Below are positions 1-64,000 of a DNA stretch of 64,000 bases, one piece after another; positions within the stretch are counted from its first letter, which is position 1; the number at the start of each line of letters is the position of its first letter. This stretch comes from Sphingopyxis sp. JAI108 (lineage in GTDB: Bacteria; Pseudomonadota; Alphaproteobacteria; Sphingomonadales; Sphingomonadaceae). The position numbers were made by a program, and so were the translations under genes. The stretch spans positions 186,001 through 250,000 of the forward strand of contig NZ_JACCCJ010000001.1 of assembly GCF_013410105.1 (NCBI RefSeq). Reading direction: 5' to 3'. The notes beneath the pieces were generated by a model. That model saw only the letters and a program-made list of their open reading frames with translations, ran no database searches and was not told the origin of the DNA.

Positions 1-18
1 TCTTGTTCCGGTCAAAGC

Positions 19-174
19 CTATCGCGCATCCGACCGCATCTGGCGTTTGAAAAAATAATGCAGCACGAAGTGCGCCGGCGATACAACCGCGACCAATTCC
101 CAACCCTCGGCGCCGAGCTTACCGAGTTCGCCGTCATCAAGCGTCGTTTGAACGGTCAGATATTCCCATTGCAT
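19..174 (-). CDS. Small conserved protein, DUF4177-like
   Basis: A 51-residue protein beginning MQWEYLTVQTT and containing GELGKLGAEGWELVAVV. That pattern (W-E-Y near the start, then LN/LG-x-x-G-x-E-G-W-E-L-V) is typical of DUF4177-type small proteins of unknown function. The open frame runs 46 codons further upstream, but the ATG at 174 is preceded by an AGGAAG Shine-Dalgarno sequence and the extension has no family character. Likely cytoplasmic. It is convergent with nothing visible and lies just downstream of a cupin gene on the same strand. Confidence 0.7.
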   Translation of the reverse strand: MQWEYLTVQTTLDDGELGKLGAEGWELVAVVSPAHFVLHYFFKRQMRSDAR

Positions 175-269
175 GTCATTTCCTTCCTGATCGTCACCTC
201 GGACGTGGAGCGCGCGGGTCCATCGTGCATCCTCGATCGATCTTCCGCGTGCCCGCAAATTCTGTGGGC

Positions 270-731
270 TTAGCTTAGGCTTGTCCCACCATCGGGCCGC
301 CGAGGGCTCCATCCCGTTGGCGCGAGCTCGAAGCCGTCAAAGCTGAACCCTGGCGACACGATGCAAGACACCAGCGCCCAGCCGTCTTTTGCGTAGGTGC
401 TTTGCCAGTGATTTGCCTCGACGACATGTTGAGGCGTCTCGCCTGCCCAGACATCGTTTCCGAGGATGATCTCGGAGATAGGGCCCGCATCGGTGGGCGA
501 GGTAGACAGCAAGGCAGGTGACCCCGCGTGCCACAGCCATATCTCGGACGCGTCGACGCGGTGCCAATGCGACCGCTGGTCTTGTTCGAGCAGAAAATAG
601 ATGCTCGTGGCCGACGCGCGTTCGCCGCCTGGCGCAGCCGCCCTCCAGGTTTCGCGATACCAGCCGCCCTCGGGATGCGGCTCAAGATCCAGCATCCTTA
701 TCAGTTCGGTGGCGGAAGATGGTGTATTCAT
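270..731 (-). CDS. Cupin superfamily protein (DUF985 / Cupin_5)
   Basis: A 153-residue protein of normal length for the DUF985 cupin family. The N-terminal motif EPHPEGGWYRETW, the following S-x-x-x-FLLE and HWHRVDASEIW stretches, and the C-terminal VSPGFSFDGFEL are family signatures. The paired histidines of HWHRVD would be the metal-binding position in the cupin barrel. Members are small cytoplasmic proteins without an agreed reaction. It lies upstream of the DUF4177-like gene on the same strand, with about 95 bases between them, so the two may be co-transcribed. Confidence 0.85.
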   Translation of the reverse strand: MNTPSSATELIRMLDLEPHPEGGWYRETWRAAAPGGERASATSIYFLLEQDQRSHWHRVDASEIWLWHAGSPALLSTSPTDAGPISEIILGNDVWAGETPQHVVEANHWQSTYAKDGWALVSCIVSPGFSFDGFELAPTGWSPRRPDGGTSLS

Positions 732-922
732 TTTCGAAACCTCGGTCGGATCGTGAGGGGGCTAGAGATCCAGATGTACCAACCCGCCTTCCGGTTCCGC
801 CAAGCTCCCGAGCAACAGACATCTTCGATCAATTTGCTTGGCCTGCCGGCCACGCTGATGACTCCTCGGACAGACGCAATCGAGCGGGCGAAGGCCTTCC
901 ATCGCCCCGCATCGCCGAGCCG

Positions 923-3199
923 CTAGAAGCGCGCGCTCGCGTTCACCCCGATCGTGCGGACCGAATTATAACCCCATTGCTGCTGGATCGAAGTCGCGCC
1001 GCGCAGCACCTGGTCGACATTGTCGTAGGCGATGGCGGTGGGGACGAGTTCATCCGTGCAATTCTTGCAGAACAGCGAGAATTCGAAGCCCGATGCAAGG
1101 CGCACGCCAATGCTGGCGCCAAAGACGTTAGTCCCGCCCAGGCGCGTGAAAGGCGAGTTGTTCGCGGCGAAATTGACCGAAGAACGGCGGTTGTAGCTGC
1201 CCTCGATGAACGGAACGGCACCGCCCGTTTCGGGGAATTCGTAAATCCCCTGAAGGGTTGAAGTGAAGCGTGCCGAGGCCGGGGTGCGCAGCCCGGCGGC
1301 GTCGAACGTCCCGTTCTCGCCACAATCCGGCTGGCCCAGATAGCAGGCCGCGCCGACATAGGAGCGGAAATTGGAGTCGAGCAGCGTCGCGCTCGCATTG
1401 AAGGTGAGCCCCGTGACCGGCCTGATGACCGCGGTTGCCTCGATGCCTTGCGCCCGTACCTTGCCGGCATTGCCAACGGCGGTAACCCCGGTGCCGATAT
1501 TGAGCGCCTGGACCTGGAAGTTTCGGAAATCTTCGCGGAATGCGGAAAGGTTGAGACGAAGGCGGCGATCGAACAGCACGGCCTTGATGCCCAGCTCGAT
1601 GTCGGTGACGGTTTCGGGCAGGATTTTGAGATCCTGGTCCGGAACCGAGAAGGTCGGGTTGAAGGACGGACCCTTATAACCACGACTATAGGTAACATAG
1701 CTCATGATATCGGGGGTGAGTTCATATTGAGCGCCGAGCTTCCAGCTGAAGTCGGTGGTTTTGAAGGTCTGGCGGGCGGGCGGCGTGCGCGGCCCCAGCG
1801 TGGTGCCATATGGGCGGTCGTTCTGTCGCGTGTTGATCGTGATATAATCATTGGTCACGCGCCCACCTGCGATCAACTGCAGGCTATCTGTCAAATGGAG
1901 CTGAAACTGGCCGAATGCCGCGAGGCTTCGCAGCGTCTGGCGGTAAGTCGCATCGCGGCCGAGCGCGTTGGGCACCCCGCTACCCGCCGAACCCTGGAGA
2001 ACCGTGGCGGTGTTCAGCTTCGAATAGAAGCCATAAAGGCCAAGCTGGCCGTCGATCAGGCCGCCCGGCGCGAGCGCAAGCCGAAGTTCGTTCGAATATT
2101 GATCATAGCTGCTGTCGTTCCGGTTGATGTTGAGAAGATCGGCGCTCGTCCCGTCGCCGTCGATCGCGAGCGAAAGATCGAATGTGCGCCAGGCCGCGAT
2201 GTTGTTGAGTGTCAGCACGTCCGACAGGCTGAAGGTCGAGTTGAGTGAAATGCCGGACGTATCGACGCTGCGGTATCCGTCGCCATCCGAGCCATATTCC
2301 AGATTGCCGGGGCCAGCGGTGACGCCGTCGATCGTTTCGAGCGCCGGCCGGATCAAGCTGCCTGTTTCGGCGACCGAACGGAAGGTGCGATCAAAGACGC
2401 CGCCCACGCCGCGCTCGCGGCTGTGATCGCCGATCAGGTAGAAGCTGGTATCTGCCGAAGGCTCGAAAAGCAGCTTGGCCTTGACCGCGGTGCGGGTCTG
2501 GTTCGCGTCGAACCGATCGGGCGATCCGGCAACCTTGTCCGCGATCGGGCTCTGGTTCGAATGCAGCGCGTTGATGCGCAGCCCCAGCGTGTCCCCGATC
2601 GGCATGTTGGCCATGGCCTTCAAAATGATCCCCGAGCCATCGCCGGGCACCGTGTCCCGGTGGTTCGCCTCGAGGCTCAGCTTGCCTTCGACCCTGTTCA
2701 GTTTCGGCCGGTTGCTGACGATATTGAGAAGGCCTGCCGAAGCATTGCGGCCAAAGAGCAGGCCTTGCGGTCCCTGCAGAACCTCAACCCGCGCGACATC
2801 GTCGAGAATGCCGTTGCTCATGAAAAGCGGAACGCCGAGTGAGACCTCGTCGACCGATACGCCGACGCTGGAGTCGATATTGGGGGCGAAGACCAGGCTG
2901 CCGACGCCGCGGATACTGAACGAATTGTCCGCGCCGGTCGACAGGCTGGGCGCCGCGAGGCTGAGTTGGGAGAGGTCGTTGAGACGCCGGGAGGCGAGAT
3001 CCTCGGCACCGACCACCGTCACCGCGATGGGTACATCCTGGAGATTCTGGCTCGAGCGCTGCGCGGTCACGATGATTTCGTCGGCGCCCTGCACCGCCCC
3101 GTTGCCGGCCTCATCCCTGTCCTGGGCATATGCAGGAGCCGCGGTAAGCAACGTGGCGGCCGTCATCAGGAGCATCGTCCGCGAAGCGACTTTTTTCAT
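923..3199 (-). CDS. TonB-dependent outer-membrane receptor
   Basis: 758 residues. A signal peptide (MKKVASRTMLLMTAATLLTAAPAYAQ) is followed by a TonB-box-like DEIIVTAQR, a plug domain (residues about 45-160, with VEVLQGPQGLLFGRNASAG), and a 22-strand barrel ending in an aromatic residue (ASARF). There is no STN domain, so it is not an obvious partner for a sigma/anti-sigma pair. The family imports substrates across the outer membrane using TonB energy. In sphingomonads such receptors often take up aromatic or glycosidic compounds. It is the last gene of a leftward group with a hydrolase and a small exported protein. An AT-rich palindromic motif lies about 110 bases upstream. Confidence 0.93.
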   Translation of the reverse strand: MKKVASRTMLLMTAATLLTAAPAYAQDRDEAGNGAVQGADEIIVTAQRSSQNLQDVPIAVTVVGAEDLASRRLNDLSQLSLAAPSLSTGADNSFSIRGVGSLVFAPNIDSSVGVSVDEVSLGVPLFMSNGILDDVARVEVLQGPQGLLFGRNASAGLLNIVSNRPKLNRVEGKLSLEANHRDTVPGDGSGIILKAMANMPIGDTLGLRINALHSNQSPIADKVAGSPDRFDANQTRTAVKAKLLFEPSADTSFYLIGDHSRERGVGGVFDRTFRSVAETGSLIRPALETIDGVTAGPGNLEYGSDGDGYRSVDTSGISLNSTFSLSDVLTLNNIAAWRTFDLSLAIDGDGTSADLLNINRNDSSYDQYSNELRLALAPGGLIDGQLGLYGFYSKLNTATVLQGSAGSGVPNALGRDATYRQTLRSLAAFGQFQLHLTDSLQLIAGGRVTNDYITINTRQNDRPYGTTLGPRTPPARQTFKTTDFSWKLGAQYELTPDIMSYVTYSRGYKGPSFNPTFSVPDQDLKILPETVTDIELGIKAVLFDRRLRLNLSAFREDFRNFQVQALNIGTGVTAVGNAGKVRAQGIEATAVIRPVTGLTFNASATLLDSNFRSYVGAACYLGQPDCGENGTFDAAGLRTPASARFTSTLQGIYEFPETGGAVPFIEGSYNRRSSVNFAANNSPFTRLGGTNVFGASIGVRLASGFEFSLFCKNCTDELVPTAIAYDNVDQVLRGATSIQQQWGYNSVRTIGVNASARF

Positions 3200-3296
3200 G
3201 ATTATCCTCTCCAGGCGGCTGCTCGTGCAGCCGGCTCGTTTTTGTCGGTGGCCTGATTGGGCCGGCCGCTGATTGCCTCCGCCACAGCATTTCTGT

Positions 3297-3326
3297 CAAT
3301 AAAATTAATTCATAAATTAATGAAAA
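3297..3326. promoter_or_regulatory. ATTCAT/ATGAAA palindrome upstream of the TonB receptor
   Basis: ATTCAT (3308-3313) and ATGAAA (3320-3325) form an imperfect dyad in an AT-rich segment between 3199 and 3397. The flank GTCAAT-AAA-ATTAATTCATA matches GTCAAT-TTT-ATTAATTCATA upstream of the second TonB receptor near 9376, with only the three central bases different. The match between two unlinked promoters suggests a shared regulator site. Confidence 0.5.
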
Positions 3327-3396
3327 TAGGGATTGGAAATTTGCATTTGTGTGCGTTAAATTATTATAATATATGATGAAATTTTACTAAATCGTA

Positions 3397-3837
3397 TTAT
3401 CGATTCTGGCTTCCCGTCAAGCCGATGTCGCCGTCGCAGAGCTTGCCGAGCCGGGCGAAGTCCGGTCCGCCGTCGTCGATTGCGAGCAATTGGGCCTCGG
3501 CGATCCAGGCGAAGCGCCGATAATAGGAGCGACCGGATGCGCGGACTTCGCCGCACATGACCTGGTTGGCGCCATCGGCAGGCCTGATGCCGCGGAAGGT
3601 GACGCCGGGATCGTCCAGCGTCTTGGCGATACGCGGATCGGCTGACGGCTGAGATTCTGTCGGAACGTGGGAGCGTGCCGGAGCGGCGCGCGCGGTGTCG
3701 GGAGGCAGTTGCACCAGCGGACGCGCCGGGCTGCTGTCCGGTTCGCTGATCGCCGGGCGCCAGAAGACCAGCGCGGCGATAAGCGGGAGGGCCATGGTGC
3801 CGGCAACGAGGGAGGCGCGCGGCTGCTTTGCTGTCAT
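3397..3837 (-). CDS. Small exported or membrane-anchored protein of unknown function
   Basis: 146 residues. An N-terminal hydrophobic segment (about residues 9-26, LVAGTMALPLIAALVFW) may be a signal or anchor. The rest contains a short conserved-looking globular part with VTFRGIRPADGANQVMCGEVRASG and FAWIAEAQLLAIDDGG. I do not recognise a named family. It lies 62 bases downstream of a secreted hydrolase and about 200 bases upstream of a TonB receptor, all leftward, so a periplasmic role with them is likely but not shown. Frame choice rests on amino-acid composition and the hydrophobic N-terminus, because overlapping frames are also open here. Confidence 0.6.
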   Translation of the reverse strand: MTAKQPRASLVAGTMALPLIAALVFWRPAISEPDSSPARPLVQLPPDTARAAPARSHVPTESQPSADPRIAKTLDDPGVTFRGIRPADGANQVMCGEVRASGRSYYRRFAWIAEAQLLAIDDGGPDFARLGKLCDGDIGLTGSQNR

Positions 3838-3898
3838 CTCTTGAAGCTTTCACTGGTTGGACGGGCGCGCCGCCGGACGGACGGCGCGCGCTGCGTCC

Positions 3899-4882
3899 TT
3901 ATTGAACATTGCTCAATTGGCTGTGCCAGGCCTTGGCAGTGAAGAATTCGCCCTCCTTGTGTCGGAAGGCTTTCCCAGCCTCCTTGGAGCCCTGGAGCTG
4001 CCATGCGAGCCACGCGGTCGGAAAGCCGCGATAGCCATAAACGCCGAAGGTGCAGGTAAGGGTGACGCTCTGAGCCGCCGAACGGCAGTCGGGCTTGCCA
4101 AGAATATCATTGTGGTTCGCGAGTTTGACGAGGCCTTTGGCCTTGGGAAGCTTGGACGGCGTTGCCTTGTAATAGGCGGTCAGCGAGTTCAGCGGGCCGG
4201 AGCTGAATTGCCAGTCGGGCGAGATCAGCGCGTCAAGCGTGCCGCCAACATAAAAGATCGAGCCGGATTTGGCGGCCTCGAGGTCGGGGGTCAGTAAGCA
4301 AAGGTCGGCGGGCGAGCACCAGAGCTGAGCGGGGAGCTGGAATGCAATCGTCGTCTTGATCGTACCTCGCGACTTCAGCATTGCATTGGCAGCGCCTGTG
4401 GCGCCCTGCGAATGACCCGCGACGCCGACGCGCGCGAAATCGACACGCCGGTGGAGCGGGCTCGCCGGCTGTTCCGCGAACTTGCGTAGATAAGCCAGGG
4501 AATCGAGAACGGTATCGCCATAACCGGTCTTGCCGTCGCGGGTCGCGATAACGACAAACCCCCAGCTGGCGAAATGCGACAGGATATGTTCGTAAACCTC
4601 CTTGCCGACCGGCCCATCGGAGGTCCCGTTTGCCCAGAGAAGCACGGCGCGCGGAGGGCCGCGGCCGATGTCGGACGGGTACCAGATGTCGCACGGATTG
4701 CCCTTGCGGTCGCACGCGGCGGCGGAGGTCATGTGGCGAACGCCGGCAGGCCCGCCCGCGTCATATTTTCGCTCGATCGGCCCGGTGGGCTCGTTGGGCG
4801 CAGCGGAAGCTGGTGCGGCAGCGGTGAAGGTGAGGCCGAGGCCCGTCAAAATGACGGCAAGCGGGGTCTTGCTATGGGACAT
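3899..4882 (-). CDS. Secreted alpha/beta hydrolase, dienelactone hydrolase-like
   Basis: About 327 residues. The start at 4882 (MSHSKTPLAV) has AGGAG seven bases upstream and gives a clean signal peptide ending near APASAA. The nucleophile elbow is GHSQGATGA. The acid is probably in the FYVGGTLDALISP strand, and a C-terminal His follows LANHND. The family hydrolyses esters or lactones. It heads the leftward group ending in a TonB receptor and is divergent from a carboxylesterase, so a role in de-esterifying an imported substrate fits. Substrate is unknown. The alternative start 45 bases upstream gives a charged, non-signal N-terminus and is less likely. Confidence 0.83.
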   Translation of the reverse strand: MSHSKTPLAVILTGLGLTFTAAAPASAAPNEPTGPIERKYDAGGPAGVRHMTSAAACDRKGNPCDIWYPSDIGRGPPRAVLLWANGTSDGPVGKEVYEHILSHFASWGFVVIATRDGKTGYGDTVLDSLAYLRKFAEQPASPLHRRVDFARVGVAGHSQGATGAANAMLKSRGTIKTTIAFQLPAQLWCSPADLCLLTPDLEAAKSGSIFYVGGTLDALISPDWQFSSGPLNSLTAYYKATPSKLPKAKGLVKLANHNDILGKPDCRSAAQSVTLTCTFGVYGYRGFPTAWLAWQLQGSKEAGKAFRHKEGEFFTAKAWHSQLSNVQ

Positions 4883-5058
4883 GCTGGGTCTCCTACTTGA
4901 TCGTTTTTGGGAGGGGCGGCGCGGCACGATCGGACCGCTTACGCCTGTGCCGGCGACGCTTGCCCGAACGGCGCGTGCTGGCGCCGAACAAGGACGATGC
5001 CGGATTGAGAAAGGGCGATACGCACGGCGGTGCTGGCTCAGTCGCGACCTTTTGTTGG

Positions 5059-5087
5059 AAATTCATTGATTATCGTATGAATGAAAT
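5059..5087. promoter_or_regulatory. Inverted repeat AAATTCAT...ATGAAT in the divergent promoter
   Basis: ATTCAT (5061-5066) and ATGAAT (5077-5082), ten bases apart, lie in the 419-base gap between divergent hydrolase and carboxylesterase genes. Outer bases AAA and GAAATTT extend the dyad. It is the same hexamer pair as near 3308, 5160 and 9388. The rest of the gap holds no convincing gene. Confidence 0.5.
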
Positions 5088-5159
5088 TTGCATCGCGTTT
5101 CTCGTCCGTGAAATGAACGGGAGATGACTAAACGACGAGCACGCGGGGAGGTTTCACAT

Positions 5160-5181
5160 CTTCATGAATATATGAATGAAG
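5160..5181. promoter_or_regulatory. Second palindrome CTTCAT...ATGAAG in the same promoter
   Basis: A 22-base near-palindrome, CTTCAT (5160-5165), central ATATAT, ATGAAG (5176-5181), about 120 bases before the carboxylesterase start. It also contains ATGAAT at 5172-5177. It is probably a second site for the regulator that binds near 5061, giving two sites in one divergent promoter. Confidence 0.5.
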
Positions 5182-5301
5182 ATATTGACGAGCATGAAGC
5201 ACCGGTGCAGGATGCTGAGCAATCGCGTCGATCAGTCGCGGGGCAATGATGCGGGGCAAGCGCGGAAACGCGGCAGGGCCCTGACGATATGGGAGATGGC
5301 G

Positions 5302-6813
5302 ATGAGAGGCATGATTTGCGCGATTGTTCTCGCGTGCGCGGCGGCGACGCTTCCCGCGGCGACCGCTCAGACCTCGGTGATGACCGAGACGGGCGAGGTT
5401 GCGGGAGTGAAAAGCGCCCAGACCATCTCCTTCAAGGGGATACCTTATGCGGCGGCGCCGGTGGGTCCGCTGCGCTGGAAGGCGCCCGAGCCCGCGCTGC
5501 GCTGGGCGGGCGTTCGCGATGCGAGCCATTATGGCAATGCCTGCCCGCAGCCCGCGCGCAAGGAGGCTTGGGCACAAGTCGGGCGGCAGGGCGAGGACTG
5601 CCTGTTTCTTAATGTGTGGCGGCCCGCCAATCCGGGCAAATATCCCGTCATGGTATTTCTCCATGGTGGCGGCTTCGTCTCCGGTTCCGCGGGTGTGCCG
5701 CTATACGAAGGGACAGGGCTTGCCGCCCGCGGCGCCGTCATCGTCACCTTGAACTATCGCCTCGGGCGGCTCGGCTATTTTGCCCATCCCGCGCTCACGC
5801 ACGAGGACCCCGAAGGCCGGCTCGGCAATTACGGGGTCATGGACCAGGTCGCGGCGCTCGAATGGGTCAAGCGCAACATTGCCGCATTTGGCGGCGATCC
5901 GGACAATGTTACCCTCTTCGGCGAGTCCGCCGGCGCCGGCACTGTGCAAATTTTGATGGGATCCCCGGAAGCGAAAGGGCTGTTTCACAAAGCGGTTTCG
6001 CAATCGGGTTCGGGCGGGACGATTCTCGCGCCGATCCGCGGAGGTGCAGTTAACGCCGAGGCCTTGGGCAAGAAATTCACCGACGATGTGGGACTTGAAA
6101 ATGCCTCGGCGGACGATCTGCGCGCCATCCCCGTCGCCGAAATCATCAAGGCCCGTGCCTTCCCCTTCATCGACGGCAAGGTCGTGACGCAAAGCCCCGG
6201 CGAGCCCTTCTATCTCGGCAAGCAGATGGGCATTCCGCTGATCATCGGCTCGAACTCGAACGAATCGAGCCTTGGCGGCATGACCGAAGCGACCGCCAGG
6301 ATGCTGCTGGGAAGCGCCTTTCCCGAGCTTCATGCGGGCTATATCGCGCTCAGCGGCAAGGCGAGCGAAGCGGCCGCGATCGACCTGGCCGAAGGTCTTG
6401 GCTTCGTCCTGCCGTCCCTGGCGCTCGCGGACCGGCACGCGGCCGCGGGAAACCCGACCTTTGCCTATTTCTTCGACCAGGTGCCGGTCGACCAGCGCGC
6501 GAACGCGGCAGGGACGGATCATGGCGGCGAGCTTGAGTATCTGTTCGGCAACAAACCCGCCGAGCATCGCTGGGACGCCGCCGACATCAAGGTCTCGAAG
6601 CTGATGGGGGATTATTGGGTGCGCTTTGCGCGGAGCGGAAATCCCAATGGCGGGGGCGCGGTGCAGTGGCCTGCCGTCACTACGCCGCCGACAGCCTATC
6701 TCCACCTCGATGCCAGGCCGCGCGCCGCGCGGCTCGCGCCGGTCGAAGAAAAAGCGAAGGCCGCCGCGATGTCGGCTGCGGTCAAGGCGTGGACCGCGCC
6801 TGCCGCGCCGTAA
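5302..6813 (+). CDS. Carboxylesterase type B, exported
   Basis: About 503 residues from the ATG at 5302, which has GGGAG six bases upstream and yields a signal peptide (MRGMICAIVLACAAATLPAATAQ). Family marks: GGGFVSGSAG oxyanion region, DCLFLNVW, and FGESAGAGTVQ with the catalytic Ser. GSNSNESS probably carries the acid, and the catalytic His is in TDHGGELEYLFG. The enzyme hydrolyses carboxylic esters in the periplasm or outside the cell. It is 37 bases upstream of a GH1 glycosidase on the same strand, with a ROK sugar kinase following. This suggests an acylated glycoside as the substrate of the block. Codons upstream of 5302 remain open but lack a usable ribosome site. Confidence 0.9.
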   Translation: MRGMICAIVLACAAATLPAATAQTSVMTETGEVAGVKSAQTISFKGIPYAAAPVGPLRWKAPEPALRWAGVRDASHYGNACPQPARKEAWAQVGRQGEDCLFLNVWRPANPGKYPVMVFLHGGGFVSGSAGVPLYEGTGLAARGAVIVTLNYRLGRLGYFAHPALTHEDPEGRLGNYGVMDQVAALEWVKRNIAAFGGDPDNVTLFGESAGAGTVQILMGSPEAKGLFHKAVSQSGSGGTILAPIRGGAVNAEALGKKFTDDVGLENASADDLRAIPVAEIIKARAFPFIDGKVVTQSPGEPFYLGKQMGIPLIIGSNSNESSLGGMTEATARMLLGSAFPELHAGYIALSGKASEAAAIDLAEGLGFVLPSLALADRHAAAGNPTFAYFFDQVPVDQRANAAGTDHGGELEYLFGNKPAEHRWDAADIKVSKLMGDYWVRFARSGNPNGGGAVQWPAVTTPPTAYLHLDARPRAARLAPVEEKAKAAAMSAAVKAWTAPAAP

Positions 6814-6850
6814 CGGCGGACCCATGATGATCGATACAGGAGAGAAGAGC

Positions 6851-8176
6851 ATGACTTCGAACCAGCCGACGCGGCGCCAGGTCGTTGCGGGGGCGGCAGG
6901 GCTTGCCGCCGCCGTCAGCGCCGCCCCCGCCAGGGCGTTCGCCCCGGCGAGGCAAGCGCCGAAGGGCTTTCTCTGGGGCACCGCGATTTCGGCGCACCAG
7001 AGCGAAGGCGGGAACACCGCGTCCGACAGCTGGCTTCTCGAAACGATTGAGCCCACCGCCTTCACCGACCCCTCGGGCGATGCCTGCGACAGCTATCATC
7101 GCTATGAGGAAGATCTCGACATCGCTAAGAGCCTGGGCCTCAACTGCTATCGCCTGGGCATCGAATGGGCGCGGATCGAGCCGGCGGAGGGCATGTTTTC
7201 CGAAGCTGCCCTCGATCATTATGCCCGCGTCCTGCAGGCCTGCCACGCGCGCGGGCTCCTGCCGATGGTGACCTATAATCATTTTACAGTGCCGCTGTGG
7301 TTCGCGATGCGCGGCGGGTTCGAGGTCGCTGACGGGGCAGATCTTTTCGCGCGCTTCTGCGGCCGCGCCACCGAGCGTCTGGGGCCGCTGGTTGGCATGG
7401 CGACGACCTTTAACGAAGCCAATATTCTCGGCCTTCGCAAGGTCCTGCCGCGTTTCGCGAGCGACGCGGCAGCGGAAAAGGCCCGCGCGATGATCGCGGC
7501 CGCCGCCAAGCGCACCAACTCGCCGCAATTTTCGGCGATGCTGTTCGGCGACCCCGACAAGATCAACAAGGTGATGCTCGACGCGCATGCCAAGGGCTAT
7601 GCCGCGATCAAGGCGGCGCGCGCCGACTTGCCGGTGGGCGTGACCTTATCGATGCAGGAAATCCAGGGCGTCGGCGAGGGTAATCTGGCGCGAGAGGCCG
7701 AGGCGACGATGTATAGTGGCTGGATCGAGGCGGCACGCGCCGCGTCGGACTTCGTCGGCGTACAGACCTATTCGCGGCTGCGGATCGGACCCCAGGGCCT
7801 GATGCCGTCCGAGCCCGGCGTCCCGCTCACCGACATGGGATATGAAAATTATCCCTCGGCCATCGGTCATACGCTCCGCTACGCGGCAAAGCATATCGGC
7901 AAGCCGATTTACCTGACCGAGACGGGCATCGGGACGACCGACGACGAGGTCCGCATCGCCTTTATCAAGGCGACGATGGACGAGGTCAGCAAATGCATAG
8001 ACGACGGGATCGAGGTGAAGGCCTATCTCTACTGGTCGCTCCTCGACAATTTCGAATGGACGTCGGGCTATGCGAAGAAATTCGGGCTGGTCGAGGTCGA
8101 TCGCAAGACATTCAAGCGCACGCTGAAGCGGAGCGCGCGCTATCTTGGCATGCGCGCCAAGGCGAACCGGATATGA
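6851..8176 (+). CDS. Glycoside hydrolase family 1 (beta-glucosidase type)
   Basis: About 441 residues. The start at 6851 follows AGGAGAGAAGAGC. The N-terminus TRRQVVAGAAGLAAAVSAAPARA resembles a Tat signal, so the enzyme is probably exported folded. GH1 marks: GFLWGTAISAHQSEGG, YHRYEEDLDIAKSLGLNCYRLGIEWARIEP, acid/base Glu in TFNEAN (about residue 189), nucleophile Glu in YLTETGIGTTD, and YWSLLDNFEW near the end. Two usual motifs are altered (NEA for NEP, ETG for ENG), but both glutamates are kept. It should release glucose or a related sugar from a beta-glycoside. It lies between a carboxylesterase and a ROK kinase. Confidence 0.9.
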   Translation: MTSNQPTRRQVVAGAAGLAAAVSAAPARAFAPARQAPKGFLWGTAISAHQSEGGNTASDSWLLETIEPTAFTDPSGDACDSYHRYEEDLDIAKSLGLNCYRLGIEWARIEPAEGMFSEAALDHYARVLQACHARGLLPMVTYNHFTVPLWFAMRGGFEVADGADLFARFCGRATERLGPLVGMATTFNEANILGLRKVLPRFASDAAAEKARAMIAAAAKRTNSPQFSAMLFGDPDKINKVMLDAHAKGYAAIKAARADLPVGVTLSMQEIQGVGEGNLAREAEATMYSGWIEAARAASDFVGVQTYSRLRIGPQGLMPSEPGVPLTDMGYENYPSAIGHTLRYAAKHIGKPIYLTETGIGTTDDEVRIAFIKATMDEVSKCIDDGIEVKAYLYWSLLDNFEWTSGYAKKFGLVEVDRKTFKRTLKRSARYLGMRAKANRI

Positions 8177-8257
8177 CGGGTTCGTCGCGGCGGCTCCGGT
8201 CGATGCCGTGCCCGTGCCGACGGCCGGGCACCTGCCGTGGCATGAAAGCGTGCCTCC

Positions 8258-9178
8258 ATGGGTAAGCGTCTTGCGGGGATCGAGCTTGGAGGCACCAAAT
8301 GCATCGCCATTCTCGGCTCCGGCCCGGATCGGATCGAGGCGCAGGTCGAAGTCCCGACGACTTCGCCTGAGGAGACCCTGGGCCGCCTTCGGGACATATT
8401 GGACGACTGGCATCGGGACAGGGGCTTCGAGGCGCTGGGGCTTGGCAGCTTTGGCCCGCTCGACATCGATGCCGGTACGATCGCCGCCACTGCGAAGCCG
8501 GGCTGGACGGGCGCCGCCGTTCGCGACCAACTCGCGGGAGGTTTCGATTTGCCGCACGCGCTCGATACCGACGTGACCGGCGCCGCACTCGCCGAAGGGG
8601 CGTGGGGCCGCGCACAGGGCCTAGGAAGCTATTGCTATGTAACTGTCGGGACCGGCATCGGAGCAGGGGTGATCGTCAACGGCAAGCCCGCGGCAGGCCT
8701 GGGGCACGCCGAGGCCGGCCACATCCGCGTCGCCCGCATGCCGGGCGACAGCTGGCACGGCAATTGTCCCTTTCACGGCGATTGCGTCGAAGGGCTGGCG
8801 TCGGGCAGCGCGATCGTGGCGCGCAGCGGCGGCAGCGCGGGCCAGCTCGGCGAAGACGACCCCATTTGGGATTTCGTTTCGGATGCGCTCGCGCAGATGC
8901 TCCATGCGCTGGCGCTGATCGCGACGCCCGAACGCGTGATCGTGGGCGGCGGCGTGATCAACGCGCGCCCTCATCTGGTCGCAAGGGTGCGCGATCGGCT
9001 CGGCGTCAGCCTCGCGGGCTATTCCGGGCCACTTGCAGCAGCCGCGGGGCGCGAAAAATTCCTCCAGCTATCCGCCCTCGGCGCCGACGTCGGCCCTCTT
9101 GGCGCTCTCGCACTCGCCCGCATGGCGCTAGAAGGGAGCAGCAAGGCTCAGCCATCTGTCTCTCCTGTCATTGCCTGA
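8258..9178 (+). CDS. ROK family sugar kinase (fructokinase/glucokinase type)
   Basis: 306 residues. The N-terminal phosphate motif is GIELGGTKCIAILG, the sugar-binding region includes DTDVTGAALAEGAWGRA, and the second phosphate motif is TVGTGIGAGVIVNG. A zinc-type signature follows (GHIRV...WHGNCPFHGDCVEGLASG). This cytoplasmic family phosphorylates hexoses with ATP. The zinc signature and the C-F-H-G-D-C-V-E-G motif are typical of the fructokinase branch, but glucose is equally plausible given the upstream GH1 enzyme. It probably uses the sugar freed by that glycosidase. Confidence 0.9.
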   Translation: MGKRLAGIELGGTKCIAILGSGPDRIEAQVEVPTTSPEETLGRLRDILDDWHRDRGFEALGLGSFGPLDIDAGTIAATAKPGWTGAAVRDQLAGGFDLPHALDTDVTGAALAEGAWGRAQGLGSYCYVTVGTGIGAGVIVNGKPAAGLGHAEAGHIRVARMPGDSWHGNCPFHGDCVEGLASGSAIVARSGGSAGQLGEDDPIWDFVSDALAQMLHALALIATPERVIVGGGVINARPHLVARVRDRLGVSLAGYSGPLAAAAGREKFLQLSALGADVGPLGALALARMALEGSSKAQPSVSPVIA

Positions 9179-9375
9179 CAGCAACGGCCGCGGCCAGCGA
9201 TCCGCATTCGCATATCCCCGATCGGGACGTCGGCAAGGGCGCTGCCACGCCCGAAGGAGACGTCGCTAGGCGATGCTGTTCGTTTCGTCAATTTTGTTCA
9301 CGGCGAGTTGAGCAAATAACCTTCACCTCGGCGCATTGGGCTTCAGAAGGCATTATTTTGAGGGAATCGAAACCG

Positions 9376-9401
9376 TCAATTTTATTAATTCATATATGAA
9401 T
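9376..9401. promoter_or_regulatory. Perfect 14-base palindrome ATTCATATATGAAT
   Basis: ATTCATATATGAAT at 9388-9401 is an exact palindrome, about 82 bases upstream of the second TonB receptor. Its left flank (GTCAATTTTATTAATTCATA from 9377) matches the region near 3297 at 17 of 20 positions. This is the cleanest copy of the motif and the best guess for the operator consensus. The rest of the 304-base gap from 9179 shows no gene. Confidence 0.6.
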
Positions 9402-9482
9402 GACTGTTGACACGGTTCCGACGGGAGCGCACATCCGGTCGCCGAGAACGCCGCAGAGCGTTTGCGATTGGGAGATGAGATC

Positions 9483-11678
9483 ATGAGAAATCGACTGCTT
9501 TTGGTATCCGCCGCGGCGTGGCTTGCCCCCGTGTCGGCCTATGCGCAGGCGGCGCCTTCGCCCGCCGGTGAAGATTCCGTGACGACCGACGAAATCGTCG
9601 TGACGGCAGAGCGCCGCACCACGAGCCTGCAGCGAACGAGCGTTGCGGCGACGGTGCTCACGGGGGAGGATCTGGTGCGCAAGGGCGTCAACAGCGTCGA
9701 GGGGCTGCAATTCGCCTCGCCGTCGCTGACGGTCAATACCACCGGACAAGGAAACGCCTTCAACATCCGCGGCATCGGCAAGACCGAACAGAACAGCGCG
9801 ATCGGCGTGGGCGTCATCACCTACCGCGACGGTGTTGCGACCCTGCCGGGCTATTTCCAGACCGAACCCTATTATGACATCGCGAGCGTCGAGGTGCTGC
9901 GCGGGCCGCAGGGCACTTTCGCCGGCGGCAACGCGACCGGCGGCGCGGTGTTCATCACCCAGCAAAATGCGACCTTCGACCGAGTCGGCGGCTATTTCCT
10001 CGCCCAATATGGCAATTACGACCATATGAAGCTCCAGGGCGCGCTCAATATCCCGCACAGCGATACGCTCGCAATCCGCTTTGCCGGCAACATCGAGCGG
10101 CGCGACACATTCTATGATGTGTCGGGCCCCTGGACGGGCAATCCGGGCAATCGCCGCGATTATAGCGGCCGCATCAGCATCGCGTGGGAACCGACGCCCG
10201 AGCTCACCGTGCTGTTGAAGGGGGACTATAACAATATCGAATATGGCGGCCTGCCTGCGGGCCGAGCGACCGAGACGGGCGATCCGCTGAAGGTTGCCAA
10301 CAACGCCGATCTGGGTGGCCGGGACGAGTTCGGCCGCGTGGTGCTCAACATGGCGTACAAGTTCGACAATGGCATCACCCTGCGATCGATCAGCGGCTTC
10401 CAGCGCGGGACGACGCAGATCGCCTCGGACAGCGACGGCACCGCGGCGGCCGGCACCGTCGCCGCGCCGGCGATCCAGTTTCGCGCCAAGATCAGCGAGG
10501 AAATCTGGTCACAGGAATTCAATATCGTCTCGCCCGATACGGGGCCCTTCACCTGGGTGCTCGGCGGCTTCTACCAGCATGACAAGATCACCATTCCGCC
10601 AGACGGCGGCTATATCGTCGATCAGACCCCCAACTCCTTGTCGCCGCTGGTCTTCGATACGGTGATCGAAGGCGTCAATCCGAAGACCGCGCTCGCGGCA
10701 TTCGGGCAGCTGGGTTATGAATTGACCGATGGCCTCCAGGTGACGGCGGGGGCCCGCTGGTCGCGCACCACCTCGGCCAATGATGCCGTCGCGAGGGCGA
10801 TTATTCCGCCGCTCGGCACGCTGCTGACGCTCGAACAGGTCGATCGCACCGTCAACAAGAAGGTCAACGGCAAGATCGCGCTGAACTGGACGGTCGACCG
10901 CGATCATTTCCTTTATGCCTTCGTCGCAACCGGGACGAAGGCGGGCGGTCTCAACGGGCCCAATGTGCTGGGCCTCCAGCCGCTGGCATTCGAACCCGAG
11001 GACGTGACCGATTTCGAACTCGGATGGAAGGGGACCTTCCTTGACGGCCGCTTGCGTACCCAGCTTGGCGGTTATTACAATATCTATGAGAATTTCCAGA
11101 TCAGCATCGTCGATCCGGTATCGCCGAGCATCTCGTCGATCTTCAATGTGCCCGGCAAGACCAAGCTTTATGGCGTCGAACTCTCGGCGCAGGGCAGTTT
11201 CAACCGTCTGTCATTCGACCTTGCAGGATCGGTGTCCAATTCGAAGCTCGGCACTTTCTTTGCCGCCGATCCGCGGCTCGGAGCATTGGGCGTCGTCTGC
11301 AATCCCGAAAGCGGGCCGCCGACAGCGCGCTGCATCGATCTCAGCGGTAACGAGCAGGCCTATGCGCCGAAGCTTACGCTGAGCGCCGGCGCGCAATATG
11401 CCATCCCCCTCGGCGGTGACGCGACGCTCACTCCGCGCGTCGATTTCGCGCATATCGCGGCAGCCTGGGGCAGCCTGTTCCAGAACCGGCTGTTCGGCGA
11501 CCGGCTGGAGGCGCGCAACATCCTCAATGCGCAGCTGACGCTCGCAACCGGCGACTGGTCGATCGCGGCCTATGGGACCAACCTCACCGACCAGCATTAT
11601 GTCGCCGCGATCAACGGGACGCGGCGCCTTGCCGGGGTCCCGCGGCAATATGGCCTGCGCGTCAGCCGAACTTTCTGA
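9483..11678 (+). CDS. TonB-dependent outer-membrane receptor
   Basis: 731 residues from ATG 9483, which has GGAGA seven bases upstream and gives a signal peptide (MRNRLLLVSAAAWLAPVSAYAQ). A TonB-box-like DEIVVTAERR is followed by the plug (SFNIRGIGK-type motif, VEVLRGPQGTFAGGNATGG) and the barrel, ending in the aromatic YGLRVSRTF. No STN domain. It is the second receptor of the catabolic block and shares a promoter motif with the first. Like the first, it probably imports a glycoside or aromatic ester. A strong terminator follows. Confidence 0.93.
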   Translation: MRNRLLLVSAAAWLAPVSAYAQAAPSPAGEDSVTTDEIVVTAERRTTSLQRTSVAATVLTGEDLVRKGVNSVEGLQFASPSLTVNTTGQGNAFNIRGIGKTEQNSAIGVGVITYRDGVATLPGYFQTEPYYDIASVEVLRGPQGTFAGGNATGGAVFITQQNATFDRVGGYFLAQYGNYDHMKLQGALNIPHSDTLAIRFAGNIERRDTFYDVSGPWTGNPGNRRDYSGRISIAWEPTPELTVLLKGDYNNIEYGGLPAGRATETGDPLKVANNADLGGRDEFGRVVLNMAYKFDNGITLRSISGFQRGTTQIASDSDGTAAAGTVAAPAIQFRAKISEEIWSQEFNIVSPDTGPFTWVLGGFYQHDKITIPPDGGYIVDQTPNSLSPLVFDTVIEGVNPKTALAAFGQLGYELTDGLQVTAGARWSRTTSANDAVARAIIPPLGTLLTLEQVDRTVNKKVNGKIALNWTVDRDHFLYAFVATGTKAGGLNGPNVLGLQPLAFEPEDVTDFELGWKGTFLDGRLRTQLGGYYNIYENFQISIVDPVSPSISSIFNVPGKTKLYGVELSAQGSFNRLSFDLAGSVSNSKLGTFFAADPRLGALGVVCNPESGPPTARCIDLSGNEQAYAPKLTLSAGAQYAIPLGGDATLTPRVDFAHIAAAWGSLFQNRLFGDRLEARNILNAQLTLATGDWSIAAYGTNLTDQHYVAAINGTRRLAGVPRQYGLRVSRTF

Positions 11679-11687
11679 CCCTCCCTC

Positions 11688-11725
11688 GCGGGCATGGCTT
11701 CTCCCGCCATGCCCGCATCTTTTTG
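11688..11725 (+). terminator. Rho-independent terminator after the TonB receptor
   Basis: A perfect 11-base stem (GCGGGCATGGC at 11688-11698 with GCCATGCCCGC at 11706-11716), 7-base loop, then ATCTTTTTG. It starts ten bases after the receptor stop and ends just before the MFS gene, so it should limit read-through into the transporter. Confidence 0.85.
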
Positions 11726-11737
11726 CGAAAGAGCAAG

Positions 11738-13054
11738 ATGCCGACAGCCTTGCCACAGACAGTCTCTCCCCCCGGGCAACCGCGGGATCGCTATGCCTGG
11801 TTCGTCCTCGCCGCGCTCTGTCTCGTTTATGTGCTGAATTTTCTCGATCGGCAGCTGCTGTCGATCCTTGCGAAGCCGATCCAGGATGAGCTCGGCGTCA
11901 CCGACGGCGAGCTCGGGCTGCTTGGCGGCCTCTATTTCGCGATGTTCTACTGCGTCCTGGGAATCCCGGTCGCCTGGCTGGCCGACCGGACGAACCGTGT
12001 GCGTGTCCTGTCCCTTGCCTGCGCGCTGTGGAGCGCGGCGACAATCGCCTGCGGATTGTCGACGACCTATGTCGAGCTCGCGGCGGCGCGCATGGGGGTA
12101 GGGATCGGCGAAGCGGGCGGAGTGCCGCCCTCCTATTCGATCATTTCCGACTATTTCCCGCCCGAGCGGCGCGGCCTCGCGCTGGCCCTGTTCAATCTCG
12201 GGCCGCCGCTCGGGCAAGCACTCGGCGTCGCCTTCGGAGCCAAGATCGCCGCGGCATATGACTGGCGGCTCGCCTTTCTGCTGCTCGGTGTCGCGGGACT
12301 GATTGCCGCCGCGGGCGTGTGGGCGTTCGTGCGCGAGCCGCGGCGCGGTGCGACCGATACCGTTCAGCCGGCCTCGCCGACGGGCGAGGCGCCGACCTTC
12401 GGCGCGACAATGAAAATGTTCTTCGCGCGCGCCGACCTGACGCTCGTCTCGCTCGCTGCCGGCGCAACGCAGTTCGTGACCTATGCGACGCTTGCGTTCA
12501 CGACTCTCTTCCTGATGCGGGAGAAAGGAATGACCCTAGACGAGATCGCGATCTGGTACGCGCTTGTCCTTGGTGTCGGCGTCAGCGCGGGCATCTATCT
12601 TTCGGGCCGCCTGGTCGACCGTTTTGCCGCGGTGCGTCCCGAGGCCTATGGGCTGATCCCGGCCATCTCGCTGCTGCTGGCCGTGCCTTTCTTCATCGGT
12701 TTCGTCCATACGCCGGCCTGGCCGCTCGCGATGCTTTTCCTGATAGGTCCGACCTTCTTCAATTATTTCTACCTGACACCGGCGGTGACACTCGTGCAGA
12801 ACGCCGTCGCGGCGCGCCAAAGGACGCTGGCGGGCGCAGTGCTGCTGCTGATCATGAATCTGATCGGTCTCGGGCTCGGCCCGACATGGCTCGGCGCAGT
12901 GAGCGACTGGCTGAAGCCGGCGCACCCCGACAATTCGCTCCAACTGGCCTTCTACAGCCTCGTCCCCTTCTACTTTGTCGCGATCGCTCTCCACCTTGCG
13001 CTCGCGCGTGTACTCAAACGCCAGCATCAAAAGGAACTCCATGACCTCCCCTGA
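11738..13054 (+). CDS. MFS transporter
   Basis: 438 residues with about 12 membrane helices. The N-terminal half has YAWFVLAALCLVYVLNFLDRQLLSIL and the loop 2-3 motif GIPVAWLADRTNRVRVL, the major facilitator signature. The sequence GIGEAGGVPPSYSIISDYFPPERRGLALA is common in the sphingomonad aromatic/organic-acid branch (often called spinster-like). An inner-membrane carrier for a small organic molecule is expected. It is downstream of the receptor and upstream of an acyl-CoA ligase, matching transport then activation of an acid. ATG 11738 is preferred over a TTG at 11723 that lies in the terminator tract. Confidence 0.9.
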   Translation: MPTALPQTVSPPGQPRDRYAWFVLAALCLVYVLNFLDRQLLSILAKPIQDELGVTDGELGLLGGLYFAMFYCVLGIPVAWLADRTNRVRVLSLACALWSAATIACGLSTTYVELAAARMGVGIGEAGGVPPSYSIISDYFPPERRGLALALFNLGPPLGQALGVAFGAKIAAAYDWRLAFLLLGVAGLIAAAGVWAFVREPRRGATDTVQPASPTGEAPTFGATMKMFFARADLTLVSLAAGATQFVTYATLAFTTLFLMREKGMTLDEIAIWYALVLGVGVSAGIYLSGRLVDRFAAVRPEAYGLIPAISLLLAVPFFIGFVHTPAWPLAMLFLIGPTFFNYFYLTPAVTLVQNAVAARQRTLAGAVLLLIMNLIGLGLGPTWLGAVSDWLKPAHPDNSLQLAFYSLVPFYFVAIALHLALARVLKRQHQKELHDLP

Positions 13055-13177
13055 CCGAGCCGCATGCCATCTGTCCGCGCCGGGGGCGCTCCGCAGTTCC
13101 GAACGAGTGACCTTGAAGAGCATGAAGCGCCGCGACAGTCTTATGGCCGCCCACCGCGCGAAAGCGAACGCCTCGTG

Positions 13178-14755
13178 ATGGCCGGCAACCCGCAGCCTTA
13201 CGCGTTGACGCTCGACAAATTCCTCGACCATGCGGCCAAATGGCATGGCGGGGCCGAAGTGGTGACGGGCAGCGCGCCCTCGCGCATCGGCTATGCCGCC
13301 TTGCGGGCGCGGGCCAATCGCCTTTCGGGTGCCTTCACGGCACTCGGGCTGCGGCAGGGCGATCATCTCGCGACCCTTGGCTGGAACACGCAGGCGCATA
13401 TGGAGACCTGGTATGCCGCGATGGGCGTCGGCATCGTCTGCCATACGCTCAACCCGCGTCTTACCGCCGACCATCTCGCCCGGATGATACACAGTGCGGG
13501 CAATCGCGTGCTCGCCGCGAGCAGCGGTTTGGCGTCGCTCGTCGAGGAACTGGTTCCGCTTTGCCCGGCGATCGAGCATGTCGTGCTGCTCGACGATGGC
13601 CCGGCGACCGATGCCGTGCCCGCCCTTGAGCGGGCGAGGGTCTGGCGCCTCGCCGACCTCCTTGCCGAAGAGGGCGCGCCGGTCCAATGGGGCGCCTTCG
13701 ACGAAGATGCGCCAGCTGGGCTTTGCTTCACGTCGGGCACCACGGGCGATCCCAAGGGTGTGACCTATACCCATCGCTCCAATTACCTTCACACGGTCCA
13801 TCTGTTGCAGGCCGATGTGATGGGGCTGCGAAGTGAAGACGCCGTGCTGGTGGCGGTGCCGATGTTTCACGCGAACGGCTGGGGCTTTCCATTCGCTGCT
13901 CCCGCCGTCGGCGCCAAGCTCGTACTTCCAGGCCGCGACCAGGATGGCGCGAGCCTCGCGAAGCTGATTGCCGATGAAGGGGTCACGGTGGCCGCGGGCG
14001 TCGCAACGGTCTGGCTGGGACTGGTCGATCATCTCGACGCTGTCGGCGGTCAGCTGCCCTCGCTCCAGCGCCTTCTTCTCGGCGGCTCGGCGGTACCGCA
14101 AGCCTTGATGGATCGGCTCGAGCAGCGGCTCGGCGTGACCGTCCAGACCAGTTGGGGAATGACCGAATTGTCGCCGCTCGGTGCGATCATGCCGCCGACG
14201 GCGCAGGAGCGCGTCTCCGCTAAGTCCGGGCGGCCGCCGATGGGGATCGACCTGCTGCTCACGGACGAGAATGGCGAGGCGCTAGCCGAACAGCGGGGCC
14301 CGGAGGGGCGACTGCGCGTCCGGGGCGCCAGCGTCGTCGATCGCTATTTCGGCCATCAGGACAAGGCGACCGATGCCGATGGCTGGTTCGACACCGGCGA
14401 CCTCGCGACGATCGACACCGATGGCTATCTGTCGATCACCGGCCGTGCCAAGGATCTGATCAAGTCGGGCGGCGAATGGATCAATCCCGCCGAGATCGAG
14501 GCCATCGTCGGCGCGCTGCCCGAGATCGCCCTGGCGGCGGTCGTCGGCCGCCCCCATGAAAAATGGGGCGAACGGCCGATCCTGATCGTCGAACCTCGCG
14601 CAGGTGCGGACGTCAGCGACGAGACATTGCTCGACGCGCTGCGCGGCCGCATCGCCAATTGGTGGCTTCCCGATGCAATCGTGCGGCTGGCGGCAATGCC
14701 GCTGGCGCTTACCGGAAAAATCGACAAGAAGCGCTTGCGAGCCGAGCATGGCTGA
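13178..14755 (+). CDS. AMP-dependent acyl-CoA synthetase/ligase
   Basis: About 525 residues. The start at 13178 (MAGNPQPYALTLDKFLDHAAKWHG) matches the usual N-terminus of medium/long-chain acyl-CoA ligases of this branch. The ATP/AMP motif is TSGTTGDPKGVTYTHRS, with QTSWGMTELSPLG, DGWFDTGDLATID, and the C-terminal catalytic Lys in LTGKIDKKRLR. It joins a carboxylic acid to CoA through an acyl-AMP. Likely role: activating the acid freed by the esterase of this block. Upstream codons to 13064 are open but do not look like this family. Confidence 0.9.
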   Translation: MAGNPQPYALTLDKFLDHAAKWHGGAEVVTGSAPSRIGYAALRARANRLSGAFTALGLRQGDHLATLGWNTQAHMETWYAAMGVGIVCHTLNPRLTADHLARMIHSAGNRVLAASSGLASLVEELVPLCPAIEHVVLLDDGPATDAVPALERARVWRLADLLAEEGAPVQWGAFDEDAPAGLCFTSGTTGDPKGVTYTHRSNYLHTVHLLQADVMGLRSEDAVLVAVPMFHANGWGFPFAAPAVGAKLVLPGRDQDGASLAKLIADEGVTVAAGVATVWLGLVDHLDAVGGQLPSLQRLLLGGSAVPQALMDRLEQRLGVTVQTSWGMTELSPLGAIMPPTAQERVSAKSGRPPMGIDLLLTDENGEALAEQRGPEGRLRVRGASVVDRYFGHQDKATDADGWFDTGDLATIDTDGYLSITGRAKDLIKSGGEWINPAEIEAIVGALPEIALAAVVGRPHEKWGERPILIVEPRAGADVSDETLLDALRGRIANWWLPDAIVRLAAMPLALTGKIDKKRLRAEHG

Positions 14756-14810
14756 AACAAAGATGATCATGCGCCGCGGGTCACCGGTCCCGGGGCGCAA
14801 GGGGATGGAA

Positions 14811-15524
14811 ATGAATAAGCCTGCAAAGCCGACCAGGCACACCAGGCGGCCGACCAAGGCCGACCAGCGCGCTGCGACGATGGAGCAGATCTACGATGCG
14901 GCCGAAGAGCTGTTTTCGAAGCGTGGTCTCTATGGCGTGACCCTGAAGGAGGTCGCGGCAAAGGTCGGCGTCCACCAGTCGCTTCTTCATTATTATTTCA
15001 AGGACAAGAAAGAACTGTTCGATGCGGTGATCGCACGCCGCGCGCCGGTGACGATCGAACGGCGGATGAAAGCGCTCGACGCCTATGAACGCGCCGTTGA
15101 GGGCCGGCCTACCGTCGAGGGTGCTCTGCGCGCCTATCTCGATACGGATCTCGAACTTCATGGTGAGGGCGGCCTTGGCTGGCGTCACTATGGGCAGCTC
15201 GGCGCCCAGATGAGCAATACCGCCGAATGGGGGGCCGAGCTCATGGACACGCATTTCGACGAGGTCGTGCTGCGGCTCATCGCAATCATCCGCAAGGCGA
15301 TGCCCGATTGCCCCGACGAAGACCTGTTCTGGGGCTATCACTTCGTGTCCGCGGGCCTGATGCTGACCCTTGGCCGCACCGGACGTATCGACAAACTGTC
15401 TGGCGGACTTTGCAAGTCCGACGATTTCGATGCCGTGAAGGAGCGGATGGCACGCTTCATGGCGGCGGGCTTCATTGCGACCTGCGAAGCCCGGCGCGCC
15501 CAGCGCGAGGCCGCCAAGCAATGA
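14811..15524 (+). CDS. TetR family transcriptional regulator
   Basis: About 237 residues. The N-terminal HTH is RAATMEQIYDAAEELFSKRGLYGVTLKEVAAKVGVHQSLLHYYFKDKKELFDAVI, a standard TetR DNA-binding domain. The C-terminal ligand domain contains GWRHYGQLGAQMSN and a FWGYHFVSAGLMLTLGRTGRID tail typical of one TetR branch. AAGGGG lies six bases before ATG 14811; an in-frame ATG at 14805 is possible. It closes the catabolic block, so it is the most likely binder of the ATTCAT/ATGAAT palindromes. That link is inference. Confidence 0.88.
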   Translation: MNKPAKPTRHTRRPTKADQRAATMEQIYDAAEELFSKRGLYGVTLKEVAAKVGVHQSLLHYYFKDKKELFDAVIARRAPVTIERRMKALDAYERAVEGRPTVEGALRAYLDTDLELHGEGGLGWRHYGQLGAQMSNTAEWGAELMDTHFDEVVLRLIAIIRKAMPDCPDEDLFWGYHFVSAGLMLTLGRTGRIDKLSGGLCKSDDFDAVKERMARFMAAGFIATCEARRAQREAAKQ

Positions 15525-15602
15525 GCCTAGCCCGCTCGTCAGCCTGAGCGGTTGCGGGAAGGGGCCCAAAAGATCCGCAAGCGCCGGAAATCCTGTTCAC
15601 AG

Positions 15603-15806
15603 CTAAGCGATCGCTATGTTCGGCAAAATATGTCCGCCAGACAGCTCGAGCGAACACGGCCCGCCTTTATAGAACCATTCGCGGTTCCAGTTTCCGTTGC
15701 CACTCAGAAATGAACAGACAAAATGTCTTCGCCCATCCTGATCGAAGGGTGTGACCGGGTTTTGGCACGCATGTCCAGGCGAACCGCTAAAGGTGTCAAT
15801 GCGCAC
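15603..15806 (-). CDS. Doubtful 67-residue ORF in the intergenic region
   Basis: This frame from a GTG reads smoothly (HACQNPVTPFDQDGRRHFVCSFLSG, NREWFYKGGPCSLEL) and looks more protein-like than its antisense frames, with two short Cys-containing segments. No clear ribosome site (AGGA abuts the GTG) and no family I recognise. It may be a remnant of a longer gene or a real small protein. Apart from this and the lasso promoter, the 440 bases from 15525 to 15964 show nothing else. Confidence 0.3.
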   Translation of the reverse strand: MRIDTFSGSPGHACQNPVTPFDQDGRRHFVCSFLSGNGNWNREWFYKGGPCSLELSGGHILPNIAIA

Positions 15807-15964
15807 TCCTGACGTGCGCTTTCTATAGCTCGGTCACATTTGTTGCCGCCCGTTCGAAAGCTGCGTTCGATAATAATCCGATTATTAAATGGAACCGGAT
15901 TTCACCGGGCCATAGCCTCGGAATGCGACTCATTTCGGTCGCGTTTTATGTAGAGGAAACTGCC

Positions 15965-16105
15965 ATGAAAACGGTGAATAAGGACGAGGGCCTCGTCGAT
16001 CTCGGCGACGCTCGCATCGAAACGAAGGGCTCCGATCTCGAAGGTCAGATCGATTTCCAGACGGGGCTCAAGCGGGTCAACGGTGGCATCCAGGCCGCCG
16101 ACTGA
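15965..16105 (+). CDS. Lasso peptide precursor (A protein)
   Basis: A 46-residue peptide, start at 15965 with GAGGAA seven bases upstream. The leader (1-21) ends LVDLGDARIETK, matching the L-x-x-LG-x-A-x-x-ET-(R/K) leader end of astexin-type precursors, with the obligatory Thr at position -2. Cleavage after Lys21 gives a 25-residue core starting GSDLEGQID: Gly1 and Asp9 would form a nine-membered macrolactam ring. The tail contains FQTGLKRVN and ends GGIQAAD; an acidic C-terminus (AD, DD or QD) is common in this group. The B and C genes follow directly. The ring assignment is firm by rule; plug residues (perhaps Lys15/Arg16 of the core) are a guess. Confidence 0.88.
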   Translation: MKTVNKDEGLVDLGDARIETKGSDLEGQIDFQTGLKRVNGGIQAAD

Positions 16106-16112
16106 TCGATCC

Positions 16113-16141
16113 GGCGTGCGGTTCGTCGAGGACCGCACGCC
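16113..16141 (+). promoter_or_regulatory. Hairpin between lasso precursor and B gene
   Basis: GGCGTGCGGT (16113-16122) pairs perfectly with ACCGCACGCC (16132-16141) around a nine-base loop. It lies eight bases after the precursor stop and has no T-tract. A role as attenuator or 3'-end stabiliser, giving more precursor mRNA than enzyme mRNA, is likely by analogy with other peptide clusters. Confidence 0.65.
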
Positions 16142-16173
16142 ATCCCGTGCAACGGTCTCCTGCGAGCGACATC

Positions 16174-16863
16174 ATGGCTGGCAACACTTCCCCGAAAGTC
16201 GAACAGATCCAAGAAGAATCGGCATCAAGCTGGCCGGAGTGCAGAGCCGTCAGGCTCCGGCCCCAGGTGCATTTCTGTCGAATAGGCGCGCGCTTCATCT
16301 TGCTTGATCTCGCCGCGAGCCGTTACTTTCTGCTCGAAGGACCGGCAGCGGAGCGCTTCACTTCGTGGTGCGACGAGAAGGCGGACGCTTCCACGATACG
16401 CTGGCTTCAAGAAGCCGGTCTCGTTGAACCGGGATCGGCAGCCGCGCATCCGTCGCCCCCCGTCCTGCCTCTCCTCAGCCTCTTCGATGTACCGCCAGCG
16501 CGGGCCCGGCCCTGGCTGGTCGCCGAAGCGCTGTGCGAGCAGGTCGTTGCATCCCGGCGCGTACGCGGCGAATCGCTGGCGGCATCGCTGCGGCAAGCCA
16601 ATAGCGCCACGGCCGACCTGGAGGCTTGTCGCCCCATCGCGGCCGCCTGCCGTGCAGCGGCGCGCTACCGGGCGGCCGCCGATCAGTGCCTGCCAAATGC
16701 GCTCGCGATGAGAAGGATGCTCGCCCGCCGCGGTATTGCTTCAAACCTTGTCATAGGCGTCATGCTTCCCTTTTCTGCCCATTGCTGGCTCCAGTCAGGA
16801 GAGACGGTGCTGAGCGATCCATTGGACAGCGTCCGAAACTTTCACCCCTTGGTTGTGGTATGA
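16174..16863 (+). CDS. Lasso peptide B protein (RRE plus leader peptidase)
   Basis: 229 residues from ATG 16174. The N-terminal third (about 25-85, VRLRPQVHFCRIGARFILLDLAASRYFLLEG) is a PqqD-like RiPP recognition element that holds the leader. The C-terminal part is a transglutaminase-like cysteine protease with Cys172 (DQCLPNALAMRRML), His203 (SAHCWLQ) and Asp215 or Asp218 (LSDPLDS). It removes the leader with ATP-dependent help from the C protein. RRE and protease are fused here, as in proteobacterial clusters; many Gram-positive clusters split them. Its stop overlaps the next start as ATGA. An upstream GTG at 16147 is possible. Confidence 0.88.
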   Translation: MAGNTSPKVEQIQEESASSWPECRAVRLRPQVHFCRIGARFILLDLAASRYFLLEGPAAERFTSWCDEKADASTIRWLQEAGLVEPGSAAAHPSPPVLPLLSLFDVPPARARPWLVAEALCEQVVASRRVRGESLAASLRQANSATADLEACRPIAAACRAAARYRAAADQCLPNALAMRRMLARRGIASNLVIGVMLPFSAHCWLQSGETVLSDPLDSVRNFHPLVVV

Positions 16864-18611
16864 GTTTCTGGGTCAGGATCGAAATTGCACCGGAGGGTCG
16901 ATTCCTAATCGACCAAGCGGCAGCCCTCCCCAACTTCGCCAGCCGCACTGCGCGTGTATGGAGCGGGCTCCCTCCGATATTCCTCGGCGATCGTGGATGC
17001 ATCATAGGGTATCTCTTTCGCCGCGCATCGCCCTGTGGCCGCATTCTCGATCTCGGTGCGCAGGCTGTCGAAGAAGTGCTCGCGACGCGAGGCGCGTCGC
17101 TGCTTGCCGATTATTGGGGCGGCTATGTGGCCGTCATAGAGAATGATGATGGCAGCACTGATGTATTGCGGGACCCGTCCGGTCTGCTTCCCTGCTATGT
17201 GCGCCGCAACGGTGCTTCGACTCATCTCGCGAGCGATACGACAGCCTTGATCCCTCCCGGCTCCGCCAGGATCGATTTCGAGACAATCGCACGAACGTTC
17301 GCCAGCATGGATGCGCTTGGCCGAAGGACTGGCCTCGCGGGGGTTCAGGAATTGCTTCCCGGCGAGCGACTGCACACGGCCCCGGTGGGTTTGACCACAA
17401 CTCCCCTATGGTCCCCATGGGACCATGTGCCGCGCCGTTATCGCCGCAGCTTCGCCGAAGATGCCGAAGCCCTTCGCGTCACTGTCAAAGAAGCGGTCGG
17501 ATCATGGTCCAGCTGCTTCGAATCCATTCTACTCGGCGCTTCCGGCGGCGTCGACAGCAGCATCGTCGCCGCCGCTGCGATGCCGCGAACGCCGCGACTT
17601 CGACTCCTTACCCTCGTCGAAGCCGGCACCGAAGGCGATGAGAGGCGCTATGCCGAGGCTATCGCGGCCAAACTCGGCGTGCCGCTCGCTGCCCGACACT
17701 TCGAGCTCTCCACGGTTGACGTGACGAAGGCCGTGCTGCCGCATTTTCCGCTTCCCCTCGCGCTGCCGATCTTTCAGGCGATCGAGGCCATTCATGAGGA
17801 GGAGCAGCGCCGCAAACCCATTGACGCCTTCTTCTCGGGCAATGGCGGCGACAATATTTTCTGCAATATGCACAGCGCTGCGCCGCTCGCTGATCGCATA
17901 CTCGCTCGTGGATCCCCGGCTGGCGCATGGCGCACCGCGCGCGACCTCGCCGACCTCACGGGTTCACCCCTCGCCGAGGTCTTCCGCCACAGTTGGCGCC
18001 GGCTATGCGACCGACGCCTTCCCCATTCGATCCGCTTCGACTTGATGGGCCTGACGCCGCGCGCCGCCGCGGCTGCGATCGCGGACGAAGATCGCCATCC
18101 CTGGCTCGAACCACCGCCGGGCGTGCTGCCGGGGCAGATTGCCTATGTCGCGATGCAGGCTCGCGGGCAGAAGAGTGTCGAGCTCTATCCGCGGCACAAG
18201 AAGGCCCCGCAGATCACGCCTCTTCTTTCGCAGCCGATCGCCGAATTGTGCCTTTCAATTCCAACCTGGCACGCGGTACGAGACGGCCGCGACCGCGCTG
18301 TGGCGCGCGCCGCCTTCGCAGCGGACCTACCGCCGCTCGTCGCGCATCGTCGAACGAAAGGAAGCCCACAGGGCTTTCTGCGCCGCATTTTCGAGGCGCA
18401 ACTGCCACAGGCATTGAACTTTCTTCAGGGCGGGCGCCTGGTCGAAGCTGGAATCATCGACCCTCTCTTTATTAAACGCGTCGGCGACGGCGCATGGCGC
18501 GACGACGGCCGCGACCACCGCATTCTCACATTCTGCGCAGCCGAAGCGTGGGTGCGCTGGTGGGAAAGCGGCGACGCGCCTCGCGGCAACGCCGGCCGGA
18601 GCGCAGCCTAG
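16860..18611 (+). CDS. Lasso peptide C protein (macrolactam synthetase)
   Basis: 583 residues, asparagine synthetase B-like. The N-terminal half resembles the glutaminase domain but lacks an N-terminal Cys nucleophile (it begins MSFWVRIE), as expected for lasso cyclases. The PP-loop SGGVDSS is at residues 228-234, with a later FFSGNGGDNIF motif. It adenylates the side chain of core Asp9 and closes the isopeptide bond to Gly1. The start overlaps the B stop by four bases, so translation is coupled. The 3' end overlaps the convergent isopeptidase gene by four bases. Confidence 0.9.
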   Translation: MSFWVRIEIAPEGRFLIDQAAALPNFASRTARVWSGLPPIFLGDRGCIIGYLFRRASPCGRILDLGAQAVEEVLATRGASLLADYWGGYVAVIENDDGSTDVLRDPSGLLPCYVRRNGASTHLASDTTALIPPGSARIDFETIARTFASMDALGRRTGLAGVQELLPGERLHTAPVGLTTTPLWSPWDHVPRRYRRSFAEDAEALRVTVKEAVGSWSSCFESILLGASGGVDSSIVAAAAMPRTPRLRLLTLVEAGTEGDERRYAEAIAAKLGVPLAARHFELSTVDVTKAVLPHFPLPLALPIFQAIEAIHEEEQRRKPIDAFFSGNGGDNIFCNMHSAAPLADRILARGSPAGAWRTARDLADLTGSPLAEVFRHSWRRLCDRRLPHSIRFDLMGLTPRAAAAAIADEDRHPWLEPPPGVLPGQIAYVAMQARGQKSVELYPRHKKAPQITPLLSQPIAELCLSIPTWHAVRDGRDRAVARAAFAADLPPLVAHRRTKGSPQGFLRRIFEAQLPQALNFLQGGRLVEAGIIDPLFIKRVGDGAWRDDGRDHRILTFCAAEAWVRWWESGDAPRGNAGRSAA

Positions 18612-20815
18612 CGGCAGCGGTCCCGTTGCGCGGCTTTCATTGCATCCCACTTTGCATAGCGATCGGCAAAGGGTGAGGCCGGATCGCGCTTGTCGAGCAG
18701 CCAATAATCGAACCACGCGATATTCTCCTGCATCGCCGCCATGCGGTTCGACGGAATATGAAACACATGGGTTTCGTCGGAGGCCGAACTTTCGCCCGGG
18801 AACAGGCTGATCTGCGTCGGCACTCCGGACTTGCGAAGCGCGCGGTAGAAGTCGATCGAAGCGACGTGAGGCGCCGCCACCTGCTGGAGAATTGCGCCGC
18901 AGGCCTCGTTTGCCCGCAAGGAAGGGGACAGCGCCAGATAATTGGGAAGCGCCTTTGGATCATAAGGCAGCCCACCAAAGATCGCGACATAATGGTCCGG
19001 CATATCGGCCGCCATCGCCGGTTCGAGAAAACCGCCGTCGCCGCTTGATGCGGCGCGGAAAAATCTCGACTGGGTCATCGCGACATTTACGAGTTGCGAG
19101 CCGCGGCTATATCCCGCGATCCCGACGCGCGCGGGATCGACCACGCCCTCCTTGGCCAATTCGAGGACCGCGTCCTCGAAGCTCGCGACGCCGGTGAGCC
19201 AGAGAAGCTCGCGCATCCGATCAGGCGCAAGGGGCTTGCCCTGCAGGCCCCAAGCCTGGTCCGCGGCGCGCAGATCCGCGTTCAACCGCGAACTTGCCTC
19301 GTTGATGAGAAGGACGACATAGCCGCGCTCGGCGAGCGTCTGGACCGGATATTCCCACTGATTGTCCTGGAGGGCGAAGCGCTGGTCGGCATCGTTGCCG
19401 TGGGTGACCACGATCGCCGGGTAGCGCGTGCCTTGCACATAATCGCGCGGCCAAACGATATAGCCGGTGACCTTGTGACCGTAACGATTGGTCCAACTTC
19501 GCGACTGGACCTGCAAGGGGGCAATCTTCTCGTGCTCGGGGGACACTGAGGCGACGTGCCGGACCCGTCCCGAGGATATATCGACGGTGACGATGGAAGG
19601 CGGTATGGCCTGTCCTTCGGCCAGACAGGCGGCGCGGGCAAGCTTCGGCGTGAAATCGCATTTGGTGAGACTGCCCCTGGCCCAGATCGGTCGCACCCCG
19701 CGCGGGTCGACGACACCAATCCCGAAGCGGGGATCGTCCAGTGAGCGGATATTGACGACCGTCCGCCGTCCATCGGGCGACCGAAGGCCGCCGAAGGTCG
19801 CGCCATGCCCGATCGAGAAAGGGAAGCGGCCATAGCTGTGCCGCCGTCCATCTTCGCCGACCTCGACGATCTCGCGCGTGTCGCCAAGCCCTTCGGACCC
19901 CAATTGCCCGCCGCGCGGCCCCTTCATCTGCCAATAGACATAGTCGCGCGTCGACGCGATCTCTCTCGCGCGGCCCTCAGCAAACGACCAGGCCATCGTC
20001 ACGCGCCGTCCGTCGCTTCCCGCTACCGGCTCCATAATCCGATACTCGAAGCCGTTCTTCGTCCACACGACGTCGCCTTTCGAGCCGATCGAATAGAGGT
20101 CGCTGCTTGGACGCCGACCGATCAGGGTCGTGCTTCCGTCTATGCCTCGAAGATAGAGTGACGCGGTCGCCTGCCCCTCGGGGCGCCGCACGCCGCGCTG
20201 CCTGCTCACCTCCTCATCGACAAGGATGCCTCTTTCCTCGCGGGCGGAATCGAGCGTGATGTAGAATAGCCAGCGACCGTCTGGCGACCAGCTGTAGCCC
20301 CGCACCCCGATTGTGAGCGGCGCATGGGCAAAACCCCGCAGCAACCAGCCGTCGACTTCGCCGAAACGCGCGCTGGCAGGGTGAATGATGATCGGCGAGA
20401 TGCCGCCATCGGCCTCGATCCGGTACAACTGGACGCCCTCGCCGCGATCGACCAACGCGCTCCACGCATTGCTCCCCGGGATGCGGCGCAGTTGGTCGAT
20501 CCATTCGCTGTGAAGCAATTCACGGCTAGCGCCGCTTTCGAGGTCGACCAGCGTGAGCCGTGCAAGCGTCTTGTCGCTTGCGGTGTCGGCGACGCGGGTC
20601 ACATAGGCGGCGCTCCCGCCATCTTCCGAGATCGCAACCGCCGAGAGTCTGGGAACGCTGAGCTGGTCGGCGAGCGTCCATGGACGACCGGCCACTCGCT
20701 CCACGGTGAGGCCGGAATCAGTGCTTTCATCCACATTAGCTGCCGTGCCGGGTTCGGGCGCGACAAAGAGAAGTGCGGCGGCGGCCGACCGGGCGAGCAT
20801 TTGATAAGGCGTCAT
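18608..20815 (-). CDS. Lasso peptide isopeptidase (AtxE-type, prolyl oligopeptidase fold)
   Basis: 735 residues with a signal peptide (MTPYQMLARSAAAALLFVA). An N-terminal beta-propeller (about 50-430; repeats such as SPDGRWLFY and SPDGRRTVV) precedes an alpha/beta hydrolase domain. Nucleophile Ser570 is in GIAGYSRGSQ; the catalytic His is about 683 (DETHVFHIPS). Enzymes of this kind open the ring of their own lasso peptide and stand beside TonB, FecR and sigma genes, as here. ATG 20815 is preferred over a GTG at 20824 because AGGAG is eight bases upstream and it avoids overlap with the receptor gene. Probably periplasmic. Confidence 0.87.
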   Translation of the reverse strand: MTPYQMLARSAAAALLFVAPEPGTAANVDESTDSGLTVERVAGRPWTLADQLSVPRLSAVAISEDGGSAAYVTRVADTASDKTLARLTLVDLESGASRELLHSEWIDQLRRIPGSNAWSALVDRGEGVQLYRIEADGGISPIIIHPASARFGEVDGWLLRGFAHAPLTIGVRGYSWSPDGRWLFYITLDSAREERGILVDEEVSRQRGVRRPEGQATASLYLRGIDGSTTLIGRRPSSDLYSIGSKGDVVWTKNGFEYRIMEPVAGSDGRRVTMAWSFAEGRAREIASTRDYVYWQMKGPRGGQLGSEGLGDTREIVEVGEDGRRHSYGRFPFSIGHGATFGGLRSPDGRRTVVNIRSLDDPRFGIGVVDPRGVRPIWARGSLTKCDFTPKLARAACLAEGQAIPPSIVTVDISSGRVRHVASVSPEHEKIAPLQVQSRSWTNRYGHKVTGYIVWPRDYVQGTRYPAIVVTHGNDADQRFALQDNQWEYPVQTLAERGYVVLLINEASSRLNADLRAADQAWGLQGKPLAPDRMRELLWLTGVASFEDAVLELAKEGVVDPARVGIAGYSRGSQLVNVAMTQSRFFRAASSGDGGFLEPAMAADMPDHYVAIFGGLPYDPKALPNYLALSPSLRANEACGAILQQVAAPHVASIDFYRALRKSGVPTQISLFPGESSASDETHVFHIPSNRMAAMQENIAWFDYWLLDKRDPASPFADRYAKWDAMKAAQRDRCR

Positions 20816-20817
20816 CT

Positions 20818-23364
20818 TCACCACTCCTGCCGGAGAGTGAGGCCGACGAAGCGTCCGGCCGGCGAATAGTTCGTCGTGTCGTAGGGCGTGTCGGCGGCTG
20901 AGGTCGTCACGATCGGCGGCGGTTTGGCGTTGAAGAGATTCAGCGCGGCGAGCGACACGCGCGTCGCTTTTCCGACGCGGACTTCGCCCGTCAGATCTAT
21001 CGTCGTAAGACCCCGCACCTTCACCGTGGGCGTCCGCCGCGCGTCGGTGAGAGCGGCGGAATGGTTGACGAAGGCGGCGAGCGACAGGTGCTCGGTTGAC
21101 CAGCTCGCCCCGCCGCGCGCGCGGAAGCGCGCCGGGAAGAAGAGCATGCCGGCGAGCGGTGTGACGGCCGCGTCGGGGCGAAGCTGCTGGTGGCTGCGCA
21201 GCAAGGTGCCCGCTGCCGTGAGGGTCAGATCGCCGGCGCCCGCTTTCACGGCGTAGCGGACCGACAGGTCGGCGCCGCGGAAGCGTTGGCGTGCTATGTT
21301 GCGATCGCGCAGGTCAAGAAAGGCGACGACGCTCGCGGGATCATAGGCCGCGCCGCTCGCGTTCTGAAGTGGCGGCAGGGCGGCTGCGATGATGTTTGCC
21401 AAAAAGTCCGCGCTCGGCGACCGCGTGATCGAATCGGCGAAGATGGGATTGTCGAGCGCTCCTAGCGATGACGCAAATGGCGTCGCCACGCGGTCGCGGT
21501 AATCGATATCGAACCAGGCCGCGCTGATCTCAAGTCCATCGGCCGGCGTGAGCTGCGCGCTCAGCGTCCAGTTTTCCGATCGTTCGGCGCCGATCCGGCT
21601 GTCGGATCCGGCGGCATAGAGCACCGTTGCACCGGCCGGGAGACCCGTCCCGAAGCGCGCCGCCGGCGCGAGCACCGCGGAATAGCCGCTATATTGCTGC
21701 AGCAGTGTCGGCATCTTGAACGAACGGCCCCACGAAACGCCGAGCCGAAGGAAGCCGACGGGCTCCCACGTCACCCCGAGCTTGGGCGTCACAATCCCTT
21801 GCGAGTCCGAATAGTCCTCGACCCGTAGCGCTCCCGAGATTGCCAGGCGATGCAACCCTGCCAGCCGCTGCGCCGGAGCGGTGATCGGGACATGGATTTC
21901 GCCATAGGCGAAGACCGCGTCGCGCCGCTTCGCGAGATCGCCGACCGCACCGCCGGAGCGGAACCGGCTCCGGCGCGCGCCGGCCCCGATCGCCAGCCGC
22001 ACTTCGCCCGCCGGAAGCGCGAGCAGCGCACCCTGAATACCGCCCTCCAGCGCGAGGTTGCGGTTGAAGAAGAGGCGGTCGAAGCTGGCGATTTCGGTGC
22101 CGCCCGAGAAAAGCCTCGTGACGCCCGTCGTGCGATCGGTCCCATAGAATGCGCTGGCCTTGAACGCCCAGGCGCTACCGATCTCGATGTCCAATGTGGG
22201 GGCGATACCGAAGCTTTCCGAGCGCGTGATCGCCTCAATGCCTGCGGCGCGGAGGTCGCCTGCGAGAGTCAATCCGGTCGCGGCCCGATTTCGGCTCCTT
22301 TTGTAGAGCATGTCGGCGGACAGCGTTACTCTCTCGCCTAGCGCCTGATGGCCGCTCAGCAGCGCCGAATGTCGGCGCTGCGAAGGAAAGAGGCTACTCG
22401 CTGGGTTCGCGGCACTTGTATAGTCGCGGTCGCCGGCGACAATCGCGCTCGACCGACTGAAGTCGTAGGCGGCAATTATCCCGCCCGCCGTCCAGCGCGT
22501 GCCGCCTAGCAGGCCATATTGCTGCTGCAAATTGCCGCCGTCCGTTGACGCTCCGACGCGCGCCATGGCGGACAGGCCGTCATAGTCGCGCTTGAGGATA
22601 ATATTGACGACCCCCGCGACCGCATCGGCGCCATAGATTGCCGATGCGCCGTCGGCGATGATTTCGACGCGCTCGACCGCCGACACCGGGATCGCGCTGA
22701 TGTCGATGACCGAAGAGATTCCGGTGTAGGCGAAGCGGTTGCCGTTGAGTAATGTGAGCGTGGCGTTCGGACCAATGCCGCGCAGGTTAAAGGTCGACGC
22801 GCCATTGATATTGGCATTTTCATTGCCCGAACCCTGGCCGTTTCCGATGCCCGGATTCTGACCGCCGCCGAAATTCTGCGGCAAGCTGCGCGCAACCTCG
22901 CCGAGGTCGTTTTGACCGGCTTTGCGGATATCCTCGGCGGTGACACGGATCACCGGAGTGACAGGCGCGGCGCCCGCGATACGAGATCCGGTCACGATGA
23001 TCGGCTCGTCGTCGCTCGATGCGTCCAATGGAGAGGGCGCGAGCGCTGCTTTCGAGATGATGACCGAGCCGGCTTCGATCCTTGCGACGAGTCCGCTGCG
23101 CGCCAGCAGTGCTTCGATCGCCTCGCGCGGCGTCAACTCTCCCTTCAGCGGCGGCGCGATCTTGCCTTCAAGATCGCGCGACGACGCGTAAAGCTCGATG
23201 CCGGCAATCGTCGCCGCGCCGCGCAGCGCGTCGCCGAGATCCTGCGCGGGCAAGTCATAAGATTGGCGTTCCTGCTGCATCGCGAGCGCAGCCGCGGGTG
23301 AAAGACAGGCGGCGCTTGCTACCAGCAGCGCTGCGATCGAACGGGACTTCTTTGTCAAACTCAT
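20818..23364 (-). CDS. STN-type TonB receptor of the lasso cluster
   Basis: 848 residues. The signal peptide is followed by an STN domain (about 32-105, QSYDLPAQDLGDALRGAATIAGIELYAS), the part that signals to FecR. Then DEPIIVTGSRI and a plug with FNLRGIGPNATLTLLNGNR, and the barrel ending TLRQEW. It should import a lasso peptide or a lasso-metal complex and report occupancy to FecR and the ECF sigma factor. It starts 91 bases after fecR and ends two bases before the isopeptidase start. The cluster has no ABC exporter gene, which is usual for isopeptidase-type clusters. Confidence 0.92.
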   Translation of the reverse strand: MSLTKKSRSIAALLVASAACLSPAAALAMQQERQSYDLPAQDLGDALRGAATIAGIELYASSRDLEGKIAPPLKGELTPREAIEALLARSGLVARIEAGSVIISKAALAPSPLDASSDDEPIIVTGSRIAGAAPVTPVIRVTAEDIRKAGQNDLGEVARSLPQNFGGGQNPGIGNGQGSGNENANINGASTFNLRGIGPNATLTLLNGNRFAYTGISSVIDISAIPVSAVERVEIIADGASAIYGADAVAGVVNIILKRDYDGLSAMARVGASTDGGNLQQQYGLLGGTRWTAGGIIAAYDFSRSSAIVAGDRDYTSAANPASSLFPSQRRHSALLSGHQALGERVTLSADMLYKRSRNRAATGLTLAGDLRAAGIEAITRSESFGIAPTLDIEIGSAWAFKASAFYGTDRTTGVTRLFSGGTEIASFDRLFFNRNLALEGGIQGALLALPAGEVRLAIGAGARRSRFRSGGAVGDLAKRRDAVFAYGEIHVPITAPAQRLAGLHRLAISGALRVEDYSDSQGIVTPKLGVTWEPVGFLRLGVSWGRSFKMPTLLQQYSGYSAVLAPAARFGTGLPAGATVLYAAGSDSRIGAERSENWTLSAQLTPADGLEISAAWFDIDYRDRVATPFASSLGALDNPIFADSITRSPSADFLANIIAAALPPLQNASGAAYDPASVVAFLDLRDRNIARQRFRGADLSVRYAVKAGAGDLTLTAAGTLLRSHQQLRPDAAVTPLAGMLFFPARFRARGGASWSTEHLSLAAFVNHSAALTDARRTPTVKVRGLTTIDLTGEVRVGKATRVSLAALNLFNAKPPPIVTTSAADTPYDTTNYSPAGRFVGLTLRQEW

Positions 23365-23455
23365 TCCCCCAGATTAGCGGCCGCGCTTCAGGCAGGCGGC
23401 CGGTGGGGGTGGGTTGACGGGGAGAGGAGGCCGACCTTAGCCGACCGGTGAAAAA

Positions 23456-24445
23456 TTATCGCCGGCTGAGGTGAATGGCGTCCGCCCTCCGTTCGATACG
23501 GAGACCAAGCAGACTCGCGATACGGTCAGCGAACGGCCCGGTCTTGCTGATATGGAAGCGTCCCGACACTTCGCGGGCGGCAATCGCGCTGTCGTCGATC
23601 ACGATCGGCAGCGCGGCGTAGCGATTGGCCTCGGCAACAAGCCGTTCGAGCCGTATCGAACGATATTCGGCCCAGCCCTCGGGCCAGCTTGCCGGAATGC
23701 CTGACGTTTGCCCCGGGGCGGGTTCCAGCGTGCCGTCAGGCCGATAGGCCAAAATCTTTCCTTCTCGAATTGGCGTCGCTCCGCCAGCGTTCGCGTCGGC
23801 GCGCACCTCCGCCTCGCCGCGCCGCAGCGCCGCGACAACGGTCCCCGTCTCATCGAGGCTGAGATCGATTTCGGCATCGTTTGCGGTTGTCACCGCGCCG
23901 CTGGCCGCGATTTTCAGGGGGACAGGCTGTCGCGCGACCGAAAGGCGTACGCGGCCCCTGACCAGGCGCACGCTCCGACTGGTCTTTCCGAACGCGACGT
24001 CCAGCCGGCTGTCGGTGTCGAGCGTCGCTCTCGATCCATCGCCAAGGCGGAAGGTACGAATCTCGCCGCGCCTCGTTTCGAGCGGTTCGGCGGCAAATGC
24101 GGCCGGGGCGCCGCCCGGCTGGCCGGGAAGGGACGCGCCGCCGGCCCCCACCGCGACAATCAAAAGAGCCAGCGCCGTCGCGGCGGCCCCCCAAGGCAGC
24201 CATCTGCTTATTCGGCCCCGCCGTTCCTCAGCATGCGCCGACCCGTGGCGTTCCGACGTCTTGAGGATGGCTAGCGCCGCCATTCGCTGCTCGGCGCGGC
24301 GATACGCCTCGCGATGTTCGGTCGATGCGAGCAGCCACGCGTCAAACTCGCCGCGCAGCGCGTCAGCTTCCTCGCCGCGCATCTTGATCAGCCACGCCCT
24401 AGCGACCTCGTCGAGCGAATAATCGTCGCCGCTCGTCCTGGTCAT
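23456..24445 (-). CDS. FecR-type anti-sigma regulator
   Basis: 329 residues. The N-terminal DUF4880 region (LDEVARAWLIKMRGEEADALRGEFDAWL) would bind the sigma factor. One membrane helix lies at about 82-103 (WLPWGAAATALALLIVAVGAG). The FecR domain (GEIRTFRLGDGSRATLDTDSRLDVAF) and a C-terminal part (LERLVAEANRYAALPIVID) are periplasmic and contact the receptor STN domain. The start overlaps the sigma factor stop by four bases, so the two are made together. It relays receptor occupancy to the sigma factor. Confidence 0.92.
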   Translation of the reverse strand: MTRTSGDDYSLDEVARAWLIKMRGEEADALRGEFDAWLLASTEHREAYRRAEQRMAALAILKTSERHGSAHAEERRGRISRWLPWGAAATALALLIVAVGAGGASLPGQPGGAPAAFAAEPLETRRGEIRTFRLGDGSRATLDTDSRLDVAFGKTSRSVRLVRGRVRLSVARQPVPLKIAASGAVTTANDAEIDLSLDETGTVVAALRRGEAEVRADANAGGATPIREGKILAYRPDGTLEPAPGQTSGIPASWPEGWAEYRSIRLERLVAEANRYAALPIVIDDSAIAAREVSGRFHISKTGPFADRIASLLGLRIERRADAIHLSRR

Positions 24446-25101
24446 CGACTGCCATCCACCGCCTTCGAGATCTGACTGAGTGCCTTCATCATATGATATT
24501 CCACCGTCGCGATGCTGATGCCGAGCGCCTCATGTATCTCGCGATAGGAGAGCTCGTCCACCCGGTGCATCAGGAAGACGCGGCGCGTCTTCGGCGGCAT
24601 GGCGTCGACAGCGGCCTCGTAAAGCCGCAGCAGGTCGGCAGCTTCGAGATTCCATTCCTGCGCGGCGGGAGTCACGGCATCGCTCTCTTCGCGAAGCGGG
24701 AAGAAGACCGCGCGCGCCGATTTCTGGCGTCGGGAGCGGTCGATGAGAAGATTCTGGGCGATACGGCGCAGGAACCCGCCCGGATTGGCGAGCTGGTGGC
24801 GTTGCGCGCTGCCCGCTGCGCGCGCAAAGACTTCCTGCACAAGATCGGGCGCTTCCTCGGCGCCCGCCTTGCGGCGCAGGAAATGAAAGAGCGATGCGCG
24901 ATGCGCGCGAAAGGCCGCTTCGAGATCCTGCTCCGCTTCTGGCCGCTGCTCGCAGATCGGCGGCCGGTCTCGCGGATGCACATGACAGGCCGAAGAGGGT
25001 GAGAAGGGGTGACGCGGCGGCGCACGGTCGCGGCAGGAACAGGAAGACAAGGCGGCAGTCCCGGACGGCACGAGCGGGTGCGGCCGGCGTGTGCCGGACA
25101 C
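24442..25101 (-). CDS. ECF sigma factor, FecI type
   Basis: 219 residues from GTG 25101, preceded by GGGAG; a shorter start is GTG 24981. Region 2 is AHRASLFHFLRRKAGAEEAPDLVQEVFARAAG...NPGGFLRRIAQNLLIDRSRR. Region 4 is AVDAMPPKTRRVFLMHRVDELSYREIHEALGISIATVEYHMMKALSQIS. It should direct RNA polymerase to the receptor and isopeptidase genes when FecR releases it. The first 45 or so residues are Pro/Ser/Arg-rich and not family-like, so the true start is uncertain. It heads the leftward half of the lasso cluster. Confidence 0.88.
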   Translation of the reverse strand: MSGTRRPHPLVPSGTAALSSCSCRDRAPPRHPFSPSSACHVHPRDRPPICEQRPEAEQDLEAAFRAHRASLFHFLRRKAGAEEAPDLVQEVFARAAGSAQRHQLANPGGFLRRIAQNLLIDRSRRQKSARAVFFPLREESDAVTPAAQEWNLEAADLLRLYEAAVDAMPPKTRRVFLMHRVDELSYREIHEALGISIATVEYHMMKALSQISKAVDGSR

Positions 25102-25302
25102 CCGTCTCCCAGTGCTCTGCCGCCGTCTGGCCGCTTGCGCGGATCCATGGTCCGGTTGGGCCGCCGGTCCGATCAGGGACTGGCGTGTTTGATGACTGGC
25201 GAATTATTTCGCGCCGGAGTTGCCAGAGATGCTCCTGCGCCTTGGAATCATGTCAATTTCAGGCGCTGCTGACAAGCAAAAGCGTTCGCTGCGCTTTTGG
25301 GT

Positions 25303-25914
25303 TTAAGCCCCGCGTCCGGGATGGCCGCCAAGCGTGCGGGCATAAGCTGCCGCTTCCTGCGCGCGCCTTTCATGGTAACCGAGCAGCAGGTTCCGGACCT
25401 CGGCTTGCGGCTCGGCATCGGTGAGCGCGGTTTCGAGCATCCGATACTCCGCCTCAAGATCGGCAAGGACGAGGGCGTCGAAATGCCGCGAGAGCTGAAG
25501 CCGATCGCCGATCGCCGCGATGCTCGCGACAATCTCGCAGTTCGACGAACGCTCGGCGATGGCGAGAAACAGGTCGGCGATCCGGTCGGGATAGGGCTGG
25601 TCGGCCGGCACCGATGCCGCCGGTCCTTGAGGTGCCGTGGCGACCGCGGCGAGCAACAGGACCAGGTGCAGCTCGAGCAGGTCGCGAAACTCGGTTTCGG
25701 TGAGGCGATGGACATGAAATCCCTCGCCCGGCGTGAAGTCGACCATGCGCTCCCCGTTCAAACGGTAGAGGCTGTCGCGCACCGGGGTGACGCTGACGCC
25801 AAGCTCGTCGGCGAGGCGCGCGGCCTCGATGCGCGTGCCGCTCGCCCATTCGCCGGCCATCAGTCTGATCTTGATCGCCTTATAGGTCGGTTCGAAAACA
25901 TGCGCGGGGCTCAT
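25303..25914 (-). CDS. GntR family transcriptional regulator
   Basis: 203 residues. The N-terminal winged HTH contains YKAIKIRLMAGEWASGTRIEAARLADELGVSVTPVRDSLYRLNGERMVDFTPGEGFHV, a standard GntR domain. The C-terminal part is all-alpha and resembles the FCD type. The ATG at 25914 overlaps the stop of the upstream dioxygenase gene by four bases, making it the third gene of a luxI-phyH-gntR operon. A longer Arg-rich N-terminal frame exists but is an antisense artefact. Ligand unknown. Confidence 0.85.
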   Translation of the reverse strand: MSPAHVFEPTYKAIKIRLMAGEWASGTRIEAARLADELGVSVTPVRDSLYRLNGERMVDFTPGEGFHVHRLTETEFRDLLELHLVLLLAAVATAPQGPAASVPADQPYPDRIADLFLAIAERSSNCEIVASIAAIGDRLQLSRHFDALVLADLEAEYRMLETALTDAEPQAEVRNLLLGYHERRAQEAAAYARTLGGHPGRGA

Positions 25915-26789
25915 TGGCCGTTCCTTTGTGCGGCGGCGAACTCGGCCACGGCGTCGGCCTGGTCGGGGCGCAGCGCGTCGACCGCGCCGATGGGGCCGGG
26001 CGGATCGTCCTGAAGCAGGATCGACGGGCATTGGCCTTCATAATTGCCGAGATTGGGCCGGTGTTGCGCATAGCCCGCGAGCGCTGCGAGCTCGGGCGGA
26101 AATTGCCTCGCGACCCCGGGCGGATAGGCGAGCCACAGATTCTCATAGGGCTTCAGCCAGCCGAGACTGTAGCTCACGAGGACGCCGCGCCGGACCTCGT
26201 TGCTGAAGTTCGCGCCGCCTGCGTGCGCGGTCGACCCGAGGAAACAGATCGCCGATCCGGGCTCGCATTCGGCATATATCGGCGGGCCGAGATCGGTCTT
26301 CGCCATGCCTGCGGCGCCATGGCTTTCCGGGAAGATGCGCGTGGCGCCGTTGTCCCTCGTGAACGGGGTGAGCGGCCAGAGGATATTGACGAGATATTCC
26401 TGGGTCCCATTTGCGCCGCGCCACATGTCCTGGTCGCGGTGCGGGAACTGCCGCACTTCGCCGGGATGGATTTCGATGGCCTGCGTCAGATTGAGCTGGA
26501 TCCGGTCGCATCCCGTCCCGAGGATCGTCTCGGCGGCAGGAAGGATGACCGGGTTGAGCACCAGATCGGCCATGTGCGGCGATCGTCGGAGCAGGCTGCC
26601 GAACCTTTTCGTTTTGCGGCCATAGAAATCGCCCTCGCAAAAAGGTGTCTCGGCGAAGACCGGATCGAGATCCCGCGCGAGCGCCCGCACGCTCGCGATC
26701 GCCGCGTCCTGCAGGATGCAATAGCCCTCGCGGGCGAGCTGCTCGACTAGCAGGCCCGGAAGATCGGCGTTGCTCAAGTCGTTTTTCAT
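25911..26789 (-). CDS. Phytanoyl-CoA dioxygenase (PhyH) family protein
   Basis: 292 residues. The Fe(II) triad is visible as His117 and Asp119 (FPHRDQDMW) and His189 (GSTAHAGGANFS); Arg200 or Arg201 (RRGVLVSYSLGW) is placed to bind 2-oxoglutarate. The family hydroxylates varied substrates. It overlaps luxI upstream by four bases and gntR downstream by four bases. Sphingomonads commonly carry a phyH gene next to luxI, so a link to quorum-sensing output, or to modifying the signal, is plausible but not shown here. Confidence 0.88.
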   Translation of the reverse strand: MKNDLSNADLPGLLVEQLAREGYCILQDAAIASVRALARDLDPVFAETPFCEGDFYGRKTKRFGSLLRRSPHMADLVLNPVILPAAETILGTGCDRIQLNLTQAIEIHPGEVRQFPHRDQDMWRGANGTQEYLVNILWPLTPFTRDNGATRIFPESHGAAGMAKTDLGPPIYAECEPGSAICFLGSTAHAGGANFSNEVRRGVLVSYSLGWLKPYENLWLAYPPGVARQFPPELAALAGYAQHRPNLGNYEGQCPSILLQDDPPGPIGAVDALRPDQADAVAEFAAAQRNGQ

Positions 26790-27409
26790 GGCGCCAGCTC
26801 CCCGCCTTCGAGCTTGAGCCCGAGCGGCGCCCAGGTGCCGGTGCGCTGCAAACCGGCAAGCGTATCCGCGTCGATCCGGATGCCGAGGGCGAGGATCCGG
26901 CACGCACCGTCGGGGTCGGCGGGGCCGAGCGCGCGGCAGGACCAGCCGAAGCGGCTGATCTTGGCGAACCAGCCCACCTCGGCGATGCCCACATATTCGC
27001 TGATGCCATGGTGAAGCGCATGGTCCGCGAGCGCGGTGACGAGCTGGTTGCGCGCATCGCGGCGCTCGGCTGCAGTTTGCGCCGGGTCGAGGCAGAAGCG
27101 GCTGATTTCCCAAATACTCTCGTCAGAGGGCGCGCCGTCGGGGCAGAGATGCGGATAGAGATCGCCGAGAAGATGCGAAGCGGTTGTCGGCAGCAGCCGC
27201 GCCGAGGCCCGGTGACGAAGGTCGTCGGGGTCGAGCAGGATCATATATCTGGCGTCCGGATTGTCGAACTGGTCGATCTCGAAGCGCCCATCGAGGGCGG
27301 GAAGATCCCATTTCAGCTGGTCGATGAAGACCTGCTTGCGGGCTGCGAACATGGCGCGCAGCGCCGCGTCGCCGGGCGCAGCTTGCGCCCGCGTGGATTG
27401 GGTGATCAT
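26786..27409 (-). CDS. Acyl-homoserine-lactone synthase, LuxI family
   Basis: 207 residues. Family marks: RKQVFIDQLKWDLP near the N-terminus (conserved R, F, W), DQFDNPDARYMILLD, ASARLLPTTASHLLGDLYPHLC, and WEISRFCLDP. It makes an N-acyl-homoserine lactone from S-adenosylmethionine and an acyl carrier. ATG 27409 has AAGGA seven bases upstream. It is 98 bases downstream of a luxR gene on the same strand. The acyl chain cannot be read from the sequence. Confidence 0.92.
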   Translation of the reverse strand: MITQSTRAQAAPGDAALRAMFAARKQVFIDQLKWDLPALDGRFEIDQFDNPDARYMILLDPDDLRHRASARLLPTTASHLLGDLYPHLCPDGAPSDESIWEISRFCLDPAQTAAERRDARNQLVTALADHALHHGISEYVGIAEVGWFAKISRFGWSCRALGPADPDGACRILALGIRIDADTLAGLQRTGTWAPLGLKLEGGELAP

Positions 27410-27470
27410 GAGACATCCTTGGTTGCTGGAAGCTCGATTCAGACCATCAATCTCGCGGGCCGACCATCCC

Positions 27471-27482
27471 CATTTATGGGCA
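27471..27482. promoter_or_regulatory. CCCATTTATGGG dyad between luxR and luxI
   Basis: A 12-base near-perfect dyad (CCCAT/ATGGG arms, TT centre) lies about 62 bases upstream of the luxI start. The position suits a LuxR-type operator, but it is shorter than a usual 18-20 base lux box, so this is tentative. Confidence 0.3.
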
Positions 27483-27507
27483 AGCCTTGTGCGTTTTGCG
27501 GGCCGGA

Positions 27508-28257
27508 TCAGTCGGGTCGCCACCAGTCGTAGACGTCCGAAAAGCCGATCAGGCCGTCGAACAGCGCACATAGGATCAGCATCGATCGGCAGTGGACCGC
27601 GTAGCGGTCGCGCGCCATCTTGAGGTGGCGCACCACCGTCTCTTCGCTGATCCCGAGAATGGCCGCAATCTCGCCCGCGGTCTTGCCGCGCGCCGACCAG
27701 AGCACGCATTCGCGCTGCCTCTCGGTGAGGACCGATTGCGGTCTTGGTGCGGGTGTGCCCATGAGTGCGCGGGCCCTCGCGATCGCGATCGCGCCGACGA
27801 TTTCGGCGACGTTGAGCATATGGGACGGCATGTCGGCGCGCGGGCCGACCGCGAAGGAGCAGGCTCCGGTCGCTTCGCCGGGCAGGTGGCGCGGGACGGT
27901 GAAGCCGTCGGCGACCCCGCTCGCGCGCGCGACGCTGAGCAATTGCCGGTCGCCGCGCGACAGCGGGATATAGCGGCCGACGTCGCGCCATTCGAAGCCG
28001 GTGATGGTCCGTTCGCCGGCGCGGCGGATCGGATCGGTCGCGGCGAGGTCGAGGCCGATGTAGATCTTCGCCCAGGCGTCGGGATAATTATGGACGAGCA
28101 TCGACGTCGCCTCGCCGCCGCGCCGGTCGAACGCGAGGGCGAAATGATCGAAGCCCATGCGATCCGCGGCTCTCGCGAGCGCCGCAAAAAGCTGATCTTC
28201 TCTTCCCGCGCCTGAAATTTCCTCGGCAAGTTCCTCCGTCAGATGATAATGCTTCAC
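27508..28257 (-). CDS. LuxR family quorum-sensing regulator
   Basis: About 249 residues from GTG 28257. The N-terminal autoinducer domain has DHFALAF, VHNYPDAWAKIYIGLDLAATDPIRR, and FEWRDVGRYIP, with the W, Y, D, P and W positions usual for acyl-homoserine-lactone binding. The C-terminal HTH is LTERQRECVLWSARGKTAGEIAAILGISEETVVRHLKMARDRYAV. The frame is open to 28440, but that extension is Arg-rich and not family-like. No clear Shine-Dalgarno precedes the GTG. The 300 bases upstream (28258-28557) show no gene or repeat I can support. Confidence 0.87.
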   Translation of the reverse strand: MKHYHLTEELAEEISGAGREDQLFAALARAADRMGFDHFALAFDRRGGEATSMLVHNYPDAWAKIYIGLDLAATDPIRRAGERTITGFEWRDVGRYIPLSRGDRQLLSVARASGVADGFTVPRHLPGEATGACSFAVGPRADMPSHMLNVAEIVGAIAIARARALMGTPAPRPQSVLTERQRECVLWSARGKTAGEIAAILGISEETVVRHLKMARDRYAVHCRSMLILCALFDGLIGFSDVYDWWRPD

Positions 28258-28557
28258 GTCGTCATCATCGGCCGCTGGCGCGTTCCCGACCCGGCTGCCA
28301 CGCGGTCCGCTCCTTGGTATCGCACGCCATCGGTTCCTCTCCGGGGCGCGCGAAGCTTGGACAAATCTCCGATGGGTCCTGATATTGCGCGGCGGGCGGC
28401 TGTCTTCGCTTCCTCGGCGCGGCAATCTATCGGCCGCCATAGTCTAACAGCCTGATAACCGGCGTAAAGCCTGGCGGCCCGAGAGTTGCACCCAGTTTGA
28501 CACGTCATTCAGCCGGAGGTCGTGGCACATAATCGAGCGGCCACCGGAGGGACGCGA

Positions 28558-29049
28558 TCAGCTACCGGCAAGCGATCGGATCGCCCCTATGATGCCGGCG
28601 ACGAACGAGCCTGCAACGAGCGCCGACAGGAGCCAGAATTCAAGAACGATAGCGCGGCGCTTCCATTTGGGGTCGCGTGTCATCGGAACGGCATGACAGG
28701 GATACGCAGTGTAGGACAGACAAAAAGGCCTCGTCTTTCGACGAGGCCCTCCCGGCTTTCGATGACACATCGGCAGGGCGATATCGTCCGGGCGCGGGTC
28801 GACCAGTTCGATCCGCACCGGGCGAACGCGCTTGCCCGTCCTCGCGCCGCAGCGGACGCACCAGAACCGCTGCCGTGCCCTGGTGAGATCATCGTCCCAC
28901 ATCCGGCACTGGAAACGCCACCAGATTCCATAGGGATTGAAGGTCGCGCTATGCCCGCAGCGGCACACCGGCTTGATCGCCCGCAACCAGGCGGCCGCCT
29001 CGAAGATGTGGGTCGCGCGGGGCTGCCCCTCCTTTATCCAGCCACCCAC
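28558..29049 (-). CDS. Island protein with Cys pairs and a C-terminal membrane helix
   Basis: About 163 residues from GTG 29049, just after the stop of the upstream gene. The first part (KEGQPRATHIFEAAAWLRA, CRCGHSATFNPYGIWWRFQC, FWCVRCGARTG) looks like a zinc-ribbon protein. A perfect terminator hairpin lies inside the frame at 28719-28748. Beyond it the same frame continues into MTRDPKWKRR and a hydrophobic helix (VLEFWLLSALVAGSFVAGIIGAI). These may be two genes joined by loss of a stop codon, with the second being a 41-residue membrane peptide (28558-28683). No named family recognised. Confidence 0.55.
   Translation of the reverse strand: MGGWIKEGQPRATHIFEAAAWLRAIKPVCRCGHSATFNPYGIWWRFQCRMWDDDLTRARQRFWCVRCGARTGKRVRPVRIELVDPRPDDIALPMCHRKPGGPRRKTRPFCLSYTAYPCHAVPMTRDPKWKRRAIVLEFWLLSALVAGSFVAGIIGAIRSLAGS
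28719..28748 (-). terminator. Rho-independent terminator inside an open frame
   Basis: On the minus strand GGCCTCGTC, loop GAAA, GACGAGGCC, then TTTTTG: a nine-base perfect stem with a GNRA loop and T-tract. It sits in the middle of the ORF that spans 28558-29049. Confidence 0.85.
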
Positions 29050-29050
29050 G

Positions 29051-29242
29051 TCACAGGGAGAGTCCGAGCTGGTCGGGGCTCGCCGGCTCCGCACCCGCGC
29101 GCATGCTCTCGGCGATCGCGCGGGCGAGTTCGAACGCTGCCTCGACCCGGATATGGCTCGTCGGCGCGGTGATGCCGACGCGCGCCCAGCCGGGGGCGGC
29201 AAGGATCGTCTCGGCGACTCGGGCGGTATCGATTTTGTCCAT
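29051..29242 (-). CDS. Small island protein, DUF6771-like
   Basis: 63 residues starting MDKIDTARVAETILAAPGWARVGITAP, then an alanine-rich helix (VEAAFELARAIAESM). The start pattern (RVAETILAAPGWARVGIT) fits the DUF6771 group of small sphingomonad proteins found near mobile-element genes; this is from memory. No function is known. It lies one base from the next gene on the same strand and is divergent from the DUF2958 gene. Confidence 0.6.
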   Translation of the reverse strand: MDKIDTARVAETILAAPGWARVGITAPTSHIRVEAAFELARAIAESMRAGAEPASPDQLGLSL

Positions 29243-29336
29243 GCACGCATGAGAACATAGGAAGAACATTTTGACAAGTGGGTGACCGGAACAGAACAGG
29301 CGGCCTGCCTGGCTGACAGGCGCCTGCAGCGGCCTG

Positions 29337-29419
29337 CCGCCGCCCGGCCTCGCACCTTCGGCGCCCGCCGCGGCGCCCGGTACCGGCGAGGAAGAGAATG
29401 GCTCGCCGCCGGGCGGCGG
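29337..29419. repeat. Long inverted repeat in the DUF2958 leader
   Basis: CCGCCGCCCGGC (29337-29348) pairs perfectly with GCCGGGCGGCGG (29408-29419). Smaller dyads (GGCGCC pair, CCGGTACCGG) lie inside. It sits 50 bases before the DUF2958 start. Nearly the same arm sequence, in reverse order, occurs at 53632-53676. Confidence 0.8.
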
Positions 29420-29469
29420 ACCGGGCGCGGCGAGAGAGGCTCGCTGGCTGCCGCCCAAGGAGACCTGTC

Positions 29470-29871
29470 ATGCAACTCTTGACCCCCGAGCTGGAGGCGC
29501 AGCTTCGCGCCAATCTCGCTGCCCGGATCGATGCGGCCGCGCGCGGCGCGCGCGAACCTGACCCCAAACCGATTGTCCGCCTGTTCAGCCCCGTCGGCGC
29601 GGCGACCTGGCTCGCGACCGAGATCGACGAAGAGGGTATTTTCTTCGGCCTCGCCGATCTCGGCTTCGGTTGTCCCGAACTCGGAAGTTTCGCGCTCGCC
29701 GAACTCGAAGCCGTCCGCTTGCCGTTCGGCCTCACCATTGAGCGCGACCTCCACTTCACGCCTAGCCACCCGCTCTCGGCCTATGCCGAAGCGGCGCGGC
29801 GTGCGGGGTCGATCGTGCTGGGGGAGCAAAAGCTCCGGCGCGCGGCCGAAAGGCTTTCGGGGCGCGGCTGA
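29470..29871 (+). CDS. DUF2958 domain protein
   Basis: 133 residues (MQLLTPELEAQLRANLAAR...PDPKPIVRLFSPVGAATWLATEIDEEGIFFGLADLGFGCPELG). The L-F-x-P-x-G-x-x-T-W-L and FGLADLGFGCPELGSF motifs are DUF2958 signatures. Genes of this family sit in conjugative elements and plasmids; no activity is known. AAGGAG lies upstream of ATG 29470. A long inverted repeat occupies its 5' leader. Confidence 0.88.
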   Translation: MQLLTPELEAQLRANLAARIDAAARGAREPDPKPIVRLFSPVGAATWLATEIDEEGIFFGLADLGFGCPELGSFALAELEAVRLPFGLTIERDLHFTPSHPLSAYAEAARRAGSIVLGEQKLRRAAERLSGRG

Positions 29872-29938
29872 CGCGCCGCGCCGCCTGCCGGGACCGCCGC
29901 GCGCGGCCCCGGGAGGAAGAGGGGGGCTGGCGCCTTCG

Positions 29939-29982
29939 TGACGGGCCCAAGAGCCGGGAGAGAGTCTCGCGGCGGCCCGTCA
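29939..29982. repeat. Inverted repeat abutting the ribosome site of the 531-residue protein gene
   Basis: TGACGGGCC (29939-29947) pairs perfectly with GGCCCGTCA (29974-29982), 26-base loop. The right arm ends one base before the GGAG ribosome site at 29984 of the gene starting at 29994. A folded leader could gate translation. Confidence 0.75.
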
Positions 29983-29993
29983 TGGAGAATGCC

Positions 29994-31589
29994 ATGGCAC
30001 AGTTCCAAATCTTGTGTCCGCACTCGGATACCGAGTGGCGGCCGATCACCATTGAATTCTGTTTCGCGCCGACCGGAGATCAGCAATATCTCTGGCCCCC
30101 CTTCGAAGATGCCGAGGCGGCGCGGCAGCAACTGCTGCTCCGCGTGCCCGATGCGCGGCTCCGCGTCGCGCTCGCCGGCGCCAATATCGGCGACGTCGAT
30201 TGGCAGGTTCGCGAGAAGCTGCGCTTTGCCGACGGTAGCTATGAGCCCACCCCGTGGCATGATGAGCCTTGGTACCAGGCGAAGCACGACGAGCATTTTT
30301 GCCATATCTCGACCGAGCAGGCTGGCAAGATCGCCTTCACCGAAAACTCGGCCAAGGGGCAGCTCGACCGGCAGCTCGTCATGTCGCCCGGCCGCTATCT
30401 CCATCGCTTCTTCTCAAACGATCTCGACAACAATGCGATCGAAGGCTGGTGCGCCCGGCTCTCGGTCCAGTTGCAGGAAGACGCGCTCAAGATAACTCAG
30501 GACGCCGATGAAATCGAGGATGTCTATGTCGGCGGCCCCAGCAGCTGCATGGCGCATGACGCGAGCGACTTCGAAAGCTTTTGCCATCCGGCACGGATCT
30601 ACGCCGGTCCCGACACGGCGCTCGCCTATATCGGCGCCCGCGAGGATGCCCGGGCGCGCAGCGTGGTGTGGCCGGAGCGCAAAATCCACACCAGCATCTA
30701 TGGCGACGTGTCGCGGCTCAAGCTGCTTCTAGAAGCGGCGGGCTACAGGGAAGGCGGCCTCAATGGTGCGCGCGTACGGCGCATCGTCGACGGCGACAGC
30801 TTCGTCGTCCCCTATATCGATGCGGGCGGTGACCTCGCCGACGACGGCGAATATCTCATCATCGGACGCGGCAATATCCCGTCCGAGAACACCAACGGTC
30901 TCGGCGATCAATGCTGGTATTGCCCGCGGTGCGACCATTCTAGCACCGCGCATGACACCGTCTATTACAGCGACGGATCGTCGGAAGAGTGGTGCTACGG
31001 TTGCTTCACCGATCGCACGATCTTTTGCGCGTATAATGAGTGTTCCTACAGCAATGCCGAAACCTTCGTCACGGTCTTGGCCGATGACGATGAGCATGAC
31101 GTTCTCGAAAGAGACGTGGAAGCGTTCGGCGCCGTCTATCTCGAGGATCGCGGCGAATGGTGGGTCAGCGGCTGCTGCCGCCGATGCGACGCCAGCGGCG
31201 ACTGGTTCCACTTGGACGACCTCACCGAATATCATGGCGAATGGCTCTGCGACGACCATCTGCCCGAGCCTTTCGACGATGATGACCCCTCGCTCGTCAA
31301 TGCGCATGTCCTCGCGCTGCACCGGTTCCGGGACGAGATGGCGGCGATCGCGGTCGAAGTCGCCAAATGGCAGGCGGCCGGCAATCGCGCTCGCGACGAG
31401 CGGCTGAAGCGCGAGCGCGAAGACGCGGGGAGCCCGCAATCGGAGACGCCGCACGGCACAGCCTGTGATCCGGAAAGCGATGCCGCCTCGTCTGGCGATC
31501 ACCCTGACCGGCCTCCTTTGTCCGAAGATCTTCTCCACCTCGTCGCGGCGCAGCCTGCGACCGCAACCGCTCATCCAGCAGGAGCCTGA
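29994..31589 (+). CDS. Large island protein with Cys-rich ribbons, unknown function
   Basis: 531 residues, acidic. The N-terminal half has no motif I know. Between about residues 300 and 410 there are several zinc-ribbon-like Cys pairs (CWYCPRCDHSS, WCYGCFTDRTIFC, CCRRCDASGDW, and a final CDDH). The C-terminus is disordered and rich in E, S and P. No family recognised. ATG 29994 has GGAGA seven bases upstream, directly after a hairpin. It stands between DUF2958 and a peptidase-like gene, with four bases to the latter, so probably the same transcript. Confidence 0.8.
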   Translation: MAQFQILCPHSDTEWRPITIEFCFAPTGDQQYLWPPFEDAEAARQQLLLRVPDARLRVALAGANIGDVDWQVREKLRFADGSYEPTPWHDEPWYQAKHDEHFCHISTEQAGKIAFTENSAKGQLDRQLVMSPGRYLHRFFSNDLDNNAIEGWCARLSVQLQEDALKITQDADEIEDVYVGGPSSCMAHDASDFESFCHPARIYAGPDTALAYIGAREDARARSVVWPERKIHTSIYGDVSRLKLLLEAAGYREGGLNGARVRRIVDGDSFVVPYIDAGGDLADDGEYLIIGRGNIPSENTNGLGDQCWYCPRCDHSSTAHDTVYYSDGSSEEWCYGCFTDRTIFCAYNECSYSNAETFVTVLADDDEHDVLERDVEAFGAVYLEDRGEWWVSGCCRRCDASGDWFHLDDLTEYHGEWLCDDHLPEPFDDDDPSLVNAHVLALHRFRDEMAAIAVEVAKWQAAGNRARDERLKREREDAGSPQSETPHGTACDPESDAASSGDHPDRPPLSEDLLHLVAAQPATATAHPAGA

Positions 31590-31593
31590 TATC

Positions 31594-32559
31594 ATGACCG
31601 ATGACCTGACGGGCCGCTCCGGCCTCCTCGAAATCCTCTCCTGGGCGCGGCCGCATGACAGCGCCACCGAACGCGCTTTCTGCCGCGAATATCTCGATCC
31701 GATCCCCGGTATGCGCGCCGATGGCTTCGGCAACCGGATGCTCATGATCGGCGACCAGCCCCGCACCCTGTGGAGCTGCCATGTCGACACCGTCGCGGCG
31801 GTGGGCGGACCGCAGTCGGTGGGTATCGACGAGCATGGAATTGCGCAGCTGTGCGGCGGAAAGGCCGGCATGTCGCTCGGGGCCGACGACGGCGCGGGTC
31901 TGTGGATCATGCTGGGCATGATCGCCGCACGGCGTCCCGGCCTCTACCTCTTCCACCGCGGCGAGGAAGAAGGCTGTCTCGGGTCGTGCTGGATCCAGCA
32001 TCATACGCCCGAACTGCTCAAGGATATCGAAGCGGCCATCGCGTTCGACCGTGCGGGCCTGGGCGACGTCATCACCCATCAAAGTTACGGACGGACATGC
32101 TCCGACGCATTCGCGGCCAGCCTCGCGTCCGCGCTCAATGGACTAAACGGCGACTTTCGATATGCGCCCGACGACACGGGGGTCTATACCGACACCAATG
32201 AATATGCCGGGCTTGTTCCCGAATGCACCAACCTGTCGGTCGGCTATCAACGCCAGCACGGTCCCCGCGAAACACTCGACGTTACGCACTGCGAAAAGCT
32301 GCTCGCCGCGATGCTCGAACTCGATGCGTCGCAGCTCGTGATCGAGCGCGATCCGTCGATCGAGGCGGATGATCGCTGGGGCTGGTTCGACCGCGATCGC
32401 GGCCGAGGCGATGCATTCGCCGAAGCGGTCGCGGACCATCCGCTGCTCGCCGCCTGGATGCTCGAGCAATGCGGGGTCACCCTCGACGACTTCCAGATGG
32501 CGCTGTGGGCCGAGGAAATGGACGAGGATGCGGGCTATCGCCCGCTCATGGCATCGTGA
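31594..32559 (+). CDS. Zinc peptidase-like protein (M20/M28 type)
   Basis: 321 residues. Metal-site motifs in order: WSCHVDTVAAVGG, LGADDGAGLWIML, FHRGEEEGCLGS, and IAFDRAG, matching the H-D, D, EE and D ligands of co-catalytic zinc peptidases. A late His (YQRQHGPRE or DVTHC) may be the last ligand. Substrate is unknown. AGGAG precedes ATG 31594. Its stop overlaps the next start (TGATG). Presence of a complete peptidase site in a conserved island gene is unusual but seems real. Confidence 0.78.
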   Translation: MTDDLTGRSGLLEILSWARPHDSATERAFCREYLDPIPGMRADGFGNRMLMIGDQPRTLWSCHVDTVAAVGGPQSVGIDEHGIAQLCGGKAGMSLGADDGAGLWIMLGMIAARRPGLYLFHRGEEEGCLGSCWIQHHTPELLKDIEAAIAFDRAGLGDVITHQSYGRTCSDAFAASLASALNGLNGDFRYAPDDTGVYTDTNEYAGLVPECTNLSVGYQRQHGPRETLDVTHCEKLLAAMLELDASQLVIERDPSIEADDRWGWFDRDRGRGDAFAEAVADHPLLAAWMLEQCGVTLDDFQMALWAEEMDEDAGYRPLMAS

Positions 32560-32801
32560 TGCACGATCCTCGCTGCTTCTGCCGATGGGCAGATGACGTC
32601 CGCGAAGAAGAGGCGCCGATCGAATGCCGCCGCTTCGCCGTCGCTAGCCCCACATGGCCGAGGCGCTTTGGCTTGATTTCGCAGGTCATGCTGTGGAAAC
32701 TCAACCTCTACGTGCCGACAGGGGCTGTCGGCGTCGATGTGGTCGCGCGGCTGGTGGATCGGTTCCCGATCAATCGGGCCTGCGATCGCAAGGCCGCCTG
32801 A
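32559..32801 (+). CDS. Small island protein, unknown
   Basis: 80 residues starting MHDPRCFCRWADDVREEE, with VMLWKLNLYVPTGAVGVDVVARLVDRFPINRA near the end. The start overlaps the preceding stop as TGATG, which supports coupled translation. No family recognised. It lies 12 bases before the toprim gene. Confidence 0.6.
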   Translation: MHDPRCFCRWADDVREEEAPIECRRFAVASPTWPRRFGLISQVMLWKLNLYVPTGAVGVDVVARLVDRFPINRACDRKAA

Positions 32802-32813
32802 AGGAGCCCCGCC

Positions 32814-33860
32814 ATGGAAAGTCCGATCCGTGAACTCGCGCGCCGTCTCGGTGAGAATGCCGAGGCGGTTTGCCGCCACTATCTCTCGAACGGTCGCCGC
32901 GAAGGCCATTATTGGATGGTCGGCGATATCGAAAATGCGCCGGGGCGCAGCCTCTATGTGCGTCTCGTCGGCGGCGAGGGTCGCGGGGCGGCGGGCAAAT
33001 GGACCGATGCCGCGACGGGCGAGCATGGCGACCTCATCGACATCATTGCCGCGCGCTGCGCGCATGCGAACCTCGCCGAAACGCTCGCCGAGGCGCGGCG
33101 TTTCCTGAGTCTGCCTTCATCCGATGCCGGGACCCAGGGGTTGCGCCCGCGTCCGCGCCGCGCACGCACTGGCAGCGCAGAAGCCGCGGAAAGGCTTTGG
33201 GCGGCTTCGAAGCCGATCGCGGGGACGCTGGTGCGCGCCTATCTGGCGGGTCGTGCGCTTCGGCGCGGCGGCGATTGGCCCGCGCTGCGATGCCACCCGC
33301 ATTGCTATTATCGCCGATCCGAGGAGGATGGCCCGTCGGTCAAACCGGCCTATCCGGCGATGGTCGCCGCGGTGACCGATCTCGATGGCGCGCTCAGCGG
33401 CGTCCATCGCACTTGGCTCGATCCCGATCGATCGACCAAGGCGGACGTGGCTTATCCGCGCCGCGCGATGGGATATCTCCTGGGCCATGGCGTTCGTTTC
33501 GGGCTCGCGGGCGAGGTCATGGCGTTCGGTGAGGGTATCGAAACCATGCTCTCCTTGCGCGAGATCGCGCCTGCACTGCCGCTCGTCGCGGGACTGTCGG
33601 CGGCACATCTCGCGGCGATCGAATTTCCCGCGCCGCTTCGCCGCCTCTATGTCGCGCGCGAACGCGATGAGGCTGGACGCGCCGCATTCGCCACCCTCGC
33701 CGAGCGAACCGCGCCGCTGGGGATCGATATCCTGCCGCTCGATCCGGCGCTGGACGATCTGAACAGCGATCTCTTGGCGATGGGTCCTTCGCAGCTTGCC
33801 GCTTCGATCGCCGCGCAGATGCACGTCGCCGATGACGCGCGTATGCTGGATGCAGCATGA
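32814..33860 (+). CDS. Toprim-domain, primase-like protein
   Basis: 348 residues. The N-terminal part (SPIRELARRLGENAEAVCRHYLSNGRREGHYWMVGD...GKWTDAATGEHGDLIDIIA) resembles the DUF7146-type primase N-domain. A central unit handles YLAGRAL and VHRTWLDPD. The C-terminal toprim fold includes FGEGIETMLS (catalytic Glu), LPLVAGLSA and VARERDEAGRAA (D-x-D-like acidic site, here ERDEAG). Members sit on plasmids and ICEs and are thought to act in DNA priming or unwinding during transfer. AAGGAG precedes the ATG. Confidence 0.85.
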   Translation: MESPIRELARRLGENAEAVCRHYLSNGRREGHYWMVGDIENAPGRSLYVRLVGGEGRGAAGKWTDAATGEHGDLIDIIAARCAHANLAETLAEARRFLSLPSSDAGTQGLRPRPRRARTGSAEAAERLWAASKPIAGTLVRAYLAGRALRRGGDWPALRCHPHCYYRRSEEDGPSVKPAYPAMVAAVTDLDGALSGVHRTWLDPDRSTKADVAYPRRAMGYLLGHGVRFGLAGEVMAFGEGIETMLSLREIAPALPLVAGLSAAHLAAIEFPAPLRRLYVARERDEAGRAAFATLAERTAPLGIDILPLDPALDDLNSDLLAMGPSQLAASIAAQMHVADDARMLDAA

Positions 33861-34300
33861 TCGCGTCCGGCGCGAACGGGCGTGGCGCCTCCTGCATCGC
33901 GACCGCGAATGGCGTCGTCGCCATCGAGCGCGTCATCACGATGTCCAAAAACCCATGGCCATTTCGGACAGCAGTGCGTCGCTCCGTCGCTTGGGATTGC
34001 ATCGCGCCGATCCGGGAAGGGCGACGCCCGATCGGCCTTTCTCGGGAGGCCGCGCCTCGGCCTTCGCTGGAGGGCGACTGCGGCAGCGGGCGCGGGCCGC
34101 GCAATGGCTCTGGCCTGCGGCTATTTTCCGCCGGGGCTCGCGCCCCTTTGCATCGCGAAACAAAATAGCCGCACGCTCCGCCTTCCTTCGCTGGCGCTTC
34201 GGCCGCGCGGGTGCCCCGCGCGATGCGAACCCGCACCCGCCGCCGCAAAGGCGTCGCCGCGAAGGCCGCGAGAGTCGCGGCCCCAAATGCGAGAAACGAC
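33861..34300. other. Non-coding 440-base leader with nested inverted repeat
   Basis: GCGGCTATTTT (34117-34127) pairs with AAAATAGCCGC (34162-34172); inside lies GGGGC-TCGC-GCCCC (34133-34146). The layout resembles that at 39980-40085. An open frame (33857-34168) starts at an ATGA overlap, but its product is Arg/Pro-rich and crosses the repeat, so I do not call it. Confidence 0.65.
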
Positions 34301-35242
34301 ATGACCGACCTGTCCGACCTTCCCGAACGCAGCGAACCGCCGCAGCCCGGCGCAAGCGCCTATCTCCTCCAGGAAATGCAGCTCTACGGCTATCGGCCCT
34401 TCGAGGACGAACCCGACGGCCGCCCGCTCCCTTGCGACCGGCTCGCGAGCGGCGCCGTCGCCGACATCTTCGACGCACTGGCGGGGTGCCTTATCGATAC
34501 GCGAATCGAACCCGACCTCGAAGACCTGCTCTGGGGCGTCGTCAATCTCTTCCACGGCGCGGGCACACGGATCGAGCGCGAACTCGACCGCAATGAGGCA
34601 GCGCAGCGCGACCTCCAACGCACGCAGGACGGCAGCGAAATCCGCTCGGTCGAGCTCGAGCGTGCGATTGCTGAAGGCATCACGCTGATCGAGCGCCGCG
34701 ACGCGATGGAGTTTTTCCGCGAATGCGCCGCCGAACAATATCGCATCCATGCCCGCAAGCCCTGGGTCCCGCGCACCGGCTCGCGCGTGCGCCACCAGAC
34801 GATGACCGCGGCGATGATCGACAGCCGCGACTTCATGGATCGCCGATTGCGGGAGAAGGCCAAGGCGCTGATCCCCGAGGGCACGCGCATCGCTTTTTCG
34901 GGCGGCCCGTCGTGCAACGATCATCAGCATATCTGGTCGGCGCTCGACCGGGTGCATGCCCGCCATGCCGACATGGTCCTCCTACACGGCGCGACCCCGA
35001 CCGGCGCCGAGCGCGCCGCCGCCTGCTGGGCCGATGCCCGCAAGGTGCCGCAGGTCGCATTCCGCCCCGACTGGAACCGCGACAAGAAGGCCGCGCCCTT
35101 CAAGCGCAACGAGCGCATGATCAATGCTATGCCTGCCGGGCTCATCGTCTTTTCGGGCACCGGCATCCAGGACAATCTCGTCGACAAGGCGCGGGCGTTC
35201 GGCATCCCGGTCTGGGATTTTCGCGTGCGCGAGGCGCCATGA
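34301..35242 (+). CDS. DUF2493 (SLOG-like) island protein
   Basis: 313 residues. The N-terminal 190 are helical (IDTRIEPDLEDLLWGVVNLFHGAGTRIERELDRN). The C-terminal DUF2493 domain begins about residue 205 (RIAFSGGPSCNDHQHIWSALDRVHARHADMVLLHGATPTGAERAAACWADARKVPQVAFRPDW), with glycine-rich nucleotide-binding loops. SLOG proteins bind nucleotides or ADP-ribose derivatives. This two-part form is common in sphingomonad ICEs; function unknown. A 440-base structured leader precedes it. Confidence 0.87.
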   Translation: MTDLSDLPERSEPPQPGASAYLLQEMQLYGYRPFEDEPDGRPLPCDRLASGAVADIFDALAGCLIDTRIEPDLEDLLWGVVNLFHGAGTRIERELDRNEAAQRDLQRTQDGSEIRSVELERAIAEGITLIERRDAMEFFRECAAEQYRIHARKPWVPRTGSRVRHQTMTAAMIDSRDFMDRRLREKAKALIPEGTRIAFSGGPSCNDHQHIWSALDRVHARHADMVLLHGATPTGAERAAACWADARKVPQVAFRPDWNRDKKAAPFKRNERMINAMPAGLIVFSGTGIQDNLVDKARAFGIPVWDFRVREAP

Positions 35243-35307
35243 GGTGTCGATCTGGACCCGACCGCGCTTGCCATCGGGCGAGCATGTGACCACAGAAGGA
35301 AGGAACG

Positions 35308-36231
35308 ATGCGTACCGATCTCGATCAACTCCCGGCGAACAAGCAGCGCGAGCTCGAGCGCGTGAAGGCGATCATCTTCGAAGAATTCGAGGATGCGCTC
35401 GCGCTCGGCACCATGAGCTGGAAGAAGAAGGGCCGGATCGACAAGATCATCCTCTACGGCAGCTATGCGCGCGGCGGCTGGGTCGATGAGCCGCATACCG
35501 CCAAGGGCTATCGCTCGGACTTCGATCTGCTCATCATCGTCAATGACAAGCGGCTGACCGAGCGCGTCGACTATTGGCTGAAGCTCGAGGATCGGCTGAC
35601 CCGCGAACTCGCAATCGACAAGACGCTGCACACGCCGGTGAACTTCATCGTCCACACCCTGCAGGAGGTGAACGACGGGCTCGCGCATGGGCGCTATTTC
35701 TTCATGGACGTCGCGCGCGACGGGATCGCGCTCTACGAATATGACGACAAGGAATTGCACAAGCCGAAGCCGAAGACGCCCGAGCAGGCGCTGGCAATGG
35801 CGCGGGAATATTTCGACGAGTGGTTTCCGGCGGCAATGAAGCGCTTCGGAGGGGCGCAATATTATCGCGAGCAAGGCCATTTCAAAGATGCGGCCTTCGA
35901 CACTCATCAGGCGGTCGAACGCTTGTATCACTGCGTTTTGCTGGTGTGCACCTTCTACACGCCGCATGTTCACAATCTAGGTTTCCTCCGCACACAGGCC
36001 GAGAGGATCGATATGCGTCTCGTCGATGCGTGGCCGCGTGAGCTGAAGGCGGACCGATCGAGGTTCGAGAAGCTCAAGGAAGCGTATGTGAAGGCGCGCT
36101 ATTCGAAGCATTACCGGATCAGCGAGGAAGATTTGATCTGGCTGGCGGGACGTGTCGAAGAGCTTGGCCGGGCGGTGCACGCTATTTGCTCGGAACGCAT
36201 CGCGGAACTGGAAGCTCGCGCTGGCGCATAG
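35308..36231 (+). CDS. Nucleotidyltransferase (MNT) and HEPN fusion protein
   Basis: 307 residues. The MNT motif is YGSYARGGWV (Gly51-Ser52) followed by SDFDLLIIV (Asp71, Asp73). The second half (about 165-300) is a HEPN helical domain with FKDAAFDTHQAVERLYHCVLLVCTFYTPHVHNL and ARYSKHYRI. In two-gene MNT/HEPN toxin-antitoxin pairs the MNT protein modifies and silences the HEPN RNase; here both are in one chain. Role could be self-regulated defence. AAGGAAGG precedes the ATG. Confidence 0.83.
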   Translation: MRTDLDQLPANKQRELERVKAIIFEEFEDALALGTMSWKKKGRIDKIILYGSYARGGWVDEPHTAKGYRSDFDLLIIVNDKRLTERVDYWLKLEDRLTRELAIDKTLHTPVNFIVHTLQEVNDGLAHGRYFFMDVARDGIALYEYDDKELHKPKPKTPEQALAMAREYFDEWFPAAMKRFGGAQYYREQGHFKDAAFDTHQAVERLYHCVLLVCTFYTPHVHNLGFLRTQAERIDMRLVDAWPRELKADRSRFEKLKEAYVKARYSKHYRISEEDLIWLAGRVEELGRAVHAICSERIAELEARAGA

Positions 36232-36244
36232 TGGCTTCCGGGTT

Positions 36245-36469
36245 CTATCTCTTTCCCCGGAATCGCTCGAACCGTTCCCGACCTTCGACTGTCTGGATCG
36301 CCACATCGGCATTCGCGCACTCGGCGCCCGTCTGCGACCCGTTGGCGCAGGCGGCCGCGACCATGCGCGCATCCTCTATATTTGCCTCGAAATATTGTTT
36401 GCTCCGCGGCTCGCCTTGGCCGCACGCCGCAAGTTGAATCCCCATAAGCAGGATAAGATGCCGTTTCAT
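36245..36469 (-). CDS. EexN family lipoprotein (entry exclusion)
   Basis: 74 residues. Lipoprotein signal MKRHLILLMGIQLAACG with lipobox LAAC. The mature part has EDARMVAAACANGSQTGAECANADVAIQTVEG, the ACANGSQ-x-G-x-ECANA pattern of EexN proteins. EexN sits with trb-type transfer genes and blocks entry of a related element. Here it lies far from the trb remnant and convergent with the MNT-HEPN gene. Confidence 0.85.
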   Translation of the reverse strand: MKRHLILLMGIQLAACGQGEPRSKQYFEANIEDARMVAAACANGSQTGAECANADVAIQTVEGRERFERFRGKR

Positions 36470-36642
36470 TACCGACCTCCGCGTGGCTTCTTTCGACTAT
36501 CCTAGACCGCGTGGCGTAAGCTGGAAGCGGAGATGGAACCGGATTTGGATGTAGTTGGCGGCAGCTTTGCATCGATGCGGACATTCGGAGCTTGATTGGA
36601 TGAGGCGCGTTGAATGCCCTCTTAAGAGTCCGGCGAAATTGC

Positions 36643-37221
36643 TTAAAGAAGGTCGATATTCTCGCGCAGCATCGAAGCGAGCTTGGGCAGCCCCTTTTTC
36701 TGCAGGTCGAAGATGAACTCGCTCGGAGTGAAGGGCGGCCGTGTGTAGCAGCGCCGCATAGCTGCGAGCGCTGCCAAGGCTTCGGTGGGATAAAGCTCAA
36801 AAGTGCTGGCAAGGAAATCGTCGGCGGAAACCGCGCTGATCCCATATGGTTCGAGCTTCGCATCTGGAAAATCTTTCAGATTCTCCGTCACGATATGTTC
36901 GGCACCTGCGCGGATGGCGGTCGCCAGCACATGGCGATCGTCGGGATCGGGGAGGCCCAGGCTGTCGATTAGATCTGCGCCGCCGGTCACGCACCCTTCG
37001 GGAAAGGCGACCCGCATCGCGGCGATCTGGGCTTCGATGCTGGCCTCATAACCCGGCCTATGGGCGATGAGGTTGCGGCGCCATTCGTCGAGGATCGTGG
37101 GCGACCAGCGCGCGCGGAATAGCCCCGCCTCGGCAAACCGAAGCAGGGCGTCCCTTACCCTGAACGGGTAAAGCACATTCGCGTCGAGAACGACGACGAA
37201 ACGGTCGGCTATGCACCTCAA
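36643..37221 (-). CDS. PIN-domain toxin-like protein
   Basis: 192 residues. Acidic PIN residues are seen in VVVLDANVLYPFRVRD (Asp13) and LPDPDDRHVLATAIRAGAEHIVTENLKDFP. C-terminal extension of 60 residues beyond the PIN fold. PIN proteins of this kind are RNases in VapBC-like pairs. Its start overlaps the stop of the upstream HTH gene by four bases, as expected for antitoxin followed by toxin. Confidence 0.83.
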   Translation of the reverse strand: MRCIADRFVVVLDANVLYPFRVRDALLRFAEAGLFRARWSPTILDEWRRNLIAHRPGYEASIEAQIAAMRVAFPEGCVTGGADLIDSLGLPDPDDRHVLATAIRAGAEHIVTENLKDFPDAKLEPYGISAVSADDFLASTFELYPTEALAALAAMRRCYTRPPFTPSEFIFDLQKKGLPKLASMLRENIDLL

Positions 37222-37667
37222 TCCGCGTCGAACTCCTGGCCGAGGCGCTGGAGATCGGCGAGCGCACCGCTTCGCTCCGCATCGCGCTGCGCTCGAAACG
37301 CGAGCACGTCACTCGCCCGCACCCGTCGATGCGATCCGACCTTGTGGAACGGAATCTTCCCGTCACTCAGCATCGACACCAGGAAGGGGCGCGACACATT
37401 CAATAGGTCGGCCGCTTCCTTCGTCGTCAGTTCCGCTCCGTAGGGAACGAAGGTCACCATTTCGCCGCGGGCCACATGCGTCAGCACATCGAGAACCAGC
37501 TGTCCGAGAGCCGGTGACAAGTCCACCTCGGTCCGACTGCCGTTTCGCTGCACGGAGAAGGGAAGGCCCTTGGGGGTGAGTGCCTTGGCGAGCGCCCGCG
37601 CGGCCTCCGATGCCTGTCGCACTTCTGTATCTGTAGGGGGCCGCTGGGAAAGCTCCTGATCGCTCAT
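37218..37667 (-). CDS. Excisionase-type HTH antitoxin
   Basis: 149 residues from ATG 37667, with GAGGAG upstream. The C-terminal MerR/excisionase-like HTH is LTTKEAADLLNVSRPFLVSMLSDGKIPFHKVGSHRRVRASDVLAFRAQRD. The N-terminal half is helical. It forms an overlapping pair with the PIN gene, so it is the likely antitoxin and autorepressor. Confidence 0.85.
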   Translation of the reverse strand: MSDQELSQRPPTDTEVRQASEAARALAKALTPKGLPFSVQRNGSRTEVDLSPALGQLVLDVLTHVARGEMVTFVPYGAELTTKEAADLLNVSRPFLVSMLSDGKIPFHKVGSHRRVRASDVLAFRAQRDAERSGALADLQRLGQEFDAD

Positions 37668-38330
37668 ATCATTCTCCTCGCTGCCGGGGCCGGCCCTATA
37701 TAGAGCCAGAACGGCAAACGCAATAAGTGAAATATGTGCAATAAACGTAAATTGCCATGAATGGTTGCTGAAGCAACAGGTCGGGCTCCACGGGGCCTCG
37801 AATGACATCCGATGAACATTCTTGATCATGCCGGTGTCAGGCGTCATTCGCGGGATTCTGGTTGCGATGGATACAATATGTTGCCCTGGCGCATCAAAGT
37901 CAGAAATTCCGTCACGGCAACCGAAGTTCCTCTGACAACGATGCTGAATTCCGAAAGGAGCGCAGCGCGACCCAATGGAGGGCTCCTCCATTCGCGTTTG
38001 CCTGACAGCTATGCGCCTCATTTCGACCGATCAGGTCACCACCGCGCGACACCCGAAAGCGGACGTCGGAGTGCCATCATCTAAGGCGTAGTCGGCCGTG
38101 AAGCGCATTCGGGAAAACTGCTATTCGCATTGCGTCGGAGCAAGGCGTCTTCTTCGTACCCCATCGAGGCGGTTCAAAGACAGCGTCGCACTGAGCCCGA
38201 AACCGGGCATTCTATGCGCGCGCAAAGGTCGATTGCTACGCGCCGTGTCACCTTCGCCGGAACAAAGCGTCGCAAACGGCGCGGCAGATATCTGTATGGC
38301 TTCGGTGCCAACCTCTGGGCTCTGAAAAGA

Positions 38331-38365
38331 TATCTCTAGAAAAATTCGGTATATCTCTCAGAAAA
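38331..38365 (+). repeat. Direct repeat TATCTCT(C)AGAAAA, 21-base spacing
   Basis: TATCTCTAGAAAA begins at 38331 and TATCTCTCAGAAAA at 38352. The 21-base phase equals two helical turns, so a dimeric regulator could bind one face of the DNA. It lies about 240 bases before the DGQHR gene. Confidence 0.5.
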
Positions 38366-38474
38366 TCATTGCGTGCCAGATTGGGCCATGTTAATCGCCA
38401 ACCACGTCGATGGTATCTCTCCGCCGGCGGAGCCAAGAAGGACACGAAAGGGATGGGTAGGATAACAACAGTAG

Positions 38475-38509
38475 GAGCGGGTATCTGACTTCCCGCCAGA
38501 TACCCGCTC
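38475..38509. repeat. 13-base perfect inverted repeat
   Basis: GAGCGGGTATCTG (38475-38487) pairs with CAGATACCCGCTC (38497-38509), 9-base loop, in the leader of the DGQHR gene. No T-tract follows, so it is not a standard terminator. Confidence 0.85.
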
Positions 38510-38543
38510 GGATGATTAAGACGGGTCGGTACAACCATTAACC

Positions 38544-38574
38544 GGAGCAGGTGCGTTAGCCGCGCGCCTGCTCC
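38544..38574. repeat. 12-base inverted repeat before the DGQHR gene
   Basis: GGAGCAGGTGCG (38544-38555) pairs with CGCGCCTGCTCC (38563-38574) with one T-G wobble and a 7-base loop, 27 bases before the ATG. TTCCCT follows. It may be an attenuator or a translational switch. Confidence 0.75.
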
Positions 38575-38601
38575 TTCCCTCAATCACAGAGAGTTAAATA
38601 T

Positions 38602-39855
38602 ATGGCACATTTGATTAAAGCGGTCAAAGGCTCGTTCTTTGGCACTCCTTACTGGTCCGGAAAGATGAAACTCGCCGCGATCAGCAACGTCATCAAGCCG
38701 CCCGCGGATTCCATGTGGGACGAAATTTTTGAAGGTCATAGCGCGCAACGCGACCTGACCAAATCGCGCGTGATGAACGATATGGTCCCCTATCTTCTGA
38801 AGCCCGACTATCATCCCTTTTTCTCGGCGCTGACGTTGATCCTCGTTCCGGTCGATGGCGAGCATCTGGTCGAAGGCACCGACTATAAGTTCAAGGCCGG
38901 CGATGAGGATGGCGATGTCGGCGAACTGGTGATCGAGGACCAGGTCCTGCTGTTTCCGGCCGACGGCCAGCACCGGCAGGCGGCCCTCGCCGAGGCCTTT
39001 CGCCAGCGCAAATCGCTCGCAACCGAAGAAGTGCCCGTCATCCTGCTGCCGTTCGACAGCGTCAAGCGGGTGCGTCAGCTCTTCTCCGACCTCAACCTCA
39101 ATGCGAAGATCGTCAGCAAGACCCTCGGCCTTAGCTACGAAAGCCGGAACCCCGTCGTCGTCGTCGCGAACCGCGTGATGAAGGAATCGGCGCTGTTCGA
39201 TGGCGGCAATCGCGTGAACCTCAAGAGCAATTCGCTCGCGGCGAAGTCGCCGGCGGTGATCTCGATGAACACCCTCGTCGAAGTCACGCAAACGCTTCTC
39301 GCGGCGGTGCTCGAGACGACGGTCAAGGGGCTCAAGACGCATCCCGACATGCTTGCGATCGAAAACGCCGATCCCGACGATGCCGAGGTGATGACGGTGG
39401 CGCAGAAGGTTGTCGAAGCCTGGGAGGTCATCGTCGATGCGTTCCCGCGCTGGCAGGATGTCATCGACGGCGAAATCTCGGCGGGCGCGCTGCGCGACGG
39501 GGTGAAGAATGCCGAGGGCGAGCTGCTCGACGACGGTTATGTCGCGGCCTTCGGAATTGGCTGGCAGGCGCTGGGCCTGATTGCGGCGGCGGTCATCCGG
39601 ATCGAGGGCGACGACTGGAGCGAACAGCTCGAGCGCGCGATCGGATCGGTCGACTGGCAAAAGGGACCGCAGTGGAACGGTACCGCGATGATCGGCGGGC
39701 GCGTCAACAATACCGGTCCCGGCATTCGGAACACCGCGGGCTATGTCCTCGACAAGGCCGGCTACGGCGACACCGACGACGACGAGGCACAGGCGCTGAT
39801 CGATAGCGCGCGCACCGCGATCGCCGCGACCGCCGAAGTCGCGGCGGCCGAGTGA
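38602..39855 (+). CDS. DGQHR-domain protein (DndB/ParB-like)
   Basis: 417 residues. The motif DGQHR at 121-125 (LFPADGQHRQAALAEAF) defines the DndB-like ParB-related family. DndB binds DNA and regulates or tunes phosphorothioate modification, but no dndA or dndCDE genes are in this window. Other segments: SRVMNDMVPYLLKPDYHPFFSALTLIL, LFSDLNLNAKIVSKTLGLSYESRNP. It stands alone between a gene-poor stretch and a DUF736 gene. It is the third protein of this motif class in the window but carries DGQHR, not DGQQR. A strong terminator follows. Confidence 0.83.
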   Translation: MAHLIKAVKGSFFGTPYWSGKMKLAAISNVIKPPADSMWDEIFEGHSAQRDLTKSRVMNDMVPYLLKPDYHPFFSALTLILVPVDGEHLVEGTDYKFKAGDEDGDVGELVIEDQVLLFPADGQHRQAALAEAFRQRKSLATEEVPVILLPFDSVKRVRQLFSDLNLNAKIVSKTLGLSYESRNPVVVVANRVMKESALFDGGNRVNLKSNSLAAKSPAVISMNTLVEVTQTLLAAVLETTVKGLKTHPDMLAIENADPDDAEVMTVAQKVVEAWEVIVDAFPRWQDVIDGEISAGALRDGVKNAEGELLDDGYVAAFGIGWQALGLIAAAVIRIEGDDWSEQLERAIGSVDWQKGPQWNGTAMIGGRVNNTGPGIRNTAGYVLDKAGYGDTDDDEAQALIDSARTAIAATAEVAAAE

Positions 39856-39874
39856 TCGCCGGTTCGACATCCTA

Positions 39875-39910
39875 GGGCGGCGTTCCTCCCCGGAGCGCCG
39901 CCCTTTCCTT
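39875..39910 (+). terminator. Terminator after the DGQHR gene
   Basis: GGGCGGCG (39875-39882) pairs with CGCCGCCC (39896-39903); the loop has its own CTCC-CC-GGAG stem. TTTCCTT follows. It starts 19 bases after the stop codon. Confidence 0.8.
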
Positions 39911-39979
39911 GCCTGGTTTCACCATCTCACCATCGCTCCGTTGCGCGAGCGATCCGCCCCTCGCGCGATCTGGCGCCTA

Positions 39980-40085
39980 GGGGCGCGGCTTCCGGTGCCA
40001 TCAACCGGAATTTTCCCCGCCTTCAGCTCCTCGCGGAGCAAAATTCCGGTTCCCCGCTGCCGCGGTGATGGCTCCCGCGCGCCCC
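39980..40085. repeat. Large nested palindrome in a DUF736 leader
   Basis: Four nested perfect stems around one axis: GGGGCGCG (39980-39987) with CGCGCCCC (40078-40085); GCCATCA (39997-40003) with TGATGGC (40066-40072); AACCGGAATTTT (40003-40014) with AAAATTCCGGTT (40040-40051); and GCTCC-TCGC-GGAGC (40026-40039). The unit ends 57 bases before the DUF736 start. Confidence 0.85.
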
Positions 40086-40142
40086 TGTCCGGCGCCGCGT
40101 CGCGGGGCGGACCGGCCGCTTCCCGCCAAGCGGAGACAGGTT

Positions 40143-40436
40143 ATGGCATTGATTGGCATATTCGAGGCGGAGGGCTCAGGCTTTCACGGCACCATCGAGA
40201 CCTTTCTGGCGGTTCTTGCGGTCCGCTTCGAGTCCGTCGTGGGCGGCCCCGAGGCCGCGCCCGATTATCGCATCTATCGCGGCAACGCCGAAATCGGCGC
40301 GGCGTGGAAACGGCAAACCAAGGCCAATCGGCGCTATCTTGCCGTTATCCTCGATGATCCCTCGTTGCCGCGCCCCATTGAATGCCGGCTGGTCCAAGCC
40401 GACGGTGCCTGGAACCTCATGTGGTCGCGGACCTGA
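40143..40436 (+). CDS. DUF736 domain protein (first copy)
   Basis: 97 residues. DUF736 marks: GIFEAEGSGFHGTIETF, APDYRIYRGNAEIGAAWKRQTKANRRYLAVILDDPSLPRPIECRLV, and MWSR at the end. Small soluble proteins of conjugative elements, function unknown. ATG 40143 is preceded by GGAGACAGGTT. Its 3' end overlaps the convergent HAD gene by 20 bases. Confidence 0.87.
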   Translation: MALIGIFEAEGSGFHGTIETFLAVLAVRFESVVGGPEAAPDYRIYRGNAEIGAAWKRQTKANRRYLAVILDDPSLPRPIECRLVQADGAWNLMWSRT

Positions 40437-41223
40437 CGCCTCCCCGCGCTCGGTGCGCTATAGCGAGGCGCACGATTGCGGGAACCTCGCTGAAATTCGT
40501 GATGATATGGTCGGGCCGGATCGCTTCGACCTCGGGTGTCCAGCGCGGCTGAAACCCGCCCGGGTAATAGATAGTGCGAAGGCCCGCTGTCTTGGCAGGA
40601 GCGATGTCGCGGTCGAGCTGGTCGCCGATCATGAAGGCTGTGGGCGGCGTTCCGGTCAGCCGCAAAATGCGCCGGTAGAGATCGGGCCGTTTTACACCCT
40701 CGACGATGCGCGTGAAATGTCCACGAAGACCCAGCCGCTCGGCATTGCGTTCGACCTTGGCCGCGTCTCCTTCCGAAATGATGAGGACGGTTGCGCCCTC
40801 GGCGATCAGTCTGCGGAGACCCGCTTCGACGCCGGGGCGCAGTTGCGGAGGGGCGCCAAGGTCCGCAAAATAGGCTTGTTCGATCTCGGATATGGCGGCT
40901 TCGGCCAGTGAAGGTCCGAGCGTCCCGGTAAGCGCGCGGCGTGCCGCACGATCGACATCCTCGCCGACCAAAGCCGCAGCGAGCGAGGCGATCAACAGGC
41001 GCGGCGGGTAACGAAGACCAGCATGATGGCGCTCCGCGATGACTTGGTCGGCGGCGCGGACGAACTCCAGTCGATCTTCCCCGTCGAAACGCCGCCCAAC
41101 GACATGCTCGACCGCTGTAAGCAGGTTGACCTGGGCGCCCGCAAAGACGGCGTCGGTATCCCAAAGCGTGTTGTCGGCATCGACGAAGATCGTGCTCGCG
41201 CCTTTTGCTGCCAAGTTATTCAT
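40417..41223 (-). CDS. HAD superfamily phosphatase, last gene of the deazaguanine operon
   Basis: 268 residues. HAD motif I is FVDADNTLWDTD, motif II VLIISEGD, motif III Lys in VEGVKRPDLY, motif IV FMIGDQLDRDIAPAK, so the active site is complete. The family removes phosphate from small molecules or nucleotides. It is the last of nine genes read leftward from 48586; its start overlaps the membrane protein stop (ATGA). It could act on a deazaguanine or a nucleotide signal, but this is inference. Confidence 0.85.
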   Translation of the reverse strand: MNNLAAKGASTIFVDADNTLWDTDAVFAGAQVNLLTAVEHVVGRRFDGEDRLEFVRAADQVIAERHHAGLRYPPRLLIASLAAALVGEDVDRAARRALTGTLGPSLAEAAISEIEQAYFADLGAPPQLRPGVEAGLRRLIAEGATVLIISEGDAAKVERNAERLGLRGHFTRIVEGVKRPDLYRRILRLTGTPPTAFMIGDQLDRDIAPAKTAGLRTIYYPGGFQPRWTPEVEAIRPDHIITNFSEVPAIVRLAIAHRARGGVRSATT

Positions 41224-42461
41224 TTCGCTCCAGCAACCTTCTTCTCTGCCGGATGAGGAGGCCGCGCGGGGAGCCTTATGTCGATAGGCGTGCCGATCGT
41301 GATGGGAACCGGTGCGGCTGGAGCGATGAGCCGGACATCGCTCGCCGGCTGCACCTGTCTGGGCAAAAACGCCTGAATCGCGGCGATCAGGATGACGAAC
41401 AGCAGTAACGACCGCAGCGCCCAGGCAAGCAGACTTTGGGCGGGGCCGAGATAGCGAAGCTTGTCGGCCGCCTTGGCAGCGATCAAATAGGTTTCGATCA
41501 CCTGGTTCTTGAAGTATTTTTCCTTGAGATCGGCATGCAGGATCGTCTTACCGTCTGCTTTTTTGATAAAGGAATCCGCCCAGCCTTGCGGCGAAACCGC
41601 GATGATTTCGCGGTAGAAGAGGAAAGAGCGCGTGTGTCCCTTCTGCCGTGCGGCGGTCGCTTCCTTAGAATATTTGAATCGAGTGCGTGTCGCGTGAAAG
41701 GTTATCAGCGCACCGCCGATCGCGGCGATCACAAAGACTAGGAAGCTCAAATAGGCGAAGAGCAACGCGAACCTCCATCCACCGCTCAAAATGGCGAGCA
41801 TCTTGAGCGGATAGGCGGTACTGAACGCGGCAAAGAGGGCGCCCGAAAGCGCACTCAAAAAGGTCGTTACCGTGAGCAAACGTGTCGCCTTCTGATCTTG
41901 ATATTCAGTCTGCTCCTTGACCTCGCTAAATGACATCTTGGCGAGATCGATGGCGTCGTCGATCGTTGGCGCTTTCGTGGTAGGCAGCGCGAGGGCCGCC
42001 TCTGCTTTTAGGCGTAGCGCGGCGATCTCGGTCTCCGTGCGCTTGCCCGGCTTGACCAATTCTTCGAGGATCGCTTTCGTTTCCTCGAGCGGATCTATAC
42101 CCTCGGCGCCAAAAGGGGTCGTCCAACCTTCCATCGCCTTGGGAAGTTCGCGCAGCAGTGCATCCGATTTGAGGCTGACGACCGACTGTTTATATTGCTT
42201 GGGCTCGGCCCATCCTCGGGCCCATAGATGCGGACGCCAGCTTTCGGGAAAGCGTAGTAGCAGCTTTTGGCAGGATTGCTTGACGCGATAGCGCCAGATC
42301 GGCCGCTCGCGGTTCAGGCGGGGATAAAAATCGACGTCGGCATCGCGTGCCGAAAGCCAGAGCGCGCTTGGCCAGCGCAAGTTCGCCTTGGTCTTAATTT
42401 CGGTTTTTGCATCGTCGCCGGTCGGCGTCTGGTCCGCCATTTGCTCCCCGATGTCCGTCAT
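41220..42461 (-). CDS. Membrane protein of the deazaguanine operon, possible effector
   Basis: 413 residues. A soluble N-terminal half of about 190 residues is followed by membrane helices at about 196-214, 231-256 and 349-366, and a Pro-rich tail ([31 protein letters not shown]). The helix-pair region after [20 protein letters not shown] resembles in layout membrane effectors of nucleotide-signalling defence systems, but I see no diagnostic motif. No family named with confidence. It overlaps queC upstream and the HAD gene downstream by four bases each, so it belongs to this operon. Confidence 0.8.
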
Positions 42462-43162
42462 TTTGCTCCCTCGCGATAGGCGTCATAACCCCGCGCGCGA
42501 ATGTCGCAGGCGGGGCAGGTGGCACAGCCATAGCCCCATGGATGACGCGTCGTCCGATCGCCGGTGTAGCAGGTGTGGCTTTGCTCGACGATGAGATCGA
42601 CCAATTCGTCGCCGCCAAGCGTCTCGGCGAGCCCCCAGGTCGCCGCCTTGTCGAGCCACATCAGCGGGGTGTGAAGGACAAATTTCTGCGCCATGCCGAT
42701 GTTGAGCGCGACCTGCAGCGCCTTGATCGCGTCGTCGCGGCAGTCGGGATAGCCCGAGAAATCGGTCTCGCACATCCCGCCGACGATGTGCCGGAGCCCG
42801 CGCCGGTAGGCGAGCGCGGCGGCGAAGGTCAGGAAGAGAATATTGCGGCCGGGGACAAAGGTGTTCGGCAGGCCGTTCTCGTCCATGGCGATCGCGACAT
42901 CGCGGGTGAGGGCGGTGTCCGACACCGCACCGAGCGTTTCGAGGCCGAGGCTATGATCCGCGCCGATACGTCCCCCCCAAGCGGGCTTGATGCCCCCGAT
43001 GCGCGCGAGAATCTCGCATCGGCACGCGAGTTCGACATGATGCCGCTGGCCATAATCGAAGGCGAGCGTCTCGACGGTCTCGAAGCGGTCGAGTGCCCAG
43101 GCGAGGCAAGTCGCCGAATCCTGACCGCCCGAAAGCAATACCAATGCGCCCGTGTCGTTCAT
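42458..43162 (-). CDS. queC: 7-cyano-7-deazaguanine (preQ0) synthase QueC
   Basis: 234 residues. PP-loop [18 protein letters not shown] at the N-terminus, [21 protein letters not shown] in the middle, [19 protein letters not shown], and C-terminal zinc ligands HTCYTGD and [15 protein letters not shown]. It converts 7-carboxy-7-deazaguanine to preQ0 using ATP and ammonia. ATG 43162 overlaps the queD stop by four bases. In this operon it supplies preQ0 for DpdA. A chromosomal queC for tRNA queuosine may exist elsewhere. Confidence 0.95.
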
Positions 43163-43533
43163 GCCGTCACCTCCGGACCGTGATAGACGCAGGTCTCGCC
43201 GCTGCTGTCGCGAAAGACGGTGACACGCGCGAGATTGCCGACCGCGGGTTCGAGGCGGCGCCAGATCCACAAACAGAGATTTTCCATCGTCGCAGGCCCC
43301 AAATCGTTGATCTCGTCGAGAAAACGATGATCGAGTGCTTCGTGCGCGTCGAACAGCGCGGCCTCGAGCACGCCAAGATCGACAATCATCCCGCTCGCCG
43401 GATCGGGCGTGCCGCGCACCGTCACTTCGGCGCGGTATGAATGGCCGTGGATGCGCCGGCTCGATTCGGTTTCGATCGCGCGCTGGAGCGTATGCGCGGC
43501 GTCGAAGCGGAATTGTTTGGATAGCTCAAACAT
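43159..43533 (-). CDS. queD: 6-carboxy-tetrahydropterin synthase QueD
   Basis: 124 residues. Zinc ligands His in RFDAAHTL and HGHSY (with [13 protein letters not shown]), catalytic pair in [10 protein letters not shown], and Glu in [10 protein letters not shown]. Makes 6-carboxy-5,6,7,8-tetrahydropterin from dihydroneopterin triphosphate, step two of preQ0 synthesis. It lacks the usual Cys of QueD in the short N-terminal loop ([15 protein letters not shown] has none), so activity should be checked. ATG 43533 overlaps the queE stop by one base. Confidence 0.88.
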
Positions 43534-44165
43534 CAGGCTATTCCGATCATCTTGTGGGTCTGGAGACTGAGCCTCCAGCCCGGATTGGCGAGACAATAAG
43601 CGACGGCGGCCCGCGTGTTGGCCTCACGCTCGGGGCCATCCATGGGCTGGAGCCAGAAATGCTCGAAATCAAGCCCCGCGAAACGCTCGGGCGGCGCATC
43701 GGCCTGCGGATAGACGAGTTTGAGTTCGCTGCCCGTCTGTTGCGCGAGTGGGGCGGTCGATTTGGGGCTGACGCATATCCAGTCGATACCCGCGGGCGCG
43801 ACGAGTGTACCGTTGGATTCGATGGCGATATCGAAACCCGCGTCCTTGAGCGCAGCGACGAGCGCGGCGTCGAGTTGGAGCAGCGGTTCGCCGCCGGTGA
43901 ACACGACGAGCGCGGGGCGGGCGTCCGACGACCAGGCAGCAAGGATCGCCCGCGCCAGATCGTCCGTCGTCGCGAACCGTCCGCCGCCTTCGCCGTCCAT
44001 GCCGACGAAATCGGTATCGCAAAAGGTGCAGACCGCCGTGGCCCGGTCGGCCTCGCGCCCCGACCAGAGATTGCAGCCCGCGAAACGGCAAAAGACCGCC
44101 GCGCGCCCGGCCTGTCCGCCTTCGCCCTGCAGCGTCTTGAACAATTCCTTGACCGCATAGGCCAT
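43533..44165 (-). CDS. queE: 7-carboxy-7-deazaguanine synthase QueE
   Basis: 210 residues, radical SAM. The cluster motif is C-x14-C-x2-C (GCNLWSGREADRATAVCTFCDTDFVG), the QueE variant rather than C-x3-C-x2-C. Also VKELFKTLQGEGGQAGRAAVFCRF, VVFTGGEPLLQLD, IAIESNGT, and WLQPMDG. It contracts carboxy-tetrahydropterin into the deazaguanine ring. It lies three bases after the first DGQQR gene. Together with QueD and QueC it gives preQ0 from the GTP-derived pterin; folE (GTP cyclohydrolase) is not in the operon. Confidence 0.95.
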   Translation of the reverse strand: MAYAVKELFKTLQGEGGQAGRAAVFCRFAGCNLWSGREADRATAVCTFCDTDFVGMDGEGGGRFATTDDLARAILAAWSSDARPALVVFTGGEPLLQLDAALVAALKDAGFDIAIESNGTLVAPAGIDWICVSPKSTAPLAQQTGSELKLVYPQADAPPERFAGLDFEHFWLQPMDGPEREANTRAAVAYCLANPGWRLSLQTHKMIGIA

Positions 44166-44168
44166 GGC

Positions 44169-45275
44169 CTATCCCTCCATCGTCTGTAGCATCGGCGTCG
44201 GTTCGGCTTTCTCGGCACGCCGCGCGCGAATATCAGCGCGGACGATATCGATCAGATATTGGGCAAGCAGCACGACGTCGCGATTGACATTCTGGACCGC
44301 GCGCCAGTTCCGGCGATCGCCGTCGGCAAAGGCCCATTCGCCTGACGTCCAGGCGGTTTTGCCGCGCAGGCACTCAAGGCCCAGTTCGAAATCGTCGCGC
44401 GTGCGCGCATCGTCGAGATCGAACAACACTTCCATCACATAGCCGAGCGCCATGATGCCGGCGCCGTGAACGAGGCGCGATGTCTTCGGATTATGGCCCT
44501 TCCAGTCGGTGGCAAACACGTTGCGGACCGCTTGATAATAGTCTGCGATGAGGACGAGGCAGGCGTCGCGGCCATCGGCGCGGCGCAGCAACGTCCGCAT
44601 CGCACCATCGTTGACGCTGTTCATGATCACGCGTTGAATCGCGGTATCGCGAATGATGCCCACGGGATTGGTGTGCTGGTGAATAAGCCCGCGGAATGGC
44701 GACCAGGGATCATAGTTGAGCGCGGCGGTCAGTTCGGCGGCGAAGGAGCGCTCGGCGAGGCGGTGCGGCAGCCCCTCGACCTGCGGTAACAGTTCGTAAA
44801 TCAGCGACTTGGGCAGCGGCTTGGTGCTGTTGATGAGCACAAATTGGCGGCGCAGTTCAGCCTCGTCCTCGCACGCCACCGCCGAGACGAAGACCTCGAA
44901 ATCGCGTTCAACCTGCATCAGCGCCGAGAGCCGCTGCTGGCCGTCGACGACCAAACCGGGCGGTCCGCCTTCGACGTCGATCGCGATCGTGCAGCGGCCG
45001 TTCTCGTCCATATCTTCGATCGTCAAATTCCTTGTGAACGCGATGACGAGCGGATTGGGAAGGATCGCATCCTCGGTTTCGAGATAGTCGCGAATCTCGC
45101 GAATATGCCCCGCGACCTGCGGGCGCTGGAATCCGGTGAGCACCCCTTGGGCGTCACGAGCGACGCGGTCGATCGAGGCGAAGCGCAGGACGTCAGAGGC
45201 GCGCGCTGCAAATGAGAGGACTTGATGCCGCTCGCTCTGGCGGGCTCGGATCGCCGAAAAGCGTAGGATCGACAT
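44169..45275 (-). CDS. DGQQR-domain (DndB/DpdB-like) protein, copy next to queE
   Basis: 368 residues. DGQQR at 111-115 (GLVVDGQQRLSAL), with TGFQRPQVAGHIREIRDYLE upstream and RRQFVLINSTKPLPKSLIYELLP downstream. Aligns by eye along its length with the other DGQQR protein (46557-47678): GFQRP..., V/IVDGQQR, Q/EFVLIN/VNK, ELLP. The family is ParB/DndB-like and DNA-associated; DpdB of known deazaguanine islands belongs to it. Its first 83 bases overlap the dpdA 3' end in another frame. The start is supported by alignment with the paralogue. Confidence 0.85.
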   Translation of the reverse strand: MSILRFSAIRARQSERHQVLSFAARASDVLRFASIDRVARDAQGVLTGFQRPQVAGHIREIRDYLETEDAILPNPLVIAFTRNLTIEDMDENGRCTIAIDVEGGPPGLVVDGQQRLSALMQVERDFEVFVSAVACEDEAELRRQFVLINSTKPLPKSLIYELLPQVEGLPHRLAERSFAAELTAALNYDPWSPFRGLIHQHTNPVGIIRDTAIQRVIMNSVNDGAMRTLLRRADGRDACLVLIADYYQAVRNVFATDWKGHNPKTSRLVHGAGIMALGYVMEVLFDLDDARTRDDFELGLECLRGKTAWTSGEWAFADGDRRNWRAVQNVNRDVVLLAQYLIDIVRADIRARRAEKAEPTPMLQTMEG

Positions 45276-46560
45276 CTTGGTTTCCTTTCAGTTCGAGGCC
45301 ATCGACGAGACCGTCGAAGACCGTCATATTATGCATGCCGCGCCGCTTGTTGCGGTTGCTCGCGCGGAAAATAATTACCTCGATCGACGCCGTCCGGCAG
45401 ATCTTGCAGCGGCATTGGGTCCACGGGCGTTCGGCCAAGGTCCGATAATAGCGCTCGCGCAAGGTGCCGACGCTCTTCGAGCCGGGCAGGCGCTCGATCG
45501 GTGCCCCAAGCGTCGCTGGGACCGAATAGGCCAGCACCGCGTCGAGCGTCTCGTTCAGATCGGCGTCGTTCTTATCGTAGCGGCGCAGCGCGCCGAGCGC
45601 TGCCTTTTCAAGCGCGACCAGTTCTTCTTGGCGCAGCGCACCCTGTTTGACGAGTCCCATCAGGCGATTATTCTCGAGCGCCTGTGGCACCCGGATCGCG
45701 GTATAATAGCGCAGGCTCCCGTCGCCATTCGGCAGATAGTAATTTTTGGCGGCATCCTTGAACGCGCGGATCATCGGCGAGGCGGTGTCGAAACTGGTGA
45801 TCGCGAAGTTGGTGAAACTCGCGATCTCGTCGGCGCGCGCGAACCCCAGTACATGGAGGCGGGTCGCTGCGGGGATCGCGTCGCGGATCGCGGCGACGCA
45901 CGCGCGAAGTTGCGGCGTTTTCAACGGCACGGTGCCGCCGACCGCGAGATAATCATAGCCCATCGCCACGAGACGGCGCGCGGCCTCGGCCATGCTCGGC
46001 GGCGACCACCCCTGGATCACCCCTAGCGGGGTGAAGCGCGCGCGCATCGGCGCGGTCGCGCGTAGAAATGTCTCTGCATTGGCGAGCGTTATGTCATAGC
46101 GCTCGCGCGATTCAGGCGAGCCGCCGTTCAAGCCGCTGACGCTCTCGTCATTTTCGAAAATGATATGGTCGACCGAGCAGCCGTGGGTGAAGCCGACATC
46201 GTCGTAAAAAGCGGCAGTATCCTCGGACGAATAGGGCGGCAGCGCTTCTTTGTGATAGCTGAACGCGCCGCAATCGCCGAAGATCGGCAGGTCACGCAGC
46301 CCGTCGCGATCGAGGCGCAGGAACGCGCGCGCGCCGACGCGGCGGAGCCTCATCGCCTGGGCTTCGCTATATTTGCCGCCGACGGCGTGCCCCCCGACGA
46401 TCGCGCGCGAGATGAGCATGCCCTTGTACGGTGCGCGGTCGAGAATCTCGTGCGGATAGAGGTCGTCCCAATAGGGCTTGCGCCCCAAAGAATTGCTGTC
46501 CTTGACGAAATCATAGCCCGGATCGACGACGTCGAGGCTGTCGGCGTAAATGAACCTCAT
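45193..46560 (-). CDS. dpdA: DpdA-type transglycosylase (TGT-like)
   Basis: 455 residues from ATG 46560. TGT-like marks in order: GDCGAFSY (95-102, cf. DSGGFQ), PLGVIQGWSPPSM (178-190), YLAVGGTVP (204-212), HVLGFA (236-241), Asp258 in SFDTASPMIRA (cf. the nucleophile region DCVMPTR), and zinc ligands Cys383, Cys385, Cys388, His410 (CRCKIC...GMH). The tRNA enzyme swaps guanine for preQ1/queuine; DpdA homologues insert preQ0 into DNA. Its partners here (QueC/D/E, DGQQR proteins) point to DNA, not tRNA. The start overlaps the upstream DGQQR stop by four bases. Confidence 0.9.
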   Translation of the reverse strand: MRFIYADSLDVVDPGYDFVKDSNSLGRKPYWDDLYPHEILDRAPYKGMLISRAIVGGHAVGGKYSEAQAMRLRRVGARAFLRLDRDGLRDLPIFGDCGAFSYHKEALPPYSSEDTAAFYDDVGFTHGCSVDHIIFENDESVSGLNGGSPESRERYDITLANAETFLRATAPMRARFTPLGVIQGWSPPSMAEAARRLVAMGYDYLAVGGTVPLKTPQLRACVAAIRDAIPAATRLHVLGFARADEIASFTNFAITSFDTASPMIRAFKDAAKNYYLPNGDGSLRYYTAIRVPQALENNRLMGLVKQGALRQEELVALEKAALGALRRYDKNDADLNETLDAVLAYSVPATLGAPIERLPGSKSVGTLRERYYRTLAERPWTQCRCKICRTASIEVIIFRASNRNKRRGMHNMTVFDGLVDGLELKGNQDVDPTLFGDPSPPERAASSPLICSARL

Positions 46561-47678
46561 TTGCTGATCCGCGACAGGCGGCGGTCGAGCAACATCAGAT
46601 GGTCGCGCAGGCGCGTGATATGCTGCGGGGTCGACATGACCTCGTTCCACGCCCAGCCCAGTTCGTCCCATTCACCCTCGATCCAGCGGCAATAGGGGGC
46701 GATGCGTTCGAGCGAGGCGCGCACTTCGGCGCCCGGGTCGCTCATGCCGTCGGCGCGGATCATGATTTGGTCCATCAGCGCGCCGACGGTCCGGATGCCC
46801 GCCGAATGCATCAGCCGGCTATCCTCGGGCGGCTTGCCCCAGGCGTCGGGGAAGGCGTCGCGCACCGCCGACCAATATTGGACGAGCGCGCGATACATCG
46901 CGTTCGTGTCGCCCGAGGTGCCATTGCCTTTATGCTGGCCGAGCGCCCCCGACGCGTCCTTGAGGCTGCCGGCGATCGCCTTGGTCAGCGCCGAATCGGT
47001 GATAACGCCGCCTTCGCCTTTGACCGAGGGGCGGCGCAGCAATCCGTAGAAGGGCGACTTCGGGTCTTCGGCCAGTTCGCTGCACAGCGCGCTCGGCAAT
47101 TTTCGCGCGGCGAGGTCGCGCGGCAGGACGACACCCACCTCGGGCAGCAATTCGTCGATCAGTCGCGCCGACAGGCCGCGCACCTTATTCACGAGGATGA
47201 ACTGCTCGCGCAGCGTGCGCAGGTCGCGACTCTCGAAGCCGACGACCGGCACGACGATATCCTTGCTCTTCGCCTGCGCGAGCGCGAGCGAGCGCTGCTG
47301 CCCGTCGACGATCCACGCCACCCGGTCGCCCTCGGGCAAGATCGGGAGCTTGAGAACGCCGCCCTGGCTCAGGTCCGCGCAATCCCTGGGCGGCTTGCCG
47401 CCGTTGAGTTGGAAGCTGACGTCGGGGGCGAGCGCGAGAATGATCGCGTTCGGGAACAGCGCGGGGCCGGCGTCGAGGAAATCGACAATCTCTTTGACGT
47501 GGCGCTTGATCTCGGGGCGCTGGAAGCCCTTGAGCTCGCCATTGTTGCGTTCGAGCCGCGAAATATCGGCGATCCGGGCGATGTCGGCGCCGCGCAGGAA
47601 GAAGCTGTAGACGGCGACACCGTCGCCCTGGACCGCACGCGTTGCGCGCACCTGCACCATTTTAATCGCGTCGGTCAT
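46557..47678 (-). CDS. DGQQR-domain (DndB/DpdB-like) protein, copy upstream of dpdA
   Basis: 373 residues. DGQQR at 125-129 (VAWIVDGQQRSLALAQ), GFQRPEIKRHVKEIVDFLD, REQFILVNKVRGLSARLIDELLPEV. It is a paralogue of the protein at 44169-45275. ParB/DndB-like members bind DNA and some hydrolyse nucleotides. Two unequal copies around dpdA suggest a heteromeric partner complex, which is inference. Start 47678 overlaps the upstream gene stop by one codon edge, so the genes are coupled. Confidence 0.87.
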   Translation of the reverse strand: MTDAIKMVQVRATRAVQGDGVAVYSFFLRGADIARIADISRLERNNGELKGFQRPEIKRHVKEIVDFLDAGPALFPNAIILALAPDVSFQLNGGKPPRDCADLSQGGVLKLPILPEGDRVAWIVDGQQRSLALAQAKSKDIVVPVVGFESRDLRTLREQFILVNKVRGLSARLIDELLPEVGVVLPRDLAARKLPSALCSELAEDPKSPFYGLLRRPSVKGEGGVITDSALTKAIAGSLKDASGALGQHKGNGTSGDTNAMYRALVQYWSAVRDAFPDAWGKPPEDSRLMHSAGIRTVGALMDQIMIRADGMSDPGAEVRASLERIAPYCRWIEGEWDELGWAWNEVMSTPQHITRLRDHLMLLDRRLSRISK

Positions 47679-48586
47679 TATCCCGCCTCCCGTTCGGTAC
47701 GCATGTCGCGCACCAGCCGTGCAAACCGGCCCTGTTCGCACGCGACGCCGAGTTCATCGCGGAAGATGCGCAGCATCTGGGATGTCTTGCCGCCGGCGCG
47801 GTCCCAGATCTGGGTCACGATTGCGCGGATCTCGGCATCGCTGCGCCGCGCGCCGCTGTTGATGGGCGACGCCTGCCAGTGCGCCAGTGCCCGCTCGACT
47901 GCGGCGGCATGGCCGGCAGCGTCCGCCGTCTCGCATCCCGGATAAATCTCGGCGGCAAAATGGAAGGCCGCGCGCGCGACAAAATCGGAGCGTGTTCCCG
48001 CGTGGCCCGCGCCGCCTCCGAGCCGGTCGTCATAAAGCAAGGTCCAGGGCAGCAACGACGCGAGCAGCCGGCCCGGACGCTGGACGATGCGCAGATGATC
48101 GCGCTGATCAACAGGAAGCGCGAGCAACTCCTCCTCGATCATCTCGAGATACGCGCGCGGCAGCGCGACCACAACAAGACCCGCCGAAACGGCGAGCGCC
48201 TCGGCGAGGGGAGTGGCAAAGCGCGAGTGGGCACCGAGCCAGGTCCACCAGTCGCGCGCACCCGCACCGCCTTCGATCCGCGCAAGGACATTGTCGCCGC
48301 CCTCGACCACCGACATGCCATAGGCCGGGATTGGCGTGTCAGCGCGTACCCAGCCCAGTCCCGCCGACGTGAAGAGTAGGTCGGCGCCCAGCAATTTGGC
48401 GGCTTCCTCGGCACTCCGGACGCTGCGACCACAATAAAGATCGCTCGCGGGCGTGCGTGGCAGCGAGGTGATACGCGCCATCCAATCCCGTCCCACGGCC
48501 TCGATCGAACCGCCCGCAAGGTCGGCTGCCCGCATTCCGGGCAAGACACGCTTGCGATTTGAGCAGGCGGCAATCAGGAGCGGCAT
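47678..48586 (-). CDS. First gene of the deazaguanine operon, YaaA/DUF6884-like
   Basis: 302 residues. N-terminal LLIAACSNRKR, then SDLYCGRSVRSAEEAAKLLGADLLFTSAGLGWV, VSAGLVVVALPRAYLEMIEEEL. This A-C-S-x-x-K plus S-A-x-x-G pattern resembles YaaA/DUF6884-type proteins, some of which bind DNA or nucleotides. The C-terminal 70 residues (SDAEIRAIVTQIWDRAGGKTSQMLRIFRDELGVACEQGRFARLVRDM) look like a winged-helix-type unit. Its place at the head of the operon and coupling to the DGQQR gene mark it as a core component. Exact role unknown. Confidence 0.78.
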   Translation of the reverse strand: MPLLIAACSNRKRVLPGMRAADLAGGSIEAVGRDWMARITSLPRTPASDLYCGRSVRSAEEAAKLLGADLLFTSAGLGWVRADTPIPAYGMSVVEGGDNVLARIEGGAGARDWWTWLGAHSRFATPLAEALAVSAGLVVVALPRAYLEMIEEELLALPVDQRDHLRIVQRPGRLLASLLPWTLLYDDRLGGGAGHAGTRSDFVARAAFHFAAEIYPGCETADAAGHAAAVERALAHWQASPINSGARRSDAEIRAIVTQIWDRAGGKTSQMLRIFRDELGVACEQGRFARLVRDMRTEREAG

Positions 48587-48715
48587 AGCGCGAGAACTAC
48601 TTTCAGCGGGATTCGGTTTGATCGCTATAAACAGCAGCGATGGTGACCGCCAGAGTGAATAAGTGGAAAGAACATAAAATCACATTCGCCGATAAACCTG
48701 GATGTTCGAGATTCA

Positions 48716-48728
48716 AAGTGACTCACTT
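48716..48728. promoter_or_regulatory. Palindrome AAGTGACTCACTT upstream of the deazaguanine operon
   Basis: An odd-centred 13-base perfect dyad, about 130 bases before the first gene (start 48586). A related half-site (AATAAGTG) is at about 48658. A possible operator for the nine-gene operon. Confidence 0.45.
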
Positions 48729-48933
48729 ATTGCAATCGCACTGCGGGGATCTGCAATATCCGCGGGACGGGAGAGACAGGGACAGCGCCGTCTGCGTTTG
48801 CGAGCACGTTCTCTAAACCTGCGGTTCGACAATCGGCCGGCTTTGTTCGCGTCTCCCGGTACGAAATTGGCTTTGCTGGCTATGCTTTGAGAGCAGCCGA
48901 AACTTCCTTGAAGCGGTCGCGTTCAAAGACTCT

Positions 48934-49332
48934 ATGTCGACCCTTGGTCCTGCCCTTGAACCGCTGTCGAGGCATGACGATATGCTGGGTATGAGACAGG
49001 AAACTTCCAAACTCATTTTCCCAGCGTCTCGCGTATGGAATCGCGAGGCTGCGCGTACGCGGATGCCGATCGACGTCCCCGGCGGACCGCGCAAGGGCGA
49101 GGTGGCCAACATGCTGGCGACGAGGACGCGAAGCGGTGAAACCATCGTTGAGGTTACTTGGAAGGTGGAGGAGCAGGCGAACCTTTCGTCTCATTCTTTC
49201 CGCTACGAGAATCCCCGGCTGGCGCTCGACGCCGGTTGGGAGTTAGGCACGGCCTATGAAGAGGACGTGGCATTTATGGAGCGGGAGACACTGAGGCGCG
49301 CGCAGCTAGTTTCGCGGGGCCGCACTCCATAG
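48934..49332 (+). CDS. Possible small protein, unknown
   Basis: 132 residues. The C-terminal half (GETIVEVTWKVEEQANLSSHSFRYENPRLALDAGWELGTAYEEDVAFMERETL) has normal protein composition and alternating hydrophobics; the first 30 residues are less convincing, so the true start may be later (Met at 48982 or 49062 region). No family recognised, no clear ribosome site. Antisense frames are Arg/Ser-rich. The stretch 49333-49655 shows nothing I can name. Confidence 0.4.
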   Translation: MSTLGPALEPLSRHDDMLGMRQETSKLIFPASRVWNREAARTRMPIDVPGGPRKGEVANMLATRTRSGETIVEVTWKVEEQANLSSHSFRYENPRLALDAGWELGTAYEEDVAFMERETLRRAQLVSRGRTP

Positions 49333-49655
49333 TATTTCGTTGGGCAGGATGTTCCAGGGCCCGCTGACCCTAGCCTGCCGCCCCGAGTTCTCGTCGTTGC
49401 GCCAACTGATGAAAATCAATTCTGGAGCATATCACTAAGCGCCGAGAGAAGCACGTAGTCCGCGTTAAAACTATGCGACGGATGTCTGCATTCCCTGCTT
49501 TATCCCCAAAAGCGGCCTGGCCGGCCAGATTTGACTATGTGCTATCGAGGGGAAATGCCGACGGCGATCGCGTTCCGAATATGGTGAATTTCCGAGCAAT
49601 CGCTATACCGGCAATCCGGCTTGGAATTGTCCCGGCTGACTAAATGGAGATACGT

Positions 49656-49931
49656 ATGAACCACGCCGAACTGTCGGATAGCGTTGCCGCATCGCTTGGC
49701 TTGAGCAAGGCCGATGCCAAAAAGGCGGTGGACGCTGTTTTTGCGGCGATCACCGATGCGGCCGCCAAGGGGGACGAAGTTTCGGTCAACGGGTTTGGAA
49801 AGTTCAAGGTCAAGGCAACTCCCGCACGCGAAGGCCGCAACCCTTCGACCGGCGAAACGATCCAGATCAAAGCGGCGAAAAAGCTGACCTTCGGTCCCGC
49901 CAAGGCCGTCAAGGATCGCCTGAACGGCTAA
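49656..49931 (+). CDS. HU family DNA-binding protein
   Basis: 91 residues: MNHAELSDSVAASLGLSKADAKKAVDAVFAAITDAAAKGDEVSVNGFGKFKVKATPAREGRNPSTGETIQI. The GFGKF and GRNPSTGE segments are the HU/IHF body and DNA-arm signatures. It bends and packages DNA. GGAG is seven bases before ATG 49656. It lies alone between the deazaguanine operon and a lipoprotein gene. A hairpin (49944-49965) follows the stop. Confidence 0.93.
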   Translation: MNHAELSDSVAASLGLSKADAKKAVDAVFAAITDAAAKGDEVSVNGFGKFKVKATPAREGRNPSTGETIQIKAAKKLTFGPAKAVKDRLNG

Positions 49932-49943
49932 TCGAACTTGCGT

Positions 49944-49965
49944 CCCGTCGGCCCTCGCCGACGGG
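49944..49965 (+). terminator. Hairpin after the HU gene
   Basis: CCCGTCGG pairs with CCGACGGG around a six-base loop, 13 bases after the HU stop. No T-run follows directly (GCCAATCCTTC), so termination may be partial. Confidence 0.5.
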
Positions 49966-49974
49966 GCCAATCCT

Positions 49975-50169
49975 TCAATCGAGACCCACCGGCGAGCGAA
50001 GTTTGAGGTCAGTTTCTTGCTCCTCTGAAACCTCGGCAGCCGTGTCCGTTTGCTCGGGCGGTTCGCCAATTTTGCTTGGCTCGGAAATATTCTCCTGAGC
50101 TTCGATCTTTTCGCTGCACCCCGCGATCAATGCTAGCACCGGTGCCAGCAGCAGAAATCTAGTTCGCAT
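49975..50169 (-). CDS. Small lipoprotein, unknown
   Basis: 64 residues. Signal MRTRFLLLAPVLALIAGC with lipobox IAGC, then an acidic, disordered mature part (EKIEAQENISEPSKIGEPPEQTDTAAEVSEEQ). AGGTGG precedes ATG 50169. Membrane-anchored, no recognised domain. Convergent with HU. The 450 bases from 50170 to 50619 hold no supportable gene. Confidence 0.65.
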   Translation of the reverse strand: MRTRFLLLAPVLALIAGCSEKIEAQENISEPSKIGEPPEQTDTAAEVSEEQETDLKLRSPVGLD

Positions 50170-50619
50170 TGCCACCTCCGCATCTGCGGTGCGATCGTCG
50201 GAATGTGCCGGGGTCGCCGCATGGTCGGAGAATCCGCGGGAGACCTTTTGGTTCCCGGTCACCAGCCCACCTTATTTTGCCACGTCCGCAGGCGTGTGTT
50301 TTGCCGCATTTCCACCAGCAGTAACACTTGACCCAGATGGTTTATTTCGCGCTGGGATGCAGACGCTCCCTTACCCGCCATCCCGCCTCCGCTAGCTTCG
50401 AATGTTCACTTCGTCCAATTGCGATACAAAACTACAGTCCGCTGACGGACAGGTTCAACGGCGTTGTACCCGTTCGCACCGATGCAGCGAAGTCGGCGGA
50501 AACAGGGCGCTGGGCGGACATGGCTCCCATCTCAAGAAAATCACCCGCTCCAAATCGATTCTTACGGCTGACTTGCCGGCCCGGAAGAGCTAGCGTGCCG
50601 CCGCTCGAGGGGGTCGTGA

Positions 50620-51900
50620 ATGCATGTTATGCTTTTGGGGGCAGGCGGTTTTATCGGCCGGCACATACTGGTTGAGCTACTGGCTGCCGGACATGAGGTT
50701 ACGGCCGTTGTTCGCAAGCCCGACAGCCTCGCGGCGGCTTTTCCGCAGGTCCAAGTGCTGGCGCTCAATCTTGCCAGGGAGACGGACCCGAGGGCTTGGC
50801 ATTCACGCCTTGCTGGCATCGATTGCATCGTCAATGCGGCCGGCAATCTGCGCGGCGCTGAAATGGAGGCCGTTCACACGCTGATGCCCAGGGCCCTATA
50901 TGCCGCGGCAAACCTGGCGGGGGTCAAACACGTCCTTCTCATCTCCGCGATCAGCGCCCGTCCCGATGCCGGCACCGATTATGCCGAGACCAAGCTCGCG
51001 GGAGAGGAAGTCCTTCGTGCGTCCGAGGTCGCCTGGACGATCCTGCGCCCGTCGCTGGTCTATGGCGACGGCAGCTATGGCGGCACTTCGCTGATGCGCG
51101 GCCTGGCAGGGCTGCCGTTTCTCATCCCCTTGCCCGGAAAGGGCGACTTTACCTTTACGCCCATTCACGCGCGAGACCTTGCGTGCAGTGTCGCGCTGAT
51201 TTGCGAGGATTCTCGCTTCTTCGGAAAGACGCTCGAACCCGTGGGTCCCGACACGCTCGATCTGCGCGATCTTCTGGCGCGATATCGTGCCTGGCTGGGG
51301 TTCGGACCTGCGCGTTTCATGACCGTCCCGATGCCGGTCATGTTTCTTCTGGCGCGGGTCGGGGACATCGCCGGGGACGGCCCCATATCGACCAACAGTC
51401 TCAAGCAGATGATCGCGGGCAATTTCGGCGACAGCGAGGAATATGTCAGCGCCATCGGCTTTGCACCGCGCAGTCTCGACGATGTGCTGCGCACTCGTCC
51501 CGCCGAAGTGCAGGACCGTTGGCACGCAAGGCTGTTTTTCCTCGCCCCCGCGATCCGCGCCGTGCTTGTCCTGCTCTGGCTCGTATCGGCATGGTTGGGT
51601 TTCTTCCATGGTGCTGCCGCCACCCATGCTCTCGGCGATGCATTCGGCCTGCCGCCGGGCTGGGAAGATCCGCTGCGGCTGGGCGGCAGCTTCGCCGACA
51701 TCGGGGTTGCCATGCTGATTTTCCTCGACAGGGATGCTCGTTGGAGCACTCCGATCCAACTCGCCGTCGTTGCCGGCTACACGCTCGTCATCGGGATCGG
51801 CTTGCCGCAGCTGTGGTTCGATCCGCTGGGGCCACTGATCAAGAACATCCCGATCCTGCTGCTGGTCGCTGTCCATGGCATCGTGGGAAACAGACGCTGA
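50620..51900 (+). CDS. NAD(P)-binding SDR protein with DoxX-like membrane C-terminus
   Basis: 426 residues. The N-terminal atypical short-chain dehydrogenase fold starts MHVMLLGAGGFIGRHILVELL (glycine-rich NAD(P) loop), with YAETKLAGEEVLRAS and ILRPSLVYG. From about residue 300 there are four hydrophobic helices (FFLAPAIRAVLVLLWLVSAWLGFF, FADIGVAMLIFL, PIQLAVVAGYTLVIGIGLPQLWF, IPILLLVAVHGIVG), a DoxX-like unit. Such fusions are known but of unknown substrate. The stop overlaps the next start (TGATG). Confidence 0.87.
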   Translation: MHVMLLGAGGFIGRHILVELLAAGHEVTAVVRKPDSLAAAFPQVQVLALNLARETDPRAWHSRLAGIDCIVNAAGNLRGAEMEAVHTLMPRALYAAANLAGVKHVLLISAISARPDAGTDYAETKLAGEEVLRASEVAWTILRPSLVYGDGSYGGTSLMRGLAGLPFLIPLPGKGDFTFTPIHARDLACSVALICEDSRFFGKTLEPVGPDTLDLRDLLARYRAWLGFGPARFMTVPMPVMFLLARVGDIAGDGPISTNSLKQMIAGNFGDSEEYVSAIGFAPRSLDDVLRTRPAEVQDRWHARLFFLAPAIRAVLVLLWLVSAWLGFFHGAAATHALGDAFGLPPGWEDPLRLGGSFADIGVAMLIFLDRDARWSTPIQLAVVAGYTLVIGIGLPQLWFDPLGPLIKNIPILLLVAVHGIVGNRR

Positions 51901-52373
51901 TGGACAGCTATTTGATCGCCAAGACGTTGCACATCATCAGCAGCACCATCCTGTTCGGCTTCGGCGCGGGCACAGCGTGGTATTTCTGGAACGCGCACCT
52001 CAGCCGCGATCCCGCGACGATTGCTAGGGTGGGTGCCATGGTCGTGCGTGCGGACTGGATCTTCACGGGCGCCAGTGGGATCGTGCAGCCCGCCAGCGGC
52101 CTGTGGCTCGTCCATCTGACGGGCCATCCTTTGGACAGTTCGTGGCTGATAGTGACCTACGGGCTCTACGCCTTGGCTTTCGCTTGCTGGGTCCCGGTGG
52201 TCCGGTTGCAGATCAAGGCACAGCGACTGGCCGCCGCCGCGTTCGCGAAGCGCGGCGCGCTCGGGCCGGACTATGAACGGACGATGCGTCTTTGGTTCGC
52301 GCTCGGGTGGCCGGCCTTTCTCGGCCTGACCGCGGTGTTCTGGCTGATGGTTGCCAAGCCGGACTTGTGGTGA
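51900..52373 (+). CDS. DUF2269 family integral membrane protein
   Basis: 157 residues with four hydrophobic helices. MDSYLIAKTLHIISSTILFGFGAGTAWYFW at the start, RADWIFTGASGIVQPASGLWLVHLTGHPLDSSWLIV in the middle, and ALGWPAFLGLTAVFWLMVAKPDLW at the end are typical of DUF2269. Function unknown; likely acts with the upstream SDR-DoxX protein since the genes overlap. Confidence 0.85.
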   Translation: MDSYLIAKTLHIISSTILFGFGAGTAWYFWNAHLSRDPATIARVGAMVVRADWIFTGASGIVQPASGLWLVHLTGHPLDSSWLIVTYGLYALAFACWVPVVRLQIKAQRLAAAAFAKRGALGPDYERTMRLWFALGWPAFLGLTAVFWLMVAKPDLW

Positions 52374-52407
52374 TCGAATCGGCCGCCAGCTGCAGAGGAG
52401 CCGCGGT

Positions 52408-53085
52408 TCAATTGCCGGGTGAAAGCAACTCCTCGAATGCCGCCGAAAAGGCGGAGATCAGCCTCGCGGGTTGCTCGAGCGGGATCAAATGACCCGACTG
52501 CTCGATGATAGTCATCGCCGAGCCCGGAATCTGGTCGTGCAAAGTCCGGCTCTCCTCGATGGATCGAAGTTCATCCTGCGCGGCGGCAACGACCAACGTC
52601 GGGCAGGCTATCTCCCGGAGCCGCTCGGTATCATCGTCGCGCCGAAGCCGGGATTGGCGCTCGAAGACCTCGCCTCCCAGCCTGCTGCTCATGCGCTGTA
52701 CGCGAGCGATCAATTCATCGCTGCGATGATCGGGGTGGAGCGACCTTACGACGGCGCTCCGGCTGAGCTCGCGAAAGCCGGTTCTGCCGACGGGAGTTGC
52801 TGGCTGCGGCGTGTTGCTTCGCGAGGAGGTCGCTACCAAGGCCAGGCCGCGGATGCGGTCGGGCGCTCGATAGGTGATTTCTCGCGCCACATAGCCGCCC
52901 ATCGAAAATCCGATGACGATGGCCGGACCGGTCAGCGACCCAGTCGCTCGTTCGGCCATTGCACCGATGGAGATGTCCCGCGCGGTGTCGACATCGACAA
53001 GATGGCCGAAGCGCGCAAGCGCAGGACGGACGTCGGACCACATTTCTGCATCGAGCATGAAGCCGGGCACGAGAAGTATCTGCAT
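52408..53085 (-). CDS. Alpha/beta hydrolase
   Basis: 225 residues from ATG 53085. MQILLVPGFMLDAEMWSDVRPAL is the first strand and oxyanion region, GFSMGGYVAREI the nucleophile elbow, VVAAAQDELRSI carries the acid, and QSGHLIPLEQP the His. Small cytoplasmic hydrolase of unknown substrate. It is convergent with the DUF2269 gene. A longer frame to 53286 exists but the added part is Arg/Ser-rich. Confidence 0.85.
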   Translation of the reverse strand: MQILLVPGFMLDAEMWSDVRPALARFGHLVDVDTARDISIGAMAERATGSLTGPAIVIGFSMGGYVAREITYRAPDRIRGLALVATSSRSNTPQPATPVGRTGFRELSRSAVVRSLHPDHRSDELIARVQRMSSRLGGEVFERQSRLRRDDDTERLREIACPTLVVAAAQDELRSIEESRTLHDQIPGSAMTIIEQSGHLIPLEQPARLISAFSAAFEELLSPGN

Positions 53086-53286
53086 GGGCTCGCATTGGCA
53101 CGAGCGGCCTGACGCGTCACGCGTCAATCGCTCGTACCGAAACGATCTTCCTGCACCGCTCGTCGCGGCAAACTCGCGGAGCCGGTTTTTGCTTTTCGGG
53201 ACTAAAACGGCCGGTCCGCGATTGGCAAACCGCGACAGCGCCGACGCGGCTTTCCCCAATCCGAGTTCGCGTATACTGCTCCCCAA

Positions 53287-53511
53287 ATGACCAGAAGTCC
53301 TTCCATCTCAGAGCGCGTCGAGGCGCTTGTCCGCCGCATGGACGGCACGCCTTTGTGCGACGAATGCATCGCAGACCGGCTCGAGCTCTCCTCGCCTGCA
53401 CTCGCGAGCGTTGCAGCGAGTTCGGCAAGCGGCACCGCCGGATTTGAACGACTGCGAGGGCCATGCGGACTTTGCGGCCAGTCGGGACATCTTGTCCGTC
53501 ACAAGCGCTAG
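53287..53511 (+). CDS. Small zinc-finger-like island protein
   Basis: 74 residues: MTRSPSISERVEALVRRMDGTPLCDECIADRLELSS and a final CGLCGQSGHLVRHKR. Two Cys pairs (C-x2-C, C-x2-C) would bind one zinc. I take it as a DNA- or RNA-associated small protein. Known by sight from sphingomonad islands, but no family name. It starts five bases after the open frame of the divergent hydrolase. Confidence 0.65.
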   Translation: MTRSPSISERVEALVRRMDGTPLCDECIADRLELSSPALASVAASSASGTAGFERLRGPCGLCGQSGHLVRHKR

Positions 53512-53631
53512 GACCGGGCTGGCCGCGGCATGATCGAGCGCGGCTCGATTGAGCGTGCGCTGGCGCCGGCAGGCGGCGCCAGGGTCCGCGTCTGTCGTGG
53601 GGCCGAGCGGCACGCTTGGCTCGTCATCCTT

Positions 53632-53676
53632 GCCGGGCGGCGGCTGGCCCACAGGCCCGCGCGCACGCCGCCCGGC
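53632..53676. repeat. Inverted repeat in the nuclease-like gene leader
   Basis: GCCGGGCGGCG (53632-53642) pairs perfectly with CGCCGCCCGGC (53666-53676). A smaller dyad (TGGCGCC/GGCGCCA) lies near 53560. It is the same arm sequence as at 29337-29419, in reversed order. Confidence 0.75.
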
Positions 53677-53782
53677 CGCGGCCTTGCCAAGAGCGCGCTT
53701 CCTTTCGGAGCTTCGCGCCCTTTTGCCGCTGTCATGGATCATCTGGTTTGTATCGCGCCGGGGTCCATATTAGGGCGGAGAA

Positions 53783-54211
53783 ATGATCAGCCTGTTTCTG
53801 CTCGCCTTCGTTGTTCCCGCCGGCCAATCCTTCACCTGCACGCCGGTCGCGGTCTGGGACGGCGACGGTCCGATCTGGTGCGCCGAAGGGCCGCACGTCC
53901 GTCTCTCGGGCGTCGCGGCGCGCGAAATGGACGGCAGTTGCAGTCCGGGCCATCCCTGTCCGTCCGCCGATGCGCTTGCGGCGCGCGATCATCTGGTTGG
54001 ATTGCTCGGTGAGCTCCAAGGACGGAACCGAACCGGCCACATCCTTGTTCGCGGACCGGCTATGCGCTGTGTATCACGCGGCGGGGCCGGCGGCAGCCGA
54101 ACCGCCGCCTTCTGCACATCGCCCCGCTCGGGTGATATCTCCTGCGCCATGGTCCGTAGCGGTCTTGCGGCGCGATGGGACAGATATTGGGGTTCGCATC
54201 GCTGCGACTGA
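53783..54211 (+). CDS. Staphylococcal-nuclease-like exported protein
   Basis: 142 residues with a short signal (MISLFLLAFVVPAGQ). VWDGDGPIWCAEGPHVRLSGVAAREMD matches the SNase D-G-D and R-L-x-G-x-x-A-x-E positions, with Arg and Glu in place; the second catalytic Arg may be in the AARWDRYW region. Six Cys suggest disulfides. Often found beside DUF736 genes in sphingomonad ICEs. May degrade DNA in the periplasm. GGCGGAG precedes ATG 53783. Confidence 0.72.
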   Translation: MISLFLLAFVVPAGQSFTCTPVAVWDGDGPIWCAEGPHVRLSGVAAREMDGSCSPGHPCPSADALAARDHLVGLLGELQGRNRTGHILVRGPAMRCVSRGGAGGSRTAAFCTSPRSGDISCAMVRSGLAARWDRYWGSHRCD

Positions 54212-54309
54212 CCGGGCACGTTTTAGGCGCGGCGGTGGGGGAGGCGCGTTATCGCGGTCGTCCCTGACCGCGGGATGGACGTGGGCCACTTGCCACGGTC
54301 GCTCATGGC

Positions 54310-54436
54310 CTTTCCCTTCCTGTCGCCCTTCTGCGGGCCCGGCTCGCCTCGGGCCGTCAACCCCATGCGGGGTTCGCCCTCGCTGCCGCTCGGTGACGGC
54401 AGCTCGCGGTCCCTTCTTCCGGCGCCATCGGGAAAG
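54310..54436. repeat. Branched inverted repeats in a second DUF736 leader
   Basis: Outer CTTTCCC (54310-54316) with GGGAAAG (54430-54436) encloses three hairpins: GGCCCG/CGGGCC (54336-54355), AACCCC-ATGC-GGGGTT (54359-54374) and CTGCCG/CGGCAG (54383-54402). It ends 27 bases before the DUF736 start. Confidence 0.75.
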
Positions 54437-54463
54437 TCCCCGAGCAACCGAAGGAGAAAGTTC

Positions 54464-54784
54464 ATGCCCACCATCGCAAACCTCAACGTCAAGGCCGACG
54501 GCAGCTTCGAAGGCACGCTGGCCACCCTCAACGTCACCGCGCCGATCTTGATCGTGCCCAATGGTCGCAAGACCAAGGAAAACGAGCCCGACTATCGCAT
54601 CCTCAGCCGCAAGAATGGCTTCGAACTCGGCGCAGGCTGGAAGCGCTTCTCGCAGAGCAACGGTGCCGAATATGTGTCGGTGACGATGTCCGCTCCCGAA
54701 TTCGGGACCATCTACGGCAACGTCGCCAACGCACCCGGCGACGACCCGATGAAGAAGGTCATCATCTGGAACCCGCCGGCCTGA
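54464..54784 (+). CDS. DUF736 domain protein (second copy)
   Basis: 106 residues: MPTIANLNVKADGSFEGTLATLNVTAPILIVPNGRKTKENEPDYRILSRKNGFELGAGWKRFSQSNGAEYVSVTMSAPEFG. The G-x-GT-x-L and PDYRI...E-x-G-A-x-W motifs place it in DUF736, diverged from the copy at 40143. Unknown role in the element. AAGGAG lies seven bases before ATG 54464. Preceded by a branched palindromic leader and followed by a terminator. Confidence 0.88.
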   Translation: MPTIANLNVKADGSFEGTLATLNVTAPILIVPNGRKTKENEPDYRILSRKNGFELGAGWKRFSQSNGAEYVSVTMSAPEFGTIYGNVANAPGDDPMKKVIIWNPPA

Positions 54785-54793
54785 CGGGTTCCC

Positions 54794-54863
54794 CGGCTCC
54801 GCCTCAGGGCGGAGCCGATCGCTTCAAACTACAAAGGGGCGGTCCGACGGGCCGCCCTTTTTT
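54794..54863 (+). terminator. Tandem hairpins, the second a strong terminator
   Basis: First stem CGGCTCCGCC/GGCGGAGCCG (54794-54817, ten bases, TCAG loop). Second stem GGGCGG/CCGCCC (54837-54857), extended by CC/GG, then six T. It closes the DUF736 transcript. Confidence 0.9.
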
Positions 54864-55202
54864 GCTGCCGCGGACGTCGTAAGCTTCCGGGCCCGCATTG
54901 CCGTGCTTTTCTTTCAGGGATCGGAACAGGACGACCAGTACGCCATGCTTTCGCGCGCAAGAAGACCGGCGCGTCGGGGACGGAAAGTGTCAGCGATGGG
55001 GCCGGGACGCGGCGGCGAAGCGGAGTGGCGGGGCGGGGGTGGGGCTCTGCCGCATGGGATCGGCCCATTCCCGCTCTCGATTGCCGCTAATCCCTTGGCC
55101 AAGGCCAGGCCTCCCTCAATCAACCCGTGAAGGGTCCCCACGCTTCGCTCGGGCCGCGGCTTCGCGCGCGGTGATTGCGGCCTGTCCCCGTCCGGCGGGG
55201 CG

Positions 55203-55991
55203 CCTGTCGAGCGGGAATTCAAGCTCGTGACGCTCGCGGGCTTCGTCCTCATCCCCTTCGCCTTCTTCGGGCGGACGGCGTTTATGGCCGAGCGCGTGCT
55301 TGGCCATATCATTTCCTCAGGCATCAAAGTTTTGGTGCTCGCGGTCATCACCGGCATCGGGACGACCTTGTTCGACCGCTTCCTCGATGCCGGCATCGGT
55401 CCTGAACCCGATATCGAGCAGGCGATGGCGATCGCGCTCGGGGCGCTGACGCTTCTCGGTCTCGGCATTTTCGGACCCAGCGTCGCCAATGGCATCGTCG
55501 CGGGCGGGCCGCAGCTCGGAGCCGGCGCCGCCGCAGGGACCACGGTCGCGGCGGGCGCGACCTTGGCCGCCGGTGCAGCCGGTGCGACGCTCGCGGGGGG
55601 AGCGGCGGTGACCGCAGCGCGCGGCGCTGCCGCAGCTGGCGCGCGCGGTGCCGGCGGCGCCTCGGCCGCCTATTCCGCGGGAGCAGCCGGGAAGAGCGGT
55701 GCGGAAGCGGTCGGTTCCGGTCTCGCCAATGTCGCGCGGAATGCCGCGAGCGGCGCCGCATCGCCGCTCCGCCGCGCCGCGGAAAAGCTGCGAGCGAACT
55801 TCGAGGCCGGGAAGGACGGGGCCGCCGAACGCCCTGCGGCCGCGCGGCCTGCAGACAGCCCGCCTGCTTGGGCGGCCGCGATGCGCCGCCGGCAGATGAT
55901 GACGCAGGGCGCCACCATCGGCGCCCACACTCTCAAGGGCGGCGACAGCCATGGCGGCGGCTCGGTTCCCGACATCAGCGAAAAGGACTGA
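55203..55991 (+). pseudogene. trbL: trbL, 5'-truncated
   Basis: The frame from about 55203 encodes the C-terminal two-thirds of TrbL: PVEREFKLVTLAGFVLIPFAFFGRTAFMAERVLGHIISSGIKVLVLAVI, then ALTLLGLGIFGPSVANGIVAGGPQLGAGAAAG and an Ala/Gly-rich tail ending VPDISEKD. Full TrbL is usually 400 or more residues with an N-terminal helical part that is absent here. Upstream (54864-55202) is unrelated sequence with a stop at 55128, so a deletion joined it. A GTG at 55227 could still start a fragment. Confidence 0.8.
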
Positions 55992-55993
55992 TC

Positions 55994-56677
55994 ATGTTCA
56001 AGAGACCCACGAACCATTATGGCCGCGCGCCCGAGCCGGTCACGCCTTATCAGCGCGCGGCCCAGGTCTGGGACGACCGCATCGGGTCGGCGCGGGTGCA
56101 GGCGAAGAACTGGCGGCTCGCCTTCTTCGGTTCGCTTCTGCTTTCGGGGGGGCTCGCGTGCGGCCTTATCTGGCATTCGGCCCGCGGCACGATCACGCCC
56201 TGGGTGGTCGAGGTCGACCAGCTTGGCGAGGCCCGCGCCGTCGCGCCAGCGGACGAAGATTATCAGCCGACCGACCCGCAGACCACGTTCCACCTTGCCC
56301 GCTTCATCGAGCATGTCCGCTCGATTCCCGCTGATCCGGTCGTGCTGCGCAAGGACTGGCTCTCGGCCTATGACTTCACCACCGCAGCGGGCGCGCAGGC
56401 GCTCAACGATCATGCGCGAAACAACGACCCCTTCGCAGAGGTCGGGAAAGTCCAGGTCGCGGTCGATGTCTCGAGCGTGATCCGCGCCTCGAAGGACAGC
56501 TTTCGCATCGCCTGGACCGAGCGCCGCTATCAGGACGGCCGCCTGATCGAGACCTCGCGCTGGTCGGCCATTCTCACCGTCACCCATGTGCCGCCACGCA
56601 CCCCCGACGCGCTCCGCCGCAATCCGCTCGGCGTCTTCGTATCCGCTATTTCATGGTCAAAGGAGCTCAGCCAATGA
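55994..56677 (+). CDS. trbF: Conjugal transfer protein TrbF
   Basis: 227 residues. MFKRPTNHYGRAPEPVTPYQRAAQVWDDRIGSARVQAKNWRLAFFG followed by one membrane helix (SLLLSGGLACGLIWHS) and a VirB8-like periplasmic domain (FIEHVRSIPADPVVLRKDWLSAYDF). Inner-membrane part of the type IV mating channel. It starts two bases after trbL and overlaps trbG by four bases. Confidence 0.93.
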   Translation: MFKRPTNHYGRAPEPVTPYQRAAQVWDDRIGSARVQAKNWRLAFFGSLLLSGGLACGLIWHSARGTITPWVVEVDQLGEARAVAPADEDYQPTDPQTTFHLARFIEHVRSIPADPVVLRKDWLSAYDFTTAAGAQALNDHARNNDPFAEVGKVQVAVDVSSVIRASKDSFRIAWTERRYQDGRLIETSRWSAILTVTHVPPRTPDALRRNPLGVFVSAISWSKELSQ

Positions 56678-57525
56678 ACGCCACTTTCCGAATTCCCCTG
56701 CTCGCTGGCGCCGCCGCATTCGCGGTGATGTCGCCCTTGAACGCTGCCGAAACCCGCGATCCCAGGCAGAATGTCGGGCGTGCCAATGACGCCGCGCGCG
56801 TGCAGCCCGATCGCGCGACCTTCCTCAATGCGATTCAGAAATATGCCTGGGCCGAGGGTGCGCTGTACCAGGTCTATGCATCGCCGGGCCAGGTCACCGA
56901 TATCGTGCTGCAGGAGGGCGAGGAGCTGGTGGGGCCGGGGCCGGTCGCTGCCGGCGATACGGTCCGCTGGATCATCGGCGATACGGTGAGTGGTAGCGGC
57001 GCAGGCCGCCGGGTGCATATCCTCGTGAAGCCGACGCGGCCCGATATCATGACGAATATCGTCATCAACACGAGCAGGCGGACTTATCATATCGAGCTGC
57101 GCGCGACACCCGCGACCTATATGGCCTCGGTATCCTGGTCTTATCCGGAAGCGGAGCTGATAGCGCTTCGGGCCGAGGCGGCGGAGCGCGCACGGGTTAC
57201 GCCGATCGCGGCCGGTGTCGATCTTACCGCGCTCAATTTCCGCTATCGCCTGTCGGGCGACAAACCCGACTGGCGGCCGGTGCGGGTCTTCGACGACGGG
57301 CGGCAGCTCTTCATCGAGTTCGGCGAGGATATCGCGACGGGCGAGATGCCGCCGCTCTTTGCCACAGGCGCGAAGGGCGAGGCCGAGCTTCTCAACTACC
57401 GTGTCCAGGGGCGCTTCATGACCGTCGACCGGCTGTTCGCGCGCGGCGAGCTTCGCATGGGTGCCGGCCGCGCCGCGCGCAAGGTGGTGATCGAACGCGT
57501 CGGACGCGATCGGGGTAACTCGTGA
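56674..57525 (+). CDS. trbG: Conjugal transfer protein TrbG (VirB9-like)
   Basis: 283 residues. Signal peptide, then YQVYASPGQVTDIVLQEGEELVGPGPVAAGDTVRWIIGD and HILVKPTRPDIMTNIVINTSRRTYHIELRATPATYMASVSWSYPE, the VirB9/TrbG core. Periplasmic/outer-membrane ring of the channel. AGGAG precedes ATG 56674; it overlaps trbI as GTGA. Confidence 0.94.
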   Translation: MNATFRIPLLAGAAAFAVMSPLNAAETRDPRQNVGRANDAARVQPDRATFLNAIQKYAWAEGALYQVYASPGQVTDIVLQEGEELVGPGPVAAGDTVRWIIGDTVSGSGAGRRVHILVKPTRPDIMTNIVINTSRRTYHIELRATPATYMASVSWSYPEAELIALRAEAAERARVTPIAAGVDLTALNFRYRLSGDKPDWRPVRVFDDGRQLFIEFGEDIATGEMPPLFATGAKGEAELLNYRVQGRFMTVDRLFARGELRMGAGRAARKVVIERVGRDRGNS

Positions 57526-58733
57526 GTGCGCCCGAACGCGAGGACGAGATTGCGGCTGAACCCGCCGCGCTCCCTCCCGCAGGGGGTGAACCTTTGCGGC
57601 TGGGCGCCGAACCGCCCAAGGTGATGCGACTTTCGCGCAAAGCGCTTGCAAGTCTGGGTGGTGCGGCTGGTTTGGCGATCGGCGGCACGCTGCTTTTCGC
57701 GTTCCAGCCGGTGACGCCGAAGACTGCCGACAATCTCTACAAGAGCGACCGGGCGAACAGGTCCGAGCTCGTGACCGGTGCGCCCGGCGACTATGACAAG
57801 GTCCCGAAACTTGGCGAACCGCTCCCAGGCGATCTCGAGCGGCCTATCCTTGCCGCGCACGAGGAAGTCGAGACTGTCGCCATGGCCGCGATCGGCGCGC
57901 AGCCAGCCGACCCGCGCCTCGCGACGACCGAGCAGGCCCGTGCACGGGCCGCACAAGAAGGCGACAGCGCCCGTGCCAGCCAGATATTCCTCGGCGCAGC
58001 ATCATCCGTCCCTTCGCCGTCGCCGCTCCTTGGGGATGCGGTACTGCCGGCTGCGCCCGGCAATCCGCAAGTCGCTCAAGCTGCCGCCGACAAGCGAAAA
58101 GACTTCCTCAGCGGTGGTGGCGTGCGGCCGATGGAGAGCGCGGCGCGGGTGGTCGCGCCCTCCTCGCCCTATGTCATCCAGGCTGGCGCTGTGATCCCGG
58201 CCGCGCTGATTACCGGCATCCGGTCCGACCTGCCGGGACAAATCTCGGCGCAAGTGACACAGAATGTCTATGACAGCCCTACCGGTCGCATCCTGCTCAT
58301 TCCGCAGGGCGCCCGGCTGATCGGCGACTATTACAGCGAGATCGCTGACGGGCAGAGTCGTTTGCTACTCGCATGGGACCGACTGATCCTGCCGGGCGGC
58401 CGCTCGATCGCTCTCGATCGCCTGCCCGGCGCCGACGCGGCCGGCGTGGCCGGGCTCGCCGACCGGACTGATTATCATTGGGGCCATATGCTGAAGGCCG
58501 CGCTCGTCTCGACCCTGATGGGCGTCGGGGCCGAGCTCGGTGCGAGCGATGAAGAACGCCTCGTTCGGGCGGTGCGGAGCGGGGCGCAGGACAGCCTCAA
58601 CGAGACGGGCCGACAGCTTGTGGAGCGGCAGCTCGGCATCCCGCCGACGATCATGATCCGGCCCGGGTTTGTGCTGCGCGTCATCGTGGCGCGCGATCTC
58701 ATTATCGATCCGCAGGAAGGAGGGGTAAGATGA
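57522..58733 (+). CDS. trbI: Conjugal transfer protein TrbI (VirB10-like)
   Basis: 403 residues. A cytoplasmic N-terminus, one membrane helix (ASLGGAAGLAIGGTLLFAF), a Pro/Ala-rich linker, and the VirB10 domain (PYVIQAGAVIPAALITGIRSDLPGQISAQVTQNVYDSPTGRILLIPQGARLIGDY). It spans both membranes and couples ATP-driven changes to the channel. GTG start. Overlaps the DUF2274 gene by four bases. Confidence 0.95.
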   Translation: MSAPEREDEIAAEPAALPPAGGEPLRLGAEPPKVMRLSRKALASLGGAAGLAIGGTLLFAFQPVTPKTADNLYKSDRANRSELVTGAPGDYDKVPKLGEPLPGDLERPILAAHEEVETVAMAAIGAQPADPRLATTEQARARAAQEGDSARASQIFLGAASSVPSPSPLLGDAVLPAAPGNPQVAQAAADKRKDFLSGGGVRPMESAARVVAPSSPYVIQAGAVIPAALITGIRSDLPGQISAQVTQNVYDSPTGRILLIPQGARLIGDYYSEIADGQSRLLLAWDRLILPGGRSIALDRLPGADAAGVAGLADRTDYHWGHMLKAALVSTLMGVGAELGASDEERLVRAVRSGAQDSLNETGRQLVERQLGIPPTIMIRPGFVLRVIVARDLIIDPQEGGVR

Positions 58734-58951
58734 CCAAGCTCAGGCTGGGACCGGTCGCCGAAGAAAAACCCGTCAAACTCACGATCGAACTGACGGGGCG
58801 GCTCTTCCGCGAATTGTCGGATTATGCGGCCGTTCATGCGCGGGAAACAGGACTAGCTGAACCCCTATCGCCGGAACGCATTGCTCCCCCCATCATCGAG
58901 CGGTTCATCGCCAGCGACCGCGGATTTGCGAGCGCGCGAAATCGCCGGTGA
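58730..58951 (+). CDS. DUF2274 protein, last gene of the trb operon
   Basis: 73 residues: MTKLRLGPVAEEKPVKLTIELTGRLFRELSDYAAVHARETG...PERIAPPIIERFIASDRGF. This matches DUF2274, which normally ends trb operons in ICEs. It may be a ribbon-helix-helix-like protein. The 243 bases after it hold no gene; the element edge may be near here. Confidence 0.9.
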   Translation: MTKLRLGPVAEEKPVKLTIELTGRLFRELSDYAAVHARETGLAEPLSPERIAPPIIERFIASDRGFASARNRR

Positions 58952-59195
58952 CGGGAGACCGCATTGTCGTCTCGGCGCTAGTGGGTGACCGCGTACGCCT
59001 GTTGGCGAGTTGAGGACGACGGTGGTGAAGCTTACGACAGCAAACCATCGTCGAACGATCCCCAATCTAGGGGCGCGGACATCGCGTTAAATCTCCGGCT
59101 TGTTCCGCTTTCGGCTACACAGCAAGCCGCACACTGACACTATTGGCGCTTAGTCTGCCCTGATACCCGAGACCCGACAGCAAAGGGAGATCAGC

Positions 59196-60221
59196 GTGCG
59201 CCATATTCTCGTAGTGAACAGCAGCATCTCGGGGGAAATATCGGTATCGCGGCTCCTGGTCGATCATGCCGTAAAATGCCTGGTCGAGGCTTATCCCGAT
59301 GCGACGGTCACATTCCGCGATGTCGGCAACAATCCGATACCGCATCTGGTTGCCGAGAGCGTTGCAGGTGTCCGGGGCGTGGCCAATACGGCGGCAGAGC
59401 GCGCCACGCGGGCTATGTCGGACGAGTTGATCGCTGAACTGCGGCAAGCCGATTTGATCGTGATCGGCGCGCCGATGTACAATTTCAGCATACCGACGTC
59501 TCTGCGCGCCTGGTTCGATCATGTCCTGAGGCCGCGCGTCACCTTTGCGTACGGCGATAGCGGGGCGCAGGGGCTGGTCGAGGGTAAGCGCGCCATCGTG
59601 ATCGAACCCAGAGGCGGCGTCTATTCGGAAGGGCCAGCGTGCGCGATTGATTTCCAGGAGCCCTATCTCCGACAGTTGCTCGGCTTCATCGGCATTTCCG
59701 AGGTCGCCTTTGTTCATGCCGAAAAGATCGGCTATGGGCCCGAAGTACGCGATCTGGCCCTCGCGAATGCAAAAAAGCAGATCGCGGATATTGTCGAGGG
59801 CATCGACACCCCCCTCGATAATTCCGTGTCTCCAGCGGTGCCGCCGCCCGCGGCAGCACCCGATTTCGAAAACATCATGATGGCAAATCTCTCGCGCGTG
59901 TTCGGGGAGCGGGATGCCTCTCGCCGAATCCTGGCGATCCGCGAAATCTACGCTGAAGATGCCACCTTGTATGAGCCGGATCAGTCAGCGCATGGCCATG
60001 AGGCCATCTCTCAGGCGGTCACCGACTTGCTTTCGCAGCTTCCCCCCGATTTCGCTTTCAAAGCCGTCCGCCCGGCACAGGGACACAATGGCGTCGGTCG
60101 CCTGCAATGGCAGGGCCGGTCGCGGGACGGCTCCGTGGCTGTGAGTGGGCTCGATGTCGCGCATATCGAGGCGGGGCTCATTCGCTCGCTTCATGTTTTC
60201 CTCGATCAGCCCGGACGCTGA
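59196..60221 (+). CDS. FMN-dependent NADH-azoreductase fused to a SnoaL-like domain
   Basis: 341 residues from GTG 59196 (GGGAGA upstream). Residues 1-200 are flavodoxin-like azoreductase: HILVVNSSISGEISVSRLL, IVIGAPMYNFSIPTSLRAWFDHVLRPRVTFAYG, VIEPRGGVYSEGP. Residues about 225-335 are NTF2/SnoaL-like: VFGERDASRRILAIREIYAEDATLYEPDQSAHGHEAIS. AzoR proteins are about 200 residues, so the fusion is unusual. Reduces quinones or azo bonds with NADH; the added domain may bind a substrate. Confidence 0.88.
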   Translation: MRHILVVNSSISGEISVSRLLVDHAVKCLVEAYPDATVTFRDVGNNPIPHLVAESVAGVRGVANTAAERATRAMSDELIAELRQADLIVIGAPMYNFSIPTSLRAWFDHVLRPRVTFAYGDSGAQGLVEGKRAIVIEPRGGVYSEGPACAIDFQEPYLRQLLGFIGISEVAFVHAEKIGYGPEVRDLALANAKKQIADIVEGIDTPLDNSVSPAVPPPAAAPDFENIMMANLSRVFGERDASRRILAIREIYAEDATLYEPDQSAHGHEAISQAVTDLLSQLPPDFAFKAVRPAQGHNGVGRLQWQGRSRDGSVAVSGLDVAHIEAGLIRSLHVFLDQPGR

Positions 60222-60339
60222 TCCATAACGCTTACGGGTCGAGGCCAATGGATGCGGCTGGTCCGCATGGCTTCGGGCAGTCTTTTTTATTCGTTTTCGA
60301 ACGCGCGGAGACAAGGTTTGGTCCGGCGCAAAGCCAGTT

Positions 60340-61227
60340 CTATCCCGCGGCCGGTCCGGTTGCATCCTCGAAGCACTCGATCAGCATTTCGGTGAGCAGC
60401 CGCACCTTGCGCGCGGGATTTTGTCCCGGTGGGCGCACGACGAATATCCCCGCTGGCCGGATAGGATAGCGGGTCATGATCGGGACAAGGGCACCCGACG
60501 CGATATGTTCGTTGATCAGCCCGTCGGGAAGATAGCCTATGCCCAGTCCCGCCAGAGCCGCGGAGACGAGCGCCGTCCCGTTATCACCCTTGAATCGCCC
60601 TTGGGCGCGGATGGTAACGACCTTTTCGCCATCCATGAACTGCCAGCTTTCGGTCCCTTGCAGCAACGCCTCATGGCCAAGAATTTGCTGGGGTGTATCC
60701 GGCGCGCCGTGGGTTTCGATGTAAAGGGGGCTGGCCACGAGTTTGCCGAAGAGCGGCCCGACGCGCCTTGCGACCAGGTTCGAATCCTGCAGATGGCCAA
60801 ATCGGATTGCGCAATCATAACCCTCGGCGATGATATCCACGAAGCGGTCGCTGTAGCAGGCGTGCACATGAAGTTGGGGATGGCGCGCCGCCAACTCCGC
60901 AAGGACCGGAGCGATATGGGTCGGCCCGAATGACAGGGGCGCGGCCACACGAAGACGGCCACGCAATTCGCCCGCGGGCATGATCGTTTCCCTGGCAACG
61001 TCAAGCTCGGCACAGATGCGTGCTGCGTGATCGCGGAACGTTTCCCCGGCCTCTGTAAGCGCTGCGCCGCGGGTGCTCCGCGCGAGCAGCTGGACACCCA
61101 GATCTTCTTCGAGGCGTGCAAGCCTCCGGCTGACGATCGACTTGGCAACGCCGAGCCGCCGGGCGGCAGCAGTAACCCCCCCGGCGTCCGCAACCTCCAC
61201 GAAGGTGCGCAACGCTTCAATATCCAT
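60340..61227 (-). CDS. LysR family transcriptional regulator
   Basis: 295 residues. N-terminal HTH MDIEALRTFVEVADAGGVTAAARRLGVAKSIVSRRLARLEEDLGVQLLARSTRGAALTEAG, then a substrate-binding domain (GRLRVAAPLSFGPTHIAPVLAELAARHPQL...YDCAIRFGHLQDSNLVARRVG). Divergent from the hydrolase at 61368 with a 140-base gap, so it probably controls that gene and possibly itself. ATG 61227 fits the family better than 61239. Confidence 0.92.
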   Translation of the reverse strand: MDIEALRTFVEVADAGGVTAAARRLGVAKSIVSRRLARLEEDLGVQLLARSTRGAALTEAGETFRDHAARICAELDVARETIMPAGELRGRLRVAAPLSFGPTHIAPVLAELAARHPQLHVHACYSDRFVDIIAEGYDCAIRFGHLQDSNLVARRVGPLFGKLVASPLYIETHGAPDTPQQILGHEALLQGTESWQFMDGEKVVTIRAQGRFKGDNGTALVSAALAGLGIGYLPDGLINEHIASGALVPIMTRYPIRPAGIFVVRPPGQNPARKVRLLTEMLIECFEDATGPAAG

Positions 61228-61367
61228 CGGTGTTCCCAAACAAGCAACAAAGCATCCCAGCTTCTGCTGCTACCGTATCGTGACGGGGGGTGGCAATGTC
61301 CTCCAAGGCCGAGGTGCTGAAAACGTGCTTCAGAACAAATGACCGCATGAAAACAAAAGGAAATCCG

Positions 61368-62474
61368 ATGGCGCCATCTCCCATGCAGAGCCCGCCCTTG
61401 CTTGCCGGGGAGAGCGTGTCGCCTTCGCGGCGCGGCTTCATCGGCGGCATGGCCGCATTCGGATTGGGCGCGGCGCTCGCGCCCGCCCTTGCTGCGGTGC
61501 CGGATGCAGCCGCCAAGAATTTCGCCCCCCTGCGCGGGTCGATGGTAGAGGCCAATGCGCACATGTTCCGTGTCGTCGAACAGGGCCGTGGCCCGGCAGT
61601 CCTGTTTTGCCACGGCTTCCCCGATACGGCGGAGACTTGGCGCAGTCAGATGGACGCCGTCGCGGGGGCAGGCTATCGTGCCATCGCTCTCGATATGCGC
61701 GGCTATGGCGAGAGCTATGCGCCGGCTGATGCGGACCTTTATACCTCCCTCCATATCGTTGGCGACCTGGTCGGCATTCTCGACGCGCTCGAAATCCAAA
61801 CTGCCGCTGTCGTCGGGCACGACTGGGGCGCGGATCATGCCCAACGCGCGGCATTGCTGCGCCCAGATCGTTTCAGCGCGCTGGTCAGTCTCAGCATCCC
61901 TTATGCGCCGCGAGGCAGTGTGAACTATTGGGACCTTCTGCGCTCTCAGGGCTTGGGCGAGCGATATTATGCTCTGGATATGTTAGCGCCCGGCGCAGAA
62001 CGGCAGTTCGAGCCCGCATCGCGGACAATCCCGAGCATCTTGTACTGGCTATCGGCAAGCCCGCGATCCGGGACGAGGTGGGACCCGGTCGATCCCGCAA
62101 AAAATATGCTGCGCCCGTCGCCTATTGCGGTGCCGGCGTGGGCGGACCCAGAATATGTGGCTCATACGATACGATCGTTTGAAAGAACCGGCTTTCGCGG
62201 AGGGCTCAACTATTACCGGGCGTTGCCGAAGACCTTCGACCTGACACCGGCTTTCAAGGATGCGCCGATCTATCAGCCAAGCCTCTATATCTGGGGCGAA
62301 GCCGATGGTCTCTGCCAGTTCTTCCATCCCGGGGCGCCCTCGCTCGATGATCTTCGCAAAGGGCAGCCCGGACTTTTGGACGCGATCAAGATCGAGAATG
62401 CGGGCCACTGGCTACAACATGAAGCCGCGGATCGGGTAAACAGCGAGATCTTGACGTTCCTCAAGAGTCTTTGA
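61368..62474 (+). CDS. Tat-exported epoxide-hydrolase-like alpha/beta hydrolase
   Basis: 368 residues from ATG 61368 (AAGGA six bases upstream). Tat-type signal SPSRRGFIGGMAAFGLGAALAPALA. HGFPDTAETWRSQM (oxyanion), GHDWGADHAQRAALL with Asp as nucleophile, LYIWGEADGL and AGHWLQHEAADRVN (His). The GHDWG motif is the epoxide hydrolase type. Two ring-opening Tyr may be in GGLNYYRALP. Substrate unknown. Paired with the divergent LysR. Confidence 0.88.
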   Translation: MAPSPMQSPPLLAGESVSPSRRGFIGGMAAFGLGAALAPALAAVPDAAAKNFAPLRGSMVEANAHMFRVVEQGRGPAVLFCHGFPDTAETWRSQMDAVAGAGYRAIALDMRGYGESYAPADADLYTSLHIVGDLVGILDALEIQTAAVVGHDWGADHAQRAALLRPDRFSALVSLSIPYAPRGSVNYWDLLRSQGLGERYYALDMLAPGAERQFEPASRTIPSILYWLSASPRSGTRWDPVDPAKNMLRPSPIAVPAWADPEYVAHTIRSFERTGFRGGLNYYRALPKTFDLTPAFKDAPIYQPSLYIWGEADGLCQFFHPGAPSLDDLRKGQPGLLDAIKIENAGHWLQHEAADRVNSEILTFLKSL

Positions 62475-62526
62475 CGGGCCGGTTCGACGGAGCAGCGTCG
62501 TCAGGTGGACGAAAGAGCGGGCCCCG

Positions 62527-63861
62527 TCATGCAACGCGACTGAGCGCCTCGCTGACGACCTCAACCATTTGCTCGATATGGTCCTGTTCAGCGATGAGGG
62601 GTGGTGACAGGGCGATGATATCGCCGGTCACGCGGATCAGGAGTCCGCGCTCGAAGCAATCGACGAATATGTCGTAAGCGCGGGCTCCCGGCGCCCCGGG
62701 ACGGGATGCGATCTCGATTCCGGCCACGAACCCGATCGTGCGAATGTCGACGACATGTGGCGCGCCGCGCAGGCTGTGGAGGGTATCGTGCCAATGATCC
62801 GCGCCAGCTGCGGCGCGGGTGAGCAGTTCTTCCGATCGATAGATATCGAGCGTCGCGAGGCCTGCCGCGCAGGCCGCGGGGTGGCCGGAATAGGTGTAAC
62901 CGTGAAACAGTTCAATCTGGTCCTGTGGCCCGTTCATCATAGCGTCGTGAACCGACCGTCGGACAAAGACGGCTCCCATTGGAAGGGCGCCATTGGTCAG
63001 CCCCTTGGCGGCCGTGATGATGTCCGGAACCACCCCGAAGTAATCCGCCGCGAACGGCGTCCCCAGCCGCCCGAATCCGGTTATCACTTCATCGAAGATG
63101 AGGAGAATGCCGTGGCGATCGCAAATCGAGCGCAGGCGCTGGAGATAGCCTTTCGGCGGAATCAGAACACCGGTGGACCCGGCAACGGGTTCGACGATAA
63201 CGGCGGCGATCGTCTCGGCGCCATGAAGCCCGACCAGCCGCTCCAGATCGTCGGCCAGCTCGCGGCCGTGCTCGGGCTGCCCCCGGCTGAACGCGTTGCG
63301 CGCAGGATCGTGGGTGTGGCGCAGATGGTCTGCCCCAGGAAGCTGCGGGAACGCCCGTCGATTGTTGACGAGCCCGCCCACGGTGATCCCGCCGAAGCCG
63401 ACACCATGATAACCCCGCTCGCGCCCGATCAGGCGGGTGCGTGTTCCCTGGCCGATCGCCCTCTGATAGGCGAGCGCGATCTTCAGCGCGGTGTCGACGG
63501 ATTCCGAGCCCGAGCCGGTGAAGAATATCCGGTCGAGCCCGGCGCCGGGTCCTCCCGGAGCAAGTGCGGCCAGCCGCTCGGCGAATTCGAAAGCGAGCGG
63601 ATGTCCCATCTGGAAGGATGGGGCATAGTCCAGCGTCATCAGCTGGCGCTCGACAGCCGATGCGATCGTTTCGCGGCCATGTCCGGCGTTGACGCACCAA
63701 AGTCCGGCAGTGCCATCCAGAACCTTCCGCCCGTCATCGGATGTGAAATGCATACCCTGCGCGCTCACGAGCTGGCGGGGGGCGGCCTTGAACTGGCGAT
63801 TTGCCGTGAATGGCATCCAGTAGCTTTGAAGGTCTGGCGATCGGGAAGCGTGGGTGGACAT
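62527..63861 (-). CDS. Class III aminotransferase (omega-amino acid:pyruvate type)
   Basis: 444 residues. PLP-dependent fold: DGTAGLWCVNAGHGRETIASAVERQL, FFTGSGSESVDTALKIALAYQRA, RGYHGVGFGGITVGG, FDEVITGFGRLGTPFAADYFGVVPDIITAAKGLTNGALPMGAVFV (catalytic Lys in AAKGLTNG), and FHGYTYSGHPAACAAGLATLDIY. Very close by eye to beta-alanine:pyruvate aminotransferases. Moves an amino group from a terminal amine or beta-alanine to pyruvate. Confidence 0.93.
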   Translation of the reverse strand: MSTHASRSPDLQSYWMPFTANRQFKAAPRQLVSAQGMHFTSDDGRKVLDGTAGLWCVNAGHGRETIASAVERQLMTLDYAPSFQMGHPLAFEFAERLAALAPGGPGAGLDRIFFTGSGSESVDTALKIALAYQRAIGQGTRTRLIGRERGYHGVGFGGITVGGLVNNRRAFPQLPGADHLRHTHDPARNAFSRGQPEHGRELADDLERLVGLHGAETIAAVIVEPVAGSTGVLIPPKGYLQRLRSICDRHGILLIFDEVITGFGRLGTPFAADYFGVVPDIITAAKGLTNGALPMGAVFVRRSVHDAMMNGPQDQIELFHGYTYSGHPAACAAGLATLDIYRSEELLTRAAAGADHWHDTLHSLRGAPHVVDIRTIGFVAGIEIASRPGAPGARAYDIFVDCFERGLLIRVTGDIIALSPPLIAEQDHIEQMVEVVSEALSRVA

Positions 63862-63903
63862 TCGGTTCCTTTGAAGTGTGGTGAACGCGCTTTCGTGAAG
63901 TGA

Positions 63904-64000
63904 TCAAATCCGCTCGGCTACCTTCGCGCGATAGCCTGTGAGGGTCTGTTCCAGAGCATCGATGGTAGCCGCGATATAGGCTTCGCGGTCTATGCTCGCG
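63904..64000 (-). CDS. C-terminal end of a gene cut by the window edge
   Basis: The last 31 residues of a protein ending REAYIAATIDALEQTLTGYRAKVAERI are readable on the minus strand, with a TGA at 63904-63906. The stretch is helical and acidic/basic like the end of an enzyme, but too short to name. It lies 42 bases upstream of the aminotransferase start and probably shares its operon. Confidence 0.55.
   Translation of the reverse strand, partial: ASIDREAYIAATIDALEQTLTGYRAKVAERI

Follow-up and report, generated by a model that had tools for sequence, protein, structure and literature searches.

Dpd systems have been described as restriction-modification systems, in which the cell's own DNA carries a mark and DNA lacking it is attacked. 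Membrane CARF-HAD phosphatases of type III CRISPR, named Chp, have been reported to deplete ATP and IMP. The effector PycTM of the Pycsar system is described as disrupting the membrane (PMC11224242). The chemistry of DpdA, DpdB and DpdC has been treated in two publications (PMC11888242 and PMC12839542), the first of which also describes extra dpdB copies in Dpd islands (n = 801), islands that are devoid of the restriction operon, and preQ0 genes in about 27% of the islands; these three traits are thus already in print.

We analyzed a stretch of 64,000 nucleotides from Sphingopyxis sp. JAI108 (hereafter the window, to which all coordinates refer), in which a Dpd cassette is followed by a gene for a membrane protein (TM) and a gene for a HAD-superfamily phosphatase (HAD). 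This terminal pair is the unusual part of the operon. The overall explanation that we slightly favor is a Dpd modification operon, located near conjugation genes, that ends in a two-gene effector or signaling module.

Operon organization and gene neighborhood

The nine leftward, tightly packed genes of a preliminary description were all present on the minus strand at 40417-48586 (Table 1), and the overlaps and short gaps could be read from the sequence: TAATG for dpdC/dpdB1, ATGA for dpdB1/dpdA, an 83-nt overlap for dpdA/dpdB2, a 3-nt gap for dpdB2/queE, TGATG for queE/queD, and ATGA for each of queD/queC, queC/TM and TM/HAD. The open reading frames of dpdB1, dpdA, queD and queC are readable from 47741, 46671, 43596 and 43270, with ATG codons at 47678 (overlapping the dpdC stop), 46560, 43533 and 43162, respectively. 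Profile searches performed for each protein upheld and sharpened the identities guessed earlier, and assigned seven of the genes (dpdC, dpdB1, dpdA, dpdB2, queE, queD and queC) to the standard Dpd, or 7-deazaguanine-in-DNA, cassette. The cut-offs were 200 bits for the DpdA model and 300 bits for the DpdB model, and both proteins formerly read as DGQQR proved to be DpdB. The gene taken for YaaA/DUF6884-like is a real member of the operon, but its product is DpdC and had no DUF6884 match in Pfam.

Table 1. Location of the operon genes and of the neighboring DndB-family gene in the window, with the matches and observations on which each assignment is based.
Feature	Coordinates	Strand	Evidence
DpdC	47678..48586	-	PADLOC PDLC02815 264 bits, residues 3-299; predicted to turn preQ0 in DNA into ADG
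DpdB1, first DpdB paralogue	46557..47678	-	NF041060 407 bits; junction; B1 clade
DpdA, DNA-guanine transglycosylase	45193..46560	-	NF041059 534 bits; 7ui4 316 bits; junction
DpdB2, second DpdB paralogue	44169..45275	-	NF041060 390 bits; B2 clade; start overlaps dpdA by 83 nt
QueE, 7-carboxy-7-deazaguanine synthase, Cx14CxxC type	43533..44165	-	TIGR04508 347 bits, cut-off 240
QueD-type 6-carboxytetrahydropterin synthase	43159..43533	-	PF01242 105 bits; TIGR03367 76 bits, under cut-off 89
QueC, preQ0 synthase	42458..43162	-	PF06508 223 bits; TIGR00364 194 bits, cut-off 150
TM, Pycsar-effector (PycTM) superfamily membrane protein	41220..42461	-	PADLOC PycTM 3e-6; domain at residues about 166-365
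HAD-superfamily phosphatase, constant TM partner	40417..41223	-	PF00702 56 bits; model pLDDT 92.5
DndB-family DGQHR protein, tenth gene	38602..39855	+	PF14072 185 bits; DndB equivalog 141 bits, below cut-off 328

A search through TM recovered 34 relative loci (4 plasmid, 29 genome and 1 viral contig). All seven core genes lay within the fetched DNA in 28 of these TM-bearing loci, and HAD adjoined TM on the same strand in all 34, so the same gene order recurs elsewhere and is not due to chance; the scan returns only loci with short conserved patterns, and its counts are therefore not prevalences.

The DndB-family gene is convergent beside HAD and recurs next to the pair in 6 of the 34 loci; its product is likely associated with the operon. 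Conjugation genes encoding VirB8, CagX/VirB9 and TrbI/VirB10 were located at 55868-58733. Promoter-like sites were at chance level in the window (2 found, against 2.3 in shuffles, sd 1.4), terminator-like sites numbered 15 (10.1 in shuffles, sd 3.0), and the only repeats were short ones.

DNA modification and preQ0 supply

DpdA was of the DNA type, scoring only 22 bits on the tRNA-type TGT model against 534 on its own, and a separate tRNA TGT is encoded in the same genome, in support of the earlier reading as a 7-deazaguanine DNA-modification cassette. The gene set probably replaces some guanines in the DNA of its own cell with a marked form, and the cassette is very likely to be functional. 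QueD, QueE and QueC would produce preQ0, which DpdA would insert into DNA together with the two DpdB paralogues; DpdC would then convert the inserted preQ0 to ADG, and the modified base would mark self DNA in the host. Supply of preQ0 in Dpd systems rests on FolE, QueD, QueE and QueC, and the operon encodes the last three. The operon is not the sole que source of the genome, where a second QueC is encoded elsewhere.

The DpdB tree, built from ORFs of 300-480 aa, with one row lost for each of the merged or split ORFs in L039, L056, L057 and L059, showed a deep split of the paralogues into two clades, B1 and B2. The presence of two such proteins had been considered unusual, but extra copies are among the traits already published.

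The membrane protein and its HAD partner

TM has three long helices, and its family is related to PycTM: the PADLOC PycTM family was matched by 30 of the 31 TM members, and the profile-profile comparison (hhalign) gave 95.5% with an E of 1.4e-8 (control, 0.2%). The window TM alone did not match Pfam PycTM (PF18967), which was reached by only six of the 31 members with E values up to 0.05. Belonging to the superfamily is not in itself a sign of defense, because proteins with PF18967 occur widely (in 30 of 398 genomes of the phylum), and one of them lies elsewhere in the window's own genome. Fold searches with TM yielded no informative match. When TM was used as a query on 385 genomes of the class, matches came from two, the genome of the window itself and another with a weak hit to a broken fragment (E 3.2e-4). 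An identity as a YhhQ/VUT-type transporter was unsupported, since a profile of three VUT proteins gave 0.2%; Pfam Vut_1 was matched by one of the 31 TM ORFs (3.8e-9), and in annotated Rhizobiaceae records the VUT genes are separate genes beside TM.

The fold of HAD is of type I, nucleotidase-like proteins are among its many relatives, and its catalytic residues D15, D17, K178, D201 and D206 were invariant in 19 sequences. At E 1e-20 its clade was found in four of 396 genomes of the order, each time within a dpd island, and in one of 385 genomes of the class, the window's own. In two further islands (L111 and L117) HAD is preceded not by TM but by an unrelated protein X, and the slot before HAD is therefore exchangeable. 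L116 (G963) duplicates L032, with identical proteins on a contig of equal length, and was left out of the count of new loci. Neither copy of protein X belongs to a Pfam family, and the one from L111 matches no PADLOC family; neither copy had a plasmid match, the L117 copy had no phage match, and no relative was found on viral contigs. Separately, a Sinorhizobium fredii plasmid match (L075) comprises HAD minus its N-terminal part, and no dpd genes are annotated in its fetched flank.

The retention of the catalytic residues, and the constancy of HAD while its neighbor varies, would suit an arrangement in which HAD acts as the effector while TM anchors it to the membrane and serves as the sensor, similar to Chp but split over two genes. 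Pfam, however, detects a CARF domain in neither TM nor HAD, the conserved HAD residues were reported as non-essential for BbChp toxicity, and the other partner, protein X, belongs to no Pfam family; we regard this arrangement as somewhat unlikely.

Association of the pair with Dpd islands

The TM-HAD pair is tied to Dpd DNA-marking islands: the fetched DNA included dpdA at 30 of the 34 loci, and at three more the contig or record that holds the pair also carries it (33/34), the remaining one being L058, where the assembly has TM-HAD without dpdA and TM is near a contig end. A literature search outside the primary Dpd papers found no printed description of the pair. On the DpdA tree, the presence of TM changes at least five times on starred branches, a pattern that suits an accessory module.

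In the majority of loci, TM-HAD closes the modification operon, coming after queC or after a VUT transporter gene that itself follows queC; a metabolic role therefore also fits, in which HAD would be a nucleotidase clearing or salvaging 7-deazaguanine nucleotides from DNA turnover, with TM as its transporter or membrane anchor. The type I fold with its nucleotidase-like relatives would agree with such a role. Nevertheless, the fetched DNA of L023-L026 and L028 contains full queC-bearing cassettes but not the pair, in L050, L051 and L055 it is the restriction operon that the pair closes, coming after DpdD (pair and modification operon converge in L050 and L055), and the TM profile is related to PycTM, not to VUT, making the metabolic role quite unlikely. 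From its sequence relationships and placement, we lean towards the pair being a Dpd-dedicated effector or signaling arm rather than a metabolic unit.

Restriction genes

Restriction signatures were found in the fetched DNA of 28 of the 34 relatives, one of the clusters used (c8) combining DpdJ with another large helicase; the six relatives without them were L020, L033, L036, L056, L058 and L060, L033 and L056 being contigs of 9 and 13 kb. The window had no clustered restriction signature, in agreement with the preliminary description, and models for DpdD, DpdF and two other parts of the restriction module gave no full-length match in the whole genome, in a run without a positive control. The earlier proposal that a membrane protein and a phosphatase stand here instead of restriction does not hold as a rule, and the pair is not a general restriction substitute, because those 28 relatives have both. 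The lack of a restriction operon had also been taken as unusual, but such islands have been published, as noted above.

These negative results, together with the VirB8, CagX/VirB9 and TrbI/VirB10 genes and the protection that deazaguanine is described as giving to phage DNA (PMC6884629), could also mean that the element carries the cassette solely to conceal its DNA from the restriction systems of new hosts, like deazaguanine phages, in which case TM and HAD would be side genes and the island would attack no foreign DNA. This is unlikely in view of the restriction signatures kept by the relatives and of the retention, here, of TM-HAD beside the cassette with intact HAD catalytic residues.

Proposed role of the pair

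Within the effector or signaling reading, the pair would belong on the restriction/effector side of Dpd islands, and may be an antiviral arm of its own that works through alarm or self-sacrifice. In the most likely scheme, TM would be a membrane effector triggered by a nucleotide ligand or by failed self/non-self discrimination, and HAD would act on a nucleotide, for instance by removing the ligand; any single ligand scheme is unlikely at best. A more specific and very unlikely version is that Dpd islands have a HAD-centered effector slot, whose exchangeable occupant, a cyclase-free relative of the Pycsar effector, senses 7-deazaguanine nucleotides from a modified chromosome degraded by phage, while HAD erases the self-derived signal in healthy cells. 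If true, the DNA mark would be self-label and alarm source at once. The exchangeable partner before HAD offers a handle on the signal that is read. Other candidates for study that emerged from the survey are the Dpd-linked protein X, which is new, the deep DpdB1/DpdB2 split, and two helicase-linked modules that adjoin Dpd cassettes.

Comparison with known systems

BRIGADE, the haloarchaeal Dpd-like hybrids, combine deazaguanine synthesis genes with exchangeable nucleases, but are described as built on YprA helicases and in archaea, unlike the operon presented here; "Pyc", "HAD" and "transmembrane" do not occur in that text (PMC12458937). Chp shares with our locus a HAD phosphatase (here by PF00702) and a membrane protein; the difference is that these are two separate genes here, with no CARF domain by Pfam in the TM members or HAD, and no CRISPR link. 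Pycsar consists of a PycC cyclase and a PycTM effector, and TM belongs to the PycTM superfamily, whereas here its partner is a HAD phosphatase and it is tied to genes for DNA modification; the signal of Pycsar is lacking, because no nucleotide cyclase was found among the 21 window proteins scanned with Pfam, a set of the larger ORFs.

With Dpd islands (dpdA-C plus dpdD-K) the operon has in common DpdA, DpdB and DpdC with QueC, QueD and QueE, and its relatives adjoin DpdD, DpdK, DpdJ or DpdF. DpdC is dispensable in some such islands, and the dpdD-K operon varies from one island to another. It differs from them in having two DpdB clades, the added TM-HAD pair and a DndB-family neighbor, in a genome where the four models tried found no restriction operon. 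A pair related to the Pycsar effector, at the end of either operon, suggests a second, signaling or abortive arm in some Dpd islands.

A nine-gene operon with a DNA-type DpdA

Profile searches of the tightly packed leftward genes gave the order DpdC, DpdB, DpdA, DpdB, QueE, QueD, QueC, membrane protein (TM) and HAD hydrolase, bearing out the nine-gene operon with DpdA, QueE-D-C, a membrane protein and HAD of the preliminary description. Most junctions were overlaps of 1-4 nt, but 3 nt separate queE from the gene before it, and 83 nt are shared, in different frames, by dpdA and the second dpdB (dpdB2); across the 35 loci with both genes, as mechanically called ORFs, the computed overlap was 83 nt in nine and 4 nt in 11.

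DpdA scored 534 bits against the curated DpdA model versus 22 bits against the TGT family, and its sole match among solved chains at E <=0.01 was the DNA-guanine transglycosylase 7ui4 (316 bits, residues 36-452). A TGT-like pattern, C-x-C-x2-C...H, was present in 39/39 DpdA sequences, and GDCGAF in 34/39. A single canonical TGT (521 bits) is encoded elsewhere in the host genome, as is another QueC (237 bits), so that the operon QueC is an additional copy. Two objections raised beforehand to a 7-deazaguanine island, that DpdA might cluster within tRNA TGT and that these might be the genome's only que genes, are thus contradicted by the DpdA scores and the second QueC, respectively. The operon QueC has the cysteine spacing Cx14CxxCxxC, versus Cx9 in the other copy; the longer spacing was found in 35/36 dpd QueCs, the remaining one having 13.

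Coordinates of features in the window and in related loci
Feature	Location	Position	Strand
Nine-gene operon	window	48586 down to 40417	-
DpdB1	window	46557-47678	-
DpdA	window	45193-46560	-
dpdA/dpdB2 overlap	window	45193-45275	-
DpdB2	window	44169-45275	-
QueC	window	42458-43162	-
TM	window	41220-42461	-
HAD	window	40417-41223	-
DUF736	window	40065-40436	
DndB-family DGQHR protein, convergent to operon	window	38602-39855	+
PIN-domain and HTH_17 proteins, overlapping frames	window	36643-38021	-
Fused nucleotidyltransferase-HEPN protein	window	35308-36231	+
DUF7146/Toprim	window	32814-33860	
VirB8, CagX/VirB9, TrbI/VirB10 (conjugation)	window	55868-58733	
Nucleotidyltransferase-HEPN fusion	L026, Methylobacterium plasmid	2189-3175	
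~770-aa protein, followed by very large helicase	L044	13597-15909	
~770-aa protein, followed by very large helicase	L034	11629-13917	
UvrD-type helicase and PD-(D/E)XK nuclease	L022	1920-5517	
HAD lacking the N-terminal part	L075, Sinorhizobium fredii plasmid	8971-9612	

The conjugation, DUF7146/Toprim and DUF736 genes in the window make it probable that the operon is part of an integrative conjugative element. The PIN-domain and HTH_17 proteins look like a toxin-antitoxin pair, and the nucleotidyltransferase-HEPN fusion also occurs, at 49% identity, near the dpd cassette of a Methylobacterium plasmid.

Two DpdB paralogues

A tree of 77 DGQxR proteins (34 DpdB1, 36 DpdB2 and 7 DndB-like) separated DpdB1 from DpdB2 with two label changes each (minimum possible 1; shuffled means 25.5 and 25.8), the seven DndB-like rows forming one starred clade. 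The motif was retained in 34/34 DpdB1 and 36/36 DpdB2, one DpdB2 copy reading DGQHR. Such long-lived paralogues flanking dpdA suggest different roles, for example in a mixed complex. Extra dpdB copies have already been counted (n = 801; PMC11888242), and the accessible portions of that article make no mention of a split of this type. The DndB-family DGQHR gene, convergent to the operon in the window, recurs in that arrangement beside TM-HAD in 6/34 TM loci. Where its relatives on plasmids lie outside Dpd islands, most carry the annotation dndB (22-28% identity).

A PycTM-like membrane protein

The window TM alone matched PADLOC PycTM (3e-6) and gave no match to Pfam PycTM. Scanning a genome collection in which each of 84,980 species has one genome, using five aligned relatives as query, yielded 77 candidate stretches and, from these, 29 loci, which with four plasmid loci and one viral contig make 34 TM loci besides the window. 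PADLOC PycTM was matched by 30/31 members tested (E <=0.01) and Pfam PF18967 by 6/31 (E <=0.05; best 1.1e-5), while profile-profile comparison of 27 members with 20 PF18967 proteins reached 95.5% probability (E 1.4e-8), against 0.2% for three VUT transporters used as control. Three hydrophobic regions were predicted, three long helices are seen in the AF2 model (pLDDT 79.7), and the residues invariant in 31 sequences include S177, E180, T185, Y187, D189, K191, E323, Y325 and K330. PF18967 is present in 30/398 genomes from the phylum, one of them the host's own, where a different protein at another place carries it; this counts against a simple reading of TM.

TM-HAD as an accessory of Dpd loci

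dpdA was found within the fetched DNA of 30/34 TM loci, on the same contig for L038 and L051 and within the same 33.9-kb record for L060; L058 had no dpdA anywhere in its assembly. In L050, L051 and L055 the restriction operon ends with TM-HAD, directly after DpdD; in L050 and L055 the pair is convergent with the modification operon, and in L038 it has as neighbours the ~770-aa protein and a huge helicase, the cassette lying on their far side. In view of these positions we assign the pair to the effector side. The HAD of the same family in L075, whose fetched flank has no gene annotated as dpd, is probably a relic.

In genomes G056 (L111) and G986 (L117), a small sample of two loci carrying dpdC-B1-A-B2 and queC, the gene before HAD encodes a different protein, X (37% identity between the copies), that matched no Pfam family, and neither stretch yielded a TM. 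TM presence requires at least five changes on starred branches of the DpdA tree, its clustering being no better than that of shuffled labels (223/500 as low). Because of this exchangeable slot and these changes, TM-HAD behaves as an accessory module.

Restriction partners

The preliminary description had TM and HAD standing in place of restriction; as a rule this fails, since restriction signatures occur in the fetched DNA of 28/34 TM loci. They comprised the DpdD/DpdK/DpdJ type (9/34), UvrD helicase with PD-(D/E)XK nuclease (9/34, L041 belonging to both groups), the nuclease alone (L053, 1/34), a ~770-aa protein without family match beside a huge helicase (7/34) and the DpdF type (3/34). Dpd loci lacking TM (L023-L030) had signatures in 6/8. 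Searches of the host genome, run without positive control, gave no match to models of the 770-aa protein or DpdD, and only partial matches to UvrD helicase and DpdF (best 74 and 186 bits), whose ORF sizes suggest housekeeping UvrD, AddA and RecQ.

The ~770-aa protein, followed by the very large helicase, falls in c13 (c8, c13 and similar labels being our own single-linkage clusters) and was seen beside Dpd cassettes in L044, L034 and six more loci. It matched no Pfam family (two copies scanned) and nothing in PADLOC (one copy scanned), and with the helicase is a candidate new restriction module; the UvrD-type helicase and nuclease beside the dpd cassettes of L022 and relatives are a candidate second one.

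Proposed mechanism and comparison with known systems

In the best supported reading, the cassette would mark self DNA, and TM-HAD would be a pair added to it for an effector or signalling role. A second model, in which HAD itself would be the effector, follows from the type III CRISPR membrane HAD phosphatase, which depletes ATP and IMP according to the portions consulted of PMC12715507. In the boldest model, deazaguanine nucleotides released from degraded self DNA would be what is sensed. A PycTM-like/HAD pair in Dpd islands is apparently undescribed, a limited claim resting on the accessible portions of the literature, including PMC11888242, PMC12458937 and PMC13329287. In Pycsar, as the available part of PMC11224242 relates, PycTM is activated by cyclic pyrimidines and disrupts the membrane, whereas no cyclase turned up among the 21 proteins of the window that were scanned, and the signal reaching TM would therefore differ from that of Pycsar.
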